Shown here: piece by piece, positions 1 to 64,000 of the stretch | How the letters are laid out: each line of letters begins with the position of its first letter | How positions within the stretch are numbered: position 1 is the first letter of the stretch | NCBI GenBank assembly: GCA_017792465.1 | Contig: CP051234.1 | Span: forward strand, 4,372,501 to 4,436,500 | DNA length: 64,000 nucleotides | DNA from: Filomicrobium sp. | GTDB lineage: Bacteria > Pseudomonadota > Alphaproteobacteria > Rhizobiales > Hyphomicrobiaceae | Direction of reading: 5' to 3' | Position numbers and translations under genes: made by a program | The notes under the pieces: generated by a model | Told to the model about the DNA's origin: nothing | What the model saw: the letters and a program-made list of their open reading frames with translations, nothing else | The model's database searches: none

Positions 1-2
1 AA

Positions 3-617
3 CCCAAGGCCGACCTTTCAGAAGTACTGAAGCGCAAGGCTGAGCGGGCCGAGACCATTGCGCAGCTCACCGACTCTTACCGGATTCCAAATTGGCATGC
101 GGTTGAACAGGATCTCCTACGCGAAGACGCGCCGACGCAAGGCGAGCCTGAGACGGGACAAGAAGAGGCTCAGACCGAGGTTGGGAAATCGCGCGCTCGA
201 CCGGATGTCGAGGACGTGCCTTTGAGGCCAAGCGAGCACGCGCAATTGCCGCGTGATTCGAGAGCGCCAAAGTCCGCACATGACGAAGTCCGTTCTGCCA
301 CCGAAACATCTGCGGAGCGTCGCTATTCTATGAAAGACGCCTGGGCGGTTGACCGGGCCGGTACGCGCACGGCAGGATGGGCAGCGCGGTTTCCGCCGAT
401 TGGGACGGGCTGCGCCGACGATCGGGCGGGTCGGACGATCGTACCGCCGGGTACCTATGTGGTCGCTCGTGGCGATACGCTGTGGTACATCTCCTGGCGA
501 CATTACAATCGCGGCGATCTTTACCGGAAGATCTACCGGGCTAACCGCCGTCGGCTCAAGAACTCGCGCTTGATCTATCCCTGCCAGAAAATCTGGTTGC
601 CGCACCTTTCACAATGA
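3..617 (+). CDS. LysM-domain protein, 3' end (5' truncated by window edge)
   Basis: The frame is open from the first bases of the window, so this is the C-terminal ~204 residues of a gene that begins upstream. The N-terminal visible part is charged and low complexity (many Glu, Arg, Pro), as in a linker. The last ~55 residues form a LysM-like fold: PGTYVVARGDTLWYIS, then a YRKIYRANRRRLKNS stretch and IYPCQKIWLP at the end. LysM domains bind peptidoglycan, so a periplasmic or envelope role is expected. An internal ATG at 330 could give a short product, but the open upstream frame argues against it. The catalytic or other partner domain, if any, lies outside the window. Confidence 0.7.
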   Translation, partial: PKADLSEVLKRKAERAETIAQLTDSYRIPNWHAVEQDLLREDAPTQGEPETGQEEAQTEVGKSRARPDVEDVPLRPSEHAQLPRDSRAPKSAHDEVRSATETSAERRYSMKDAWAVDRAGTRTAGWAARFPPIGTGCADDRAGRTIVPPGTYVVARGDTLWYISWRHYNRGDLYRKIYRANRRRLKNSRLIYPCQKIWLPHLSQ

Positions 618-785
618 TGTGCGATCGGTGGGTTTGTTGGTCGCGTCGACGGCTGGCGGGGTCGCAATTGGCGTTGCGGTTCGCCAGATTGAAAAGGCAT
701 TGACAATTCCTGTGGCGCTCTACGGCGCGACTTCATTACGAGAACGAATGCGGCTCTAGGGCGTTACTGCTCAAGGCGCTTGTCA

Positions 786-808
786 AAGAAGCGGCGGGCG
801 CTTCTTTT
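786..808 (+). terminator. Hairpin with T-run in the leader of the ABC exporter gene
   Basis: AAGAAGCG (786-793) pairs perfectly with CGCTTCTT (799-806) across a GCGGG loop and is followed by TT. It ends only 14 bases before the ATG at 823. A TTGACA at 700-705 lies upstream, so this is either the terminator of the LysM gene or an attenuator in the exporter leader. Confidence 0.45.
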
Positions 809-822
809 GCAGAAAGGGACTT

Positions 823-2766
823 ATGCTTAGACAAGGACGGGGATCGGGCAGACCCAGCATCGATGCGGCGTTGCTTGGCGCGCGCGAGGATCACTGGACC
901 GTCTTCAAGGGACTGTTGCCATTCGTCTGGCCGGAAGGGCGGCCGGATCTGCGGCGCAACGTGGTTGTCGCATTCGGCCTTCTTCTCCTAGCGAAGCTGG
1001 TGACGATTACCATCCCGATTGTTTTCAAGTGGGTGACCGATGCTTTGACGGCGGTCTCGGGCGAGACGTCTGCGTCCGGGCCGGCAACGCTTGCGGTCGT
1101 GGTGACGATGCTGGTGCTCGCCTATGGCGCCGGCCGCATGATGTCGGTCGTTCTCAATCAGATCCGCGACATCTATTTTACCAAGGTTGGGCAGAACGCC
1201 GTACGTAAGCTCAATACGCGCACGTTCGAACATCTGCATAAGCTGAGCCTGCGGTTTCACCTGGAGCGGCGGACGGGCGGGCTGTCGCGCGTTTTGGAGC
1301 GAAGTGCGCGGGCCATCGAACTCATCATCCGCATGGGCATTTTGAACGTCGTGCCGACGCTGATCGAACTCGTGCTGATCTGCGCGGTGCTGTTTTATTA
1401 TTTCGACGCGACGTTCGTCCTCATCGTGCTTGCGACGGTGACGGTCTACATGTGGTTCACGTTCAAAGCGTCCGAATGGCGTATCGGCATCCGCCGCGAG
1501 ATGAACGACAGCGACACGGATGCCAACACCAAGGCGATCGACAGTCTTCTCAATTTCGAGACGGTCAAATATTTCGGCAACGAAGCGCTTGAATCGCGAC
1601 GTTTCGATTCTGCGATGAAGCGCTATGAGGGTGCTGCGATCCGGACCTATTCGTCACTGGCTTATTTGAACTCCGGGCAGGCGATCATCTTCACGCTCGG
1701 CATGATCCTGATGATGTGGATGGTGGCGCGCGGGGTGGCAGCGGGAACGCATACCGTTGGCGATTTCGTCATGGTCAACACCATGATGATCCAGCTTTGG
1801 ATGCCGCTCAACTTCATGGGCATGGTCTATCGCGAGATCAAGCAGGGGCTTGTCGATATCGAGGTCATGTTCGCGCTCCTGCAGCAGAACCCGGAAGTTG
1901 AAGACAGTCCTGGAGCCAAGCCGCTCAAAGTCACAAACGGCGAGATCAAGTTCGAGAACGTCTGCTTTTCTTATGAAGAAGATCGTACGATCCTGAAGGA
2001 TGTTTCGTTCGATGTTCCGGCCGGCAAGATGGTGGCCATCGTTGGGCCGTCGGGAGCGGGCAAGTCGACGATTTCGCGTATCCTGTTCCGGTTCTACGAT
2101 ATCGATTCAGGCCGCGTGACGATCGACGATCAGGACATCCGTGATGTGACCCAGCTGTCGTTGAGGTCTGCGATTGGCGTGGTGCCGCAAGACACGGTGC
2201 TCTTCAACGATACCATCCGCTACAACATCAGCTACGGCCGTCCCGATGCGACCGAGGAGGAGGTGATTGCAGCGGCCAAGCTGGCACAAATCGACTCGTT
2301 CATTCGGTCAATGCCGCAGGGCTACGACACCATGGTCGGTGAGCGCGGGCTGAAGCTTTCAGGTGGCGAAAAGCAGCGTGTTGCGATTGCGCGGACCATC
2401 CTGAAAGGTCCGCCCATTCTGGTTCTTGATGAAGCGACCAGTGCGCTCGACAGCCATACCGAAAAAGAGATCCAGGATGCGCTCGACAAGGTTGCCGAGA
2501 ACCGCACGACGCTGGTTATCGCGCACCGTTTGTCGACGATCGTGCATGCCGACAAGATCCTGGTGCTTGAAGCCGGTCAGGTTGTCGAGCAAGGCACGCA
2601 TGCCGAACTCATAGCCAAGAAAGGGCTTTACGAAAGCTTGTGGAGCCGGCAGCGTCAGGCTGAGAAAGCGCGCGAAGAACTTGCGCATGCACTCGAAGAA
2701 GCTGAGCGGACCGGTGCGTTGCCGCTTGGATGGAAGGGGCCGGTTGACGGCGTGCCCGGCGAGTAG
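823..2766 (+). CDS. Atm1/HMT-type ABC transporter, fused permease and ATPase
   Basis: A 647-residue half-transporter with an N-terminal six-helix membrane domain (about residues 45-330) and a C-terminal ATPase. Walker A GPSGAGKST is at 408-416, the signature LSGGEKQR at 512-519, Walker B ILVLDEATSALD near 532-543, and the switch histidine in IAHRLST near 568. The FKWVTDAL and ILFRFYD segments and overall length match the Atm1/ABCB7/HMT family, whose members export glutathione-linked sulfur or metal species across the inner membrane; they act as homodimers. An AAAGGGA ribosome site is 4 bases before ATG. Substrate cannot be told from sequence. It converges on the antiporter gene with a shared strong hairpin between them. 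Confidence 0.88.
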   Translation: MLRQGRGSGRPSIDAALLGAREDHWTVFKGLLPFVWPEGRPDLRRNVVVAFGLLLLAKLVTITIPIVFKWVTDALTAVSGETSASGPATLAVVVTMLVLAYGAGRMMSVVLNQIRDIYFTKVGQNAVRKLNTRTFEHLHKLSLRFHLERRTGGLSRVLERSARAIELIIRMGILNVVPTLIELVLICAVLFYYFDATFVLIVLATVTVYMWFTFKASEWRIGIRREMNDSDTDANTKAIDSLLNFETVKYFGNEALESRRFDSAMKRYEGAAIRTYSSLAYLNSGQAIIFTLGMILMMWMVARGVAAGTHTVGDFVMVNTMMIQLWMPLNFMGMVYREIKQGLVDIEVMFALLQQNPEVEDSPGAKPLKVTNGEIKFENVCFSYEEDRTILKDVSFDVPAGKMVAIVGPSGAGKSTISRILFRFYDIDSGRVTIDDQDIRDVTQLSLRSAIGVVPQDTVLFNDTIRYNISYGRPDATEEEVIAAAKLAQIDSFIRSMPQGYDTMVGERGLKLSGGEKQRVAIARTILKGPPILVLDEATSALDSHTEKEIQDALDKVAENRTTLVIAHRLSTIVHADKILVLEAGQVVEQGTHAELIAKKGLYESLWSRQRQAEKAREELAHALEEAERTGALPLGWKGPVDGVPGE

Positions 2767-2795
2767 CTAGCTACTTGCGTGCGGGTCGGACATGT

Positions 2796-2825
2796 GGGGG
2801 CGGGCCGCCGTCGAGGCCCGCCCCC
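2796..2825. terminator. Bidirectional intrinsic terminator
   Basis: GGGGGCGGGCC (2796-2806) and GGCCCGCCCCC (2815-2825) form a perfect 11-bp stem with an 8-base loop, lying in the 68-bp gap between two convergent genes. The T-rich flank is weak (GCCTCTTTG). Confidence 0.65.
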
Positions 2826-2834
2826 GCCTCTTTG

Positions 2835-3836
2835 CTATTGGGGAAACAGCGAATAGAGATAGGCGGCGTAAGCCGTCAGCATTGCGATGCCTTCGAAGCG
2901 CGTGATGCGTCCGCCGTTCGAGGCGACCGCGACAAGCGCTATGGCTGACGCCAGCATGATGAAGTTGTCATAATGGATGATGCTCGGCGGGATGGGGGTT
3001 GGCGCAAGGATACCGACGACGCCACCGATGCCGAGAATGTTATAGACGCACGAGCCCAAGACGTTGCCGACGGCGACGTCCGAATGGCCTCGATACGCGG
3101 CGACAAGAGACGTCACAAGTTCCGGCAGCGATGTCCCGATTGCGATGATGGTGAGACCGATCACGGTTTCGCTGACGCCCAGCTGCTGAGCGAGTACAAC
3201 AGCGGAATCGACCAGCAGGCGTCCGCCGAAGATGATGGTGGCGAGGCCAGCGAGCGCCATCAGGAACGGCAAGACCCGTCCCAGGCGTGCGCTCCATTTC
3301 AAGCGCCGAGCGCCCCAATGGTCGCCGTTGCGCAAGAGTTCCTCATAGGCTTCGGACATCTCAAAGGCGGCGCTGTGTCCGGCGGCCGGTTCAAGGCGTT
3401 CTTCGCGCGCGGCGTAATAGAGGTAAGCTGCAAGGCAGGCCACGAATAGCGCGCCGACCGGGCGCGACAGAGGGGCGACGAGGGCCAGAAGTGTAAACAC
3501 AAGGCTGGCCGCGATCACGACGCCGCCATCGCGTTTTAAGGCGCGGGAATGGACCGTCAGAGGCGCGATTGTCGCCGAAACGCCGACGATCAACAGGATG
3601 TTGGAGATGTTCGAGCCGACGAAGTTGCCGATTGCGATACCGGGGGAGCCCGCCATAGATGCCTGAACGCTGATGACGAGTTCGGGCATGGAGGTGCCGA
3701 AGCCAACGAGCACGATGCCGATGATCAAAGGTGACATGCCGAGGCGCTCGGCGACGGCAACCGAGCCGCGCACCAATAGCTCTCCCCCTGCAATCAGTAA
3801 TAAAAATCCAACAGCGAGAAGTAGGACATCAAGCAT
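2835..3836 (-). CDS. Calcium/sodium antiporter, CaCA family (YrbG-like)
   Basis: This 333-residue, very hydrophobic protein contains the two inverted alpha-repeats of the CaCA superfamily. The first has GFGTSMPEL and GNFVGSNISN; the second has AIGTSLPEL and GNVLGSCVYN. These repeats line the cation-binding centre, with the Glu of each SMPEL/SLPEL motif as a ligand. The halves are joined by a hydrophilic loop rich in Glu and Arg around residues 145-185. The length is normal for the family (about 320-370). It is an inner-membrane exchanger, probably extruding Ca2+ for Na+ or H+. It is transcribed toward the ABC exporter and stands alone. The start is the only ATG before the first membrane segment. 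Confidence 0.88.
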   Translation of the reverse strand: MLDVLLLAVGFLLLIAGGELLVRGSVAVAERLGMSPLIIGIVLVGFGTSMPELVISVQASMAGSPGIAIGNFVGSNISNILLIVGVSATIAPLTVHSRALKRDGGVVIAASLVFTLLALVAPLSRPVGALFVACLAAYLYYAAREERLEPAAGHSAAFEMSEAYEELLRNGDHWGARRLKWSARLGRVLPFLMALAGLATIIFGGRLLVDSAVVLAQQLGVSETVIGLTIIAIGTSLPELVTSLVAAYRGHSDVAVGNVLGSCVYNILGIGGVVGILAPTPIPPSIIHYDNFIMLASAIALVAVASNGGRITRFEGIAMLTAYAAYLYSLFPQ

Positions 3837-3894
3837 TCAGGCTCCAGGGTGCTGTTGGCAGGGGTGGCTCAGGTTTTCTCGGCGGCGAAGTTGG

Positions 3895-4812
3895 TCAGTC
3901 GACGAACTCACTGCGCTTGTAGCCTTGTAAATAGAGTGCTGTCTCAAGATTGCCATGCCTGATTGAAGCACGGGCAGCCTCTGCGACAATTGGTTTGGCG
4001 CGGTAGGCGACGCCAAGACCGGCCGCCTCGATCATGGCTAGATCGTTGGCGCCGTCGCCGATTGCAAGGGTCGCCGATAGTGGGATCCCGGCTTCGGAGG
4101 CGTAGGATTTGAGGGCGGCGAGCTTGGCTTCCTTGCCGAGAATGGGTGGTTCGACGGTGCCTGTCAGATGATCTTCGGCTGTGCCAAGCGTGTTGGCCTG
4201 GTTGAAATCGAAGCCGACGATTTCGGCAATGCGGCTGGTGAAGGCCGTGAAGCCCCCTGACACGAGCGCGGCCTTGGCGCCGTTTTCTTTCATGGTTTGG
4301 ACGAGTGTTACCGCGCCGGGCATGATGGACAGGCGGGTTGCGATAATCTCTTCGAAAATGCTGGTTGGTAGACCTTCGAGGAGGGCGACGCGTGAGCCGA
4401 GGGCCTGTTCGAAATCGAGTTCGCCGCGCATTGCGCGCTCGGTAATTTCCGAGACCTCTTTGCGGACGCCGGCATATTCGGCAATCTCATCGATGCATTC
4501 CTGCTCGATGATTGTGGAATCCATGTCGGCGATGAGCAGGCGCTTGCGGCGCGTTTCGGGATCGCCAGGCAGGATGTTGAGATCGACAGGTTGTCCCAGC
4601 AGGACGGTTGTCGCCTGCTGAATGAGATGGCGCCCGCCGTCAGCCTGATTGACGAAGCGGAGTTCCCAGGCTTCGCCAGCCGATAACCAACGCCGGTCGA
4701 TGACAGCGTCTTTAGCCAGAAAGCGGGTAATGGTATCGGTCAAGGTATCGTTCAGGCACGGGACGTGCCCGGGTGCAGTGATGACCAGCACCTGAGATTT
4801 CGAAGTGGGCAT
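3895..4812 (-). CDS. serB: Phosphoserine phosphatase
   Basis: A 305-residue HAD-family phosphatase that hydrolyses 3-phosphoserine to serine in the cytoplasm, the last step of serine synthesis. Motif I DMDST is at 96-100 (nucleophile Asp96, acid/base Asp98). Motif II is ALVSGGF, and the C-terminal motif is AIGDGANDLAMI, which binds Mg2+. The N-terminal ~90 residues match the ACT-like extension of long SerB proteins. In a serine-cycle methylotroph serine supply matters, but nothing here shows special regulation. It is divergent from miaA with only a short gap, so the two promoters must overlap or lie inside coding sequence. Confidence 0.93.
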   Translation of the reverse strand: MPTSKSQVLVITAPGHVPCLNDTLTDTITRFLAKDAVIDRRWLSAGEAWELRFVNQADGGRHLIQQATTVLLGQPVDLNILPGDPETRRKRLLIADMDSTIIEQECIDEIAEYAGVRKEVSEITERAMRGELDFEQALGSRVALLEGLPTSIFEEIIATRLSIMPGAVTLVQTMKENGAKAALVSGGFTAFTSRIAEIVGFDFNQANTLGTAEDHLTGTVEPPILGKEAKLAALKSYASEAGIPLSATLAIGDGANDLAMIEAAGLGVAYRAKPIVAEAARASIRHGNLETALYLQGYKRSEFVD

Positions 4813-4832
4813 CGGCTAATCAGGTCCGCAAT

Positions 4833-5759
4833 TTGGGTTCGCGTGCGCCAAGCCGCTGCCGCAAAAAGACAAGTTGGAAAGCGCTCTTGGAAGAACGGCG
4901 TGCCATTCTTATTGCAGGACCGACGGCGAGCGGCAAGTCAGCCTTTGCGATGCAACTGGCGCGCGAGCGCGATGGTGTCATCGTTAATGCCGACTCGATG
5001 CAGGTTTACGATCAATTGCGGGTTCTGACAGCCCGTCCTTCCGTCGAGGACGAAGATGAGCTTCCGCATCGGCTTTATGGTCACGTCGATATCGGCCACA
5101 GCTATTCGGTTGCGCAGTGGCTTGGAGACGTCGAAGCCGAGCTGCAGCGCATCGCGGGCGAAGGGAAGCAGGCCATCATCGTTGGGGGGACGGGGCTTTA
5201 TTTCAACGCTCTGACGATGGGCTTGTCGCCGATCCCGGAAGTCGAGGCTGAGATCAGAGAGTATTGGCGTCGCGAAGGGGCTCGCCGTGCTCCTCAGGAC
5301 CTCTTTGAAGACCTTCGAAAGCTTGATCCATTGACGGCCTCCGGGCTTCGCGAAACCGATCCGCAGCGGATTGTCCGGGCGTTGGAGGTTTTTCAATCGA
5401 CGGGGCGGCCGTTGGCGGATTGGCAACGCGAGAAAGGCGTGCCGCTATTGGCGGAGGGGAGCTGGGACGGGTTCGTGGTCGCGCCGGATCGGCATGAGAT
5501 CTACGCGCGGGCCGACAAGCGGTTCGACCAGATGATCGCTGAGGGCGCGCTAGAAGAAGTTCGGCTTGTACGGGAGATGGGGCTTGATCCAGGTCTGCCG
5601 GGCATGCGGGCGCTGGGCGTGAAAGCGCTGATCGATTATCTCGACGATGCTCTGTCGCTTGACGAAGCGGTTGAAGCGTCAAAAACCCAGACCCGACAGT
5701 ACGTCAAAAGGCAGCTTACCTGGCTTCGGCGATATATGATTTCGTGGAAGCATGTATAG
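4833..5759 (+). CDS. miaA: tRNA dimethylallyltransferase
   Basis: MiaA transfers a dimethylallyl group to N6 of adenosine 37 in tRNAs that read UNN codons. The P-loop GPTASGKS lies at 29-36, followed by VNADSMQVYDQLR, the GGTGLYFNAL active-site segment and FDQMIAEGALEEVR. The length (308) is normal. No ATG is available at the N-terminus. TTG at 4833 gives the longest form, but TTG at 4887 (reading LEERRAIL) has a GGAAAG ribosome site 5 bases before it, leaves more room for a divergent promoter and matches the usual MiaA start better. The true start is therefore uncertain. Confidence 0.9.
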   Translation: MGSRAPSRCRKKTSWKALLEERRAILIAGPTASGKSAFAMQLARERDGVIVNADSMQVYDQLRVLTARPSVEDEDELPHRLYGHVDIGHSYSVAQWLGDVEAELQRIAGEGKQAIIVGGTGLYFNALTMGLSPIPEVEAEIREYWRREGARRAPQDLFEDLRKLDPLTASGLRETDPQRIVRALEVFQSTGRPLADWQREKGVPLLAEGSWDGFVVAPDRHEIYARADKRFDQMIAEGALEEVRLVREMGLDPGLPGMRALGVKALIDYLDDALSLDEAVEASKTQTRQYVKRQLTWLRRYMISWKHV

Positions 5760-5783
5760 ACGAAATTAAATTATGTTTTTATG

Positions 5784-5893
5784 GCCTGTCATTTAATTAT
5801 CGTTGACAGGCACGCCGAATGAGGCGCATCAAGCCCTGCTTTGAAAGATGCCCTGGCTGCCCATGGGAGCACGGGACAGTCGTGCTGACTGTC
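5784..5893 (+). promoter_or_regulatory. Leader of ilvI with two inverted repeats
   Basis: GCCTGTCA (5784-5791) is the exact reverse complement of TGACAGGC (5804-5811), 12 bases apart; the right arm overlaps a TTGACA hexamer (5803-5808). Further down GACAGTC (5875-5881) pairs with GACTGTC (5887-5893) over a 5-base loop. No T-run follows. This could be the miaA terminator, an operator or an attenuator. Confidence 0.4.
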
Positions 5894-5949
5894 ATGGTTG
5901 CCGATCCATGCGAAACGCGTATCAGGGAAAACGAGAAGAGGTTCTTGAG

Positions 5950-7716
5950 ATGGCACGTACGATGACCGGAGCGGAAATGGTGCTGAAGGCGCTGGCGGAT
6001 CAAGGCGTCGAGCATGTCTTCGGCTATCCGGGCGGAGCCGTCCTGCCGATCTACGATGAGATGTTTCAGCAGGACCAGGTTCAGCACATCCTCGTTCGTC
6101 AGGAAGGTGGCGCAGTTCATGCGGCCGAAGGCTATGCGCGCTCGACGGGCAAGGTTGGCGTTGTTCTGGTGACCTCGGGTCCGGGGGCGACCAACGCTGT
6201 CACCGGTCTGACCGACGCGCTGATGGATTCCATTCCGCTCGTCTGCATCACCGGACAGGTTCCTACCCACCTCATCGGCAATGATGCCTTCCAGGAGTGC
6301 GATACGGTTGGTATCACGCGGCCGTGCACCAAGCACAACTGGCTGATCAAGGACGTCAACGACATCGGGCGTGTCATGCACGAGGCTTTCTACGTTGCCC
6401 GTTCTGGCCGCCCTGGACCGGTTGTCGTCGACATCCCGAAAGACGTGCAGTTTGCGACCGGTAATTACGTCGGGCCGGCGAACATCCAACACAAGACTTA
6501 CCGTCCCAAGCTGAAGCCTGACCAGCCGGCGATACGCGAGGCCGTCGAAATGATTGCCGGCGCCAAGAAGCCGATTTTCTATACCGGCGGTGGGGTCATC
6601 AACGCTGGGCCGAAGGCGTCCAAGCTGTTGCGCGAACTGGCGCGGCTGACGGGCTATCCGGTGACGTCGACGCTGATGGGGCTCGGTGCGTTCCCGGCGT
6701 CCGATAAGCAGTGGCTTGGCATGCTCGGCATGCACGGGACGTACGAAGCGAACTTGGCGATGCACGACTGTGACGTGATGGTCTGCATCGGTGCGCGTTT
6801 TGATGACCGCATCACCGGTCGTCTCGATGCGTTCTCGCCGGGTTCGAAAAAGATCCACATCGATATCGACCCGTCATCGATCAACAAGAACGTTCGGGTC
6901 GACCTGCCGATCGTTGGTGACGTCGCCTACGTTCTGGAAGATCTCTTGCGTGTCTGGAAATCGAAGGCGCCGCAGATCGACAAGCCTGCGCTCAAATCCT
7001 GGTGGAAGGAGATCGACGGCTGGCGGGCGAAGAAGTCGCTTTCGTATAAGAACTCCGACAGCGTGATCATGCCGCAATACGCGGTTGAGCGGCTCTACGA
7101 GCTGACCAAGGATCGCGATCCTTACATCACGACCGAGGTCGGTCAGCACCAGATGTGGGCGGCGCAGTTCTTCCATTTCGACGATCCCAACCGTTGGATG
7201 ACTTCGGGTGGTCTCGGGACGATGGGCTATGGTCTGCCGGCCGCGATCGGAGCGCAATTGGCGCATCCTGATTCACTTGTCGTCGACATCGCCGGGGATG
7301 CGTCGATCCTGATGAACATCCAGGAGGCTTCGACAGCGGTTCAGTACCGGTTGCCGGTGAAGGTTTTTATTCTGAACAACCAGTACATGGGCATGGTGCG
7401 CCAGTGGCAGCAGCTGTTGCACGGTAACCGTCTGTCCGAAAGCTACACCGAGGCGCTTCCTGACTTCGTGAAGCTCGCCGAGGCTTATGGCTGGAAGGGG
7501 ATGTACTGCGATAATCCGGCCGACCTCGACGATGCGATCAAGGAAATGATCGATACGCCGGAGCCGGTGATCTTCGATTGCCGCGTCGCGAACCTGGCCA
7601 ACTGTTTCCCGATGATCCCATCCGGCAAGGCGCATAACGAGATGCTGCTTGGAGCCGATATCTCCGACGAAGACGTCGGTAAGGCCATCGGCAAAGAAGG
7701 CAAGGTGCTCGTTTGA
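5950..7716 (+). CDS. ilvI: Acetolactate synthase large (catalytic) subunit
   Basis: A 588-residue thiamine-diphosphate enzyme that condenses two pyruvates to acetolactate, or pyruvate with 2-oxobutyrate, in branched-chain amino acid synthesis. The FGYPGGAVLPIYD start, catalytic Glu52 in RQEGGAVHAAEGYAR, the FDDRITG segment of the FAD-binding region, and the ThDP/Mg motif GDASILMN (from Gly449) are all present. The ATG at 5950 is preceded by GAAGAGG at 8 bases. The frame is open further upstream to 5848, but the conserved family start is MARTMTGAEM. The regulatory partner ilvH is not adjacent; it is 2.4 kb downstream after three unrelated genes. Confidence 0.95.
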   Translation: MARTMTGAEMVLKALADQGVEHVFGYPGGAVLPIYDEMFQQDQVQHILVRQEGGAVHAAEGYARSTGKVGVVLVTSGPGATNAVTGLTDALMDSIPLVCITGQVPTHLIGNDAFQECDTVGITRPCTKHNWLIKDVNDIGRVMHEAFYVARSGRPGPVVVDIPKDVQFATGNYVGPANIQHKTYRPKLKPDQPAIREAVEMIAGAKKPIFYTGGGVINAGPKASKLLRELARLTGYPVTSTLMGLGAFPASDKQWLGMLGMHGTYEANLAMHDCDVMVCIGARFDDRITGRLDAFSPGSKKIHIDIDPSSINKNVRVDLPIVGDVAYVLEDLLRVWKSKAPQIDKPALKSWWKEIDGWRAKKSLSYKNSDSVIMPQYAVERLYELTKDRDPYITTEVGQHQMWAAQFFHFDDPNRWMTSGGLGTMGYGLPAAIGAQLAHPDSLVVDIAGDASILMNIQEASTAVQYRLPVKVFILNNQYMGMVRQWQQLLHGNRLSESYTEALPDFVKLAEAYGWKGMYCDNPADLDDAIKEMIDTPEPVIFDCRVANLANCFPMIPSGKAHNEMLLGADISDEDVGKAIGKEGKVLV

Positions 7717-7730
7717 TGAAGGGCTTTCAT

Positions 7731-8102
7731 ATGAAACGCTTCGTGCGAGGGGTGGCGGCGGTCGTGCTGCTGGCGGCGAGTGCCATGGCAGCGTCGGTGG
7801 CGATGGCGGAAGATGCTGTCCTGGCCAAGCTGTGGTCGGATTTGTCGGCGCAAGATCAGGCTGTGCTTGAAGTCGCTGCTGCCAAGGCCAACAACTGGAT
7901 CACGACCACGAAAGGCAGTGCGAACGACAAGCTGTGGTCGGAACTGGAAACGCGCGGTTACCTGCAGCACATGTCATTGGCCGAGCATTACGGAGAGAAT
8001 GCCGCGCCGGCGATGGAAGCTGCCGGGTTCAAGGCCTTTTCGGTGACCTGGAAGGGCGCCAAGGAATTGCCCGACATCCTCAAGGACATGGGCAAGCACT
8101 AG
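7731..8102 (+). CDS. Small exported protein of unknown function
   Basis: A 123-residue protein with a clear signal peptide: MKRFVRG, a hydrophobic Val/Leu/Ala core, then AMA before EDAVLAKL. The mature part (about 95 residues) is predicted helical and has no motif I recognise. ATG 7731 is preceded by GAAGGG at 7 bases; an alternative ATG at 7716 overlaps the ilvI stop. It is almost certainly cotranscribed with ilvI. It has no evident link to amino acid synthesis, so its position may be incidental. Confidence 0.65.
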   Translation: MKRFVRGVAAVVLLAASAMAASVAMAEDAVLAKLWSDLSAQDQAVLEVAAAKANNWITTTKGSANDKLWSELETRGYLQHMSLAEHYGENAAPAMEAAGFKAFSVTWKGAKELPDILKDMGKH

Positions 8103-8325
8103 CTCCTTTCCAATCGGGCTTGCTTTCGGGCTGGCCCGGTTTCATCTCGGCGGGTTGGGTTTCACCCGGTTCGAAATCCAGCCTGCGGGCACTCGAACGA
8201 TCGACGCGCGCAGTGCAATCGTCGCGACTGATTTTTGAACGCTTGCTTTGGTGACTGGCGGGCCTCCCGCAAACCGCAGCCGGGCTGCTGGTCAATTCGA
8301 AACGAAACTCCTTTCTGGTTGCTTC

Positions 8326-9378
8326 ATGCGCATCTTGCTTGTCAGTCCGGGTAACAATCAGAAGTACGGTGGAGGGTTCTATTACGCTTTCCACCGGCGG
8401 ATCATGAACGGCCTCATCCGCAACGGTCATTTCGTCTATCCTTATTCCGATCGCGACACGGCAGACTATGCGCTGGGCGTCCGGCGGATTGGCAAGTGGA
8501 TGGCGAACCAGCGGCTGATTGAAATCGCTGCCGAGATGAAGCCGGCGTTCGTCATCCTTCTGCAAAGCCATCTGATCGAGCCGGACTCTTTGCAGCAACT
8601 GCGAGATGCCGTGCCGGAAGTGAAGATCGCGGCGATCTCGATCGATGACATTCAGCATCAAACGCCGGCCGACCAATTCGCACATCTTCTGCAGGGCGCC
8701 GACTTCGGTTTTGCGACGACCGGCGGCGAGACTTTGCGGCGCTTTTCGTCAGACAAGACGGTTGCCTATATTCCCAATCCGGTTGACCTGTCGATCGATA
8801 CGGAGACCGCGCATACCTCCGCGGTGCACGACTACGATTTGATCTTTGCTGGGCATCAGCCGCCGTCTGATCCGCGGTGGGGTTTGATCGATCAGTTGAT
8901 GGCGCGGCTTCCGGTCGAGACGCGATGCGGGTTGTTTGGCAAGCGGCAGGCAAAGCAACTGAGCGGTTACGCCTATATCCAGGCGCTGGGCGTTTCGAAG
9001 ATCGGTTTGAATCTCAACCGTCGTGACGGCGATCTTTATGCCTCCGACCGGATGGCGCAATTGCTGGGCAACGGACTGCTCTTAGCGACCAACCGTGCGT
9101 CCGGTTACGACGCCGTCTTCAGCGAGGACGAGATGCTGTTCTTTTCCTCTTTGGAAGAACTGGCCGATCGCGTGGCTTGGGCGCTTAGCTCCGGGGACGA
9201 CTGGCGTGCGATGGCACGCGCCGGTCAGGACAAAGCGATTGCGACCATGAGCGAAACAGTCGTTGCGCGATTTATCGTCGACCTTTGCTTTGGCGCTGAA
9301 ATCTCAAACGAATGGGCTTTCAAGGATCATATTTTCCGCGCCGAGAAAGCTGCGCGGGCAGCGGCGGCTGGGGCTTAA
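8326..9378 (+). CDS. CgeB-like glycosyltransferase family protein
   Basis: A 350-residue cytoplasmic protein. The N-terminus MRILLVSPGNNQKYGGGFYY resembles the Rossmann start of GT-B glycosyltransferases. The C-terminal half has the Glyco_trans_1_2 pattern: GLNLNRRDGDLYASDRM, LLGNGLLLATN, FFSSLEELADRV. That pattern is typical of CgeB/spore-maturation-like transferases, which modify polysaccharides or flagellin; the acceptor is unknown. The start at 8326 is chosen because it begins the beta strand; no good ribosome site is visible. It sits between ilvI and ilvH with no biosynthetic relation to them. Confidence 0.7.
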   Translation: MRILLVSPGNNQKYGGGFYYAFHRRIMNGLIRNGHFVYPYSDRDTADYALGVRRIGKWMANQRLIEIAAEMKPAFVILLQSHLIEPDSLQQLRDAVPEVKIAAISIDDIQHQTPADQFAHLLQGADFGFATTGGETLRRFSSDKTVAYIPNPVDLSIDTETAHTSAVHDYDLIFAGHQPPSDPRWGLIDQLMARLPVETRCGLFGKRQAKQLSGYAYIQALGVSKIGLNLNRRDGDLYASDRMAQLLGNGLLLATNRASGYDAVFSEDEMLFFSSLEELADRVAWALSSGDDWRAMARAGQDKAIATMSETVVARFIVDLCFGAEISNEWAFKDHIFRAEKAARAAAAGA

Positions 9379-9390
9379 GAGGTAATGGGA

Positions 9391-10071
9391 ATGCATCTTG
9401 TCATCGCAAACAAGCTTTATTCGTCGTGGTCTCTGCGGCCGTGGCTTGTGCTCAAAGAAAACGGCATCGCTTTCGAGGAGACGGTTATTCCTTTGCGGCA
9501 GCCCGATACGAAAGAGCGCATCCGCAAATACTCGCCGACGGGGCTGGTGCCGGTGCTGATCGACGGCGATGCGGTCGTGTGGGAGAGCGTGGCGATCATC
9601 AGCTATCTCGCAGACCGTTTCCCTGAAAAGCCGATCTGGCCCAAGGGTGGCAATGCTGTGCTGGCGCAGGCGAAATCTGTCGCGGTTGAGATGCACTCGG
9701 GTTTCAAGACGCTGCGTCAGTTGTGTCCGATGAATCTTGGCAAGCGTTTCAAGGCTCCGGAAATGACCGACGATTTGCGCGCCGACATCGAGCGGCTGGA
9801 ATATTTGTGGAGCGATACTCGGCGCCGTTTCGGCGGCGATGGCGGTTATCTGTTCGGCGCATTTTCCGGGGTCGACGCGATGTACGCGCCGGTCGTCACG
9901 CGGCTGGAAACCTATCAATTGCCGGTCAGCTCAGAAACGCGTGCCTACATGGATACGGTTCTAAGTAATCCATCGTTCCTGGAATGGAAGCGCCAGGCGT
10001 TCGAGGAACCCTGGACGATTGAAGCCTATGAGGAAGGCCAGGTGCTTGTCGAAGACTTGCGTTCGACATAG
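9391..10071 (+). CDS. Glutathione S-transferase family protein
   Basis: A 226-residue GST. The N-terminal thioredoxin fold carries NKLYSSWSLRPWLVL, where the Ser pair is the usual catalytic position, then the cis-Pro segment GLVPVLIDG and WESVAIISYLADRFP that binds the gamma-glutamyl group. The C-terminal helical domain covers about residues 85-220. The SSWSLRPW signature resembles the maleylacetoacetate isomerase/YfcF side of the family, but substrate is not clear. ATG 9391 has AGAGG 8 bases upstream; ATG 9385 is too close to it. It lies between the glycosyltransferase and ilvH. Confidence 0.85.
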   Translation: MHLVIANKLYSSWSLRPWLVLKENGIAFEETVIPLRQPDTKERIRKYSPTGLVPVLIDGDAVVWESVAIISYLADRFPEKPIWPKGGNAVLAQAKSVAVEMHSGFKTLRQLCPMNLGKRFKAPEMTDDLRADIERLEYLWSDTRRRFGGDGGYLFGAFSGVDAMYAPVVTRLETYQLPVSSETRAYMDTVLSNPSFLEWKRQAFEEPWTIEAYEEGQVLVEDLRST

Positions 10072-10134
10072 CGGCCGCGGAGAGCGTTCCGAAAAACAAT
10101 TCAAAACACCACCGAAACGAGAAGAGAAACGACA

Positions 10135-10683
10135 ATGGCCCAAGCACAAAAACAGTCTCATTATCCAAGCCAGTTGAAGGAAGAAGCCGAAGTCCAGCGG
10201 ACGCTGTCGGTCATCGTCGATAACGAGCCCGGCGTTCTTGCACGCGTCATCGGGCTCTTCTCTGGCCGGGGCTATAACATCGACTCGCTGACGGTGACGG
10301 AGACCGAGCACGAAGCCCATATTTCTCGCATCACGATCATGACCACCGGGACGCCGATGGTGATCGAGCAGATCAAGCATCAGCTGGAGCGGCTCGTCCC
10401 TGTGCACCGCGTCCATGACCTGACACTCGAAGGCGAGCCCCTTGAACGCGAGCTGGCGCTCATCAAGGTTCAGGGCAGGGGCGAGAAGCGTATCGAAGCG
10501 TTGCGCATGGCGGAAATCTACCGCGCCAACGTCATCGACGCGTCGACCGAGCATTTCGTGTTCGAGATGACGGGGCGGGCGCGCGAGATCGAGCAGTTCA
10601 TCGTCATCATGTCGGAGCTTGGCATGATCGAAATGGCGCGCACCGGTATCGCTGCGATTGCGCGCGGCAAGGCTGACGTTTGA
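10135..10683 (+). CDS. ilvH: Acetolactate synthase small (regulatory) subunit
   Basis: A 182-residue subunit that activates the IlvI catalytic subunit and confers valine feedback inhibition. The N-terminal ACT domain reads TLSVIVDNEPGVLARVIGLFSGRGYNIDSL, the classic valine-binding segment. The C-terminal domain includes ERELALIKVQG and FVFEMTGRAREIEQFI. The length is slightly above the usual 160-175 because of a charged N-terminal extension. A strong intrinsic terminator follows at 10718. Separation from ilvI by three genes is unusual; the two are normally adjacent. Confidence 0.95.
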   Translation: MAQAQKQSHYPSQLKEEAEVQRTLSVIVDNEPGVLARVIGLFSGRGYNIDSLTVTETEHEAHISRITIMTTGTPMVIEQIKHQLERLVPVHRVHDLTLEGEPLERELALIKVQGRGEKRIEALRMAEIYRANVIDASTEHFVFEMTGRAREIEQFIVIMSELGMIEMARTGIAAIARGKADV

Positions 10684-10717
10684 GACCGCTTCTCAATCGC
10701 GTGTTTTGAAAAAGAGC

Positions 10718-10756
10718 AAACGGCGCAGAAGACTTCGGTCCTCTGCGCCGTTTTTG
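10718..10756 (+). terminator. Intrinsic terminator after ilvH
   Basis: AAACGGCGCAGA (10718-10729) pairs with TCTGCGCCGTTT (10742-10753), leaving a 12-base loop, and the stem runs directly into a T-run. This is a textbook rho-independent terminator. Confidence 0.88.
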
Positions 10757-10788
10757 CATTTTGAATTCTTGCTCGGGTGTTCGGCCGG

Positions 10789-11304
10789 TTAGGTGCCGAA
10801 GGCGCCTTTTTTAGCGCCGCCGGAGTAGGTCTGATAGGCGACGACGGCGCTGCGCGAGAATTCCAGCGTCAGATCTTTTTCGAGGTAGATTGTGTTGGAG
10901 CTGTCGCGAAAGCCTTTTTCGCCGCCCGTTGCTGCATAAAGCGGCCTGCCGACAGGTTCGGCGTTTTCGGCTTTGGGAAGTTCGACGTAAAAGCCGATGA
11001 GGCGGGGACGGTATTTGTTTTCAAGCGTGCGTTCGCAACTGCGTTCACTGGCTTCGCAGATCCGCTTGCTGGAATAGGATGGGCTTTTCTCGTTGTGCTC
11101 TTGAATCGCGACCTTGATCGCGGCTGAGCACTTCTCGTAGCTGAAGCTGGCGTTGCCGGCGCAGTCGTTGGTCGAGGTGAAGATGCCGCGCGGGCCGCCG
11201 CCGCTGGTGAGGGGCGAATCCCCGCCGCCACAGCCGGCCAGTGCGATTGATGCAGTTGCAAGTGTAAGCGCGGCGATACGCTTTGTTCGGGTGAATTCGA
11301 ACAT
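10789..11304 (-). CDS. Putative lipoprotein, DUF1190/YgiB-like
   Basis: A 171-residue protein with a lipoprotein signal: MFEFTRTKR, a hydrophobic stretch, and the lipobox LAGC (Cys24), so it should be diacylated and membrane anchored. The mature part has a Cys pattern (NDCAG, YEKCSAAIK, KRICEAS, RSCERT) that resembles DUF1190 proteins such as E. coli YgiB, including the alanine-rich helix and a P-S-Y segment between them. Function of that family is unknown. AAGGA lies 8 bases before the ATG. It converges on the ilvH terminator and stands alone. Confidence 0.7.
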   Translation of the reverse strand: MFEFTRTKRIAALTLATASIALAGCGGGDSPLTSGGGPRGIFTSTNDCAGNASFSYEKCSAAIKVAIQEHNEKSPSYSSKRICEASERSCERTLENKYRPRLIGFYVELPKAENAEPVGRPLYAATGGEKGFRDSSNTIYLEKDLTLEFSRSAVVAYQTYSGGAKKGAFGT

Positions 11305-11497
11305 CGGGCCAATCCTTCTTCACGTAATCGCCTGGAGCTTAAATCGAAAGCCGTTGAAGGTCGGTTAACGGCTCGTTAGGGCCTTGGTGGGCGGACAGGC
11401 TGAGTTTTTGCGATTAAGGTGGTTGGGCTGGTGTTCGTTGGCTTGCCGTGAGGCCTTTCGAGAACACGGTGTGCAATCAGTTAACAGGGTGCCGTGA

Positions 11498-12673
11498 ATG
11501 AAGCCCCTGCGGGAGGTTTATCCGAACTTAAGGCAGCGCATGTTCGAGGTGCTCGAACATGGGCGCAGGCGGGATTTTGTTGCGCGCGTGCTCGACATCT
11601 TCCTTGTCGTTCTGGTTCTGGCGAACGTCGTTATCGTGATTGCCCAGTCGGTGCCGGAGGTGTCCGCGCGCCATGGCACCTTGCTGTTAGTGCTCGACCG
11701 GCTCTGCGTTCTCGTTTTCGCGATTGAATTTGCCGCCAGGGTTTGGGTGGCGTCCGAGCATCCAATGCTGAAAGGCCATAGCGAACTTGGAGCGCGGTTG
11801 CGCTTCATGGGCACGCCGATGATGGTCGTCGACGCGCTGGCGCTGCTCCCGTGGCTATTGGAAGTCTTGTTTCCCTCAAGTGTGCTGGCGCCGCTGACGC
11901 GGATTGTGCGGCTGTTGAAGCTGGCGCGCTATTCGCCCGCACTTGCAACGATGGGGCGCGTGGTGGCTTCCGAATGGCGTGCGCTTCTCGCCTGCGTTTT
12001 CATCTTAGGCAGCGTGATGCTGATCGCGGCGGCGGTGATGTTTGCGGTTGAAGGTCAGCGGCAGCCCGAGCGCCTGGGCGATCTGCCCAAAGCGATCTGG
12101 TGGTCGGCGGCGATGCTGGCCAAGATCGGAGGCGGGGAAACCGAACCGGTCACCACGCTCGGGCGGTTGGTGGCGGCCATCACGGTGATGATGGGCATCT
12201 TTTGCTTTGCGCTGCCGGTGGCGATTATCGGGCGCGGCTTTTACGAAGAGATCCGCCGGCGCGATTTCGTGGTGACTTTTGCCATGGTTGCACGGGTGCC
12301 GCTTTTCACGCGGCTCGATGCGCCAGCGATTGCCGATCTCGTCAGTATCTTGCGGGCGCGTACGGTTTCGGCAGGGACGGTGATTATCCGCAAGGGCGAT
12401 CCTGGCGACGCGATGTTCTTCGTGGCGAGCGGCAAAGTCGAAGTGGCGACAGGATCGGAGGTCGTCCGCCTCACGGAGGGGAGCTTCTTTGGCGAGATGG
12501 CGCTTTTGACTCGCGAACCACGCTCGGCGACGGTGACGGCGCTGGCTTCGACCGACCTATTGGTTCTCGATGTCGACGACTTCTTGAAGCTGCTCGATCG
12601 GCTGCCGACGTTCAAAGAGCAGGTCGAGGAGATTGCGCGCGAGCGCCGCGCGGCGAATGTCAAACAGCTGTAG
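11498..12673 (+). CDS. Cyclic-nucleotide-gated channel-like protein with non-canonical pore
   Basis: A 391-residue protein built like MlotiK1-type bacterial CNG channels: six membrane segments (about residues 30-245), then a cyclic-nucleotide-binding domain (about 265-380) with GTVIIRKGDPGDAMFFV and the phosphate-binding FGEMALLTREPRSATV. The S4-like segment LTRIVRLLKLARY has few arginines, as in non-voltage-gated members. The pore helix WWSAAMLA is followed by KIGGGE (209-214) where K+ channels have T-V/I-G-Y-G-D, so ion selectivity is likely altered. Domain order and length are normal. The ligand (cAMP or cGMP) cannot be assigned. Confidence 0.82.
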   Translation: MKPLREVYPNLRQRMFEVLEHGRRRDFVARVLDIFLVVLVLANVVIVIAQSVPEVSARHGTLLLVLDRLCVLVFAIEFAARVWVASEHPMLKGHSELGARLRFMGTPMMVVDALALLPWLLEVLFPSSVLAPLTRIVRLLKLARYSPALATMGRVVASEWRALLACVFILGSVMLIAAAVMFAVEGQRQPERLGDLPKAIWWSAAMLAKIGGGETEPVTTLGRLVAAITVMMGIFCFALPVAIIGRGFYEEIRRRDFVVTFAMVARVPLFTRLDAPAIADLVSILRARTVSAGTVIIRKGDPGDAMFFVASGKVEVATGSEVVRLTEGSFFGEMALLTREPRSATVTALASTDLLVLDVDDFLKLLDRLPTFKEQVEEIARERRAANVKQL

Positions 12674-12818
12674 CTGCAAGCTGTTGATTGCTGGTTGATT
12701 CGCAGTGGGTGGCGTGTGCGCAGCTTGTGAACTGAACGCTGTGTCGCCTCCTACCTGCCTTACGAATCAGACATGTTCATAGAGAATTGCGCACGACGCG
12801 TTCTTGATTGAGCATGGG

Positions 12819-13868
12819 ATGAAAGCGAACCAACGCTTCACATTATTGGCCGTAGTGGTTTCCTGCGTCATCAGCGCGGGGACGGCGGCTGCACTCATCA
12901 GCATCGGCCCGTCTGTGACAACGGCGGTCGAGGTCCCGCAGGAGGCCGAGCAGTTGCCGCAAGACGTGGCGCGTCTGCGTCCAACGCTTGTGTCTTTGCC
13001 CGAGCCTTTGGAGATTCCACAACCGGCGCCCGTGACGCGGCCATCGCGGTTCGACTTCGTGCATCCGGATGCTGATGCAATCGAACTTCCCGATGAAGTC
13101 GTCACGGCTGCGGCTGATCCGGAAACCTGGTCGGTCGAGGTAACGGAACGCCCGGTGACTTCACCGACGCGGCGTTCGGCTTCGAGGTCCACGTCCAAAC
13201 GCACGAAGAAAAAGTCCAAGCGGCGCTACACCCTGAAAGAGCGTCTGGCGGAAATTTCGCCGACGGCGTTGCCGCGGGTCATGGCCAAATTCAATTCCGC
13301 CAAGGTTGCCTGGCCGCCCGCGGAAATTGCGCTGGTTGCGATCAAGGACAAGCGCGGCCTGGAGCTTTACGCCCGGCCCGAGAATGGCAGCTGGAGTTTC
13401 GTCCATCGCTATAAGGTGCTGGCGGCGAGTGGGCGTAGCGGGCCGAAGCTCTTGCGCGGCGACCGGCAGGTGCCCGAGGGCGTCTATCGGATTTCCTACC
13501 TCAACCCGAATAGCGCCTATCATGTTTCGATGCGGGTGAATTACCCCAACGCGTTCGACCGCAAGATGGCCAAGGAGGATGGCCGTAAGGATCTTGGCGG
13601 TGACATCATGATCCACGGCAAGAACGTTTCGGCCGGCTGTATCGCGGTTGGCGACAAATCGGCCGAAGAGCTGTTCGTCGCGGCGGCGGAAGTTGGCATA
13701 CGGAATGTCAAAGTCGTGATCGCGCCGACCGATTTTCGTAGCAAGGAAGCAATTTCGGTCAACAAAGGGCCTAAGTGGGTACCCAAGCTTTATACTGAGA
13801 TCGCCAGCGTCATGGCGGACTACAAGGCCCCCGCCGAGCCGAGCCTATTGTCTTTGCTGGGATTTTGA
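12819..13868 (+). CDS. L,D-transpeptidase (YkuD domain), YafK/DpaA-like
   Basis: A 349-residue envelope protein. It has an N-terminal membrane anchor or signal (about residues 7-30), a Pro/Arg-rich linker up to about 145 with a basic KRTKKKSKRR cluster, and a C-terminal YkuD domain. The catalytic motif is IMIHGKNVSAGCIAVG with His266 and Cys274. The LNPNSAYHVSM and NYPNAFDR segments point to the YafK/DpaA branch, which in E. coli detaches lipoprotein from peptidoglycan; other members crosslink it. The ATG at 12819 is preferred over an upstream TTG at 12804. Which reaction it performs is not decided by sequence. Confidence 0.87.
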   Translation: MKANQRFTLLAVVVSCVISAGTAAALISIGPSVTTAVEVPQEAEQLPQDVARLRPTLVSLPEPLEIPQPAPVTRPSRFDFVHPDADAIELPDEVVTAAADPETWSVEVTERPVTSPTRRSASRSTSKRTKKKSKRRYTLKERLAEISPTALPRVMAKFNSAKVAWPPAEIALVAIKDKRGLELYARPENGSWSFVHRYKVLAASGRSGPKLLRGDRQVPEGVYRISYLNPNSAYHVSMRVNYPNAFDRKMAKEDGRKDLGGDIMIHGKNVSAGCIAVGDKSAEELFVAAAEVGIRNVKVVIAPTDFRSKEAISVNKGPKWVPKLYTEIASVMADYKAPAEPSLLSLLGF

Positions 13869-13959
13869 TGCCCGTTTAATCTGACGCGGTGCGGGACCGC
13901 TGGTACGTTCGTTCTGAGGTGCCAGTCGATGTTAGGGCACGTTCAGGAGCACTCAATCT

Positions 13960-14457
13960 ATGTTTTCGAATCTCAGACTTCGCCAGTTCACTGTTGTCGG
14001 GCTTGGACTGATCCTTGTCAGTTTCTTCAGCGTCGGTGTCAGCGCACAAGACGCAAAACTGAAAGCCGGCACGCTCACCTGCAAGGGAAAGGGCACGGTC
14101 GGTCTTGTGCTTGGCTCGAAGGAGAGTCTGGAGTGTAATTTTGCGCCAATTGGTTCCGGACCGACGCATTATTACGACGGCACGATCACCAGGGTCGGTA
14201 TCGATATCGGGGTGCGCGGTGGCAGCGTTTTGGTTTGGACCGTATTGGGTTCGACGACCGAACTGCCCTACGAGGCTTTGGGCGGTACGTTCTCAGGTGT
14301 CTCGGCCGACGTTGCGGCCGGCATAGGCGTCGGCGCCAACGTGCTCATTGGGGGCAATGCCAAATCGATCGTTCTACAGCCGATCAGCGTCAAGGGCGGA
14401 ACTGGGGTTTCGCTGGCCGCCGGTGTGGCCGGGCTGAACCTGGTGCCTCTGCGCTAA
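13960..14457 (+). CDS. DUF992 exported protein
   Basis: A 165-residue protein with a signal peptide (MFSNLRLRQFTVVG, hydrophobic core, VSAQD cleavage region). The mature part fits DUF992, an alphaproteobacterial family of unknown function: KAGTLTCKGKGTVGLVLGSKES, CNFAP, YDGTI, GIDIGV and a Gly/Ala-rich C-terminus with GIGVGANVLIGG and GLNLVPLR. Two cysteines (about 42 and 60) could form a disulfide in the periplasm. AGGAG lies 10 bases before ATG. It appears monocistronic. Confidence 0.82.
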   Translation: MFSNLRLRQFTVVGLGLILVSFFSVGVSAQDAKLKAGTLTCKGKGTVGLVLGSKESLECNFAPIGSGPTHYYDGTITRVGIDIGVRGGSVLVWTVLGSTTELPYEALGGTFSGVSADVAAGIGVGANVLIGGNAKSIVLQPISVKGGTGVSLAAGVAGLNLVPLR

Positions 14458-14645
14458 GACGAACATTTCACGTCTATTCATCGCCGTCTGGAAGCTTCGT
14501 TGGGGCTTCCGGGCGGCATTTGTTTGCATCCTGTGCGAGGCTGTTAACCTTGCTCGTTCATCGTAGGGCGGCTGGGGATCTGAAAGTCCTTGCGGCGGCC
14601 TGATCAGCTGTGGCGGGTCTTCCGGCGTTGGCCTATGCTGGCTCG

Positions 14646-16502
14646 ATGATTGGCATTCGATATTTCCGTGCTGCCGTGTTCTTGCTGGCCGCTCTGGCGG
14701 TGGGCGGGCTACTTTATGGCACATATCGGTATGCCTACGAGCAGATCGTCGCAGAGCTTCACGAGCGCGCGAAATCGCGGCTCAAGATTGTCGTCGCCAA
14801 CCTGCAAGGCGAACTCGACAAGTATAGTTTTCAGCCGAAACTCCTGGCGCGCGAACCTTATGTTCATGATGCGCTGGCGCACCCTCTCAACCGCAGGCTG
14901 GTCGATCGCGCCAATACCGCGCTGGCGCAAGTCAACGGCGTGACGGGGGCGCTGGCGACCTATCTGATGGACCGGTCCGGCACTACGATCGCGTCAAGCA
15001 ACTGGGCGCTTGAGACGTCTTTTGTCGGCAAGAATTTTTCTTTCAGGCCGTATTTCCATCAAGCCTTGGAGGGGCGGCTCGGACGCTTTTTTGCGCTCGG
15101 CACGACGTCGGGAGAGCGCGGCTATTATTTTTCTTTTCCCGTGCGGATTGCTGGCGAGATCAAGGGGGTTGTCGTCGTCAAAATGGCGGTGACGCTGCTT
15201 GAGCAGACGTGGCAGTCGGAAGCCGATGAGTTCGTTGCGCTGGACGAAAACGGCATCATCTTTTTGAGCACGGAACCGTCGTGGGTCTTCAAGGCATTTC
15301 ATCCACTTGAGGAAGCCAAACGCAATGCGTTGGAGGAGGGGCGGCAATATGCAGGGCGCAGGTTGAACAACCTGGAGATCACTCATGTGTCGGGCCAGCC
15401 CTTGGTGCGTTTGGCAGGCAGTACTTTGGGTGAGACCGAAGATGACAGGGTTGCGACGGCGCCGACGAGCTATGTGCTGGCTTCAAAAACCATTCCGGCC
15501 GGATGGAAGGTGATGGTTCTGGCGAACGCCGGTGAGATCGGCCCGCGGGTTCGGTTGGCTTTGCTGGTTGTCGGCTTCATGGCGTTCAGCGCGGTTCTTG
15601 TCGTCGTCAACATCGTGCAGCGGCGTCGGCGGCTCACCGAACGCATGGCGATGGAGGAGCAGGCGCGCGCGCAATTGGAGGCGACCGTTGCTGACCGGAC
15701 CCGGGATTTGAGCGAGGCGGTCGAGCGTCTGAGCGACGAAGTTGCCGAGCGGCAGCGGACCGAAGACCATCTTTGCAAGACGCAGGAGGAGTTGATCCAA
15801 GCCTCCAAGCTTGCGGCTCTGGGCAACCTTTCTGCTGGCCTCAGCCATGAACTCAACCAGCCTTTGACGGCCATCCGCAATTATTCGGAGAATGCGCGGG
15901 TTTATCTGGACCGGGGCAATGCGGACATGGCGCTTTCGAACCTCGGGCGCATTGCCGAGATGAGCGACCGTATGGCTCGCATCATCAAGAATTTGCGGAC
16001 GTTTGCGCGTAATGAAACGGTTGGTGTGCGACCGACCAGACTTCTATTTGCCATCCGCAATGCGATTGCGCTTCTGGAAGCGGAAATCGAGAAGGCGGGC
16101 GTGACGGTGGTTCTTGAGCAGGGCGATGAAACGATCGCTGTGAAGGGTGGGGAGGTTCGCTTGCAGCAGGTGTTTGTCAATCTCATTTCGAATGCGCTCG
16201 ATGCGATGGCGAATGTCCCGGAGCGACGCCTTTTTATTGCTGTTGTCGCGGATGAGCAGATCGCCGAAGTCAAGTTGCGAGATACTGGCACCGGTGTGGA
16301 TCCGTCGGTCATAGACCGGGTCTTCGATCCGTTTGTTACGACCAAAGATGTCGGCAAGGGAACTGGGCTGGGGCTTTCCATCACGTTCGGTATCATCAAG
16401 CAGTTCGGAGGCACGATCTCGGTGCAAAATAGCGATGAAGGTGGAGCGGAATTCAAGGTCCGGCTGCTGCGTGCGGAGCGTCACCAGGAGGCTGCTGAGT
16501 GA
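14646..16502 (+). CDS. dctB: C4-dicarboxylate sensor histidine kinase DctB
   Basis: A 618-residue membrane kinase. Two membrane segments (about residues 5-30 and 295-320) flank a large periplasmic sensing domain of the double-Cache type that in DctB binds succinate, malate or fumarate. A coiled coil leads to the kinase core: H-box SHELNQPLTAIRNY with His401, N-box LISNALDAM, G1 DTGTGV and G2 GKGTGLGLSI. It phosphorylates DctD, whose start overlaps its stop by four bases (GTGA). A GTG at 14610 would add 12 residues; the ATG is preferred because the membrane segment follows at once. Its target promoter is very likely the sigma-54 promoter at 18045. Confidence 0.9.
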   Translation: MIGIRYFRAAVFLLAALAVGGLLYGTYRYAYEQIVAELHERAKSRLKIVVANLQGELDKYSFQPKLLAREPYVHDALAHPLNRRLVDRANTALAQVNGVTGALATYLMDRSGTTIASSNWALETSFVGKNFSFRPYFHQALEGRLGRFFALGTTSGERGYYFSFPVRIAGEIKGVVVVKMAVTLLEQTWQSEADEFVALDENGIIFLSTEPSWVFKAFHPLEEAKRNALEEGRQYAGRRLNNLEITHVSGQPLVRLAGSTLGETEDDRVATAPTSYVLASKTIPAGWKVMVLANAGEIGPRVRLALLVVGFMAFSAVLVVVNIVQRRRRLTERMAMEEQARAQLEATVADRTRDLSEAVERLSDEVAERQRTEDHLCKTQEELIQASKLAALGNLSAGLSHELNQPLTAIRNYSENARVYLDRGNADMALSNLGRIAEMSDRMARIIKNLRTFARNETVGVRPTRLLFAIRNAIALLEAEIEKAGVTVVLEQGDETIAVKGGEVRLQQVFVNLISNALDAMANVPERRLFIAVVADEQIAEVKLRDTGTGVDPSVIDRVFDPFVTTKDVGKGTGLGLSITFGIIKQFGGTISVQNSDEGGAEFKVRLLRAERHQEAAE

Positions 16503-17845
16503 GCACCGATGTCATCCTGGTCGACGATGAGCCCGATCTTTTAGAATCCGCGCGACAATCGCTTGAACTCGCCGGGATCAGCGTGACCTGTTATTCCTCG
16601 GCGGAAAAAGCGCTCGCAGCCTTTTCGCCGGTGCATTCGACGATCTTTATTAGCGACGTCAGAATGCCGGGGATGTCGGGAACCGAGTTGCTCGATCGGG
16701 CGCTGGCGATCGACCCTGCGGTGCCGGTTATCCTCATTACCGGACATGGCGATATCCCGATGGCCATCCAGGCCATTCGCGATGGGGCTTATGACTTCAT
16801 CGAGAAGCCCTTTGCGCCCGAGCAACTGCTGGGGTCTGTCCGGCGTGCCTTAGAGCGGCGCCGGCTGGTTGTCGACAACCGGGCGCTGCGTGATGAGCTC
16901 TCATCGAGAAGTGCACTTGAGCGCTCGCTGGTGGGAAAGAATCCTGCGATCGAGAAACTTCGCCAACGGCTTACCAGTTTTGCGGCAACGGATGCGGATG
17001 TTCTGATCCTCGGTGAGACGGGGACCGGAAAGGAAGTGGTTGCGCGCAATCTGCATCTGCTTTCGCCGCGGGCGGGTGGTAATTTCGTTGCGATCAACTG
17101 CGGAGCTCTGCCCGAAACCATCATCGAAAGCGAACTCTTTGGTCACGAGGCCGGGGCCTTCACGGGAGCTGTCAAAGCGCGCCAGGGCAAATTTGAATTC
17201 GCTCATGGCGGCACGCTTTTTCTCGATGAGATTGAAAGCATGCCGCTTGAGATGCAGGCCCGGCTTTTGCGCGTTTTGGAAGAGCGAAAGATCATTCGCC
17301 TTGGCGCCAACAAGGAGATCCCCATCGACGTTCGCGTCGTTGCGGCGACGAAAGAGGAGCTGCGCGGACCCGTTGACCGTGGGGTTTTCCGCGAGGACCT
17401 CTATTACCGGCTCAGCGTTCTTAATCTGGTGATCCCGCCGCTGCGCAATCGCAAAGACGATATTCCGCTGCTTTTTGAAAACTTCCTGCAGAACTCGGCC
17501 GTGCGCCTGAAGCGGGAGGTGCCGAGGCCCAATCCGGCTGAGCTTGCGTTGCTGATTGCGCACGCGTGGCCTGGCAATGTGCGAGAGCTTGAGAATGTCG
17601 CCATGCGCTTTGCATTGGGGTTGGGTATCGAGATCGCGGGACTGAGCGAAGACAACCGGGCTTTCAACCTGGACCAGGCGACTTTGCACGAGCAGTTGGC
17701 GGCGCTTGAAGAGATGATTTTGCGGCAATCGTTGGCGCGATGTCAGGGCAGCATGAAGGCCTGCTACGAGCAGCTCGGGGTGTCGCGTAAGACGCTTTAC
17801 GACAAGCTCAAGAAGTATGGAATTTCAGCCGACGATCTGGATTGA
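16499..17845 (+). CDS. dctD: Sigma-54-dependent response regulator DctD
   Basis: A 448-residue NtrC-family activator. The receiver domain has phospho-acceptor Asp53 in ISDVRMPGM. The AAA+ domain has Walker A GETGTGKE (172-179) and the sigma-54-contacting GAFTGA (219-224). The C-terminal Fis-type helix-turn-helix includes GSMKACYEQLGVSRKTLYDK. It starts with GTG, overlapping the dctB stop, so the two are translationally coupled. It should bind upstream of dctP and drive the TRAP operon when DctB senses dicarboxylates; a sigma-54 promoter and candidate binding repeats are visible about 90-200 bases after its stop codon. Confidence 0.93.
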   Translation: MSTDVILVDDEPDLLESARQSLELAGISVTCYSSAEKALAAFSPVHSTIFISDVRMPGMSGTELLDRALAIDPAVPVILITGHGDIPMAIQAIRDGAYDFIEKPFAPEQLLGSVRRALERRRLVVDNRALRDELSSRSALERSLVGKNPAIEKLRQRLTSFAATDADVLILGETGTGKEVVARNLHLLSPRAGGNFVAINCGALPETIIESELFGHEAGAFTGAVKARQGKFEFAHGGTLFLDEIESMPLEMQARLLRVLEERKIIRLGANKEIPIDVRVVAATKEELRGPVDRGVFREDLYYRLSVLNLVIPPLRNRKDDIPLLFENFLQNSAVRLKREVPRPNPAELALLIAHAWPGNVRELENVAMRFALGLGIEIAGLSEDNRAFNLDQATLHEQLAALEEMILRQSLARCQGSMKACYEQLGVSRKTLYDKLKKYGISADDLD

Positions 17846-17930
17846 GCGAGATCAGTTCGCGCTGACCGCTGTGTCTCTCCTCATCGTTGGGTAGAGATCT
17901 ACACACGCTATGTTGCCGATGGGTGGGTTG

Positions 17931-17963
17931 TGCACCGCATCACGTGCATTGCTGCATTGCAGC
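17931..17963 (+). promoter_or_regulatory. Candidate DctD upstream activating site
   Basis: Two short inverted repeats lie about 80-115 bases before the sigma-54 promoter: TGCAC-N8-GTGCA (17931-17948) and GCTGC-ATT-GCAGC (17951-17963). Position and tandem arrangement fit enhancer sites of an NtrC-type regulator; the sequence match to a DctD consensus is not established. Confidence 0.35.
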
Positions 17964-18044
17964 TGACGTCGGGCTCGCGGAAAAATTCTCATAAAATCAA
18001 GCCACAAGAATAATAGTACATCCTTGGTCGCATATGCAGGATAG

Positions 18045-18061
18045 TTGGCACAACGGTTGCT
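18045..18061 (+). promoter_or_regulatory. Sigma-54 (-24/-12) promoter of dctPQM
   Basis: TTGGCAC-AACGG-TTGCT matches the sigma-54 consensus TGGCAC-N5-TTGCW at every core base, with correct spacing, 73 bases before the dctP ATG and directly downstream of the sigma-54 activator gene. Confidence 0.88.
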
Positions 18062-18133
18062 GATTAACGCTCCGTTAACCGTTCGCGTCGGCCACCGAGA
18101 GCGCGAGCGCGTAATGCAAATGGAGGAAACCCT

Positions 18134-19138
18134 ATGCGTAAAACACTCTTCGCGACGACTGCTGCTGCTGCGCTTGCTTTCGGCGCAATGCCGGCATTCG
18201 CTTCTTCGGCCTGCGACGAGGGTGAGATGGTCATCAAGTTCAGCCATGTCACCAACACCGACAAACACCCCAAGGGGATTGCCGCGTCGCTGCTTGAAAA
18301 ACGCGTGAACGAAGAAATGAACGGAAAGGCCTGTATGGAAGTCTTTCCGAACTCGACGCTTTACGATGACAACAAAGTCCTCGAAGCCATGCTGAACGGT
18401 GATGTGCAGCTGGCTGCACCGTCGCTTTCGAAATTCGAGACCTTCACAAAGAAATACCGCATCTTCGACTTGCCGTTCGTCTTCAAAGACGTTTCTGCTG
18501 TCGATGCGTTCCAGAACTCCGAAGATGGCCAGAAGCTGAAAAACGCCATGAAGCGCAAAGGTCTTTTGGGTCTGGCGTTCTGGCATAACGGCATGAAGCA
18601 GATGTCGGCGAACAAGCCACTCATCAAGCCGGAAGACGCCAAGGGGCTCAAGTTCCGCGTTCAGGCTTCCGACGTTCTGGTCGCGCAGTTCCAGCAGCTG
18701 GGTGCCAGCCCGCAGAAGATGTCGTTCAAGGAAGTCTACGGTGCGCTCCAGCAGGGCGTTATCGACGGACAGGAAAACACCTGGTCGAACATTTACGGTC
18801 AGAAGTTCTTCGAAGTTCAGGACGGCATCACGGAAACCAACCACGGCATTCTCGACTACCTCGTCGTGACGTCGGGCAAATGGTGGGATGGACTGCCGGC
18901 CGATGTGCGTGACCAACTCGGCAAAATCCTCCAGGAAGTCACCGCAACTCGCAACGCTGAATCCACAGCCGTCAACGAGCGCAACAAGAAGCTGATCGTC
19001 GAGGCCGGCGGCAAGGTTCGCGCGCTGACCGCAGAACAGCGCCAGGCCTGGGTCGATGCCATGCAGCCGGTCTGGAAGAAGTTTGAAGGCGACGTGGGTG
19101 CTGATACGCTGAAGGCAGCTCTTTCCTACAACAAATAA
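18134..19138 (+). CDS. dctP: TRAP transporter periplasmic dicarboxylate-binding protein
   Basis: A 334-residue binding protein with a signal peptide cut after AFA-S (about residue 23). The mature part has the DctP family pattern: MVIKFSHVTNTDKHPKG, then EVFPNSTLYDDNKVLEAMLNGDVQL, the LKFRVQASDVLVAQF strand with the conserved Arg that binds the carboxylate, GALQQGVIDGQENTWSNI, and a long C-terminal helix. It delivers C4-dicarboxylates to DctQM using an ion gradient. GGAGG lies 7 bases before ATG. A strong hairpin separates it from dctQ, which would keep the binding protein transcript more abundant than the permease. Confidence 0.93.
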   Translation: MRKTLFATTAAAALAFGAMPAFASSACDEGEMVIKFSHVTNTDKHPKGIAASLLEKRVNEEMNGKACMEVFPNSTLYDDNKVLEAMLNGDVQLAAPSLSKFETFTKKYRIFDLPFVFKDVSAVDAFQNSEDGQKLKNAMKRKGLLGLAFWHNGMKQMSANKPLIKPEDAKGLKFRVQASDVLVAQFQQLGASPQKMSFKEVYGALQQGVIDGQENTWSNIYGQKFFEVQDGITETNHGILDYLVVTSGKWWDGLPADVRDQLGKILQEVTATRNAESTAVNERNKKLIVEAGGKVRALTAEQRQAWVDAMQPVWKKFEGDVGADTLKAALSYNK

Positions 19139-19174
19139 AAAGAGGTGGCCGAAATCGTTCGGCATCTTACTGTG

Positions 19175-19203
19175 ATGGTCGGCCCACCATAAGGGCCGAC
19201 CAT
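19175..19203 (+). repeat. Intercistronic hairpin between dctP and dctQ
   Basis: ATGGTCGGCCC (19175-19185) and GGGCCGACCAT (19193-19203) form a perfect 11-bp stem with a 7-base loop and no T-run. It lies within an operon, where such stems usually protect the upstream message or reduce read-through. Confidence 0.7.
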
Positions 19204-19230
19204 ACGAGGAAACAACATTTGGAGGGCGCC

Positions 19231-19878
19231 ATGTCGGCTCAAGCGCAGCCCGGCTCGAAATACGGTCGCATTATTGATGAGATCGAAGAGACGCTGATTG
19301 CGGTCATCCTGGGTTTGATGACCCTCATCACGTTTGCAAACGTCATCGCCCGTTACGTTTTCAATTCAAACATCCTTTGGGCTCTTGAAACGACGGTCTT
19401 TCTTTTTGCCTGGCTCGTGCTTCTGGGTGTTTCCTATTGCGTGAAGAAGAACGCGCACCTTGGAGTCGATGTCGTTGTCGTCTCTTTGCCAAGCGGGCTT
19501 CGGCGTATTGTGACGCTGCTGGCAGTCGCCGGGTGCCTCGTCTACGCGATCCTTTTGACAATCGGGTCTTGGGAATACTGGCTGCCATTCTTCGGTGAGC
19601 GCGCCTGGTATGAGACCGACGATATCCCCATGCCGGAATTCCTGCAGTGGATGGCGCCGCTTCTGAACGAGGGTGAGCGCTGGAGTAAGCTGCCGCGTTT
19701 CATTCCGTATTTCGCTCTGCCGATAGGGATGACGCTTCTCACCTTCCGTTTTCTGCAGGCGGCCTGGCGCATTTTCACCGGCCAACAGGATTTGCTGATT
19801 GCGAGCCATGAGGCGGAGGAACTGGTCGAGACGCTGGACAACAAGGCTGATCAACAGCCAACGGCGAAGGGCAACTAA
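19231..19878 (+). CDS. dctQ: TRAP transporter small membrane subunit
   Basis: A 215-residue protein with four membrane helices, the DctQ subunit that pairs with DctM. The ITFANVIARYVFN motif in the first part and FLFAWLVLLGVSYCVKKNAHLGVDVV in the second helix pair are family hallmarks. A loop of about 50 residues between helices 3 and 4 (RAWYETDDIPMPEFLQWM onward) is longer than in minimal DctQ proteins, as in dedicated dicarboxylate systems. ATG 19231 is preceded by GGAGGG at about 5 bases; TTG 19219 is less likely. dctM follows after 3 bases. Confidence 0.9.
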   Translation: MSAQAQPGSKYGRIIDEIEETLIAVILGLMTLITFANVIARYVFNSNILWALETTVFLFAWLVLLGVSYCVKKNAHLGVDVVVVSLPSGLRRIVTLLAVAGCLVYAILLTIGSWEYWLPFFGERAWYETDDIPMPEFLQWMAPLLNEGERWSKLPRFIPYFALPIGMTLLTFRFLQAAWRIFTGQQDLLIASHEAEELVETLDNKADQQPTAKGN

Positions 19879-19881
19879 GTC

Positions 19882-21261
19882 ATGGAAATCTTAATTCTCT
19901 TTGGCATGGTCATCGGACTTTTGCTGATCGGCATGCCGATCGCGATGTCGCTGGGTCTCGCCTCGATCGCCTTCTTGTACATCTATTCTGATGCGTCGCT
20001 TGGTTCCGTTGCGCAAACGCTGTTCGACGCGTTTGCCGGCCACTACACGCTTCTAGCCATTCCGTTCTTCATTCTGGCGTCGGTCTTCATGTCGACGGGC
20101 GGCGTTGCGCAAAGGGTGATCCGCTTTGCGATCGACAGCGTTGGGCATTACCCTGGCGGCCTTGCCATCGCGGGCGTGTTTGCCTGCATGCTGTTTGCGG
20201 CTTTGTCCGGGTCTTCGCCAGCGACGGTGGTGGCCATCGGCTCAATCGTGATCGCCGGGATGCGGCAGGTCGGTTATACGAAGGAATTTGCAGCCGGCGT
20301 CATTTGTAATGCCGGGACGCTGGGTATTCTCATTCCGCCGTCGATCGTGATGGTCGTTTATGCGGCGGCCGTGGACGTTTCCGTTGGACGCATGTTCCTA
20401 GCCGGTGTTTTCCCAGGATTGATCGCCGGCTTCATGCTGATGATCGGGATCTTCATTGCCGCCAAAATCTACAATCTGCCGGCGCAGGAGCGGGCGAGCT
20501 GGGGTGAATGGTTCAAGGCTGCCTACGATGCCGGCTGGGGTTTGTTCCTGATCGTCATTATCCTTGGCGGCATCTATGGCGGCATCTTCACGCCGACCGA
20601 AGCTGCTGCGGTTGCGGCCGTCTATGCGTTCTTGATCGCGAACTTCGTTTATCGCGATATGGGTCCGCTGAAGGCCGTCGAACAAGGTGGTCAGCCGATT
20701 TCACTTGCGTCCAAGCCGCAGGCGTTGCTGACGGCGTGGGTGCATGCGGATACGAAAAAGGCGCTGTTTGAAGCCGGCAAGCTGACGGTCGTTTTGCTCT
20801 TCATCATCGCCAACGCGCTGATCCTGAAGCATGTCCTGACAGAGGAGCAAATTCCTCAGCAGATCACCGAAGCCATGCTCGCGGCAGGATTCGGCCCCAT
20901 CACGTTCCTCATCGTCGTCAACCTGCTGTTGCTCATCGGCGGCCAGTTCATGGAGCCGTCGGGGCTGATTGTGATCGTGGCTCCGTTGGTGTTCCCGATT
21001 GCTATTCAGCTCGGCATCGACCCGATCCATTTGGGCATCATCATGGTGGTGAACATGGAGATCGGGATGATTACGCCGCCGGTTGGTTTGAACCTGTTTG
21101 TGACGGCGGGCGTCGCCAAAATGTCTGTCATGAACGTCGTGAAAGCTGCATTGCCATGGTGCGGGATCATGTTCGTGTTCCTCATCCTGGTGACGTACGT
21201 TCCGATCATTTCAACCTGGCTTCCAACCCTGCTGATGGGTCCGGAAATTATTACGAAGTGA
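19882..21261 (+). CDS. dctM: TRAP transporter large permease subunit
   Basis: A 459-residue, 12-helix permease that moves dicarboxylate with Na+ or H+. Recognisable segments are GMPIAMSLGLASIAF, AGHYTLLAIPFFILAS, FAALSGSSPATVVAIGS, GTLGILIPPSIVMVVYA, and EIGMITPPVGLNLFV. It carries an insert of about 30 residues around 265-300 (after FVYRDMGPLK) compared with the common ~430-residue form. It completes the dctPQM operon under the sigma-54 promoter. AAGGG lies about 10 bases before the ATG. Confidence 0.93.
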   Translation: MEILILFGMVIGLLLIGMPIAMSLGLASIAFLYIYSDASLGSVAQTLFDAFAGHYTLLAIPFFILASVFMSTGGVAQRVIRFAIDSVGHYPGGLAIAGVFACMLFAALSGSSPATVVAIGSIVIAGMRQVGYTKEFAAGVICNAGTLGILIPPSIVMVVYAAAVDVSVGRMFLAGVFPGLIAGFMLMIGIFIAAKIYNLPAQERASWGEWFKAAYDAGWGLFLIVIILGGIYGGIFTPTEAAAVAAVYAFLIANFVYRDMGPLKAVEQGGQPISLASKPQALLTAWVHADTKKALFEAGKLTVVLLFIIANALILKHVLTEEQIPQQITEAMLAAGFGPITFLIVVNLLLLIGGQFMEPSGLIVIVAPLVFPIAIQLGIDPIHLGIIMVVNMEIGMITPPVGLNLFVTAGVAKMSVMNVVKAALPWCGIMFVFLILVTYVPIISTWLPTLLMGPEIITK

Positions 21262-21616
21262 GGTAAGAGACGTTGTCGCTCGCTCATCTAACTGCCGCCG
21301 TATTCCGCAGCAACGGCGCTGAAGCGCAGTGATGATTGATGAGCGGGTGCAGGAGGACGTGGGCTGCGGGAAAACAACAAGGGACATGGGTCTCTTTTTT
21401 CCCGCAGACCAGGACTGTTGTCGCGAGATGCAATCGGTGTTGGGCCAACTTGTTGGGTTTGATGACGTTTGGTTTTGACGTGAATTGCTCGAAGGCTTGA
21501 GGCAAAAGTTCCCTTGAGTGTTTGAAGCCCTTACTCAACACTTTGCTAATGTTCTTGGCACGGTGTGTGTTTCAATATTCTGCTCGGTGATACCGCCATT
21601 CGGTAAGAGGATTTCA
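21262..21616 (+). other. 355-bp intergenic region before aceE
   Basis: No gene is supported here. It contains a long inverted repeat, CTGCGGGAAAA (21364-21374) with TTTTCCCGCAG (21397-21407), that may end dctM transcription, and TTGAGT-N13-ACTCAA (21514-21538), which could be an operator for the pyruvate dehydrogenase operon. The aceE ribosome site (AAGAGG) is at its end. Confidence 0.45.
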
Positions 21617-24280
21617 ATGGCCAAGCTTGATGACGTTCAGGAACGGCAGGAGTGGATTGACGCGATCAATTCGGTGATTGCGTTTGAGGGTACGGGGCAG
21701 GCCGACGACGTTTTGGAAAGTGCGGTGGCGGCGGCGCGGCGCTCAGGCGCGCATCTGCCGTTTGCCTCCAACACCGCCTACATGAACACGATCGCGCCCG
21801 ATCAGCAGCCCGACTATCCCGGCGACCGGGTGTTGGAAGCGAAGGTCCGGGCGGCGATCCGCTGGAATGCGGCGGCGATTGTCTTGAAGGCCAACAAGGA
21901 GAGTTCGGAGCTTGGCGGGCACATCGCCTCGTTCCAGTCGGCGGCGACCTTATATGCAACCGGGTTTACGCACTTCTGGCACGCGCCGCACGAAGGTCAC
22001 GGCGGCGACCTCTTGTTCGTGCAAGGCCATTCGGCGCCGGGGATTTATGCGCGGGCGTTCGTGGAAGGGCGCTTATCGGAAGAGCAGATCACCAACTTCC
22101 GCCAGGAGGTCGACGGGACGGGGGTGTCGAGCTATCCGCACCCGTGGCTGATGCCGGACTTCTGGCAGTTCCCGACGGTGTCGATGGGTCTTGGGCCGAT
22201 CATGGCGATCTACCAGGCGCGGTTCCTGAAATATCTGCACGGGCGCGGGTTGGCCGATACCTCGAACCGGCATGTGTGGGTGTTCTGCGGCGACGGCGAG
22301 ATGGACGAGCCGGAAAGCCTTGGCGCCATCGGTTTGGCCGGTCGTGAAAAGCTCGACAACCTCATTTTTGTGGTGAACTGCAACCTGCAGCGGCTCGATG
22401 GTCCGGTGCGCGGCAACGGCAAGATCATCCAGGAGCTGGAGGGCGACTTCCGCGGCGCGGGCTGGAATGTCCTGAAGGTTGTTTGGGGTTCGGCCTGGGA
22501 TGAGCTTCTGGCACGCGATACCAGCGGGCGGCTGCGGCAGCTGATGGAAGAATGTGTCGACGGCGAATACCAGGACTTCAAGTCGAAGGACGGGTCTTAT
22601 ATCCGGCAGAACTTCTTCGGGCGCTATCCGGAAACCGCGGCGATGGTGGCGGACTGGTCGGACGACAAGATCTGGTCGCTGACGCGCGGCGGGCATGACG
22701 CGGAAAAGGTCTATGCGGCTTACAAGGCGGCGGTCGATCACCAGGGTCAGCCGACGGTGATCTTAGCGAAGACGGTGAAGGGGTATGGCATGGGGGCTTC
22801 GGGCGAAGCCCAGATGATGTCGCACCAGGCCAAGAAGATGGGCCTCGACTCTTTGTTGCAGTTCCGCGACCGGTTCCGGATTCCATTAAGTGACGAACAG
22901 GTCGAGAAGCTTGAACTGATCAAGCTCGATGAATCCTCAGATGAGATGAAGTACCTGCGCGAGCGGCGGACGGCGCTTGGCGGCTATCTTCCGCAACGCC
23001 GGCAAAAGAGCGACGACGAATTGAAGGCGCCGCCGCTTGAGGCGTTCAAGGGTCAGCTCGAAGCCACCGGTGAGGGCCGCGAGATCTCGACGACGATGGC
23101 GTTCGTGCGCGTTCTCAACACGCTGTTGCGCGACAAGACGCTGGGTAAGCGGGTGGTGCCGATCGTGCCGGATGAAAGCCGCACGTTCGGCATGGAGGGG
23201 ATGTTCCGCCAGTACGGGATCTTCAGCCAGGTCGGCCAGCTCTACCGCCCGCAGGATGCCGACCAGCTGATGTACTACAAGGAGAGCAAGTCGGGGCAGA
23301 TGCTGCAGGAAGGCATCAATGAATCGGGTGCGATGTCGAGCTGGATCGCGGCGGCGACCGCCTATTCGACGTCGAACTGCCAGATGATCCCGTTCTACAT
23401 CTACTATTCGATGTTCGGCTTCCAGCGCGTCGGCGATCTGGCGTGGGCGGCCGGTGACATGCGCGCCCGCGGGTTCCTGTTGGGTGGGACGTCGGGACGG
23501 ACGACGCTGAATGGCGAAGGTCTGCAGCACGAAGACGGGCACAGCCACATCTTCTCGGCGACGATCCCCAACTGCATCTCTTACGATCCGACGTTCGCCT
23601 TCGAGGTGGCGGTGATCATCCGCGAGGGCCTGCGGCGGATGGTGGAGAACCAGGAAGACGTCTTTTATTACATCACGCTTTTGAATGAGAACTACGAGCA
23701 CCCGGGGATGCCGGAGGGTGTCGAAGACGACATCATCAAGGGCATGTATCTGCTAAAGGGTGCCGACGACAAGGCGCCGGGCCACAAGGTGCACCTGATG
23801 GGCTCGGGTGCGATCCTGCGCGAGGTGATCGCGGGTGCTGAGCTTCTGGAAAAAGACTTCGGCGTCAAGGCGGACATCTGGTCGGTGCCGAGCTTCACCG
23901 AACTGGCGCGCGATGGGGCGGCGGCTGAACGCTGGAACATGCTGCATCCGGAAGAGGACACGCGTCTCTCGCACGTTGAGAAGAAACTGTCGGAACGCGG
24001 CGAAGGTCCGGTGATCGCCTCGACCGACTACATCAAGATGTATGCCGAGCAGATCACGGCGTTTGTTCCGGGCAAGTACAAGATTCTCGGTACCGACGGG
24101 TTTGGGCGTTCGGACTATCGCCGCAAGCTGCGCCATCACTTCGAGGTCGACCGTCACTTCGTGGCGGTGGCGGCGCTCAAAGCGCTGGCGGAAGAAAACA
24201 AGGTGCCGTCGAAGACGGTGAGCGAAGCTATTGAGAAATACGGCATCAATCCGGAAAAGCCCGATCCGGCAACGGCTTGA
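21617..24280 (+). CDS. aceE: Pyruvate dehydrogenase E1 component, homodimeric type
   Basis: An 887-residue thiamine-diphosphate enzyme that decarboxylates pyruvate and loads acetyl onto the E2 lipoyl group. The single-chain type is shown by length and by landmarks such as GGHIASFQSAATLYATGFTHF, the ThDP motif WVFCGDGEMDEPESLGAI with its NCNLQRLDGPVRGNGK end, and the transketolase C-terminal domain. ATG 21617 is preceded by AAGAGG at 7 bases. It heads an aceE-aceF-lpd operon (103-bp gap to aceF). Many Rhizobiales use the heterodimeric PdhA/PdhB form instead, so this type is worth noting. Confidence 0.95.
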   Translation: MAKLDDVQERQEWIDAINSVIAFEGTGQADDVLESAVAAARRSGAHLPFASNTAYMNTIAPDQQPDYPGDRVLEAKVRAAIRWNAAAIVLKANKESSELGGHIASFQSAATLYATGFTHFWHAPHEGHGGDLLFVQGHSAPGIYARAFVEGRLSEEQITNFRQEVDGTGVSSYPHPWLMPDFWQFPTVSMGLGPIMAIYQARFLKYLHGRGLADTSNRHVWVFCGDGEMDEPESLGAIGLAGREKLDNLIFVVNCNLQRLDGPVRGNGKIIQELEGDFRGAGWNVLKVVWGSAWDELLARDTSGRLRQLMEECVDGEYQDFKSKDGSYIRQNFFGRYPETAAMVADWSDDKIWSLTRGGHDAEKVYAAYKAAVDHQGQPTVILAKTVKGYGMGASGEAQMMSHQAKKMGLDSLLQFRDRFRIPLSDEQVEKLELIKLDESSDEMKYLRERRTALGGYLPQRRQKSDDELKAPPLEAFKGQLEATGEGREISTTMAFVRVLNTLLRDKTLGKRVVPIVPDESRTFGMEGMFRQYGIFSQVGQLYRPQDADQLMYYKESKSGQMLQEGINESGAMSSWIAAATAYSTSNCQMIPFYIYYSMFGFQRVGDLAWAAGDMRARGFLLGGTSGRTTLNGEGLQHEDGHSHIFSATIPNCISYDPTFAFEVAVIIREGLRRMVENQEDVFYYITLLNENYEHPGMPEGVEDDIIKGMYLLKGADDKAPGHKVHLMGSGAILREVIAGAELLEKDFGVKADIWSVPSFTELARDGAAAERWNMLHPEEDTRLSHVEKKLSERGEGPVIASTDYIKMYAEQITAFVPGKYKILGTDGFGRSDYRRKLRHHFEVDRHFVAVAALKALAEENKVPSKTVSEAIEKYGINPEKPDPATA

Positions 24281-24382
24281 GGAAGGCTTGCCCGCGCCCT
24301 TCGTCATCCCCTGCAGCCGGGTCTCTCCGGCGTTTGAAGAGATAGAACTTTTTTAGACACTGGCCCCCAAGGAACCGTTCCC

Positions 24383-25681
24383 ATGTCCACCATCGACGTG
24401 AAAATCCCCGACATCGGCGACTTCAAGGACGTGCCGATTATCGAAATCCTGGTTGGTCCGGGCGACACGGTCGCCGAAGAAGATCCGCTCATCACGCTGG
24501 AAAGCGACAAGGCGACGATGGAGGTTCCGGCACCTCAGGCCGGCAAGGTGGTCGAGGTTCTGGTCGCAATCGGCGACAAGGTCTCCGAAGGGATGGCGAT
24601 CCTCAAACTTGAGGGCGACGGCGCAGGCGCGGGGGCTGATGAGGCTAAAAGCGACACGCCGGCCGAAGCACCCCCGGCGGCAACGTCCTCGGGTGGCAAC
24701 GGCAAATCGGAGGTGTCGGAAGACTTCGCAGCGCCGTCGTCAGGTGGGTCTTCCTCGCGGGCCATACCGGCGCCGGTGTCGTTCGGCGATGCGCATGCGA
24801 GCCCGTCGGTGCGGCGGCTGGCGCGCGAACTCGATATCGATCTGAAGAAGATCACCGGTAGCGGAGAAAAGGGCCGCATCACCAAGGAAGACGTCAAGCG
24901 GGCGCTCACCGGCAAGGGCGACGGCGGCGGTGTGTCGGGCGGCTTCGGCATTCCGGAAATCCCAGCCCAGGACTTCTCGAAGTTCGGGCCGATCCAGGAG
25001 AAACCGCTCAGCCGCTTGAAGAAGCTGTCGGGCCCGCACCTGCATCGTTCGTGGTTGAACATTCCGCACGTTACGCACACCGACGAGGCCGACATCACCG
25101 AGCTTGATGCCTACCGCAAGGAGCTCGACACCTCGGCGAAGGAGAAGGGCTACCGGGTGACGCTGTTGTCATTCCTGTTGAAGGCTTCGGTCGCGTGTTT
25201 GAAAGAATACCCCGAGTTCAACGCGTCGCTCGGCCCGCAAAAAGATACGCTCATCTACAAGCAGTACTATCACATCGGGGTGGCGGTCGACACGCCGGAC
25301 GGGCTTGTCGTGCCGGTCATCAAGGACGTCAATGCCAAGGGCATCATCGACTTGTCGAAGGAGCTGGGCGAAGCCTCGCAGAAGATGCGCGATGGCAAGA
25401 TCACGCCAGCTGACATCTCGGGCGGGACGTTCTCGATCTCGTCGCTCGGCGGCATCGGCGGTACCAACTTCACTCCTGTCGTCAACGCGCCCGAGGTGGC
25501 GATCCTCGGCGTCGTGCGCTCGCAGATGAAACCGATGTGGGATGGCAAGGACTTCCGCCCAAGGCTGATGCTGCCGCTGTGCGTCTCCTACGATCACCGC
25601 GTCATCGACGGCGCCTTGGCGGCGCGCTTTACGCGGCGGCTGGCCGAGATCCTGGGCGACGTTCGCCAGCTCGTATTGTAA
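24383..25681 (+). CDS. aceF: Dihydrolipoamide acetyltransferase (PDH E2)
   Basis: A 432-residue E2 with a single N-terminal lipoyl domain (about residues 4-76, lipoyl-lysine in ESDKATME), a flexible Ala/Gly/Ser linker, a peripheral subunit-binding domain around 133-170 (SPSVRRLARELDIDLKKI, KGRITKEDV), and a C-terminal catalytic domain ending with DHRVIDGALAARF. It transfers the acetyl group to CoA in the pyruvate dehydrogenase core. E. coli-type E2 often has three lipoyl domains; here one is on E2 and another is on E3. AAGGAA lies 9 bases before the ATG. Confidence 0.95.
   Translation: MSTIDVKIPDIGDFKDVPIIEILVGPGDTVAEEDPLITLESDKATMEVPAPQAGKVVEVLVAIGDKVSEGMAILKLEGDGAGAGADEAKSDTPAEAPPAATSSGGNGKSEVSEDFAAPSSGGSSSRAIPAPVSFGDAHASPSVRRLARELDIDLKKITGSGEKGRITKEDVKRALTGKGDGGGVSGGFGIPEIPAQDFSKFGPIQEKPLSRLKKLSGPHLHRSWLNIPHVTHTDEADITELDAYRKELDTSAKEKGYRVTLLSFLLKASVACLKEYPEFNASLGPQKDTLIYKQYYHIGVAVDTPDGLVVPVIKDVNAKGIIDLSKELGEASQKMRDGKITPADISGGTFSISSLGGIGGTNFTPVVNAPEVAILGVVRSQMKPMWDGKDFRPRLMLPLCVSYDHRVIDGALAARFTRRLAEILGDVRQLVL
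24398..24610 (+). repeat. Lipoyl-domain direct repeat, copy 1 (in aceF)
   Basis: This 213-bp segment is strongly similar in DNA and nearly identical in protein to 25708-25920 in lpd, offset by exactly 1310 bases, including a long identical core around the ESDKATMEVPAPQAGKVVE coding stretch. Confidence 0.85.
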
Positions 25682-25695
25682 GGGGGGCGGAAGCG

Positions 25696-27453
25696 ATGGC
25701 AGTTGAAATCAAGGTTCCCGACATCGGCGACTTTAACGATGTGCCGATCATCGAGGTTCTGGTCAGCCCAGGCGATACGGTGGCGGAAGAAGATCCGCTG
25801 ATCACGCTGGAAAGCGACAAGGCGACGATGGAGGTGCCGGCACCGCAGGCCGGCAAGGTGGTTGAGATCCTGGTCGGCATCGGCGACAAAGTCTCGGAAG
25901 GCACGGCGATCCTGACGCTGGAAGCGGCTGACGGGGCTTCGGCGGGGGCGGATGAAAAAGCTGCGCCGGCTGCGGCGGCAGCCTCTTCTTCCGCGACCGC
26001 TCCGGCTCCTGCCGCGGCCAAGCATTCGGGTGGCGCCGACATCTCGTGCCAGATGCTTGTCTTAGGCGCCGGACCGGGCGGCTATTCGGCCGCGTTCCGG
26101 GCGGCCGACCTGGGCCTCGATACGGTTCTTGTCGAACGCTGGAGCGTTCTGGGCGGCGTCTGTCTCAACGTCGGCTGCATCCCTTCGAAGGCGCTTCTTC
26201 ACACCGCGGCGATCATGGATGAAGTGAAGGCGATGGCCGCGCACGGCATCTCTTACGCGCCGCCCGAGATCGATCTCGACACCCTGCGCAAGCACAAAGA
26301 GAAGGTGGTCGGCAAGCTCACCACCGGTCTTGCCGGAATGGCGAAGGCGCGCAAGGTCAATGTCGTCACTGGGACGGGCGCGTTCCTCGATCCCAACCAC
26401 GTCGAGGTGACCTTGAGCGACGGCTCGGGCACCAAGACGGTGCGCTTCGAGAACGCGATCATCGCGGCGGGGTCGGAAGCGGTGTCGCTGCCGTTCATTC
26501 CGGACGATCCGCGCATTGTCGATTCTACCGGCGCGCTGGAACTGCGGCAGATCCCCAAACGCATGCTCGTTATCGGCGGCGGTATCATCGGGCTTGAGAT
26601 GGCGACCGTCTATTCGACGCTTGGTGCGCGGCTCGATGTCGTCGAGATGCTCGACGGGCTGATGCTCGGCGCCGACCGCGATCTCGTCAAGGTGTGGGAG
26701 AAGGTCAACGCGCCGCGCTTCGACAACATCATGCTGAAAACGAAGACGGTCGGGGTCGAACCCAAGACCGACGGCATTCACGTCACCTTCGAGGGCGCCA
26801 AGGCTCCTAAGGAGCCGCAGGTCTATGACATGGTTCTCGTTGCGGTCGGGCGCTCGCCCAACGGCAAGCTGATAGGGGCGGACAAGGCCGGTGTGGCCGT
26901 CGATGAGCGCGGCTTCATCGCGGTCGACAATCAGCAGCGCACCAACGTCGCCAACATCTTCGCAATCGGCGATATCGTCGGGCAGCCGATGTTGGCGCAC
27001 AAGGCGGTGCACGAAGCGCATGTGGCTGCCGAAGTGGCGGCCGGTCAGAAGTCGGCGTTTGATGCCAAGCAGATCCCGTCGGTCGCCTACACCGATCCGG
27101 AGATCGCGTGGGCGGGACTGACCGAAGCCGAGGCCAAGGCGCAGGGCGTCAAGGTGACGAAGGCGGTGTTCCCGTGGGCCGCCTCAGGCCGGGCGATCGC
27201 CAATGGCCGCGACGAGGGCTTCACCAAGCTGTTGTTCGATGCCGAAACCCATCGCTGCGTCGGCGGCGGTATCGTTGGCACGCACGCGGGCGACCTCATC
27301 GGCGAAGTGTGTCTCGCCGTCGAAATGGGGGCGGATGCCGTCGACATCGGCAAGACCATCCACCCGCACCCGACGCTGGCCGAATCCGTCGGCATGGCCG
27401 CCGAAGTCGCCCACGGTTCCTGCACCGACCTCCCACCGCAACGGAAGAAATAA
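25696..27453 (+). CDS. lpd: Dihydrolipoamide dehydrogenase (PDH E3) with N-terminal lipoyl domain
   Basis: A 585-residue flavoprotein that reoxidises dihydrolipoamide with NAD+. Residues 1-76 are a complete lipoyl domain with ESDKATME, followed by an Ala/Pro/Ser linker to about 115. The FAD domain starts LVLGAGPGGYSAAFRAADLGL, the redox disulfide is in GGVCLNVGCIPSK, the NAD site is VIGGGIIGLEMATVYSTLG, and the dimer-domain catalytic His-Glu pair is in HPHPTLAES. The start follows AGGGGGG closely after the aceF stop. E3 with its own lipoyl domain is known in several proteobacterial complexes, so the fusion is real and not an assembly error. Confidence 0.95.
   Translation: MAVEIKVPDIGDFNDVPIIEVLVSPGDTVAEEDPLITLESDKATMEVPAPQAGKVVEILVGIGDKVSEGTAILTLEAADGASAGADEKAAPAAAAASSSATAPAPAAAKHSGGADISCQMLVLGAGPGGYSAAFRAADLGLDTVLVERWSVLGGVCLNVGCIPSKALLHTAAIMDEVKAMAAHGISYAPPEIDLDTLRKHKEKVVGKLTTGLAGMAKARKVNVVTGTGAFLDPNHVEVTLSDGSGTKTVRFENAIIAAGSEAVSLPFIPDDPRIVDSTGALELRQIPKRMLVIGGGIIGLEMATVYSTLGARLDVVEMLDGLMLGADRDLVKVWEKVNAPRFDNIMLKTKTVGVEPKTDGIHVTFEGAKAPKEPQVYDMVLVAVGRSPNGKLIGADKAGVAVDERGFIAVDNQQRTNVANIFAIGDIVGQPMLAHKAVHEAHVAAEVAAGQKSAFDAKQIPSVAYTDPEIAWAGLTEAEAKAQGVKVTKAVFPWAASGRAIANGRDEGFTKLLFDAETHRCVGGGIVGTHAGDLIGEVCLAVEMGADAVDIGKTIHPHPTLAESVGMAAEVAHGSCTDLPPQRKK
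25708..25920 (+). repeat. Lipoyl-domain direct repeat, copy 2 (in lpd)
   Basis: Partner of 24398-24610; the differences are mostly third-position changes, which suggests recent duplication or gene conversion between the E2 and E3 lipoyl domains. Confidence 0.85.
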
Positions 27454-27511
27454 TCCGACGGTCGAGGTTGCTTTCCATTCCAATTCGAAACGCTTGCGAG
27501 ATTTCAACGCC

Positions 27512-29788
<2,277 letters not shown>

Positions 29789-29969
29789 GCCATCTGTGTG
29801 CTCTTGATCATGGGCGATTAGCCTGATCTTGCCGCCAATCGCGGTCGCGGGACCAAGCGATCTTGCGCCGCTTCGCCCCGTGTCGTTTCCTCTTTCGTGC
29901 AACTCTTGGCTATCTCTTGAAGGGAATATGCTAACGTGTCTGGCCGTCCATTTCGGGCGCCAGGAACTT

Positions 29970-30647
29970 ATGATTGGAAACGAACGGAAGATGGCTGACA
30001 CCAAGTCCAAAAAGAAAGGTTCAGAGGTCGCGTTGACGCAAGACCCGCACGCGGTGCGGGAGATCCGCGAGAAGAACCTCGAAGTCGCGATCGGGCGGCA
30101 GGTGCGTGAACTGCGCAAGCGCCAGCGTATGACAGGAGCGGATCTGGCGGTGCAGACAGGCTTGTCGGTTGGGATGCTGTCGAAGATCGAGAATGGGTTG
30201 ATTTCGCCGTCGCTGAATACGCTGCAGACGCTCGCCAACGCGTTGCGCGTGCCGTTGGTGCAGCTTTTCTCAGGCTATGAAGAAGTGCGCGGGGCGATGC
30301 ATGTGAAGGCCGGTGAAGGCGTCGCAATCGACCGCGCCGGCACGCGGGCCGGACATCACTACACGCTGCTTGGGCATATCGGATCGAACGAGTCCGGGGT
30401 GGTGATGGAGCCTTATATGATCCGTCTGACGAGCGAGAGCGACCGCTTTCCGACGTTTCAGCATGAGGGCATCGAATTCCTTTATATGCTTGAAGGCGAA
30501 ATCGACTATCGTCATGGAGACCAGCTTTATCCCTTGAAGCCGGGCGATGCGTTGCTGTTCGATGCAGATTCCCCGCATGGGCCGGAAAATCTGGTGAAAC
30601 TGCCGTCGCTTTATCTGTCGATTATCAGTTATCCGCAAAAGACCTGA
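29970..30647 (+). CDS. XRE-family regulator with C-terminal cupin domain
   Basis: A 225-residue one-component regulator. The helix-turn-helix lies at about residues 40-95 (GRQVRELRKRQRMTGADLA, LSVGMLSKIENGLISPSLNTL), and the C-terminal cupin spans about 130-220 (EGIEFLYMLEGEID, YPLKPGDALLFDADSPHGPEN). Proteins of this build, such as PuuR, often control gamma-glutamyl amine pathways by sensing an intermediate. It directly precedes the N-methylglutamate genes on the same strand. The start is uncertain: ATG 29970 has AGGA 4 bases before it, while ATG 29991 (MADTKSKK) is also plausible. The inverted repeats at 30693, 40385 and 45384 are candidate binding sites. Confidence 0.85.
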   Translation: MIGNERKMADTKSKKKGSEVALTQDPHAVREIREKNLEVAIGRQVRELRKRQRMTGADLAVQTGLSVGMLSKIENGLISPSLNTLQTLANALRVPLVQLFSGYEEVRGAMHVKAGEGVAIDRAGTRAGHHYTLLGHIGSNESGVVMEPYMIRLTSESDRFPTFQHEGIEFLYMLEGEIDYRHGDQLYPLKPGDALLFDADSPHGPENLVKLPSLYLSIISYPQKT

Positions 30648-30692
30648 CGGCCGCGGCAGCAGGTCCCATGCAGTATTGTCTGCGGATAAAAA

Positions 30693-30713
30693 AAATTTCT
30701 TGATAAGAAATTT
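30693..30713. promoter_or_regulatory. Candidate operator 1, before mgsA
   Basis: AAATTTC-TTGATAA-GAAATTT: two perfect 7-bp inverted arms (9 bp if the adjacent TT/AA pairs are counted) with a 7-bp spacer, in an AT-rich stretch 90 bases before mgsA. A TTATAG hexamer follows at 30733. The same layout recurs at 40385 and 45384. Confidence 0.6.
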
Positions 30714-30803
30714 GTTTTGCGCTATTCGATTGTTATAGCGCGACTATCGCCGTGACGTTCGGCCCGGGTCGCAAGTCCATCTGCAATCCTCGGGAGGGTT
30801 TGA

Positions 30804-31691
30804 ATGTGCGGCATTGTCGGCCTCTTTTTGAAAAAGGACGAACTGCGCCCGCGATTGGGTGAGCTCTTGACCGACATGCTCGTGACCATGACCGATCGCG
30901 GACCGGATTCCGCTGGCATCGCGATCTATGGTGACAGCGCGGACGGCATCAAGTTTACGGTGCAATCGGATACTCCGAAGGAAGATTTTGCGGGCCTGGA
31001 AGAGGCGCTTCGTGCTGCGATCGATGCACCGGTTAGCCTAAAGGTTCTTGATACGCACGCCGTAATTACGGTTGCGCAAGCGACTGCGGCGACCGCCGAG
31101 GCGTTCCTTGAAGGGCGTGGGCTGCGCATCATGGGCAAGGGTGAGTCCATGGAGATCTTCAAGGAGGTTGGCTTGCCCCAGGAGGTGGCCGATCGTTTCG
31201 GTCTGCGTGCGATGTCGGGCAGTCACGGCATCGGCCATACGCGGATGGCGACCGAGTCCGCCGTGACGACGCTTGGCGCGCATCCCTTTTCGACCGCCGA
31301 AGATGAATGCATCGTGCACAACGGCTCGCTGTCGAACCACAACGACATGCGCCGCCGTCTGACCAAAAAAGGTTTCGTCGCCAAGACCGAGAACGATACC
31401 GAGGTTGCCGCCTGTTACGTCTCCTCGCGGATCGCAGAAGGCGCCAATCTTCGCGAGGCTCTCGAAGGTGCGCTCGAAGACCTCGACGGATTCTACACCT
31501 TCGTTACCGGGACCAAGGATGGCTTTGGCGTCGTGCGCGATCCGATCGCGTGCAAGCCGGCTGTGATGGCGGAAACCGACGACTATGTCGCCTTTGCTTC
31601 CGAATACCGCGCTTTCGCGGACCTGCCGGGTATCGAGAACGCCCGCGTCTGGGAACCCGAACCTGCAACCGTCTACTTCTGGGAGCGCTAA
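30804..31691 (+). CDS. mgsA: N-methylglutamate synthase subunit A, class II glutamine amidotransferase domain
   Basis: A 295-residue protein homologous to the amidotransferase part of glutamate synthase (GlxB-like). The catalytic Cys2 is exposed after Met1 (MCGIVGLF); RGPDSAGIAIYG, GHTRMATES, HNGSLSNHNDMRRRL and END-TEVAACY are the expected glutamine-binding segments. With MgsB and MgsC it forms N-methylglutamate synthase, which makes N-methylglutamate in indirect methylamine oxidation. A strong GGGAGGG ribosome site precedes the ATG. It is the first gene of an eight-gene operon, mgsABC-gmaS-mgdABCD. In isolation it could be called a glutamate synthase-like protein; the neighbours decide the name. 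Confidence 0.85.
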   Translation: MCGIVGLFLKKDELRPRLGELLTDMLVTMTDRGPDSAGIAIYGDSADGIKFTVQSDTPKEDFAGLEEALRAAIDAPVSLKVLDTHAVITVAQATAATAEAFLEGRGLRIMGKGESMEIFKEVGLPQEVADRFGLRAMSGSHGIGHTRMATESAVTTLGAHPFSTAEDECIVHNGSLSNHNDMRRRLTKKGFVAKTENDTEVAACYVSSRIAEGANLREALEGALEDLDGFYTFVTGTKDGFGVVRDPIACKPAVMAETDDYVAFASEYRAFADLPGIENARVWEPEPATVYFWER

Positions 31692-31693
31692 GC

Positions 31694-32443
31694 ATGACTT
31701 CAGCTTTGAAAAAGGCCGACGCCGTGGATCGCGTCAGCGCGTCCAAGGAGCTTGGCAGCCTGCGCTCGCTCGATATGGCGGAAGTCGAACTGCGCGACGT
31801 GAACGCGACGCTGCAGGCAGCGGGCAAGGGTGAGAACGACAATCGTTGGGAAGTTCTCAACCCGCGCGGCAGTCACGCTGTGGCGGTCGGGCTTGATGTG
31901 CCGATCGAGGTCACCGTCAAAGGTTCGACGGGCTATTACTGCGCCGGCATGAACAAGAAAGCGACGGTTCATGTCGAAGGTTCGGTTGGTCCGGGCGTTG
32001 CCGAGAACATGATGTCGGGAACGGTGATCGTCGAAGGCGATGCGAGCCAATATGCAGGTGCCACCGGGCACGGCGGGCTCCTTGTGATTAAGGGCAATGC
32101 CTCGTCACGCTGCGGGATTTCGATGAAGGGCATCGATATCGTCGTGCATGGCAATATCGGGCACATGTCGGCGTTCATGGCGCAAAAGGGTAACCTTGTC
32201 GTTCTTGGCGATGCCGGGGGCGCGCTCGGAGATTCGATCTACGAGGCGCGGCTTTTCGTGCGCGGGTCGGTGGCGTCACTGGGGGCCGACTGCATCGAAA
32301 AAGAAATGCGCCCTGAGCATCTGGAAATTCTCAAAGACCTGCTGGAGCGCGCGGGGGCGGATGCCTCTCCGAGCGAATTCAAACGCTATGGCTCGGCGCG
32401 CAAACTCTACAATTTCAACATCGACCACGCTGGCGAATACTGA
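31694..32443 (+). CDS. mgsB: N-methylglutamate synthase subunit B, GXGXG domain
   Basis: A 249-residue protein that corresponds to the C-terminal GXGXG beta-helix domain of glutamate synthase (GlxC-like). The repeated turns are visible: VHVEGSVGPGVAENMMSGTVIVEGDAS, GGLLVIKGNASSRCGISMKG, IVVHGNIGHMSAFM and NLVVLGDAGGALGDS. In full-length glutamate synthase this domain is structural and helps hold the ammonia channel. It starts two bases after mgsA ends, which implies coupled translation. The N-terminal ~60 residues (RSLDMAEVELRDVNATLQ) are the usual lead-in of free-standing GXGXG subunits. Confidence 0.85.
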   Translation: MTSALKKADAVDRVSASKELGSLRSLDMAEVELRDVNATLQAAGKGENDNRWEVLNPRGSHAVAVGLDVPIEVTVKGSTGYYCAGMNKKATVHVEGSVGPGVAENMMSGTVIVEGDASQYAGATGHGGLLVIKGNASSRCGISMKGIDIVVHGNIGHMSAFMAQKGNLVVLGDAGGALGDSIYEARLFVRGSVASLGADCIEKEMRPEHLEILKDLLERAGADASPSEFKRYGSARKLYNFNIDHAGEY

Positions 32444-32454
32444 GGTTGACCAAA

Positions 32455-33780
32455 ATGGACCACACTCCTGCAACGATGCCGCGCCAGTCCTGGACGTTCT
32501 CCAACGAGATCAATTCGGAAATCCGCCGTGCGGCGATGACGGGCATCTACGATATCCGCGGTGGCGGCGCCAAGCGGCGGGTGCCGCACTTCGATGACCT
32601 CCTCTTCATGGGCGCGTCGATGAGCCGGTATCCGCTCGAGGGGTATCGTGAGAAATGCGAGACGAGCGTCACGCTCGGCACGCGGTTTGCCAAAAAGCCG
32701 ATCGAACTTGCAATCCCCATCACCATTGCTGGCATGAGCTTCGGCTCGCTGTCGGGGCCGGCCAAGGAAGCGCTTGGGCGTGGTGCGTCGCTCGCAGGGA
32801 CGTCAACGACGACGGGTGACGGCGGCATGACCGAAGAAGAGCGCGGTCACTCGAAGCTGCTCGTTTATCAATATCTGCCGAGCCGCTATGGCATGAACCC
32901 TGACGACCTGCGCCGCGCGGATGCGATCGAAGTCGTTGTCGGCCAGGGTGCGAAGCCGGGCGGCGGTGGGATGCTGCTCGGTCAAAAGATCACTGAACGC
33001 GTCGCCCAGATGCGCGATCTTCCCGAAGGGATCGACCAACGTTCGGCATGCCGACATCCGGACTGGACCGGGCCCGACGATCTTGAAATCAAGATTCTTG
33101 AGCTGCGCGAGATCACCGGCTGGGAGAAACCCATCTATATCAAGGTCGGTGGGTCACGGCCTTATTATGACACGGCGCTTTCGGTGAAGGCCGGAGCCGA
33201 CGTGATTGTGCTTGACGGGATGCAGGGCGGAACGGCGGCGACGCAGGATGTTTTCATCGAGCATGTCGGTACGCCGACGCTTGCTTGTATCCGCCCGGCC
33301 GTGAAGGCGCTTCAAGATCTCGGGATGCATCGCAAGGTGCAACTGATCGTATCCGGTGGCATTCGCACGGGGGCGGACGTTGCAAAAGCGCTGGCTCTTG
33401 GCGCGGATGCCGTCTCCATCGGTACGGCGGCCCTCGTTGCGATCGGCGATAACGATCCCAAATGGGAAAAAGAATATCAGAAGCTCGGTTCGACGGCTGG
33501 GGCTTACGACGACTGGCATGAAGGTCGTGACCCAGCTGGCATAACGACCCAGGATCCAGATCTGATGGCGCGTCTCGATCCGGTCGAGGCCGGCCGCCGG
33601 TTGCGCAATTACCTCAACGTTTTGACGCTGGAATGCCAAACGCTGGCGCGCGCGTGCGGGAAGAGCCATGTGCGCAACCTTGAGCCAGAGGACCTGTGTG
33701 CGTTGACGATTGAGGCCGCAGCGATGGCACAGGTTCCGCTTGCCGGCACCAATTGGATCCCCGGGCAAAACGGCCTCTAA
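32455..33780 (+). CDS. mgsC: N-methylglutamate synthase subunit C, FMN-binding glutamate synthase domain
   Basis: A 441-residue TIM-barrel protein homologous to the FMN domain of ferredoxin-dependent glutamate synthase (GlxD-like). Segments include ITIAGMSFGSLSGPAKEALGRGA, STTTGDGGMTEEER, GQGAKPGGGGMLLG, YIKVGGSRPYYDTALSVKAGADVIVLDGMQGGTAA and LIVSGGIRTGADVAKALALGAD, which bind FMN and the 2-oxo-acid. The last ~60 residues contain four Cys (CQTLARACGKSHVRNLEPEDLCALT), a possible Fe-S site. ATG 32455 is preceded by GAGG at 9 bases. It is the catalytic subunit of N-methylglutamate synthase by analogy with Methyloversatilis and Methylobacterium clusters. Confidence 0.86.
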   Translation: MDHTPATMPRQSWTFSNEINSEIRRAAMTGIYDIRGGGAKRRVPHFDDLLFMGASMSRYPLEGYREKCETSVTLGTRFAKKPIELAIPITIAGMSFGSLSGPAKEALGRGASLAGTSTTTGDGGMTEEERGHSKLLVYQYLPSRYGMNPDDLRRADAIEVVVGQGAKPGGGGMLLGQKITERVAQMRDLPEGIDQRSACRHPDWTGPDDLEIKILELREITGWEKPIYIKVGGSRPYYDTALSVKAGADVIVLDGMQGGTAATQDVFIEHVGTPTLACIRPAVKALQDLGMHRKVQLIVSGGIRTGADVAKALALGADAVSIGTAALVAIGDNDPKWEKEYQKLGSTAGAYDDWHEGRDPAGITTQDPDLMARLDPVEAGRRLRNYLNVLTLECQTLARACGKSHVRNLEPEDLCALTIEAAAMAQVPLAGTNWIPGQNGL

Positions 33781-33857
33781 CAGCACTCCACGACATTCGC
33801 GGCGTTACGCCCAGGCAGACTTCAAAAACGGATAGAGCAGCACAGGATTTTTTTGCC

Positions 33858-35162
33858 ATGACTGATCTGGCCACCTTCGCCAAGGAAAAGGGCGTCAAGT
33901 ATTTCATGATCTCGTTTACGGATCTGCTGGGTGCGCAGCGCGCCAAGCTGGTGCCAGCGGCGGCGATTGCGGAGATGCAGGTTGAAGGAGCAGGCTTTGC
34001 GGGTTTCGCGACCTGGCTTGATATGACGCCGGCCTATCCGGATATGCTGGCTGTGCCCGATCCAAGTACGGTGATCCAGCTGCCATGGAAGCGGGACGTC
34101 GCGTGGGTTGCGGCCAACTTGGTGATGGAAGGCAAGGAAGTCGACCAAGCGCCTCGCAACGTTTTGCGGCGTCTCATCAAGGAAGCCGAACAAAACAGCA
34201 TCCGGGTGAAGACGGGCGTGGAAGCCGAGTTCTTCCTGCTATCGCCTGACGGTGACAAAATCTCGGATGCCTCCGATACGGCGGAAAAGCCCTGCTACGA
34301 TCAGCAAGCGGTGATGCGCCGCTATGATGTGATCGCCGAGATCTGCGACTACATGCTGGAGCTTGGCTGGGGCCCGTACCAGAACGATCACGAGGATGCC
34401 AACGGCCAGTTCGAGATGAACTGGGATTTCAGCACGGCGCTTGTCACGGCCGACCGGCACTCGTTCTTCAAGTTTATGGTCAAGTCGGTCGCTGAAAAGC
34501 ATGGGCTGAAGGCGACCTTTATGCCCAAGCCGATTCCAGGACTGACAGGTAATGGCTGCCATGTCCACGTTTCGGCATGGGACCTCGGTGGGACGGTCAA
34601 CTTGTTTGCGGACGGTCTTGATGACATGGGTCTTTCCCCGCAAGCGCGTGGGTTCCTTGGCGGTGTCATGAAGCACGCCACCGCGATGGCGTTCATCACC
34701 AACCCGACCGTCAACAGCTATAAGCGCATTAACGCGCCGGTGACGAGTTCCGGGGCGACATGGGCGCCCAATACCGTCACGTGGTCGGGCAATAACCGTA
34801 CGCATATGGTGCGCGTGCCGGGACCGGGGCGGTTCGAACTGCGCCTCGCCGATGGGGCGGCCAATCCTTATCTGTTGCAGGCCGTGGTTATCGCGGCCGG
34901 GCTGTCAGGGATGAAGACGAATGCCGATCCGGGACCGCGCCTTGACATCGACATGTATGCCGAAGGTCACACGGTGAAGGATGCGCCGAAGCTGCCGCTC
35001 AACCTGCTCGATGCGATGCGCGCGTTCGATGGCGATGAAGAGTTGAAGTCGATGATGGGTTCGGAATTCTCTGCCGCCTACATGAAGATGAAACAGTACG
35101 AGTGGGATTCGTTTGTTTCACATTTCTCGAATTGGGAACGCGAGCACACCATCGACGTCTGA
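33858..35162 (+). CDS. gmaS: Gamma-glutamylmethylamide synthetase (GlnT-type)
   Basis: A 434-residue glutamine-synthetase-family ligase that condenses glutamate and methylamine with ATP to gamma-glutamylmethylamide, the entry step of the indirect methylamine route. Active-site motifs are VKTGVEAEFFLL (metal-binding Glu), QNDHEDANGQFEMN, LTGNGCHVHVSAWD, NPTVNSYKRINAP and GRFELRLADGAANPYLLQ. The N-terminus (MTDLATFAKEKGVKYFMISFTDLLGAQRAK) is that of the GlnT/GmaS branch and not of type I GlnA. It lies between the mgs and mgd genes, which strongly supports the assignment. AGGA is 12 bases before the ATG. Two further ligases of this superfamily occur at 40464 and 41792. Confidence 0.9.
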   Translation: MTDLATFAKEKGVKYFMISFTDLLGAQRAKLVPAAAIAEMQVEGAGFAGFATWLDMTPAYPDMLAVPDPSTVIQLPWKRDVAWVAANLVMEGKEVDQAPRNVLRRLIKEAEQNSIRVKTGVEAEFFLLSPDGDKISDASDTAEKPCYDQQAVMRRYDVIAEICDYMLELGWGPYQNDHEDANGQFEMNWDFSTALVTADRHSFFKFMVKSVAEKHGLKATFMPKPIPGLTGNGCHVHVSAWDLGGTVNLFADGLDDMGLSPQARGFLGGVMKHATAMAFITNPTVNSYKRINAPVTSSGATWAPNTVTWSGNNRTHMVRVPGPGRFELRLADGAANPYLLQAVVIAAGLSGMKTNADPGPRLDIDMYAEGHTVKDAPKLPLNLLDAMRAFDGDEELKSMMGSEFSAAYMKMKQYEWDSFVSHFSNWEREHTIDV

Positions 35163-35274
35163 GCAGCCGGGCCATCGGCATGGAGCGGAGAGGCCATTGG
35201 TCTCTTTGGATTGCTGACGGCTTTCCTCAAGACAATCTATTCGTCGCGCGCCTGTCGGGCGGAGTTGGCCTCAC

Positions 35275-36525
35275 ATGAAATATTCAGGTTTCCGTGTTGT
35301 CGCCGAAGCCCTGTTTGGGCACAAGGGCTGGAAGCCGCTATGGCGCGATCCGGACCCTAAACCGGCTTATGATTTCGTGATCGTCGGTGGCGGTGGGCAC
35401 GGATTGGCAACCGCCTACTATCTGGCGAAAACCTTTGCCGAAAAGCGCATCGCCGTTCTAGAGAAGCGATGGCTGGGGTCGGGCAATATCGGCCGCAACA
35501 CGACGATCATCCGCTCCAACTATCTGCTGCCGGGCAATGAGCCGTTTTATGAGTTCTCGATGAAGTTGTGGGAGGGCCTTGAGCAGGACCTCAACTTCAA
35601 TGCGATGGTTTCTCAGCGCGGCATTCTCAATCTCATTCATTCCGATGCGCAACGCGATGCCTACCGCCGGCGCGGCAATGCCATGCTGCTTGCGGGGGCC
35701 GATGCACAGTTGCTCGACCGAGAAGCGGTGCGGCGCATGTATCCGTATTTGAATTTCGATAACGCGCGCTTCCCCATTAAAGGCGGCCTTCTGCAGGCGC
35801 GTGCTGGAACTGCGCGCCATGACGGCGTTGCGTGGGGTTACGCGCGCGGTGCCGATCTCAGGGGCGTCGACATCATCCAGAACTGTGAAGTCACGGGCTT
35901 TCAGATCGAGGGTGGTAAGGTCGTCGGTGTTGAGACATCGCGCGGGCCGATCAAAGCCAAGAAGTGCGGCGTGTGCGTTGCCGGATCGTCGAGCCGCGTG
36001 ATGGAAAAGGCCGGCATGCGACTGCCGATCGAAAGCCATGTCATCCAGGCGTTTGTGTCCGAAGGGTTGAAGCCGACGATCAATGGCGTCATCACCTTCG
36101 GTGCCGGGCACTTCTACATCAGCCAATCCGACAAGGGCGGCCTCGTCTTTGGCGGCGATCTCGACGGCTACAACACGTACGCGCAACGCGGCAACCTGCC
36201 TGTCGTCGAAGACGTCGCGCGTTGCGGTATGGCGCTGATGCCGGCGATTGGGCGCGCGCGGCTGTTGCGCAACTGGGGTGGCATCATGGACATGTCCATG
36301 GATGGCTCGCCGATCATCGATCGCACGCCTATCGAAGGGCTCTACTTCAATGGCGGCTGGTGCTACGGCGGCTTCAAGGCTACGCCGGCCAGCGGCTATG
36401 CGTTTGCCCATCTCCTCTCAACCGATGCTCCGCACCCAACGGCTGCCGCCTATCGTCTCGACCGCTTCGCACGCGGCTACCTGATCGATGAAAAAGGTGC
36501 TGGCGCGCAACCTAATTTGCACTGA
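35275..36525 (+). CDS. mgdA: N-methylglutamate dehydrogenase subunit A (sarcosine oxidase beta-like)
   Basis: A 416-residue FAD-dependent amine oxidase related to the beta subunit of heterotetrameric sarcosine oxidase (SoxB). The dinucleotide-binding motif VIVGGGGHGLATAYYLAK is at about residues 37-54, followed by LEKRWLGSGNIGRNTTIIRSNYL, where the FMN/FAD-linked region lies in SoxB. The C-terminus has GIMDMSMDGSPIIDRTP and NGGWCYGGFKATPASGYAFAHL. With MgdBCD it oxidises N-methylglutamate, returning glutamate and passing the methyl carbon to tetrahydrofolate. Context (gmaS before, SoxD/A/G-like genes after) favours this over true sarcosine oxidase. Confidence 0.86.
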   Translation: MKYSGFRVVAEALFGHKGWKPLWRDPDPKPAYDFVIVGGGGHGLATAYYLAKTFAEKRIAVLEKRWLGSGNIGRNTTIIRSNYLLPGNEPFYEFSMKLWEGLEQDLNFNAMVSQRGILNLIHSDAQRDAYRRRGNAMLLAGADAQLLDREAVRRMYPYLNFDNARFPIKGGLLQARAGTARHDGVAWGYARGADLRGVDIIQNCEVTGFQIEGGKVVGVETSRGPIKAKKCGVCVAGSSSRVMEKAGMRLPIESHVIQAFVSEGLKPTINGVITFGAGHFYISQSDKGGLVFGGDLDGYNTYAQRGNLPVVEDVARCGMALMPAIGRARLLRNWGGIMDMSMDGSPIIDRTPIEGLYFNGGWCYGGFKATPASGYAFAHLLSTDAPHPTAAAYRLDRFARGYLIDEKGAGAQPNLH

Positions 36526-36533
36526 GGCGATTG

Positions 36534-36827
36534 ATGCTCATTCCCCACCCGTTGCTTGGTCCGCGCGATGCAGAGGAGTTCACCTATATGGGGGATGCCA
36601 GCCTCATTGCGCGTCCGTCTGCAAGTGATCCAGGCGCCGAGCAAGCGTTCTCGGACTACGTCTATCTTCGCGACAATCCGGCCGGCGTTCATCGCGAGCT
36701 TTGGTTTCACGAGGCGGGCGATCGCTCGTGGATTGTCGTGACGCGCAATACGCTCACGCATGAGATTTTGGATGCGCAGCTAGCTCGCGATGTTGCGCTG
36801 GCGTCGGCTGCGGAGGCTGGCGAATGA
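36534..36827 (+). CDS. mgdB: N-methylglutamate dehydrogenase subunit B (sarcosine oxidase delta-like, zinc site altered)
   Basis: A 97-residue subunit homologous to SoxD. In heterotetrameric sarcosine oxidases SoxD starts with a CPxCGPRxxxEF zinc motif and has a second H-x3-C pair. Here the start reads MLIPHPLLGPRDAEEF, so the two Cys are His and Leu, and WFHEAGDRSW has Asp in place of the last Cys; only the second His remains. The fold-defining residues (GPRD, EF, YLRDNPAG, ELWFH, W, TRNTLTHEI) are kept. The zinc site seems lost. ATG 36534 is used because a TTG three bases earlier is less likely. Its stop overlaps the mgdC start (ATGA). Confidence 0.83.
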   Translation: MLIPHPLLGPRDAEEFTYMGDASLIARPSASDPGAEQAFSDYVYLRDNPAGVHRELWFHEAGDRSWIVVTRNTLTHEILDAQLARDVALASAAEAGE

Positions 36828-39760
36828 GCAGGCTTCCTGGCGGGCTGATCGATCGCGGCCGGACGCACTCTTTCACGTTCGATGGAAAAGCGTATCACGG
36901 GCATCCAGGCGATACGCTCGCCTCGGCGCTGCTTGCGAACGACGTGCGTCTGATGGGCCGCAGCTTCAAGTATCATCGACCGCGCGGTGTCTTCACCTCC
37001 GGTTCCGAAGAACCCAACGCCCTTGTCGAGCTTGGCACCGGTGCGCGGCGCGAACCCAATACGCGTGCGACGGTGGCGGAGATCTACGATGGTCTCGTCG
37101 CAAACAGCCAGAACCGTTTTCCGTCGCTGTCCTTCGATCTGATGGGCGTCAACGATCTCTTTGCGCCGTTCTTTGCGGCGGGCTTCTACTACAAGACCTT
37201 CATGTGGCCGGCGTCGTTCTGGGAGAAGGTCTACGAGCCTATCATCCGGCGGGCGGCGGGTCTTGGAAGCTTGTCGATGGATGCCGATCCGGATGCCTAC
37301 GACAAAGGCTTCCTGCATTGCGACATCCTGGTGATCGGCGCTGGTCCGGCCGGACTTGCGGCGGCGCTGACGGCAGCGCGTGCGGGGGCGCAGGTTATCC
37401 TGGCGGACGAAGATTTTCGCCTTGGCGGCCGGTTGCTTTCAGAAACGCATAGGCTTGATGATGCGCCTGCGCAGAACTGGATCGAGAGCCTTGAAGCAGA
37501 ATTCGACGGCTTGCCGAAACTGCGGGTGATGCGCCGCACGACCGTCTTCGGAGCCTATGACCATGGCGTCTATGGGGCGGTTGAGCGTGTCGCAGACCAC
37601 TTACCTGACGCGGGGACTGGTGTCCGGCAGACGCTATGGCGCATCACGGCAAAGCGTACGGTTTTGGCGGCCGGAGCGCACGAGCGGCATATCCCGTTTG
37701 CCAACAATGATCGGCCGGGCATCATGTTGGCAGGGGCAATGCGGGCTTATGCCAATCGCTGGGCGGTGAGTGCTGCGGACAAGATCGCCGTTTTCACCAA
37801 CAATGATGATGGGCATCGGACGGCCATCGACCTCGCCGCGAAAGGCGTCGAAGTCGCGGCCGTCGTCGACACTCGGTCATGGGCGAAATCGCGTGGCGAT
37901 TATCCGTTCTATCCGGGCGCGACGGTCAGCAATGCGCGCGGGCGCACGGGTCTTGTGAGCATCGATATCAATTACGCCGGCGGGACTGAGCGACTGGAGT
38001 GCGGTGCGCTGGGCGTATCGGGGGGCTGGAATGCGAACGTGCATCTTGCCTCTCACCATCGTGCGCGGCCCGTTTGGCGCGAAGATATTTTGTCCTTCGT
38101 TCCCTCTGGCCATGGCGGGCCGCCAGGTCTTAGCGCTGCGGGGGCCGCGACAGGCCGTGCGACGACACATGCTGCTCTGAATGACGGCGCCCGCGTTGCG
38201 GCTGTTGCGTTGTCCGATCTCGGGATCGATGCGCTCCTGCCGGATCTGCCGAAGGCCGAAGACGAGCCGGCGACATCGCAGCCTTATTGGCATGTGCCCG
38301 GCAAGGGGCGCGCCTGGGTCGATTTCCAGAACGATGTGACGGTCAAGGACATCGAGCTTGCGCACAAGGAAAACATGCGCCCGGTCGAGCACCTCAAGCG
38401 GTGGACGACGTTGGGGATGGCGACCGATCAGGGCAAGACGGCGAACGTCACAGCGCTCGCAATCATGGCATCATTGACGGGCAAGCCGATCGCCAAAACC
38501 GGTACGACGATTTTCCGGCCGCCTTACACCGGGGTTTCGATCAGCGTTCTTGGTGGCGGCGATAGCGGACAGAATTTCCGGCCGCGCCGTTTGACGCCGA
38601 CGCATGTTTGGGCCGCAGAGAACGGTGCAGAATTCGTTGAGGCCGGGCAATGGCTGCGGGCGCAATACTATCGGCAGCCGGGGGAAACAGACGCGCGCAC
38701 GAGCGTCGATCGCGAGGCGGCGGCTGTGCGTTCGGGGGTTGGCATTTGCGATGTGACGACGCTCGGTAAGATCGACGTGCAAGGCGCGGATGCGGGTGCG
38801 TTCCTCGACCGCCTTTATTGCAACGCCATGGCGTCTCTGCCGGTCGGCAAGGTCCGATACGGACTGATGCTGCGCGAGGACGGTTTTGCCTACGACGACG
38901 GGACATGCGCGCGGCTCGGCGAAGATCATTACGTTGTGACGACGACGACAGCCAACGCCGGTCTTGTCTATCGCAACATGGAATTTTCGCGCCAATGCCT
39001 TTGGCCCAACCTCGACTTGCAGCTGATCTCGACGACGGATGCCTGGGCGCAGATTGCGGTTGCCGGGCCGGAGTCGCGGACATTGTTGTCGCGGGTCGTC
39101 GATGGCGTCGATCTCTCGAACCAGGCGTTTGGCTTCATGGCCTGCCGTGAGCTGACGGTGTGCGGCGGGCTGCGGGCGCGGCTCTTCCGGGTTTCGTTTT
39201 CTGGTGAGCTCGCTTATGAGATTGCCGTGCCGTCGCGCTATGGCAACGCCTTGATGACGCAGTTGATGGAAGTTGGTGCCGATCTTGGCGTGACGCCTTA
39301 TGGGACCGAAGCGCTTGGCGTTTTGCGCATCGAGAAGGGGCATGCGGCGGGGCCCGAAATCAACGGGCAGACGACCGCGCAGATGCTTGGGCTCGGCGGC
39401 ATGGTGTCGAGGAAGAAAGACGCGATCGGTTCGGTAATGTCCCGGCGCGAGGGGCTAGTTGGCGACAAGCGCAAGCTCGTTGGTTTTGTGCCGGTCGATC
39501 GGCAAAAGAGAATTGTCGCCGGTTCTCATTTGTTTTCGCTGGGCGCACGGCATGCAACCGAAACAGATGAAGGGTGGATCACCTCGGCCTGCCATTCGCC
39601 GGCGCTTGATAGTTTCATTGCGCTGGGCTTTTTGGAAAATGGGTCGCAGCGCTTGGGCGAGGTGATCGTTGCCGCCAATCCGCTGGAAGGCTCGCAAGTT
39701 TCCGTGCGTGTTGCGAGTCCGCACTTCGTTGACCCAGAAGGAGCCCGCCAGCGTGCCTGA
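36824..39760 (+). CDS. mgdC: N-methylglutamate dehydrogenase subunit C (sarcosine oxidase alpha-like)
   Basis: A 978-residue protein with the SoxA layout. An N-terminal ferredoxin-like part (FTFDGKAYHGHPGDTLASALLANDVRLMGRSFKYHRPRG) is followed by an NAD/FAD-binding domain from about residue 165 (CDILVIGAGPAGLAAALTAARAGA, FRLGGRLL, AGAHERHIPFANNDRPGIMLAGA), then a C-terminal aminomethyltransferase-like tetrahydrofolate domain from about 600 (VGICDVTTLGKIDVQGADAGAFLDRLY, RVSFSGELAYEIAVPS, GTEALGVLRIEKGHA). That last domain captures the methyl carbon as methylene-tetrahydrofolate. Length and order equal the SoxA family. It overlaps both neighbours. Confidence 0.88.
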   Translation: MSRLPGGLIDRGRTHSFTFDGKAYHGHPGDTLASALLANDVRLMGRSFKYHRPRGVFTSGSEEPNALVELGTGARREPNTRATVAEIYDGLVANSQNRFPSLSFDLMGVNDLFAPFFAAGFYYKTFMWPASFWEKVYEPIIRRAAGLGSLSMDADPDAYDKGFLHCDILVIGAGPAGLAAALTAARAGAQVILADEDFRLGGRLLSETHRLDDAPAQNWIESLEAEFDGLPKLRVMRRTTVFGAYDHGVYGAVERVADHLPDAGTGVRQTLWRITAKRTVLAAGAHERHIPFANNDRPGIMLAGAMRAYANRWAVSAADKIAVFTNNDDGHRTAIDLAAKGVEVAAVVDTRSWAKSRGDYPFYPGATVSNARGRTGLVSIDINYAGGTERLECGALGVSGGWNANVHLASHHRARPVWREDILSFVPSGHGGPPGLSAAGAATGRATTHAALNDGARVAAVALSDLGIDALLPDLPKAEDEPATSQPYWHVPGKGRAWVDFQNDVTVKDIELAHKENMRPVEHLKRWTTLGMATDQGKTANVTALAIMASLTGKPIAKTGTTIFRPPYTGVSISVLGGGDSGQNFRPRRLTPTHVWAAENGAEFVEAGQWLRAQYYRQPGETDARTSVDREAAAVRSGVGICDVTTLGKIDVQGADAGAFLDRLYCNAMASLPVGKVRYGLMLREDGFAYDDGTCARLGEDHYVVTTTTANAGLVYRNMEFSRQCLWPNLDLQLISTTDAWAQIAVAGPESRTLLSRVVDGVDLSNQAFGFMACRELTVCGGLRARLFRVSFSGELAYEIAVPSRYGNALMTQLMEVGADLGVTPYGTEALGVLRIEKGHAAGPEINGQTTAQMLGLGGMVSRKKDAIGSVMSRREGLVGDKRKLVGFVPVDRQKRIVAGSHLFSLGARHATETDEGWITSACHSPALDSFIALGFLENGSQRLGEVIVAANPLEGSQVSVRVASPHFVDPEGARQRA

Positions 39761-40337
39761 TATTAGCCTCAAGTCGATGACAGCTTTGGGAAGCGACGAT
39801 GCGCTCAGCGAAACGTTCGGCGCTATCACGATTTCGGAGAGGCCGGAGGTTGCAATCGCTTCCCTCGCCGCGCGGAGTGATGCGCCAGATCCAATTTCGG
39901 TGTTTGGCCTGTCTTTGCCTGGACCGGGTGAAATGGTGAGCGGGGATGGCATCACTATCGTCTGGTCAGCACCTCGTCAGTGGATGATCTTGGGCGAAGG
40001 GCGCGGTGAGCAGGACTTTGCATCTGATGTGAAGGCTGCCGCTCAGGATTGTTCGATCACCGAGCAGACCGATGGCTTCGTTTGTATCGATCTCGTTTCG
40101 AACAGCGGGGCCCAGCCGTTGCAGGATCTCTTGATGAGGCTGGTCAACCTCGATCCGGCGCGTCTGGCGCCAGGATGTGCGACGCGGACTCTCCTGGAGC
40201 ATATGAGCGTGTTTTTGATCCGCTATTCCGAAAGGCGTGTCGCCATCCTTTCGATGCGCTCGTCGGCGCAATCGCTTTGGCATGCGCTGTCGACGGCTGC
40301 TGGTTTTGCGGCTCATAGGGCGGAAGTGCGGGCCTAA
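39753..40337 (+). CDS. mgdD: N-methylglutamate dehydrogenase subunit D (sarcosine oxidase gamma-like)
   Basis: A 194-residue protein related to SoxG. The central part is weakly conserved in the family; visible features are WSAPRQWMILGEG, VCIDLVSNSGAQPLQDLLMRLVNLDPARLAPG and CATRTLLEHMSVFLIRYSERRVAILSMRSSAQSLWHAL, the last two being the usual SoxG C-terminal blocks. The GTG at 39753 is chosen because AAGGAG stands 9 bases before it and it overlaps the mgdC stop by 8 bases. It closes the mgs-gmaS-mgd operon; an intergenic region with candidate operator 2 follows. Confidence 0.82.
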   Translation: MPDISLKSMTALGSDDALSETFGAITISERPEVAIASLAARSDAPDPISVFGLSLPGPGEMVSGDGITIVWSAPRQWMILGEGRGEQDFASDVKAAAQDCSITEQTDGFVCIDLVSNSGAQPLQDLLMRLVNLDPARLAPGCATRTLLEHMSVFLIRYSERRVAILSMRSSAQSLWHALSTAAGFAAHRAEVRA

Positions 40338-40384
40338 AGGCAAAGATCGGCCATAAGCGCCTAAAAGCTGGGCGCAATTGCCTA

Positions 40385-40405
40385 AAGTTTCTTCTTGCGA
40401 AACTT
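40385..40405. promoter_or_regulatory. Candidate operator 2, before the second ligase operon
   Basis: AAGTTTC-TTCTTGC-GAAACTT: perfect 7-bp inverted arms with a 7-bp spacer, 58 bases before the ATG at 40464. A TATATT hexamer follows at about 40424. Layout and sequence match the site before mgsA. Confidence 0.6.
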
Positions 40406-40463
40406 ATTTAATTTAAGCGAAAGTATATTCCGTAAGCCGCAGCAGCTTCCGGAAGCGATACTG

Positions 40464-41792
40464 ATGCAGGATGAAGAGACATTGGGTAGGGATCTCGAAG
40501 AGGGGTCCGAGACGGTCCATGTCGGCATTTTCGACTTCACCGGGGCCTTCCGCGAGAAGCGGCTGTCGTCGGCAGCGTTTGAAAAGGCGCTTGAGGGTGG
40601 CTGGCATTTCATCGACGCGCTGCCCTTTTGGATGCATGACGAGAGTTGCTTTGCTGAAAAGGGCTTCAAGGACGAAGCCGTTGCAATCGACCGTGAGAGC
40701 ATACGCCCTTATCCGTTCGAACCGTCAAGCCGACTTGGTGTAGCCGACTATGCGGGGCCGAGTTCCGCGATCTCGCCGCGGGCGTTGTTGAAACGCGTTG
40801 TTGGCAAGGCGAAAGAGGCGGGTTTCGAAGCTGTCGCCGGGTTTGAATTCGAGACCATCTTTCTCAACGAGGATGGAACTTCACTGCGAGAAAAGTCGTG
40901 GAGCGGACTTGCACCGGCGATGGCGCATAACCGTTGCTGGTCGGGTGTCGCTCCGGCTGCAGATTCTTCCTTCCTGGCAGACATCCACCGGCACTTAGAG
41001 CTTGCCGGCATTTCGCTGGATCACCACTGCATGGAGCTTGGTCCGGGCTGCGTCGAATATTGTCTGGCGCCGAAACCGATTATGCAGGCGGCCGATAATG
41101 CTGCACTCTTCAAGGTTTTCACCAAGTCTTTGGCACGACGCCGCCAGATGACGGCGAGCTTTATGGCGCAGCTTGATGATGGCTTTCCGGGGCTCGGCGG
41201 GCATGTTTCGATGTCGCTTCGAAGCTTCTCGGGTGAGCCGTTTTTTTACGATGGCGATGCGCCGGACGGTTTGAGCACGACTGCTCAGCATTTTCTTGGT
41301 GGTGTCCTCGAACTCATCCCCGAACTGATGGCGATGTTTGCGCCGACGGTAAATTCCTATCGGCGTCTTCGACCGGGCAATTGGGCGCCGCGCGCGCCGA
41401 ACTGGGGTCTTGGCAATTACTCGTGCGGTGTTCGCGTCGTCGCGCACGCGCCGCATGAAACGCGCCTTGAGTTCCGGCTGCCGGGGGCGGATGTCAATGC
41501 CCATGTCGTTGCCGCGATGATGCTGGCGGCCGGTCTCTTCGGCATCGAGAAGAAAGCTGAACCGGGGCCGCCGGTCGATGGCAACGGACGCCTTGCGGAC
41601 CCTATTCCTGGACAAGACCTTCCGACTTCCCTTGAAGAAGCCTCCCGCCGCTTCGCCACTTCGAGCGCGGCGCGAGAGCTCTTCGGCTCGGCCTTCGTCG
41701 ATCACTACGCCGCCTGGTGCCGCGCCGAAGCCGCCGCCTTCCATGCCCACGTCTCCGCTTTCGAGCGGGCCCGCTATCTGGAGAGTTTGTGA
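40464..41792 (+). CDS. Glutamine-synthetase-family ligase, second copy; substrate unknown
   Basis: A 442-residue member of the glutamine synthetase superfamily, clearly divergent from GmaS. The metal-binding Glu pair is in VAGFEFETIFL, and the C-terminal catalytic block is ETRLEFRLPGADVNAH. The glutamate-binding loop reads FPGLGGHVSMSL, where GmaS has TGNGCHVHVS, so the second His is replaced. MFAPTVNSYRRLRPGNWAPRAPNWG fits the ATP/phosphate region. Such proteins join glutamate to an amine. The ATG at 40464 with GGAAG upstream is chosen over a TTG at 40395 that lies inside the operator. It overlaps the next ligase by one base (TGATG), so the two may work as a pair. Confidence 0.8.
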   Translation: MQDEETLGRDLEEGSETVHVGIFDFTGAFREKRLSSAAFEKALEGGWHFIDALPFWMHDESCFAEKGFKDEAVAIDRESIRPYPFEPSSRLGVADYAGPSSAISPRALLKRVVGKAKEAGFEAVAGFEFETIFLNEDGTSLREKSWSGLAPAMAHNRCWSGVAPAADSSFLADIHRHLELAGISLDHHCMELGPGCVEYCLAPKPIMQAADNAALFKVFTKSLARRRQMTASFMAQLDDGFPGLGGHVSMSLRSFSGEPFFYDGDAPDGLSTTAQHFLGGVLELIPELMAMFAPTVNSYRRLRPGNWAPRAPNWGLGNYSCGVRVVAHAPHETRLEFRLPGADVNAHVVAAMMLAAGLFGIEKKAEPGPPVDGNGRLADPIPGQDLPTSLEEASRRFATSSAARELFGSAFVDHYAAWCRAEAAAFHAHVSAFERARYLESL

Positions 41793-43261
41793 TGACCGAT
41801 ATTGAAGCCTTTGTGGATGCCCCCGGCCGCGCAGAAAAGGTTGCGGAAGTGCGCAAGCTCATCGACGAGCTTGGGATCGAATATCTTTATTTGCAGTTCG
41901 TTTCGGTGACGGGGCGTATTTGCGGCAAAGGCATTCCGGCGGATCACTGGGAAAGCGTTGCGAAGAAAGGCTTCCAGCTCGTCTACGGGGCGACGGTGAA
42001 CCTCTTTCTCAATCGCCATGGCGAGTATCTGGGCTATGGCCCGGAAGCAGCCGAACTCGTTGGCATTCCGGAGCCGGAAACGTTCTGCCAATTGCCATGG
42101 GACAAGCGCGTGGCGCGCATCTTCTGCACGCTCTTTCGCAACCGGGAAGAGCGTGAAGCGCCTGGTGCCTTCCTGACCTCCGACTGCCGCGGGAACCTGC
42201 GGCGCATCCATCAGAAGTTCACGGCCGATCATGGCGGGCTGCATCTGCGCGAAGGTGTCGAGCCGGAAATGATGTGGTTGAAGCGCGACGAAGATGGGAA
42301 GCCGGCGGGAGGATTTTCGAAGCCTTATTGCTATCATATTGATCAGTTCGAGAGCCTGCGTCCGGTCTACATGAAGGTGATCGAATATTCGCGTGCGATG
42401 GGTCTCGATATGATCCAGGGCGATCATGAAGACGCGCCCGGTCAGCTTGAATTGAACTTCACCTTCGATGATCCGTTACGGACGGCTGACCGATTGACGA
42501 CCTATCGGCAGATCTGCGCCCAGGTCGCGCGTGAGCACAATCTCATTGCGTGTTTCATGTCGAAGCCGTTCATGAATGTTTCGGCTTCGGGCTGTCATCA
42601 CAACATCAGTTTCTGGCGCGGTGGCACGACGGTGCGCAAGAAGCTGGGGCAAGATAAAATGGCCGCCATGCCGGAGGTGTTCGAATATGCCGACGGCGGC
42701 GAAAACACGTTCATGCCGGAAGGGTCTGATCTGCAGATGCCGGGCGTTGTCGGGCGTCGCGTTGTTGCAGGGATCGTTGACCATCTCTTCGCGTTGACGG
42801 CGATCGGTTGCTCGACGGTGAACTCCTACCGACGGCTGTGGGATACGGGCTTCTGGGCGCCGGTTTTTGCCGATTGGGGCTTCCAGAACCGTACCACGGG
42901 GCTGCGTATTTCCGCGCCCGGGCGCTTCGAATATCGGGCCGTCGATTCCATGGTGAACCCCTACCTCATGGCATCCGGGATCATCGTTGCGGCTGACGAT
43001 GGCATCAAGCGCAACCTGGAGCCGAGCCCGCCGGAAGAGCGCAATATCTATCAAGCGATGGAGCAGGGTAAGGAAGTCAAAAAGCTGCCGATGACTCTTG
43101 GAGCGGCGCTCGAAGCATTGTCGAAAGACGAGGTTATCAAGTCGGCGATGCCCGGCGAAATGTATCGCCTCTATCACGAATACAAGACCGACGAGTGGGA
43201 GCGGTTCAACCATACGGTCTCGGATTTCGACACCGAGACTTATCTCGATTGTCTGCCGTGA
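41792..43261 (+). CDS. Glutamine-synthetase-family ligase, third copy; substrate unknown
   Basis: A 489-residue ligase of the glutamine synthetase superfamily, about 50 residues longer than GmaS. The N-terminal beta-grasp domain has YLYLQFVSVTGRICGKGIPADHWE. Active-site segments are EGVEPEMMWLKRD (a Glu-x-Glu with Pro between), QGDHEDAPGQLELNFTFDD, NVSASGCHHNISFW and GRFEYRAVDSMVNPYLMAS. All core acidic and Arg positions are kept, so activity is expected. It is of the sort found with amine-degradation genes (compare AtdA1 for aniline and IpuC for isopropylamine), which form gamma-glutamylamides. It starts within the stop of the previous ligase and is followed by a P450 after 21 bases. Confidence 0.83.
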   Translation: MTDIEAFVDAPGRAEKVAEVRKLIDELGIEYLYLQFVSVTGRICGKGIPADHWESVAKKGFQLVYGATVNLFLNRHGEYLGYGPEAAELVGIPEPETFCQLPWDKRVARIFCTLFRNREEREAPGAFLTSDCRGNLRRIHQKFTADHGGLHLREGVEPEMMWLKRDEDGKPAGGFSKPYCYHIDQFESLRPVYMKVIEYSRAMGLDMIQGDHEDAPGQLELNFTFDDPLRTADRLTTYRQICAQVAREHNLIACFMSKPFMNVSASGCHHNISFWRGGTTVRKKLGQDKMAAMPEVFEYADGGENTFMPEGSDLQMPGVVGRRVVAGIVDHLFALTAIGCSTVNSYRRLWDTGFWAPVFADWGFQNRTTGLRISAPGRFEYRAVDSMVNPYLMASGIIVAADDGIKRNLEPSPPEERNIYQAMEQGKEVKKLPMTLGAALEALSKDEVIKSAMPGEMYRLYHEYKTDEWERFNHTVSDFDTETYLDCLP

Positions 43262-43282
43262 TCGGGGGCCGTTGGTAACAAG

Positions 43283-44482
43283 ATGAGCGACACAGCGATG
43301 ATGCAGGATGTCCCTTTCATCGATCTGGCTGATCCGAGCGTTTCGGTGCGATCGCAGCCCGTGAAGGATGCGCGCAAAGCCAGTTGGTATGCGAAGACGC
43401 CGTATGGGTTGGCCGTCTTGCGCCATGCGCAGGTTCAAGCCTTGTTGTTGCACGACAAGTTGCGACAGGGCAGCCACGCGTGGCCGGATCATAACGACGT
43501 CAAAGGACTGTTCGCCGACTGGTGGGGGCGGACGATCCTGGTACGCGAAGGGGCGGATCACGCGCGCTTGCGCAAGCTCGTTAATGCCGCGTTTGCCCCT
43601 CGGATCATCCATGCACTGCGGCCGTCTTTCGAGGTGCTTGCCAATGAATTGGCCGACGAGATCGTGTCCAAGGGTGAATGCGATTTCATGTCGGAGTTCT
43701 CCGATCCTTACGCTGCGCGCGTGCTGTGCATGATCCTGGGACTGCCGCGGGAAGAGGCGGCTCACGTTCTTGAAGTGTCAGCGCAGATGGGGTTGGCGCT
43801 CGGCGTCTCGTTCAAGGAGAACGAGGAGATCATCGAAAAGGCGACGCATCAAATGTTCGCCTACGCCGACGGGCTCGTCGAGAACCGCCGCAATATGCCG
43901 GGCGATGATTTCATGTCGACGCTTGTTGCAGCCAGCGATGACAATGACCGGCTGTCGGATGAAGAACTGCGCGACATGATCGTGATGCTGGTGTTTGCCG
44001 GCATCGATACAACTCGAAATCAGCTCGGATTGGGGCTGGCGATGTTTCTTGAACGTCCCGATCAATGGGAAATTCTTGCAGCAAATCCGGAGCTGGCGCC
44101 GAAGGCGGTCGAGGAAGTTTTGCGCGTGCGCCCGACGATCACCTGGGTGACGCGCGAGGCGATTGAAGACTTCGAGTACGAAGGGCTGACGATCACGCGT
44201 GGGACGACCTTGCATCTTCTTTCAGAAGCGGCCGGAACGGATCCGAGCGTCTTTGAACCCGGCTTCGATATTACGGCTGATCGCAAACGTCATTTCGGAT
44301 TTGGCGGCGGGGTGCACCATTGTCTCGGTCACGCTATCGCGCGCAGTGATATGAGCGTGGCCTTCTCGATCCTGCCACCGCGCATCACGAACATCAGGCC
44401 GGCAGGGACGCCGACCTATCTTCCCGATAGCGGCAATACTGGGCCGAAAAGTTTGCCGATCGCGTTCGACATCCGCGGTTAA
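43283..44482 (+). CDS. Cytochrome P450
   Basis: A 399-residue soluble bacterial P450. The I-helix oxygen-activation motif AGIDTTR is at 239-245, the ExxR pair is in EEVLRVRPT, and the heme-ligand loop FGFGGGVHHCLGHAIAR carries Cys347. No membrane anchor is seen and no ferredoxin or reductase gene is adjacent, so electrons must come from elsewhere. Located between two gamma-glutamyl ligases and a class I amidotransferase-like hydrolase, it is well placed to hydroxylate or N-dealkylate a gamma-glutamylated amine, but this is inferred from position only. The ribosome site is weak. Confidence 0.88.
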   Translation: MSDTAMMQDVPFIDLADPSVSVRSQPVKDARKASWYAKTPYGLAVLRHAQVQALLLHDKLRQGSHAWPDHNDVKGLFADWWGRTILVREGADHARLRKLVNAAFAPRIIHALRPSFEVLANELADEIVSKGECDFMSEFSDPYAARVLCMILGLPREEAAHVLEVSAQMGLALGVSFKENEEIIEKATHQMFAYADGLVENRRNMPGDDFMSTLVAASDDNDRLSDEELRDMIVMLVFAGIDTTRNQLGLGLAMFLERPDQWEILAANPELAPKAVEEVLRVRPTITWVTREAIEDFEYEGLTITRGTTLHLLSEAAGTDPSVFEPGFDITADRKRHFGFGGGVHHCLGHAIARSDMSVAFSILPPRITNIRPAGTPTYLPDSGNTGPKSLPIAFDIRG

Positions 44483-44494
44483 GGAGGGCATCAG

Positions 44495-45211
44495 ATGCGG
44501 TTATTGGTGTTTCAGCATGCGCGCAGCGAGCATCCCGGAAGCTTGCGCAAGTTTCTCCAGGAAGACGGCATCTCATGGGACGCGGTCGAACTCGATGAGG
44601 GGGACGCGATCCCCGATCTTGACGGCTACGACATGCTTTGGGTTATGGGCGGGCCGATGGATGTTTGGGATGTCGTCGAGCATCCCTGGCTCATCGACGA
44701 AAAGCGCGCGATCCGCAAATGGGTTCAAGAGTATCGCAGGCCGTTTCTTGGCTTCTGTCTGGGGCACCAACTGTTGGCAGATGCATTGGGCGGCACTTGC
44801 GGTCCGGCGCGGCAGCCTGAAATCGGTATTCTCGACATCACGCTCAATGGCGCTGGCGTCGGCGATCCGATCTTTTCAGGTCTGCCGCGTCAGCAACGAT
44901 GCCTGCAATGGCATTCGGTGGAAGTCGCGCAACCGCCCGAAGGCGCGGTTGTCCTCGCCTCATCTCCGCAATGCGGCGTGCAGGCCATGCGCATCGGCAG
45001 CAATGTCTGGTCGATGCAGTACCACCTCGAAATCGAAGACGACACGGTTGAGGAATGGTGCGCGATCCCGGCCTATGAAGAGGCCCTGCAGAAAAATCTG
45101 GGGCCAGAGGGCATTGGGCGCATGCGCAGCGATGCCGCGCGCTACATGGACGAGCTCAATGCGTCGTCGCGGACGTTCTATTCGAACTTCATGCGCATCG
45201 TTGCGCCTTAG
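44495..45211 (+). CDS. Class I glutamine amidotransferase-like hydrolase
   Basis: A 238-residue free-standing amidotransferase-fold protein (GuaA N-domain type). The catalytic Cys88 is in GFCLGHQLL and the His-x-Glu pair in MQYHLEIEDD (His177, Glu179); WVMGGPMDVWD forms the oxyanion strand. No synthetase domain is attached. In amine pathways such proteins hydrolyse gamma-glutamylamides back to glutamate (AtdA2-like, PuuD analogue), which fits its place after the ligases and P450. AAGGAGGG lies 6 bases before ATG, the strongest site in this operon. It could instead be an unrelated GuaA-like hydrolase. Confidence 0.84.
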   Translation: MRLLVFQHARSEHPGSLRKFLQEDGISWDAVELDEGDAIPDLDGYDMLWVMGGPMDVWDVVEHPWLIDEKRAIRKWVQEYRRPFLGFCLGHQLLADALGGTCGPARQPEIGILDITLNGAGVGDPIFSGLPRQQRCLQWHSVEVAQPPEGAVVLASSPQCGVQAMRIGSNVWSMQYHLEIEDDTVEEWCAIPAYEEALQKNLGPEGIGRMRSDAARYMDELNASSRTFYSNFMRIVAP

Positions 45212-45345
45212 CCGGAAACGCAATTTTCCCAGTGAATTGAGGGCCGACGAGCGGTTTCGCGGCCTGATGATTAGGCGCGCCCGTAGGCAGCCTGCAAAGA
45301 TTATGGGCGATCATGCTGATTGTTTAATCATTACGCAGAAAGCGA

Positions 45346-45376
45346 TTGACAATTCCAATCACCACAAGCTTCTATA
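45346..45376 (+). promoter_or_regulatory. Candidate promoter of amt
   Basis: TTGACA (45346-45351) and a TTCTAT/TCTATA hexamer (45370-45376) are 18-19 bases apart. Operator candidate 3 begins 8 bases further on, where a repressor would block initiation. Confidence 0.4.
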
Positions 45377-45383
45377 GGAAAAA

Positions 45384-45404
45384 AAGTTTCTTCTGAGGAA
45401 TGTC
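45384..45404. promoter_or_regulatory. Candidate operator 3, before amt
   Basis: AAGTTTC-TTCTGAG-GAATGTC: the left half and first four spacer bases are identical to the site at 40385 (AAGTTTCTTCT), the spacer is again 7, and the right arm keeps GAA but is otherwise degenerate. Confidence 0.45.
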
Positions 45405-45483
45405 GCGGATCTGTGCCGCGTCGCGTTAAGTCCGGCTGCTGCGGTGGTTGGGCGGTTCATCCATTCGAGCTTGGGACAGAGAA

Positions 45484-46815
45484 ATGGAACAACAACTGGC
45501 TGATCTGGTCGCGAAAGTGGCCGCGCTCGAGAAGTCGAGCGGTATGATGGGAACCATCGATATCGAGATCTATTATTTCTGGGCGACGGCTTTCATGGTG
45601 CTTATCCATGCCGGCTTCCTCGCCTACGAAATGGGGGCATCGCGCGCCAAGAACGTTCTGGCGTCCGGCATCAAGAACATTCTGGCCTTTGCCTTCATCG
45701 TTCCGACTTTCTATTTCTTCGGTTGGTGGATTTATCTGGCGTTTCCGCACGGCTTTGTCCCTTCGTCTGACGGTGATGCCGGTTTGCCTTGGGCGACGGC
45801 CATGGGGCCCAACCTCTCTGACAACGCGACGGGTGTCTTCTGGGCGGCGTTCACGCTGTTTGCGGCGACGACGGCGTCGATCATGTCGGGTGCCGTTATC
45901 GAGCGCATCAAGGTTTATGGATTTGTGATCCTGGCGATCCTGCTTGGCTCGTTTGCCTGGATCCTTGCGTGTGCTTGGGGATGGCATCCGGACGGATGGC
46001 TGTTGAAGAGCTACGGCTATCATGACTTCGGCTGCGCAGGCATCGTCCACGTCATCGCCGGCTTCTTTACGCTCGGCGTGTTGATGAACCTTGGTCCGCG
46101 CATCGGCAAATTCAATGCGGATGGTTCGGCCAACGATCTGCCCGGTCACAACATCCCCATGGTGTTGATTGGCTTGATGCTCATCATCGTCGGTTTCTTC
46201 GGCTTCCTGGCAGCTTGTGCAATTCTCAATGCGGGAGGCCAATGGACCAACATCTATGGTGAGCCGATGACGCTGTCTTCGGTTGCGTTCAATGCTCTGA
46301 TGGGCTTCTCGGGTGGTCTGATCGGCGCCTGGGTGATGACGCGCGATCCGTTCTGGATGATGTCGGGCGGCCTTGCCGGCATCATCGCAGCAGCCGGCGG
46401 CATGGACATCTGGTACCCGCCGCTTGCCTTCATCATCGGGGCCTCCGCCGGTCTCACAATCAGCCTCTTCAACGACATGCTGACGAAGTTTGGACTTGAC
46501 GATGCGGTCGGTGCGGTCGCGGTGCACGGCTGGGGCGGTGTTATCGGTGTCATGTCGGTCGGTGTGCTTGCCTCGGGCTATCCAGGACCTGACGGTTCTC
46601 CGGGCATTTCGCTTGTCGGTCAGTTCGTTGGCCTCGTCGTCTGCATCGCTGTCGGCTTCATTCCAGGCTTCGTCGGCTCGCTGATCCTGAAGATCTTCGG
46701 TTCATTACGGGTGCCCGACGAGGCTCAGATGTTGGGGCTCGACAAGGCCAAGGTTCCGGTTTCGGCATATCCCGAATCCGGCACAGCGCCGGCTGCAACG
46801 GTTCCTGCTGAATGA
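45484..46815 (+). CDS. amt: Divergent Amt-family ammonium (or methylammonium) transporter
   Basis: A 443-residue protein with about eleven membrane helices after a short helical, charged N-terminus (MEQQLADLVAKVAALEKSS). The Amt twin-histidine pore is kept: the first His in FGCAGIVHVIAG and the second in DDAVGAVAVHGWGG; the phenylalanine gate region and SGGLIGAW are present. The usual DFAGGTVVH motif is altered to HDFGCAGIVH, so it is not a typical AmtB. No glnK is adjacent. It lies in the methylamine/gamma-glutamylamide region behind a related operator, so methylammonium or another amine is a reasonable substrate. A 56-residue membrane protein follows. Confidence 0.85.
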   Translation: MEQQLADLVAKVAALEKSSGMMGTIDIEIYYFWATAFMVLIHAGFLAYEMGASRAKNVLASGIKNILAFAFIVPTFYFFGWWIYLAFPHGFVPSSDGDAGLPWATAMGPNLSDNATGVFWAAFTLFAATTASIMSGAVIERIKVYGFVILAILLGSFAWILACAWGWHPDGWLLKSYGYHDFGCAGIVHVIAGFFTLGVLMNLGPRIGKFNADGSANDLPGHNIPMVLIGLMLIIVGFFGFLAACAILNAGGQWTNIYGEPMTLSSVAFNALMGFSGGLIGAWVMTRDPFWMMSGGLAGIIAAAGGMDIWYPPLAFIIGASAGLTISLFNDMLTKFGLDDAVGAVAVHGWGGVIGVMSVGVLASGYPGPDGSPGISLVGQFVGLVVCIAVGFIPGFVGSLILKIFGSLRVPDEAQMLGLDKAKVPVSAYPESGTAPAATVPAE

Positions 46816-46868
46816 AATCTCGGGGGGTGAAAACCCTACTATTACGGCCGCTCTAAAAGGAGTTTGAA

Positions 46869-47039
46869 ATGGCAAGTCCGATTACATCTTGGGAAGGTGC
46901 AGCTGAGTACTTTACCTTCGCCCACTCGCCTGCAGCGCTCTATGGCATCTTGATTGCCGCAGCTGCGTTCGTGGTTTTCGCAATCATCTTCGATGGCATT
47001 CACGAGACGGGTGCGTATAAGAAAATCAGCAAGTCGTAA
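46869..47039 (+). CDS. Small single-helix membrane protein (56 aa) downstream of amt
   Basis: Translation gives a 56-residue protein starting MASPITSWEGAAEYF, with one hydrophobic helix (about residues 22-41, ALYGILIAAAAFVVFAIIF) and a charged tail ending KKISKS. AGGAG lies 6 bases before the ATG, and a strong terminator follows 29 bases after the stop. It is in the same direction as amt, 53 bases downstream, so they should be one operon. I do not recognise the family. It may be a small accessory subunit of the transporter. Confidence 0.75.
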   Translation: MASPITSWEGAAEYFTFAHSPAALYGILIAAAAFVVFAIIFDGIHETGAYKKISKS

Positions 47040-47067
47040 CTTCGATTTTTGCTGATGCAAACGAAGG

Positions 47068-47100
47068 CCCGGCAGTGCTTCTTGCGCTGCCGGGTTTGTT
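47068..47100 (+). terminator. Intrinsic terminator of the amt operon
   Basis: CCCGGCAG (47068-47075) pairs with CTGCCGGG (47087-47094), loop of 11 bases, followed by TTTGTT. Confidence 0.82.
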
Positions 47101-47118
47101 GTATTGCGCGGGCGCGCA

Positions 47119-48720
47119 TCAGGAAGTCGGTTCGCCCTCAGGCAGTAACGCTTCCAGGTCTGCAAGCGAGTTAGCTTCATTAACCGGCTTGTCACGCCGC
47201 CATCGGTGGATGCGTGGGAATCTCAGCGCTATTCCGGATTTATGGCGGCGACTTTTTTGAATGCCCTCGAAGGCGATCTCGAAAACATGCTCGGCTTTCA
47301 CCGAACGAACCGGTCCGAACCGTTCCAACGTGTTTTTGCGCACCCAGCGTGTCAGCTCGTTGAATTCTGTGTCCGTCAATCCGGAATAGGCTTTGGTGAA
47401 GGGGACGAGTTCGTTTCCGTTCCAAACGGCGAACGTGAGATCGGTGAAGAGATTGGCACGGCGTCCGTGACCCGACTGGGCGTAGATCATGACGGCGTCG
47501 ACGGTGAGCGGGTTGACCTTCCATTTCCACCAGTCGCCTTTTTTTCGTCCGGCGAGATAAGGGCTCTCCTTTCGCTTCAGCATCAATCCCTCGCTGCCGA
47601 CGTCGCGAGATTTTTCGCGTTCCGAAATCAGATCGTCCCACGCATCGAATTCGACGAGCGGCGATAACCGCAAGGTGCCGCCGATGTCGTTTTCGCCAAT
47701 CAATGTTTCGAGCGCGCGGCGGCGACTGGCGAAGGGTTTTGCGCGGATGTCATCGCCGCCGGTTTCCAATAGGTCATAGGCCTTGAAGACAACCGGAGCC
47801 TCGGACAGCAGTTTCTTTGAGACCGTCTTGCGATTGATGCGGGTTTGCAGGGTTTGAAAACCAAGTGGACGGTCGTCGCGCCAGGGGAGAATTTCACCGT
47901 CAAGGACGGTGCCATCGGGAAGGAGGTCCTTGAAGGCGGTGAATTCCGGGAAGCGATCGGTGACGAGTTCTTCTCCGCGTGACCAGACGTAGAGCTCGCC
48001 GCCGCGAATGATGATCTGGCCGCGGATGCCGTCCCATTTGTGTTCGGCGCTCCAGTCGTCGGGTTGGCCGAGATCCTCAATTTCGCTCTCAAGCGGATGG
48101 GCAAGATAGAAGGGGTAGGGACGCGAGAGGTTTTCGCCAGGATTGTCGGCGAGTACCAGATCATCGAAGTTGATCGTGTCCGGTGTCCAGTCGCCCATCA
48201 AACGATGCGCCAGGAGCGGTTCGTCAATACCGGTCGCCTGCGCCAGGGCCCGGGTCATGAGTTTTTGCGATACCCCGATGCGAAAGCCACCGGTGATGAT
48301 CTTGTTGAACAAGAAGCGTTCGGTTCGATCCAAGGTTTGCCAGGCTGCCAGGATGTGGCGCTTCTTTTCCTGATCATCGACGCCTTGCAGAGCTTTTACG
48401 ATTTCGATCCAATCTGAAAGCGTTTTGTCGCTTGCCCAGTTGGCGGGCGGGAGGATCAGCGCGATCGTTTCGGCCAGATCGCCGACGATCGGATAGGCCT
48501 CTTCGAAGAGCCAATCGGGGATGCCGGCTGCTTCGGCCGCCCATTCACGCAGAAGCGTCGTGGTGACTGTGCGCCGGGGCCGCTTGTGCGACAGCAGCGC
48601 GATCGTCCAGAGTTTGTCGCTGTCGTCGGCCTCGCGGAAATACTGAGCCAGTGCAGCGACCTTTGCGTTCGTCTTGGTTGTCTGGTCGAGTTCGGCAAAC
48701 AGGCGTGCGAAGCGTTTCAT
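47119..48720 (-). CDS. ATP-dependent DNA ligase of the repair-associated bacterial type
   Basis: A 533-residue ligase. The N-terminal ~190 residues are an all-helical DNA-binding domain (FNKIITGGFRIGVSQKLM). The adenylation motif EHKWDGIRGQ puts the AMP-accepting Lys at about 228; later motifs are TVLDGEI (III), FKAYDLLE (IIIa), EGLMLKRKESPY (IV) and WWKWKVNPLTVDAVM (V). The C-terminal OB fold ends with RFPRIHRWR. It matches the ligase of the ligase/exonuclease cluster linked to cisplatin damage response in proteobacteria. Its start overlaps the exonuclease stop by four bases (ATGA). The chromosome should also have NAD-dependent LigA for replication. Confidence 0.92.
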   Translation of the reverse strand: MKRFARLFAELDQTTKTNAKVAALAQYFREADDSDKLWTIALLSHKRPRRTVTTTLLREWAAEAAGIPDWLFEEAYPIVGDLAETIALILPPANWASDKTLSDWIEIVKALQGVDDQEKKRHILAAWQTLDRTERFLFNKIITGGFRIGVSQKLMTRALAQATGIDEPLLAHRLMGDWTPDTINFDDLVLADNPGENLSRPYPFYLAHPLESEIEDLGQPDDWSAEHKWDGIRGQIIIRGGELYVWSRGEELVTDRFPEFTAFKDLLPDGTVLDGEILPWRDDRPLGFQTLQTRINRKTVSKKLLSEAPVVFKAYDLLETGGDDIRAKPFASRRRALETLIGENDIGGTLRLSPLVEFDAWDDLISEREKSRDVGSEGLMLKRKESPYLAGRKKGDWWKWKVNPLTVDAVMIYAQSGHGRRANLFTDLTFAVWNGNELVPFTKAYSGLTDTEFNELTRWVRKNTLERFGPVRSVKAEHVFEIAFEGIQKSRRHKSGIALRFPRIHRWRRDKPVNEANSLADLEALLPEGEPTS

Positions 48721-49760
48721 GGACTATTGCCGCCCGTTGATGCGGTCTCCGATACCAATTCTTCACGCGCGTCGGCGTCGAGATTTTCTCCTTCGAAGTC
48801 GGTCTGGACGATGCGGGCGTCGTAGCCTTGCGTTTCGAGCCAGCGGCGGAAGACGGATGTATAGCCGTGCGTGACGAAAACGCGTTCCGCGCCGCTTTCA
48901 CGAACCGCGTCGTTGAGCTGCTGCCAATCGACATGATCGGAAAGTACAAAGCCGCGATCTGCCGCTCGGCGGCGGCGGACGCCGCGCAGTGCCATCCATC
49001 CCGAGGCGACGGCTGTCGATGACGGGCCTAGCCTGCGCATCCAGGCCGAACCGAGTGCGGATGGTGGCGCGATGACGAGGCTGCCAGGAAAAATCTCGCG
49101 GGATATGCCTGGAACGATATGGGTGGTGTTTGGCAACCCGATGCCTTGCTCGCGTAGGACGGCATTCGTTGCTTCGACGGCGCCGTGGGTAAAGATCGGT
49201 CCGATTGACTCATCGACGCCGGCCAAGACGCGCTGCGCCTTGCCGAGCGAATAGGCGCCGATCACGCTGGCCTTGCCTTCGGCGGCATTGGCGCGCCACC
49301 AGGCGTTGATCTCGCCGAAGACTTCCGATTGAGGCTGCCAATTGAAGACCGGCAGGCCGAAGGTGCATTCGGTGATCAGCGTGTGGCAGCGGACAGGTTC
49401 GAACGTTTCTGTCAGTCCGTCAGGCTCGCACTTGTAGTCGCCGGTGAAGACCCAGACTTCGCCACGGTACGACACTCGGATTTGTGCCGACCCGATGATG
49501 TGGCCTGCGGGGTGAAAGGAAAATTCGACGCCGTTGATCGTGCGCTTTTCACCAAACTCGACAGTCTCGACATCGACGTCCAATCGGTGGCGGATGACGG
49601 GTGCGGCGGCGTTCGTTGCGAGGTAATGGGCGTGCCCGGGACGCGCATGATCGGAATGCCCATGCGTAATCAAGGCGCGGTCGACAGGCTTCCAGGGATC
49701 AAGATAGACCCCGGCCTGCGGGCAGTGGATGCCCTTATCGGTAAACTCGAGAAGCGCCAT
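48717..49760 (-). CDS. Ligase-associated DNA exonuclease, metallo-beta-lactamase fold
   Basis: A 347-residue metallo-beta-lactamase/beta-CASP-like nuclease. The metal-binding motif ITHGHSDHARPGH is at about residues 32-44; later ligands appear in GDYKCEPDG and in the C-terminal VFVTHGY. SFHPAGHIIGSAQI is the characteristic HxxGH-type segment. Proteins of this group lie next to the ATP-dependent ligase and act on DNA ends. Here it is the first gene of a two-gene operon with the ligase. The Lhr-type helicase and phosphoesterase that accompany this pair in many genomes are not in the window. Confidence 0.9.
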   Translation of the reverse strand: MALLEFTDKGIHCPQAGVYLDPWKPVDRALITHGHSDHARPGHAHYLATNAAAPVIRHRLDVDVETVEFGEKRTINGVEFSFHPAGHIIGSAQIRVSYRGEVWVFTGDYKCEPDGLTETFEPVRCHTLITECTFGLPVFNWQPQSEVFGEINAWWRANAAEGKASVIGAYSLGKAQRVLAGVDESIGPIFTHGAVEATNAVLREQGIGLPNTTHIVPGISREIFPGSLVIAPPSALGSAWMRRLGPSSTAVASGWMALRGVRRRRAADRGFVLSDHVDWQQLNDAVRESGAERVFVTHGYTSVFRRWLETQGYDARIVQTDFEGENLDADAREELVSETASTGGNSP

Positions 49761-49944
49761 GACGAATACTTATGCTGAATTCTGATGAATTCAAACGACA
49801 ACGAGCCTCGTTGGGTTCCCGCGGATGGTGTGGGTGGCGACCTGCGGTCATCGGCTGGCGAACAGCCGAGCGATGCCACCCGTTATGTGAGCTGTGTGAC
49901 GACGCCTCGAAATGATTAGCGGTAATGTTCTGCCAATCCACTCG

Positions 49945-50523
49945 TCACGACTTCGGTGGAGAAATTTCGGCCAACTGCCGCTCAATGGCGGCTGTCAGTT
50001 CCGGCGACTGCGGTGTGACCCGTGTCGAAAAGCTTGTCACGCTAGCCCCGTCAGCGCCGATGAGGAACTTGTGAAAATTCCACCCCGGTTCGCCTTTCCC
50101 ATCAAGCGACGCATTGATCCATTTATAGATGGCGTGTGCGCTGTCTCCCTTGACGCTGACTTTCTCGGTCAACGGGAAGGTGACGCCGAAGGCGCCTTTG
50201 CAAAACTGTGCGATTTTTTCTTCGCCATCGGGTTCTTGGCGAAAGTCGTTGGAGGGAACACCTATCACGACGAGCCCTTGGTCCTGGTAGCGTTCCCAGA
50301 GTGCTTGCAAACCTTCGTACTGGCGCGTGAAGCCGCAAAACGATGCGGTGTTGACGATCAAAACAACCTTGCCTTGGTAGGCCGACATCGGCAGCGGCGA
50401 TCCGTCGATCGAGGTAAATGCGAAGTCCGATAGCTTTTGGCGTTTTGCGGCGCCTGCCAAGATGATCGAGGGGGCCAAAATCATTGCCATCGCGATTATC
50501 GGAAGCATGAATTTTTTCAGCAC
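49945..50523 (-). CDS. Glutathione peroxidase-like protein, exported or membrane anchored
   Basis: A 192-residue thiol peroxidase. The active-site motif NTASFCGFT carries Cys63 in place of selenocysteine; the other family blocks are VVLIVNTAS, VIGVPSNDFRQEP and the NFHKFLIG segment with the Trp-Asn pair. It reduces hydroperoxides with glutathione or thioredoxin. The first ~25 residues (VLKKFMLPIIAMAMILAPSIILAG) form a signal peptide, so it works outside the cytoplasm. The GTG start at 50523 is chosen because AGGAG is 8 bases upstream; the longer frame to 50652 overlaps the hydrolase gene in another frame. Confidence 0.88.
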   Translation of the reverse strand: MLKKFMLPIIAMAMILAPSIILAGAAKRQKLSDFAFTSIDGSPLPMSAYQGKVVLIVNTASFCGFTRQYEGLQALWERYQDQGLVVIGVPSNDFRQEPDGEEKIAQFCKGAFGVTFPLTEKVSVKGDSAHAIYKWINASLDGKGEPGWNFHKFLIGADGASVTSFSTRVTPQSPELTAAIERQLAEISPPKS

Positions 50524-50563
50524 GGAGGTGTCTCCTGGCTTCGCTTGGATTGAAGCATTTTTC

Positions 50564-51604
50564 TCATTCAGTTGGCTGGCAACTGGTCGGATGATCGGCG
50601 CAACGCTTTGCGAAGCGACCGATGTTGTCGGCGAGCATCTGCAGCGCCTCAATGTTCAAGGGGATATGCCCGGCGGCCGGCAGCACGGTCGTTTCGGTGT
50701 TCCCGGGAATTCGGGAAATGAAGTCGGCGTTTGTCGCGGGCGGGATGTTATAGTCCAGCTCGGGCTGGAACAGAGCGACCGGGCAGAGATCGTAGTCTTC
50801 CGGATCGATCGTTGGTTTGTGCCAGCGAAGACTGTCGAGAAACGCAAGCGGGAACATTCCTCCCAATGAGGCAGGGTCGCTGGCAAGGACCTCGTTCAGT
50901 CGCGGCTCATTGGAAATTGTCGTTGGGCTGGCGAAGGTCTTCAAAGGGATGTTGGGTTGAAATCCGCAGCGCAAGACGAAGCTGCCGATCTTCTCCATCA
51001 GCATGCTCCAATCCGGGTTGGGTGCGATTTCGCGGCGAACTTTCTGCTGGCTCAAATCGATGAATGAGGTGGCGCAGACCCCGGCCACGCGATGATTGAT
51101 ACAACTTACATCGTAGCTCAGCATGCCACCGACGCTAAAGCCGAACAGGACGACAGGACGATCATCGCGGCCGTGATCGGCATTGATATAGTCCGACACA
51201 AGCTGGACCCAGTCGGCGTAGCGGAACCGGCGATGTGGTGCTCTTGTGGCGCCGACATATGGCATGTCGATTGCCGACGTCTCATACCCAAGGCGCGCCA
51301 GCGCATGGCCGGCGACCATCGACATCATTCGCGCATTCGTTCCCAGGCCGTGCAACATGAGCACGCGAACCGGGGACCCAGAGTTGCGGTAGCTGTCGAT
51401 GTGAATGGAGCAGCCGCGCCAGTCGTAGGTTTCTTCTTCGGGCTGTTCGGATGGCGGGATTTGCCACTGGGAGGGAAAGAAGCCTTGGATTTCGCGCCAT
51501 GCGGGCGCGTCGTTATAGGAAGTCGGGCCCAAGTTGATCTGGCTGAAGGATTGGGGTTCGACGCCAGAGGCCGCGATTTCGTATTCAAACGATGAGGCTG
51601 ACAC
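50564..51604 (-). CDS. Alpha/beta hydrolase
   Basis: A 346-residue alpha/beta-hydrolase-fold enzyme. The oxyanion segment is LMLHGLGTNARMM, the nucleophile elbow GFSVGG (Ser), the acid probably Asp in FQPELDYNIPP and the catalytic His in LPAAGHIPLN. No signal peptide is seen. The first ~70 residues are an extension without a recognised domain. Substrate is unknown; esterase or thioesterase activity is possible. It precedes the peroxidase on the same strand with a ~40-bp gap, so they may share a transcript. Confidence 0.82.
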   Translation of the reverse strand: MSASSFEYEIAASGVEPQSFSQINLGPTSYNDAPAWREIQGFFPSQWQIPPSEQPEEETYDWRGCSIHIDSYRNSGSPVRVLMLHGLGTNARMMSMVAGHALARLGYETSAIDMPYVGATRAPHRRFRYADWVQLVSDYINADHGRDDRPVVLFGFSVGGMLSYDVSCINHRVAGVCATSFIDLSQQKVRREIAPNPDWSMLMEKIGSFVLRCGFQPNIPLKTFASPTTISNEPRLNEVLASDPASLGGMFPLAFLDSLRWHKPTIDPEDYDLCPVALFQPELDYNIPPATNADFISRIPGNTETTVLPAAGHIPLNIEALQMLADNIGRFAKRCADHPTSCQPTE

Positions 51605-52117
51605 GCACTGCTCCGCCTTTTTATTATGCCCAGGGTAGGTGAGACGAACCCAATCGTCCCTTTAAGAATTGGCTTATTAGCTGAATAACGTTCCAATTTC
51701 GCCAATAGATCTGCGACATACCGTAAAAAAAACGTGGGCCGGAATTGATCATGGTCTTTGAAAGGGTGCCTACAATCCATCCCGGATTTTATCTAAAATC
51801 CAAATCATCTGAGGTTGGCTTCGGTCGATGCTCAAGGGCCCAAGTCTTATCGAGAACAGGTGCTTTGGCTCAAAAAATGGCACGGTCGCGCCTTGCCGGC
51901 GACCCGAGGCTTGCTGCAAGGGTTTTGGCGAGCGGGAGTGGAAGGTGAAAGTGGCTCCTTGCATCAAGACGATGATCGTTGTCACCGGTTGACTGCAACA
52001 GTCTGCGGCCGGAACCCGTGTGTGCTCCATCAGACACACGATTGAAGCCTGCTCCGGCCGTTCGTTGGCCTGCCGCCTTGACAAGCTTTTGATCTCATCG
52101 TTTTCTTTGCGCCGTAT
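51605..52117. other. About 510 bp without a supported gene, upstream of the cobalamin leader
   Basis: Frames here have no convincing ribosome sites or motifs. It holds a perfect palindrome GGATTTT-ATCT-AAAATCC (51784-51801) and a TTGACA at 52078-52083 with TTTTCT at 52101, a candidate promoter 35 bases upstream of the riboswitch. I see nothing else. Confidence 0.5.
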
Positions 52118-52310
52118 CGGTGTTGCGCAAACTCTCTCGCGCAACTGGGAACACGGTGCGGCGGGATCCCGACAGGAGACCGCCAAGTCCGAGGCTGACC
52201 CCGCAACTGTAGGCGGCGAGCCTGTGCCAAAGAAGCCACGGAAACCCCGGCAAGTCCGGCGATCTGGAAGGCAGGCACCAGGCGTTTGAGCCGTAAGCCA
52301 GGAGACCAGC
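52118..52310 (+). promoter_or_regulatory. Cobalamin riboswitch (B12 element), btu operon
   Basis: The conserved core is plain: GGGAACACGGTGCGG (52147-52161), CTGACCCCGCAACTGTAGG (52195-52213), GAAGCCACGG, and the B12-box end GCCAGGAGACC (52297-52307). These match the AdoCbl/Cbl aptamer in order and spacing. It lies on the coding strand before the TonB receptor gene, with about 280 bases between aptamer and ATG, which is long for this class. Confidence 0.92.
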
Positions 52311-52555
52311 TGGTACAGTCGCCCACTCGTTCTGCGGGGTTGCAGAATGGAGCGGATACCCGTTGTGGCGACAACCATCTGGTGTGGCGTGTCGCAAACG
52401 GGAGATCGGTTCTCAATTCAATTTCCAAGTCGCTCAATGAGGCACGTGTTTGTCGGGCACGTGGGTCTCACGAGTTGTCATAATGAAATTTGGCTGATGC
52501 GTTCCACTGAATGCAAGGCCATTGGGAATGGAAACTAAGCGGCGCGACGACACCA

Positions 52556-52580
52556 TCCTTAACAACGTTGTTCGTAAGGA
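52556..52580 (+). promoter_or_regulatory. Hairpin covering the btuB ribosome site
   Basis: TCCTTA (52556-52561) pairs with TAAGGA (52575-52580), the ribosome-binding site of the gene starting at 52590; the interior ACAACGTTGT can pair further. This could be the translation-off structure of the riboswitch. Confidence 0.45.
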
Positions 52581-52589
52581 CTGTCGTCA

Positions 52590-54536
52590 ATGAAATACAC
52601 AATACGCAAACCCCGCTTGTCCCTCAGCCGTCAACTCGCGGCCTTGCTGATGAGCAGCGCGACGGCCTTGATTTTTCCAGTCGGCACGTCGCACGCCGAG
52701 GAGCCAATCGAACTTAAAGGCATTATCATTTCCGGCGGCCTCACGCCCGTCGAGGCGGCCAACTACGGTCGCGCGTCCAGCGTCATAACCGGCGAACAGA
52801 TGGAGCAACGCGGGATCAAGCAACTCGCGGATGCCTTGCGCCAAGTGCCCGGACTCGCGGTCTCTCGGACGGGGGGCGCTGGCGGGATGACGCAGATCCG
52901 CGTTCGTGGTGCGGAAGCCAACCACGTGCTCGTTCTCATCGACGGCATCGAAACCGCTGACTCATCAGGGGGCTACGACTTCAGCGCCATCACCGCAGAT
53001 GAAATCGAACGCATCGAGGTGATCCGTGGTCCGCAATCTGCGCTTTACGGTTCGGCCGCGCTTGCAGGCATCATCAATATCGTCACCAAGCGCGGCATTC
53101 GAAACGGATACCGCGCCGGTGCAACGGTTGAAGGCGGGACAGCGCCGGCGAAGGCCTTTTCCGGACTCGTGCGCGGCGGCAATAGCTTTGTCGACGTTGC
53201 GATGTCAATTTCCCGCCGAGACGACGAAGGTTGGGATGCAGCCGGCGACGATGGCGAGAAGGACGGCTTTGAGAATACGACATTCTCAACCAAGGTCACG
53301 GCAGACGTCACCAAGTCGCTGGAGGTTCAAGGGATATTCCGTTGGACGGACCGGACGGTAGATTTCGACGACACGTCTTTTGGCTGCGGCAGTCCCGATT
53401 GCTATGTTTTCGATGCTGACAATACGACGTCCGGGCGCGACCGGATCGTGGGCCTGTCCGCGAACTACAAGATGTTTGATGGAGCGCTCGTCCACTCGCC
53501 GTTTGTACACTACGCGGACAGCGATAGTGAGACGCTCACGCCAGCTGGCTTTTCGACCCGCTCATTCAACGAAGCCAGTACCTTCAAGTACGGCTACAAG
53601 GGCGCGTACTTCTTCGGCCCGGAACGCCGACATTCAATCGCCGGTCTCATTGAGCAGAAGAAGGAAGAGTTTGAAAACACCTACTCCACGGAAGTCCATG
53701 AGCGCGAGCAAACCAACTATGCTGCCGAATACAAGGGATACCTGACGCAGGACTTCTTTGTGCAGGCAGGTGTGCGCTACGATGACAATGAGCTTTTCGA
53801 CGATGCTTTGACATGGTCGACGTCGGCTTCCTACCGCTTCCGCCCCACCAACACCCGCCTTCATGCGTCGGTGGGCAAAGGCATTGTCAACCCCACGTTT
53901 TTTGAACAGTACGGCACGATCTATGGCGTCTACATTGCCAACCCCAGCCTCATGCCCGAAGAGAGCCTGGGTTGGGACGTTGGCGTGGAACAAAGCTTGT
54001 TCAGTGGCGCCTTCGTCGTCGACGTGACGTATTTCCAGGCGACACTGACGGACGAAACCGCCACAACCACGCTCAGCACAGGTGAATCGACACCGATCAA
54101 TCTTGTTGGAGAAAGCGAACGCCAAGGCGTTGAAGTGCAAGCCACCATTTCTCCCATCCAGGGCTTGTTCTTGTCGGCGTCCTATACCTATCTCGACGCG
54201 ACCGAGCCCGATGGAACTCAAGAGGTGCGTCGGCCCAAGAATGCGTTCGGGCTCAACGTCGCTTATACGTTCCTCGATGGCAGAGCGACAGTCGGCGCGG
54301 ACTTGACCTATAATGGCGGTGACGTACAGGGCGACTTCTCCGATGCCAGCTTTACGTCACCGAAGGTTTCGGTCGAAGACTATTTCGTCGTCGACTTCAA
54401 CGCATCCTACAAGGTGACCGAAGACATCAAGGTTTACGGCGTTCTCAACAACGCCTTCGACGAGGACTACCAGGAAGTTCTAGGCTTTGCCTCACGACCG
54501 CAGCAGGCTTACCTCGGCGTGAAGGTCGGCTACTGA
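52590..54536 (+). CDS. btuB: TonB-dependent outer membrane receptor, BtuB-like
   Basis: A 648-residue receptor with a signal peptide (cleavage near SHAEE, about residue 36). The plug domain has the hallmark ADALRQVPGLAVSRTGGAGGMTQIRVRGAEANHVLVLIDGIE-type block and IERIEVIRGPQSALYGSAALAGIINIVTK; the remainder is a 22-strand barrel ending with aromatic VGY. Cobalamin specificity is inferred from the riboswitch and the BtuFCD-like genes that follow. TAAGGA is 9 bases before the ATG and can be hidden by a hairpin. It takes corrinoids across the outer membrane with TonB energy. Confidence 0.88.
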   Translation: MKYTIRKPRLSLSRQLAALLMSSATALIFPVGTSHAEEPIELKGIIISGGLTPVEAANYGRASSVITGEQMEQRGIKQLADALRQVPGLAVSRTGGAGGMTQIRVRGAEANHVLVLIDGIETADSSGGYDFSAITADEIERIEVIRGPQSALYGSAALAGIINIVTKRGIRNGYRAGATVEGGTAPAKAFSGLVRGGNSFVDVAMSISRRDDEGWDAAGDDGEKDGFENTTFSTKVTADVTKSLEVQGIFRWTDRTVDFDDTSFGCGSPDCYVFDADNTTSGRDRIVGLSANYKMFDGALVHSPFVHYADSDSETLTPAGFSTRSFNEASTFKYGYKGAYFFGPERRHSIAGLIEQKKEEFENTYSTEVHEREQTNYAAEYKGYLTQDFFVQAGVRYDDNELFDDALTWSTSASYRFRPTNTRLHASVGKGIVNPTFFEQYGTIYGVYIANPSLMPEESLGWDVGVEQSLFSGAFVVDVTYFQATLTDETATTTLSTGESTPINLVGESERQGVEVQATISPIQGLFLSASYTYLDATEPDGTQEVRRPKNAFGLNVAYTFLDGRATVGADLTYNGGDVQGDFSDASFTSPKVSVEDYFVVDFNASYKVTEDIKVYGVLNNAFDEDYQEVLGFASRPQQAYLGVKVGY

Positions 54537-54713
54537 AGGATTTGAAAGTCCGCGGAAATATGGATTGGCGAGTAGGAGCCGATGATCTCGATCCTCTTTG
54601 CCAATCCATCTATCGAAGACAACGAAACGCTTTGCGATGAGCCGAAATGGCAGCGACGATCCATGTGGCGAGAGCCTGCCGAAAATGGTTCGGTCGCGAG
54701 CCGGAGGCAATTT

Positions 54714-55631
54714 ATGAGGAAGGAGCTGGTTTCCGTGGACCGTAGCGTCAAGGCCGTTTGGGCATTCGCTTTTTTGACCCTTGCTGCCGCGTTCCCAGCT
54801 GTGGCTGCCGAAAAGCCGCAGCGGATTGTTTCGCTGAACCTGTGCACCGATCAGCTCTTGATGATGCTGGTGGAGCCCAAACGGATTGCAGCGGTTTCTT
54901 ACCTTGCCCGGCGTCGCGATAGCTCGGTCCTTTATGCCGAGGCGAGCCGCATCCCCGTGACTCACGGCCAGGCCGAGGAAGTCTTCACACTTCAACCCGA
55001 CCTCGTGCTGTCTGGCAAATATACGGCACGCGCGACCGTTGCGATTCTGAAGCGCCTCGGCCAAAGGGTGGAGGAATTCGATCCCTCTCATTCTTTTGCT
55101 GACATCCGCGCCAATTTGCGGCGTATGGGTGATCTCGTCGGAGAGCGCGACAAGGCCGAGGCGTTGATCGCCGCGTTCGATGTTGACCTGAAACGGTTTG
55201 ACGACGATCAGCCCGCTCGCCGACCGCTCGCAGCATTTTATTATTCGAACTCTTATACCTCGGGTGGCGACACGCTCGCGGATGAAATCCTAGAGACTTC
55301 GGGCATGCGAAACCTGGGTGCCGAACTGGGGCTGACGCAGACTAAGAAGCTGCCACTCGAAGTTCTGGTGATGGCCAATCCGGAACTGGTCGTAAAGGGT
55401 CGCACCTTCGATGCGCCCGCGCTGGCGCAGGAAGTCTTCGAACACCCCGCGCTCAGATATTTGCAGAAGCGGAGCCAGGAGACTGTCGTCGCTGACAAGT
55501 ACACCATTTGCGGAACGCCTTTTACGCTGCGCGCGGTTTCGAAACTCGCTGAGGCGCGCAAAAGGCTCGTTAAGCGCGCGGTAACGAATGTGCACGGCGC
55601 GACGCATGAAAAACCGGCGAAGCTCCAGTAA
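54714..55631 (+). CDS. btuF: ABC transporter periplasmic binding protein, BtuF-like
   Basis: A 305-residue helical-backbone binding protein (BtuF/FhuD class). The signal peptide is about residues 1-27 (hydrophobic core, AVAAEK). The mature protein begins PQRIVSLNLCTDQLLMMLVEPKRIAAVSYLA, a standard start, and has the long connecting helix around 150 (SFADIRANLRRMGDLVGERDKAEALI). GGAGG is 6 bases before ATG. The stop overlaps the permease start (TAATG). Cobalamin or cobinamide is the likely ligand from the riboswitch; siderophores are excluded only by context. Confidence 0.83.
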   Translation: MRKELVSVDRSVKAVWAFAFLTLAAAFPAVAAEKPQRIVSLNLCTDQLLMMLVEPKRIAAVSYLARRRDSSVLYAEASRIPVTHGQAEEVFTLQPDLVLSGKYTARATVAILKRLGQRVEEFDPSHSFADIRANLRRMGDLVGERDKAEALIAAFDVDLKRFDDDQPARRPLAAFYYSNSYTSGGDTLADEILETSGMRNLGAELGLTQTKKLPLEVLVMANPELVVKGRTFDAPALAQEVFEHPALRYLQKRSQETVVADKYTICGTPFTLRAVSKLAEARKRLVKRAVTNVHGATHEKPAKLQ

Positions 55632-56632
55632 TGCGCGCACCGATCAGCTACCCCCTATTGCTGTCTCTTCTCACTCTGCTCGTTGTGGTTCTGTCCACGA
55701 TGTCGCTTCTGATCGGTCCGGCCGGTATCGGAATCTGGACGAGCCTTTCGGCGTTGTTTTCCGGCCGGCAGGATGTTGTATCGATCGTCATGCAGGAGAT
55801 CCGCCTGCCGCGCGCAATTCTCGGCGCGACGATCGGTGCGACGCTGGGATTATCAGGCGCCGCCTTGCAGGGATATTTGCGCAACCCGCTCGCTGAGCCG
55901 GGCCTTCTTGGCATTAGCGCCACCGCCTCGCTCGGCGCGGTGATTGCCATTTATACCGGTCTCTCGGCGGTTTTCTCGCTTGCCTTGCCGCTGATGGCGC
56001 TTGCCGGTGCCGTGATCGCGGTCCTGCTTGTGCGGCTGCTGGCCGGTGGCGGTGCCGCGACCATCACGCTCATTCTCGCCGGAGTCGCCGTGACGAGCTT
56101 TGCGGGCGCGTTGACGTCGCTGGCGCTCAACTTGTCGCCCAACCCGTTTGCCGCGCTGGAAATCGTCTTTTGGATGCTGGGCTCGCTCAAGGATCGTTCG
56201 ATGATGCATGTCTGGCTCTCGGTGCCGTTCATGTTCGTTGGCTGGCTAATGCTGGCCCAGGTTGGCCGGGCGCTGGATGCGCTGACGCTTGGAGAAGAGG
56301 CGGCGGCCAGTCTGGGGTTCAAGCTCGGGACGGTGCAGGCGCTTGTCGTGCTCGGGACGGCTGCAAGTGTTGGTGCAGCGACGGCCGTCGCGGGCGCGAT
56401 TGGTTTCGTTGGCCTTGTCGTGCCCCACATCCTGCGCCCGTTGGTTGGCTCGCATCCAAGTCGGCTGTTGGCCGCAAGCGCGCTGGGCGGCGCGGCGGTG
56501 GTTCTCGCAGCTGACATCGCGGTCCGTCTGATAGCGCCTGAGCGTGACATTAAGCTCGGTGTCCTGACGGCGCTTGTCGGCGCTCCGTTCTTTCTTTGGC
56601 TCATTTTCAAGACGCGGCGGGAACTGCGATGA
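55631..56632 (+). CDS. btuC: FecCD-family ABC permease, BtuC-like
   Basis: A 333-residue permease with about ten membrane helices. FecCD landmarks are EIRLPRAILGATIGATLGLSGAALQGYLRNPLAEPGLLGIS, WMLGSLKDRS and the cytoplasmic coupling region GFVGLVVPHILRPLVGSHPSRLL. These make the contact with the ATPase. It overlaps both neighbours by a few bases (TAATG before, ATGA after), so btuF-btuC-btuD are translationally coupled. Together they move corrinoid through the inner membrane. Confidence 0.87.
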   Translation: MRAPISYPLLLSLLTLLVVVLSTMSLLIGPAGIGIWTSLSALFSGRQDVVSIVMQEIRLPRAILGATIGATLGLSGAALQGYLRNPLAEPGLLGISATASLGAVIAIYTGLSAVFSLALPLMALAGAVIAVLLVRLLAGGGAATITLILAGVAVTSFAGALTSLALNLSPNPFAALEIVFWMLGSLKDRSMMHVWLSVPFMFVGWLMLAQVGRALDALTLGEEAAASLGFKLGTVQALVVLGTAASVGAATAVAGAIGFVGLVVPHILRPLVGSHPSRLLAASALGGAAVVLAADIAVRLIAPERDIKLGVLTALVGAPFFLWLIFKTRRELR

Positions 56633-57414
56633 CGACCACCGGTGCGCAACGCTTGGAAATCTTAAACCTGTCGGTCTCACTCGGCGGGCGAACGGTTGTC
56701 GACAAGCTGTCATGCCGTCTTGAGAGCGGGTCTTTCGTTGGTCTCATCGGTCCTAACGGATCGGGCAAGTCGACGCTTTTGAAGGCGGTCATGGGGCTTC
56801 TGCCATCCGTCGGCGAAGTCATGCTGAATGGTGAGAATTTTCTCGACAAGCCGCCCAAAGAACGTGCGCAGCTGGTTGCCTACCTGCCCCAGGATGGACA
56901 AGTCGTGTGGCCCATTGCCGTCGAGGATCTCGTCATGCTGGGGCGGGCGCCGCACCGATCCGGCTTTGCACCTCCGACGGAGGTCGACCGCGCCGCTGTC
57001 GAAAGCGCTCTGGCGGCTATGGATCTGGGATCGCTCAGACGGCGCTCTGCACGGGAATTGTCCGGCGGTGAGAAGGCGCGGGCCCTCATCGCGCGCACGT
57101 TGGCCCAGGATACCGCTGTGCTGATCGCCGACGAACCGACTGCCGGGCTCGACCCGTCGCACCAGATTGCTTTGATGGAAACGTTCTGCGCCAAGGCGCG
57201 CGAGGGGCGCACGGTTCTCGCATCGCTTCATGATCTTGCCCTTGCGGCGCAGTGGTGCGATCAGCTCATTCTTATCGACGATGGGGCAATCGTCGCGGCT
57301 GGGAACCCTGGGACCGTATTGACTGCAGACGTGCTCGCAGCCGTCTATGGCGTAGAGGCCTATTTCGGTGAAAGCCGTCGAGGACTCGTCGTTGCTCCCA
57401 TCGCTCGCGTCTAA
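56629..57414 (+). CDS. btuD: ABC transporter ATPase, BtuD-like
   Basis: A 261-residue ATPase. Walker A GPNGSGKST lies near residues 42-50, Q-loop in YLPQDGQ, the signature ELSGGEKARALIARTLAQ, Walker B VLIADEPTAGLD, and the switch His in SLHDLALA. It energises the BtuC permease. The stop overlaps the start of the next gene (TAATG), which ties that unknown gene to the same message. Confidence 0.88.
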   Translation: MTTTGAQRLEILNLSVSLGGRTVVDKLSCRLESGSFVGLIGPNGSGKSTLLKAVMGLLPSVGEVMLNGENFLDKPPKERAQLVAYLPQDGQVVWPIAVEDLVMLGRAPHRSGFAPPTEVDRAAVESALAAMDLGSLRRRSARELSGGEKARALIARTLAQDTAVLIADEPTAGLDPSHQIALMETFCAKAREGRTVLASLHDLALAAQWCDQLILIDDGAIVAAGNPGTVLTADVLAAVYGVEAYFGESRRGLVVAPIARV

Positions 57415-58520
57415 TGGGCGCTTCATCGCTCATCCAGCCTGTTCAACGAAATTTGGTTTTGCACATGATCGACCTTCACGAGACGCTGCGCTCCAATCTT
57501 TACGACCCCGAGACCGGCTGGAGCATGGGCGGATTTGGAGCCATTGCAGAGTTTCACCAGGACGCGGATGAAACTCTTTGCGTCGATGACGGCCAACGTC
57601 TAGTCCGCGCAACGGTGCGAGGTGGCATCGGACTGTCCCGCCTGCCTCAAAACATCGTGCCAGTTGCCTATGAGGCGGTGAGCAAAAATCCTATGAGATG
57701 GGCGCATGGCGTCGCGCTCTGTTTGCCGTCGGCCGAAGCGTCCATGAACAAGCGCGTTGTGGTGACCGAACTTGGACCGGACGAGGAGCCGCTTCGGGAC
57801 AAGGACAAAGGTGCGGTTCTTTTCGATATGGGCCTGAGTGCTGTCGGGGGTGCCTGCACGGCCGTCGACTTCTGTGTTCGCACAGCCGATGCCGATCTCA
57901 TCGAAGCGCTGCGCAGCGCCTGCGGGCGCTCTATCTTCGATCCCGAAAGTCCTGCCATGCATGCAATCTTGAATGCCCATCCGCATCGCGTGGCGTTGAC
58001 GAGGGTGGGCCGGGTCGAAGTCTACCAGTTGATCGGCGGGCCGGCGACGGGTGGGAAATCACCACCGGGGCCGCACACGCATGTGCTGCCGAACATCATG
58101 CGCTCAGGTCGCACGCATTCGGCAAACCAGCCGATTCCCGACGGATTCATCCCCTGTGCGATGATGTACCCGGGCAATCCTCTGACGACCGCATTGGGTG
58201 TCGAGCGGGTGTTTGATGAACGCTTGCACGATTCCTTCCAGAAATTGTTCGAGGTCTGGGGGCGAGACGAACAGACCTACCCCAAAGAGCAAGCCCGTGC
58301 GATGATCAGAGATGGCGCTGCTGCTGCGAGCTTCGAAGAGCCCGGGACACGCGCTGGTCGGATTGCCTTGCGAGTCCTGTGTCGCCAGTTTCTGGCTGAT
58401 CCGCGCGCGGGTGTCGATGGGCCAACATTGAAAGACTGGTCGGCCCGCTTCGACGGTGCTAGCGAACCAGACCCGGACGACACCGATCCCACCGACGTCG
58501 TTGAAGGCGAGGGACATTGA
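57414..58520 (+). CDS. Unrecognised protein in the cobalamin uptake operon
   Basis: A 368-residue soluble protein with no signal peptide or membrane helix. I do not recognise the family. Visible conserved-looking blocks are LYDPETGWSMGGFGAIAEF, PVAYEAVSKNPMRWAHGVALCLP, ATGGKSPPGPHTHVLP and IPDGFIPCAMMYPGNPL; the HTH histidine pair and single Cys residues could bind metal or a corrinoid. The start is either ATG 57414, which overlaps btuD, or ATG 57465 (MIDLHETLRS). The C-terminus is acidic. Its coupling to btuD and its place before cobC suggest a role in corrinoid uptake or use; that is inference only. Confidence 0.7.
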   Translation: MGASSLIQPVQRNLVLHMIDLHETLRSNLYDPETGWSMGGFGAIAEFHQDADETLCVDDGQRLVRATVRGGIGLSRLPQNIVPVAYEAVSKNPMRWAHGVALCLPSAEASMNKRVVVTELGPDEEPLRDKDKGAVLFDMGLSAVGGACTAVDFCVRTADADLIEALRSACGRSIFDPESPAMHAILNAHPHRVALTRVGRVEVYQLIGGPATGGKSPPGPHTHVLPNIMRSGRTHSANQPIPDGFIPCAMMYPGNPLTTALGVERVFDERLHDSFQKLFEVWGRDEQTYPKEQARAMIRDGAAAASFEEPGTRAGRIALRVLCRQFLADPRAGVDGPTLKDWSARFDGASEPDPDDTDPTDVVEGEGH

Positions 58521-58592
58521 AAGGCACGCTTGGCATTGGCGCAAATATTTTCCCAAGATGATGGTGGCAGCAGAAAGGCCGCGGTTCGCGCG

Positions 58593-59615
58593 ATGGCAGA
58601 CGCGATAGATCGTTGCGAGATTGGGCATCCGCGCGATCACGGCGGCAATCTCGATCATGCTGTCGCGATCTATGGCGGACCTGTCGACGAATGGATCGAT
58701 CTATCGACTGGCATTAACCGGGTTCCCTACCCAATTCCTCGCCTTCCGGCGGCGGCGTGGTCGCAATTGCCGACGTGGCAGGACATCGACGCGCTCATTG
58801 CGTCTGCCCAAGGCGCCTACGGGACTGACGCGTCCGTCTTGCCGGTTGCCGGCGCGCAGGCTGCGATCCAACTTGTGCCGCGGCTTGTGGCTCCAGATCG
58901 CGCCGCCGTGCTTGCGCCGACCTACAACGAACACGCAGCAGCACTTCGCGCATGTGGCTGGAACGTCGACGAGGTCGAAACCGTCGACGAGCTACGCGGC
59001 ACCTGCATTGCCGTTGTCGTTAATCCGAACAACCCGGATGGGCGCGCGCATCAGCCTGAGGAACTCATGGCCTTGGCCGATCACGTTGACTGGCTCGTTG
59101 TCGATGAGAGTTTTGCCGACGCCACGCCGAAGCATTCGCTTGCTCCGTTGGCCGGACGTGCGGGACTGATCGTGTTGCGGTCGTTTGGAAAGTTTTATGG
59201 TCTTGCCGGTGTGCGGCTTGGTTTCGTGCTTGGGAATGCGAACGATCTTGCCCGGCTTGATGAACTGGCTGGCCCGTGGGCCGTTTCGGGGCCTGCTATC
59301 GCGATTGGGCAAGCCGCACTCAACGATCGTGCCTGGGCTGGCCAGACGACAGCTCGGCTGATGACCGACGTGGAAAGACTCGACGCAATGGCAAGTGCCG
59401 CAGGATGGGATGTCGTGGGCGGGACCAGTCTCTTTCGTTTCTATCAGACGCACGATGCGAGCCAGGCTCAAACAGCGCTTGCGCGGCATCGTATCTGGTC
59501 GCGCATTTTTCCGTGGTCGGCAACGTCGGTGCGGCTTGGACTTCCCGGTTGCGAGCGTGAATGGCAGCGACTAGCCGACGCTTTGGCCGATGCGGGGCGG
59601 TTTCAGTTGCCCTGA
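58593..59615 (+). CDS. cobC: Threonine-phosphate decarboxylase (CobC, = CobD of Salmonella)
   Basis: A 340-residue PLP enzyme of the class I/II aminotransferase fold. The N-terminus HGGNLDHAVAIYGGP-x-DEWIDLSTGINRVPYP is characteristic, as are VVVNPNNPDGRAH and the PLP-lysine block RSFGKFYGLAGVRLGF. It decarboxylates threonine phosphate to aminopropanol phosphate for the nucleotide loop of cobalamin. A TTG at 58530 would add 21 residues; ATG 58593 fits the family start better. It is the last gene of the riboswitch-led operon and overlaps by 13 bases the end of the convergent gene. Confidence 0.88.
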   Translation: MADAIDRCEIGHPRDHGGNLDHAVAIYGGPVDEWIDLSTGINRVPYPIPRLPAAAWSQLPTWQDIDALIASAQGAYGTDASVLPVAGAQAAIQLVPRLVAPDRAAVLAPTYNEHAAALRACGWNVDEVETVDELRGTCIAVVVNPNNPDGRAHQPEELMALADHVDWLVVDESFADATPKHSLAPLAGRAGLIVLRSFGKFYGLAGVRLGFVLGNANDLARLDELAGPWAVSGPAIAIGQAALNDRAWAGQTTARLMTDVERLDAMASAAGWDVVGGTSLFRFYQTHDASQAQTALARHRIWSRIFPWSATSVRLGLPGCEREWQRLADALADAGRFQLP

Positions 59616-60100
59616 ATTGTCTTGGTCGCGGCGATGGCTTTGCCGGCGACCGCCAGGGTCGCGTGGTCATTCGTGTTCAAGGTGACATGGAGCTCGAACG
59701 GTGGCGGCGGCAGCTTGGCGATATGGAACCAGGGTCCGTAGACGCGGGCGAGCTTGTTGCCATCGACATAGACATGGGCGTGGCCCTCGCCGGGGACATG
59801 AGGCTGGTTGACGCTCTCGGGGCTGAAGCTGAAATTCGTCGTCTGGATGTTCAGGTTGAAGCCACCGTGTGGGTCCGGTTTCAAAGCAAAATCGACAGTT
59901 GGAATTGGCGCGCCGGCTGGAATTTCGATCATCCGACTGTGGTCGTGGTCAGTCTTGGCTGATTGAGAGGTGCGGGTGTGAACGGCATTGTGAGCCGCGT
60001 CGCTCGGTGCGCGATGCTGCATCTTTTGCAGTTGCACCGAAGCGCCGAACCCGCCGACAAAGCCAACTGCCAAGGCGACCAGGAGCCAGATCCGCGACAT
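59603..60100 (-). CDS. Histidine-rich exported protein of unknown function in the cobalt operon
   Basis: A 165-residue protein with an N-terminal membrane helix or signal (MSRIWLLVALAVGFVGGFGASV). A short linker with several His (HTRTSQSAKTDHDHSR) leads to a beta-rich domain with HVPGEGHAHVYVDGNKLARVYGPWFHI, whose His residues could bind a metal. ATG 60100 is preceded by AAGGA at 8 bases; a TTG at 60118 overlapping the previous stop is less likely. It is the last gene of the riboswitch-led cbtB-cbtA-DUF1636 operon. I do not know its function; periplasmic cobalt binding is a guess from context. Confidence 0.7.
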   Translation of the reverse strand: MSRIWLLVALAVGFVGGFGASVQLQKMQHRAPSDAAHNAVHTRTSQSAKTDHDHSRMIEIPAGAPIPTVDFALKPDPHGGFNLNIQTTNFSFSPESVNQPHVPGEGHAHVYVDGNKLARVYGPWFHIAKLPPPPFELHVTLNTNDHATLAVAGKAIAATKTIQGN

Positions 60101-60114
60101 TCGATTTGGTCCTT

Positions 60115-60525
60115 TCAATCGTTATCTTTGATGGGGATTTGCGAGACTGGTGGAAGGCGGCCAAGCACCGCCTCGCGAAAGAATGCCGGGCGGTCTGCCA
60201 TAGCTGGGATGCCATGGGGGGACCGGGCAATCGCATCGGCGAGCGTCACGATTTCAGCCGCGTGCGCGATCGGATCGATGCCGGTCAGAATGTAAGACCA
60301 GCGGTTCGGCGACTGGAATGCAACCGCGACCGGACGGCCACAGGCGGCCAGGCATGGCACGGCTTTGACGCGTAGGTGTGGATGGCTGCAACCGACCAAC
60401 TCCTGCAATCGGTCTTTAAGAACCGCACCGGGACAGCGCGTCCCGGCCGGTTCCTCGCCTGTTTCACCGCAGATTTCGCAAACCGTAATCGTGGTCGGTG
60501 CCGGTCCGAGTTCCTGAGCGCACAT
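60115..60525 (-). CDS. DUF1636 metal-binding-like protein
   Basis: A 136-residue cytoplasmic protein with the DUF1636 Cys pattern: VCEICGETG, GTRCPG and VPCLAACGRPVAVAF. The pattern resembles thioredoxin-like [2Fe-2S] proteins and the family is predicted to bind metal; it is often found beside cobalamin and cobalt genes. ATG 60525 shares one base with the cbtA stop (TGATG), so it is coupled to it. The longer frame back to 60594 would run inside cbtA and is not needed. Confidence 0.8.
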   Translation of the reverse strand: MCAQELGPAPTTITVCEICGETGEEPAGTRCPGAVLKDRLQELVGCSHPHLRVKAVPCLAACGRPVAVAFQSPNRWSYILTGIDPIAHAAEIVTLADAIARSPHGIPAMADRPAFFREAVLGRLPPVSQIPIKDND

Positions 60526-61271
60526 CAAGCGGTCGCGTCGGAGTTTGCTCCCAACGAGAAGACGTAGCCTGCCACCGATCCGACGAGCGTCCACAAAACG
60601 GCGTGAACGACGAGCGAGGCGGACACAAAGTGGCCCGACAATTCACCAGGAACGCGGCTAGTGAATTCGTGTGGATGCGGTGCGCCAATGACGTGCGGCG
60701 CGACGAGCAGGGCAAGCCCGACGGCGATCGAGATCGGGGTCGCAACACGAAGCGCGAGGTAAAGTCCGAGGGCCGTCGCAACCATCGTTGCAAACCACCA
60801 CTGCTGGCGCGCGACCAATTCCGCAGCGGCCGAACCTGGCAACTCCGGACTTAGGCCGAGAGCCGGCGCCAATCCTGTCGCAACAAACGCTGCAGCGCCC
60901 CAGGCGAGCCCGCTGCGAACGGTAATCTTTTCGCCGGCGATGATCATGGCGGACAACAGCATCAGCGCGAATCCGAAGCCTGCCGCGATGGTCGATACCG
61001 AAGTGTAAAAGGTGCGCTCGACACCATCTTCTGGGCCCCACTCATTCTCGCTGTCTTCACTACCGTGGGCGGTGTCAGCGAGGATCAACTTGGCGCCATG
61101 CCACTGCGCACCGTGGTGACTGGAGTGATGTGCGCCGTCAGAGCCCGCCGGCACTTCGTAGGCTTCGGCTTTGATAATCAGAGGCGTTGTCGTGAATTCC
61201 TGGAGGATTGCAGTCGACAGCCCAGCGATGATGCCTGCCGCGAGGCAGGCAACCAAAATTCGATAAAGCAT
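60525..61271 (-). CDS. cbtA: Cobalt transporter subunit CbtA
   Basis: A 248-residue inner-membrane protein with about five helices (residues 3-25, 95-112, 120-140, 163-190, 215-240). It matches CbtA: MLYRILVACLAAGIIAGLSTAILQEFTTTPLI at the start, WGAAAFVATGLAPALGLSPELPG in the middle. The first outside loop is unusually rich in His (GAHHSSHHGAQWHG), a plausible cobalt collection site. It lies 20 bases after cbtB and under the same riboswitch, so cobalt uptake is shut when cobalamin is plentiful. Confidence 0.9.
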   Translation of the reverse strand: MLYRILVACLAAGIIAGLSTAILQEFTTTPLIIKAEAYEVPAGSDGAHHSSHHGAQWHGAKLILADTAHGSEDSENEWGPEDGVERTFYTSVSTIAAGFGFALMLLSAMIIAGEKITVRSGLAWGAAAFVATGLAPALGLSPELPGSAAAELVARQQWWFATMVATALGLYLALRVATPISIAVGLALLVAPHVIGAPHPHEFTSRVPGELSGHFVSASLVVHAVLWTLVGSVAGYVFSLGANSDATA

Positions 61272-61291
61272 AATGAATAGCTCCGGTCGGC

Positions 61292-61465
61292 TCAGTGGCA
61301 GGGGAACGCAAGCGCGTGACGGGAGTCGTGCGCAGCATTATGCAGCGTGGTGCTGTGCGAAAAGCCAACCGTATAGACGAGAGCCGCACCGGCGAGGAAG
61401 CACACCGCGGCAATAGCTCGGGCGCTGGTCTCGAATTGAGTCGATGAAAAAACCGTTGTCGACAT
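61292..61465 (-). CDS. cbtB: Cobalt transporter subunit CbtB
   Basis: A 57-residue protein obtained by direct translation of the minus strand. One membrane helix (about residues 15-34) is followed by the CbtB metal motif HNAAHDSRHALAFPCH at the C-terminus, whose His and Cys are likely cobalt ligands. GGAGG stands 8 bases before ATG. It is the first gene after the second cobalamin riboswitch and precedes cbtA, the usual order. Too short for most gene finders at a 60-residue cut-off. Confidence 0.92.
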   Translation of the reverse strand: MSTTVFSSTQFETSARAIAAVCFLAGAALVYTVGFSHSTTLHNAAHDSRHALAFPCH

Positions 61466-61517
61466 AGTGTAATCCTCCGCAGCCGTCCCTTCGACGGCGT
61501 TATCGCCTCATCAGTAT

Positions 61518-61710
61518 TGCGGCAGGTCTCCTGGCTTGCGCGTCATCCCAATCGCTCGCCTTCCCAGACATGGTTGCCAGTGGCATTAGGAGTGATTGGT
61601 CTTCGCTTACAGTCGCGAGGGCGGCCACGGCTTTGGAATGCAACTCAAGCGCAATCCGCACCGTGTTCCCGTTTTCAGCCGACTCCGGCTTGGCCGGCGT
61701 CAGCACCACA
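61518..61710 (-). promoter_or_regulatory. Cobalamin riboswitch, cbtBA operon (minus strand)
   Basis: Read on the minus strand, GGGAACACGGTGCGG (61656-61670), GCGACTGTAAGCG, ATGCCACTGG, GGGAAGGCG and the B12-box end GCCAGGAGACC (61525-61535) are in canonical order. Between aptamer and the cbtB ribosome site is a stem GCCGTC-N5-GACGGC (61482-61498) that may be the expression platform. cobQ ends just upstream on the same strand. Confidence 0.92.
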
Positions 61711-61779
61711 ATAGGATTGTTGTGGCACAATCCACGGCGTCGCGCCAGTGCCGATCAGGAACGTTGAGGTCTCAAGGCG

Positions 61780-63228
61780 TTATCGGGCCGTTGATATCAG
61801 CGCGTCGAGGTCTAGATGAGCCTCAAGATGATCCGCCAGCTTGTCCAGTATCGCATCCACATTTGCGGAATAGGCATGGTTCGACAGAGGCACGTTGAGC
61901 CCGGACAGATAGGCGGTGCGGAAGGTATCGTCGGCGAAAAGCCCGTGCAGGTATGTCCCCGCTATGCGACCATCGGACGAGATGGCCCCCTCGGGCTGGC
62001 CGCCGATTAGCGCAAAGGGGCGTGCACAATCCGGCCCTGCGGTGCGGCCGATGTGGATTTCGTATCCTTCGATGGTTCGGCCAGATTCGAGGTGCTGTGC
62101 TGTCACTCGGGTCAATCGCTTTTCAGCGCTCATAACAGTTTCGATGTCGAGGAGGCCAAGTCCGTCGCAGACCCCAGGGGGGCCTTCGATGCCGTCAGGA
62201 TCGGCGACCGATCGCCCCAGCATCTGAAAGCCGCCGCAGATGCCGAGGATTCGCCCGCCCCGCCGTGCATGGGCTTTGAGGTCGATGTCCCATCCCTGGG
62301 ATCGCAGAAACTCAAGATCGCCGCGCGTCGATTTGGTGCCGGGGATAATGACGAGGTCGGCGTCGCCGGGGAGAGCTTCACCGGGCCGGACCAGATCAAC
62401 GCAAAGGTCTGGTTCTTGGCGCAGCGGGTCCAAGTCGTCGAAGTTTGCGATCCGGGAGAGCCCGAGCCAGGCGATCCTGGTTGCACCCGAATGGGTGCGG
62501 GTTTCGAGGTCGAGCGCGTCTTCTGCTGGAAGCTGGTTTGCTTGGTCAAAGAATGGCACGACCCCGAAACCGCACCAGCCGGTCCGGGCCGCGATCTCTG
62601 CATAGCCGTCGGTGAATAGGCTTGGATCGCCGCGGAACTTATTAATGATGAAGCCTTTGATGCGGTCGGCATCGGTCGGATCAAGCACCGCCTTCGTTCC
62701 GACGATCTGCGCGATCACGCCGCCGCGGTCGATGTCGCCGACAAGAACGACCGGCACGTCGGCGGCTTCTGCAAAGCCCATGTTGGCAATGTCGCCTTGG
62801 CGTAGATTGATTTCCGCGGGGCTGCCGGCGCCTTCGACGATGACGAGGTCGGCGCTGGCTTTGAGGCGCTCGAAGCTTTCAAGAACGGAAGCCAGCAGTT
62901 GCGGCTTCATTTGGCCGTACGCGCGCGCCTTGAGCGTCGCGACGCGTTCGCCTTGGACGATGACCTGGGCGCCGATGTCCGTTTCGGGCTTCAAGAGCAC
63001 CGGGTTCATATCGACGATCGGTTGGCGGTGGGCGGCCCAGGCCTGAAGCGCTTGGGCGCGGCCGATCTCGCCGCCGTCGACGGTGACGGCTGCGTTGTTC
63101 GACATGTTCTGCGGCTTGAAGGGAACCACGGAGATGCCGCGCCGGTAGGCCGCCCGGCACAGTCCGGCAAGGGTGAGAGATTTGCCGACGTTGGAGCCGG
63201 CGCCCTGGATCATGATGGAACGTGTCAC
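61780..63228 (-). CDS. cobQ: Cobyric acid synthase
   Basis: A 482-residue enzyme that amidates four carboxylates of adenosylcobyrinic acid diamide, using glutamine and ATP. The N-terminal ATPase domain starts [22 protein letters not shown] and has [12 protein letters not shown] and [14 protein letters not shown]. The C-terminal class I glutaminase has the Cys in [12 protein letters not shown] and a YEIHIGRT His block. The start is GTG at 63228 (or ATG 63213). It follows cobO by 13 bases. Length is normal. Confidence 0.93.
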
Positions 63229-63241
63229 GCCGATGCCCGGC

Positions 63242-63862
63242 TCAGAAATCGACGCCGGCTTGGGCCTTGATGCCGTCGCGGAAGGGGTGTTTGACGAGCG
63301 TCATTTCGGTGACGAGGTCGGCAGCCTCGATGAGTTCCGGCTTGGCGTTGCGCCCCGTGAGGACAACATGCGTGAGCGGCGGCTTCTCGTTTTGAAGAAA
63401 CTCCAAGACCTCATTGATATCCAGATAGTCATAGCGCAGCGCGATGTTGATCTCGTCGAGCATGACGAGCCTGATCTCAGGATCGCGGATCAGCTCCTTG
63501 GCTTTTTCCCAGCCTTTCGTCGCTGCGGCGATATCGCGCTGTCGATCCTGCGTCTCCCACGTAAACCCTTCGCCCATGGCGTGAAACTGGCAAAGATCCC
63601 CGAAGTTGGTGGTCAGCAGTCTGCGCTCTCCGGTGTCCCATGCACCTTTAATGAACTGGACCACGGCACAGGGCATGCCGTGCGCGATGCAACGCAGGAT
63701 CATGCCGAACCCGGCTGACGATTTGCCTTTGCCGGGGCCTGTGTGGACAACGATGAGACCTGTCTCGCCCTCGGATTTCTGCGCCATGATCTTGTCGCGC
63801 GCGGCCTTGATCTTCGCCATCTTGGCGTTGTGTTTGGCATCGACGTCCGAGGTCTTGGTCAT
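63242..63862 (-). CDS. cobO: Cob(I)yrinic acid a,c-diamide adenosyltransferase
   Basis: A 206-residue CobO/CobA-type enzyme that adds the 5'-deoxyadenosyl ligand to cobalt in corrinoids. The P-loop [17 protein letters not shown] is near residues 37-53; [28 protein letters not shown] and [22 protein letters not shown] are the other family blocks. ATG 63862 has GGAG 7 bases upstream; the open frame extends further to 63979 through a repetitive RKEW stretch. It is the first of the cobO-cobQ pair. An adenosylcobalamin demand is usual in methylotrophs with the ethylmalonyl-CoA or serine cycle. Confidence 0.93.
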
Positions 63863-64000
63863 GCGGACACTCCATTCTTTTCTTTCGGCCCATTCTTTTC
63901 TGGCCATTCTTTCCGGGGTTGTGGTCTTGATTATCACAAGAAAAGCTTGATTGCAGGACTTCGCGAAAATGAAGCGCATAGAGGGCTGGGTTAACGGATT
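63863..64000. other. Region upstream of cobO to the window end
   Basis: No gene is supported. CCATTCTTT recurs three times (from about 63872, 63889 and 63904) at intervals of 15-17 bases. No riboswitch core is visible before the window ends. Confidence 0.4.

Follow-up and report, generated by a model that had tools for sequence, protein, structure and literature searches.

What is the function of two glutamine-synthetase-family ligases (L1 and L2), a cytochrome P450 and a class I amidotransferase-like hydrolase that are encoded together downstream of a complete N-methylglutamate (NMG) operon and upstream of amtB in Filomicrobium sp.? We analysed a window of 64,000 nucleotides from this genome, in which an initial annotation made from sequence alone had described four packed genes at 40464-45211 and read them as a glutamylating amine pathway. 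The positions and lengths of the genes proved right (Table 1), and the heme motif FGGGVHHCLG with Cys347 and the amidotransferase residues Cys88, His177 and Glu179 are present as claimed. The L1 and L2 reading frames overlap by one base, while L2 and the P450 gene are separated by 21 bases and the P450 and amidotransferase genes by 12. Pfam scores were 272 (L1) and 254 bits (L2) for PF00120, 75.5 bits for PF00067 and 71 bits for PF00117; in NCBIfam, no match of any of the four reached its curated cut-off. The catalytic motifs are intact and the gene content is as described. A scan for promoters and terminators returned no more sites than were found in shuffled sequence.

Table 1. Features of the NMG operon, the four-gene module and their flanks in window coordinates.
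Feature	Position	Strand	Basis
HTH-cupin regulator upstream of NMG operon (start approximate)	29985..30647	+	profile
mgsA, mgsB, mgsC, N-methylglutamate synthase (mgsB/mgsC starts approximate)	30804..33780	+	by eye and gene order
GmaS, gamma-glutamylmethylamide synthetase of NMG operon (start approximate)	33858..35162	+	TIGR03105 over cut-off
mgdA, mgdB, mgdC, mgdD, N-methylglutamate dehydrogenase	35275..40337	+	profiles; mgdB by eye
L1, glutamine-synthetase family, tandem-type, 442 aa	40464..41792	+	Pfam PF00120, alignment
L2, glutamine-synthetase-family ligase, 489 aa	41792..43261	+	Pfam PF00120, alignment
Cytochrome P450, 399 aa, nearest solved structure AurH (CYP151A)	43283..44482	+	PF00067, motif
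Class I amidotransferase-like hydrolase, 238 aa, Cys88/His177/Glu179	44495..45211	+	PF00117, triad
AmtB-type ammonium/methylammonium transporter (start approximate)	45484..46815	+	PF00909 over cut-off

The NMG operon ahead of the module had been described as full and as having its own GmaS, and we found the complete set of genes. GmaS scored 634 bits against the TIGR03105 cut-off of 469.6, the soxB- and soxA-type subunits exceeded their NCBIfam cut-offs, the soxG-type subunit was recognisable under its cut-off, and MgdB was named by eye from a reading frame at approximately 36534-36827. Because 126 bases lie between mgdD and L1, a transcript shared by the operon and the module is only putative. 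AmtB is a possible import partner of the module; amtB also adjoins L1-L2-P450 at a locus in another genome (L050) and stands near L2-P450 at a further one (L057). A 68% relative of the HTH-cupin regulator lies directly after the P450 gene at L057. A profile scan of window positions 27001-58000 found no ferredoxin or reductase, and 14 Fer2 matches lie elsewhere in the genome. Across the genome, nothing exceeded the cut-off for trimethylamine-N-oxide demethylase, a family search found no HODM-type secondary-amine monooxygenase (a family that we take to be dimethylamine monooxygenase), and the only GlxD-like proteins were MgsC and two 32% matches.

Since Trp occupies the place of Glu327 of ammonia-using GlnA in both L1 and L2, as it does in GmaS and IpuC in our alignment, the two enzymes look like amine ligases rather than plain glutamine makers, which agrees with the initial annotation. 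Both also retain the residues of the metal and glutamate sites. L2 retains its metal ligands, Arg339 and Arg359, and L1 has Tyr319 at the place of GlnA Arg339 and Ser249 at that of GlnA His271; of these GlnA residues, Arg339 and His271 belong to the ATP site and Glu327 to the ammonium site. Both ligases scored under the cut-offs of TIGR03105 (GmaS; L1 179 and L2 295 bits) and of NF045547 (PuuA, gamma-glutamylputrescine synthetase; 161 and 215 bits, cut-off 650), and their identity to GmaS is 27% (L1) and 30% (L2).

For this analysis we defined an L1-L2 tandem ligase group by an adjacent L2 and an aromatic residue at position 339, and the window L1, with Tyr319, falls within it. Position 339 is Tyr or Phe in all 12 tandem L1s examined and Arg in all 27 single L1-like ligases; among L2s it is Arg in 78/78 of the glx type, and Arg in 13 and Lys in 2 of the 15 others. 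L2 lies adjacent, within approximately 1.5 kb, to 6 of the 7 other class-survey L1s found at E <= 1e-100 versus none of the 22 weaker ones; for the single L1-like ligases L110-L131, the search for L2 covered approximately 1.5 kb. On the tree the Arg339 change happened a single time, and it therefore counts once. The window L1 branches inside the tandem clade, with IpuC, which was used as the root, outside. His271 is replaced by Ser, Thr or Cys in both L1 lineages that are joined to a P450, a coincidence of only two independent changes for which a sign test cannot reach significance. In a quick-search tree that carried long-branch warnings, the window L2 nests among ligases of glxBCD operons, apart from most other tandem L2s, and the window tandem would thus be a re-pairing. 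We dropped the idea that the L1-L2 pair serves the P450 alone, since five tandems out of 12 (L139-L142 and L144, with 13-19 kb fetched around each tandem) are without a P450 of this group; it is missing nearby in 5/6 class-survey tandems.

These residue patterns point to L2 as the working ligase and to L1 as a partner with an altered ATP site, perhaps in a mixed oligomer. The suggestion in the initial annotation that the two form a joint ligase gains from the conserved tandem and from the altered ATP-site residue common to tandem L1s, and loses from the fact that L1 is not always present. We tentatively propose, with rather less than even confidence, a two-subunit gamma-glutamyl ligase in which L2 would carry out the chemistry and L1 would be retained for assembly, for regulation or to pass the conjugate on to the P450.

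As L1, L2 and a window-type P450 recur together in other genomes, their association is more than chance. The initial annotation had made its reading depend on the four genes keeping company; the L1-L2-P450 core does recur, but of 13 P450 loci only that of the window shows the genes in precisely the order L1-L2-P450-amidotransferase, and we dropped the notion that this order is conserved. In a genome of the same genus (G004) the order cannot be judged because the contig ends inside the P450 gene, and at L050, where L1, L2 and the P450 gene stand in a row, the flank covered contains no amidotransferase. At four loci in fetched DNA (L057, L098, L101 and L173), L2 and the P450 occur without L1. 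A window-type class I amidotransferase is part of the cluster at 4 of the 13 P450 loci, one other being cut inside the P450 gene, and the window enzyme is at most 30% identical, over the aligned part, to those of the TOH, Ruegeria and TC1 clusters. Since one of 12 control loci (L180) also has an amidotransferase-type match, this gene alone proves little.

P450 families are customarily drawn at 40% identity. The window P450 shares 150 of 387 residues (38.8%) with AurH, which ranked first by fold, and this comparison with CYP151 (approximately 40% to a named member) covers AurH only, with the MorA and PipA sequences outside it. The KTR9 P450, which we take to be CYP151C, is 54% identical. AurH is named CYP151A in PMC7369989. 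In fetched DNA, L2 is present at 8 of the 10 loci, window excluded, whose P450 is at least 48% identical, versus 0 of 12 plasmid loci at 46% or less (Fisher p = 1.4e-4); these 12 are not a random sample, as all are plasmid records and the lower 12 of the best 20 of 1277 matching records. With two near-identical Rhodococcus loci counted once, the comparison becomes 8/9 versus 0/12 (p = 4e-5). L050 and L057 were left out of the 8/10 because they were met only through L2; L008/G004 and L138/G223, first met via L2 and L1, respectively, were also met by the P450 search and were kept, and two more S. clavuligerus records among the 20 (H3 and H4) lie outside the comparison. On Gordonia pGKT2 an open 814-aa frame joining an L2-type ligase to an FAD-dependent oxidoreductase directly follows the P450 gene, and in Paracoccus strain TOH, on which the literature matches listed (20 of 122) gave nothing, a P450 and a diflavin reductase form one 970-aa frame. 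Several P450 clusters hold amidotransferase, aldehyde dehydrogenase, ferredoxin/reductase or polyamine-type ABC transporter genes. The P450 is recurrently partnered with L2-type ligases, in Proteobacteria and in Actinobacteria.

Pseudomonas KIE171 and Paenarthrobacter aurescens TC1 are both hosts of the isopropylamine (Ipu) pathway. That pathway (PMC6776027) comprises a ligase, a P450 and an amidotransferase that glutamylate, oxidise and hydrolyse. The TC1 cluster on pTC2 holds IpuC, an amidotransferase, a P450, a ferredoxin and a reductase, and the window likewise has a glutamylating ligase, a P450 and a class I amidotransferase (PF00117, triad) in one cluster. The layout seen by the initial annotation is therefore real, yet less new than it claimed, because Ipu clusters already hold a P450, a point that it had left unmentioned. 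The window nevertheless differs in having two ligases and no redox partner in the cluster, where TC1 has one ligase with ferredoxin and reductase. Identity to TC1 IpuC is 33% for L1 and 26-27% for L2, which does not make either ligase its orthologue, and the P450s share 29% over 287 residues, placing the window enzyme outside the Ipu P450 family. The amidotransferase directly beside the TC1 P450 is of the peptidase C26 kind by profile and not orthologous, giving no BLAST match to that of the window, and a second TC1 cluster amidotransferase is 30% identical. With the P450 and the ligases too distant, we dropped the possibility that the module is simply Ipu.

The glxBCD-glnT operon occurs in marine bacteria, with SAR11 as an example (PMC3160333). 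At 80 such loci, kept for comparison from at least 589 confirmed L2 relatives, the ligases are 72-82% identical to L2 and a related amidotransferase (42-54%) occurs at 22; an FAD oxidoreductase and GlxBCD stand where the window has the P450, and L1 is absent from all 80 except L050, which has the P450. The CYP151-type secondary-amine operons (morA, pipA) and KTR9 pGKT2 likewise place a P450 beside an L2-like ligase; they have one ligase, no amidotransferase was found in L098, and MorA and PipA enter here by name only. The adjoining N-methylglutamate pathway (GmaS, MgsABC, MgdABCD) uses a glutamylating ligase of the same superfamily. In the open-licence literature searched, we found no description of a two-ligase P450 operon.

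On balance, we favour reading the module as amine-catabolic and as working like the Ipu pathway, with an L2 + L1 ligase unit, the P450 and the amidotransferase. The ligase unit, a heteromer whose activity and substrate we infer, would use ATP to attach glutamate to some primary amine, though not methylamine, with L2 catalytic and L1 a partner that is probably no full ligase by itself. In the order of steps that we prefer, the P450 would then hydroxylate the gamma-glutamyl amide with electrons from a ferredoxin and reductase encoded elsewhere in the genome, and the amidotransferase-like enzyme would hydrolyse the oxidised amide and give back glutamate; methylamine or formaldehyde, if released, could enter the neighbouring NMG route. 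Against the Ipu-like model stand the P450, which is nearer to CYP151 than to the Ipu family, the lack of a redox partner in the scanned segment, the scarcity of the amidotransferase among P450 loci and the four loci without L1.

The steps might instead run in the reverse order, with the P450 first opening or dealkylating a free secondary amine and the ligases then glutamylating the resulting primary amine, while any methylamine formed would pass to the NMG operon. Amine-degrading CYP151 members, such as the morpholine and piperidine enzymes MorA and PipA, act on free secondary amines, AurH of this family is the nearest solved P450, and at L057 L2-P450 sits between mgd and mgs genes. AurH itself, however, is a polyketide (aureothin) oxygenase, its identity falls just below the family line, and a hydrolase of the amidotransferase kind is more readily explained by a need to take glutamate off once oxidation has occurred than by scavenging. 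PMC10516948 mentions a Mycobacterium operon in which ferredoxin and glnA accompany a P450 (CYP151/pipA among others), and PMC9477822 gives the P450 genes bioI and pipA of the molinate degrader ON4T, 52-53% identical to MorA and PipA, with locus numbers adjoining two glutamine synthetase genes (437/438, 3051/3052). We consider this order unlikely.

Whether L1 and L2 act jointly is a separate matter. Each could be a ligase in its own right, the pair serving two amines or two steps in succession with no mixed oligomer, as the single L1-like ligases keep all listed residues (27 rows) and L2 accompanies the P450 without L1 at four loci; the tandem-specific Arg339 change and the adjacency of L1 to L2 speak against this, and we find it doubtful. 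Much less probable are two readings that take the locus out of amine catabolism. Biosynthesis of some small nitrogen compound is suggested by two Streptomyces plasmids, where 46%-identical P450s with ferredoxin and reductase lie within ectoine-like clusters (ectA, ectB, ectoine synthase), but neither locus has an L1, L2 or amidotransferase match and the window surroundings are those of C1-amine degradation, which makes this very improbable. Ligases of the PF00120 family beside an NMG operon and amtB could also make only glutamine for that operon, with the P450 and amidotransferase as bystanders; we give this hardly any credence, given the Trp in both ligases, a GlnA encoded elsewhere in the genome and the recurrence of the P450 linkage in distant genomes.

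Under the favoured Ipu-like reading, amine degradation by glutamylation, oxidation and hydrolysis would reach beyond the Ipu P450 to another P450 group, one coupled to L2-type ligases, and further pathways of this kind could be sought through that coupling. With L1 and L2 it can be tested whether an enzyme of the glutamine synthetase fold combines one active with one altered subunit. Glutamine synthetase genes that neighbour amine-degrading P450s are often assigned to ammonia assimilation; our data suggest that they, too, encode pathway enzymes. The strategy is already known; here it would employ a different oxidising enzyme and an unusual pair of ligases that may act as one.

The module lies in a single-contig host genome of 4.47 Mb, and its layout and neighbours are listed in the table below. 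The residues that the initial annotation had cited for the four proteins were all found at their positions. None of the four reached the NCBIfam cut-off for any model matched; this cut-off was passed by GmaS and two sarcosine-oxidase-type subunits of the neighbouring operon. The four-gene operon contains no redox partner for the P450. Among the loci examined, the order L1-L2-P450-amidotransferase was found only in the window, the P450 locus of the same-genus genome G004 being partial.

Features of the window and of compared loci
Feature	Position	Size	Remark
mgsABC-gmaS-mgdABCD	30804-40337		complete N-methylglutamate (NMG) operon, upstream of the four-gene module
L1	first of four same-strand genes packed in 40464-45211	442 aa	glutamine-synthetase-family protein
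L2	one base shared with the end of L1	489 aa	predicted ligase
P450	starts 21 bases after L2	399 aa	
Amidotransferase-like protein	starts 12 bases after P450	238 aa	
amtB	272 bases downstream of the amidotransferase-like gene		
DNA-ligase-like and exonuclease/metallo-beta-lactamase-like gene pair	47119-49760, minus strand		named by eye from translation
L097, P450-reductase fusion	11974-14886	970 aa	Paracoccus sp. TOH plasmid NZ_CP098363.1
L098, ligase-oxidoreductase fusion	11310-13754	814 aa	Gordonia sp. KTR9 pGKT2
L061, glx-type operon	8589-15152		
L039, protein after GlxD	14721-15134	137 aa	
L141, tandem L2	7417-8886		internal stop in the assembly

Close relatives of the P450 are scarce: counting the window each time, they turned up in 2 of 385 genomes sampled from the class, in 2 of the family's 103 and, under a laxer limit, in 3 of 398 sampled from the phylum. 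Using one profile set, we compared 13 loci, the window among them, whose P450s share at least 48% identity with that of the window: G004 (81%, partial), loci L050 (70%) and L057 (59%), genomes G223 (58%) and G867 (57%), Paracoccus TOH (56%), Gordonia KTR9 and genome G864 (54% each), Ruegeria SCSIO 43209 and Streptomyces clavuligerus (53% each), and a pair of almost identical loci on Rhodococcus plasmids (48%). Eleven of the 13 contain L2, which is adjoined by L1 in 7; 4 carry a class I amidotransferase of the window type. Without the window and without L050 and L057, which were encountered through L2 alone, L2 accompanied 8 of 10 P450s versus none of 12 plasmid P450s of at most 46% identity among the matches listed (p = 1.4e-4); an amidotransferase-type match occurred in one of those 12 plasmid loci. 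Ferredoxin and reductase genes were found in three of the 13 loci, a lone 2Fe-2S ferredoxin in one (Ruegeria), a fused diflavin reductase in one (TOH) and a ligase in-frame with an FAD-dependent oxidoreductase in one (KTR9). In the TOH open frame, flavodoxin, FAD and NAD domains are fused to a P450, and the PLSDB table gives its reductase half only; the frame is a natural self-sufficient P450 of the window's P450 group. The KTR9 frame, in which the ligase is of L2 type, lies directly 3' of the P450 and 5' of a second P450 gene; we take the fusion to be glnA-xplB and the second P450 to be XplA. Two Streptomyces plasmids (L150, L151) carry an ectoine-like cluster with an adenylating enzyme and a carrier protein; here P450s of 46% identity, together with ferredoxin and reductase, are flanked by ectA and ectoine synthase. 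In the tree, the window P450 clusters with those of G004, L050 and L057 (99/99). Its closest solved structure, by sequence (38.8%) and by the fold of a model built from a 6-row alignment (pLDDT 78, heme-loop region weak), is AurH, which is classed as CYP151A in an excerpt of PMC7369989.

An L1 match at E <= 1e-60 was found in 70 of 385 sampled genomes of the class, own genome counted. L2 directly adjoins L1 in 6 of the 7 strongest matches (E <= 1e-100, window excluded) and lies within about 1.5 kb in none of 22 weaker matches with a fetched locus. One of these six tandems includes a P450 (G223); in the DNA fetched, the other five have none, and their neighbours are polyamine-type ABC transporters, aldehyde dehydrogenase or gamma-glutamyl-GABA-hydrolase-type genes, surroundings that fit amine use.

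Ligase residues were numbered as is usual for Salmonella, carried over by alignment to the host's own GlnA. L1 and L2 have kept the glutamine-synthetase residues that bind metal and substrate (Glu129, 131, 212, 220 and 357, His269, Arg321, 344, 355 and 359). Glu327, whose role is well established in this family, is Trp in both, as in GmaS and IpuC, and this replacement points to amines rather than ammonia as their likely substrates. At position 339, the 12 tandem-type L1s have Tyr (9) or Phe (3) and never Arg, the residue that touches the ATP phosphates. Arg339 is kept in all 27 L1-like proteins without an adjoining L2, in 78 of 78 glx-type L2s and in the three closest solved structures; of the 15 other L2s, 13 have Arg and 2 Lys. 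Since the tandem L1s form one clade (support 100/99), the change counts as one event, with an aromatic residue retained afterwards. Position 271 is Ser, Thr or Cys in all seven tandem-clade L1s of P450-linked clusters, and His (4) or Asn (1) in the five lacking this linkage; on the L1 tree, linkage and small residue each change twice, together, which is too few for a statistical test. Every L2 compared has Asn there (15/15, and 78/78 glx-type), so His271 alone is dispensable for the L2 kind. The L1 model (13-row alignment, pLDDT 79) adopts an ordinary glutamine-synthetase fold; glutamine synthetases head its structural matches, and the first 20 include GmaS structures.

We compared 80 loci of L2 relatives (72-82% identity) out of at least 589. 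Most hold another operon, comprising an FAD oxidoreductase, L2, GlxB, GlxC, GlxD and a 137-aa protein; by clustering, the oxidoreductase was assigned in 39, the 137-aa protein in 71, Tdm in 28 and Tmm in 19, one representative of each of the latter two passing the NCBIfam cut-off. NMG genes are frequent neighbours, and a P450 of the window's group is present in two (L050, L057). The operon recurs as a conserved unit among L017-L096, with Tmm, Tdm or a separate GmaS/Mgs set nearby in many loci, and it looks like a second N-alkylglutamate-type pathway; an excerpt of PMC3160333 presents the SAR11 glnT/glxBCD operon as a putative methylamine route. Searched at the limits applied here, one representative of the 137-aa protein (L039) matched neither a Pfam nor an NCBIfam model. 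In the L2 tree, a quick search with long-branch warnings, the window L2 belongs to an 82-row glx-type group (support 94, unstarred) and shares a starred set of 11 with that of L050; the L2 of L057 lies elsewhere in this group, and those of the other tandems (TOH, Ruegeria, G223, L139-L142, L144) lie outside it. From these scattered positions, L2 thus either joined up with this P450 group on more than one occasion or was exchanged within clusters.

The known pathway that the module resembles most is the isopropylamine (Ipu) pathway of Paenarthrobacter aurescens TC1. As excerpted from PMC6776027, IpuC yields gamma-glutamyl-isopropylamide, which the Ipu P450 system converts to gamma-glutamyl-alaninol ahead of a postulated amidotransferase step. 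On plasmid pTC2 the gene order is ipuC, SDR, amidotransferase, P450, ferredoxin and reductase, with a second amidotransferase further along. In enzyme classes the window matches this pathway, but its P450 belongs to another group (only 29% identity to that of TC1), its amidotransferase has no BLAST match to the first pTC2 amidotransferase and 30% identity to the second, and it has an additional ligase-fold protein. Taken together, these likenesses and differences would make the module an Ipu-like pathway of a new variant.

We prefer an order in which the conjugate would be made first and the P450 act afterwards, since it suits both the amidotransferase and the ligase-reductase fusion. The CYP151 likeness of the window P450 favours its acting on the amine before glutamylation, which we consider rather unlikely, though far from negligible. 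In other clusters, polyamine-type transporters point to larger amines as possible substrates. For the window module, the NMG and amtB neighbours, which also surround L2-P450 at L057 (amtB lying near it at L050), argue for a putative amine that is small and possibly methylated.
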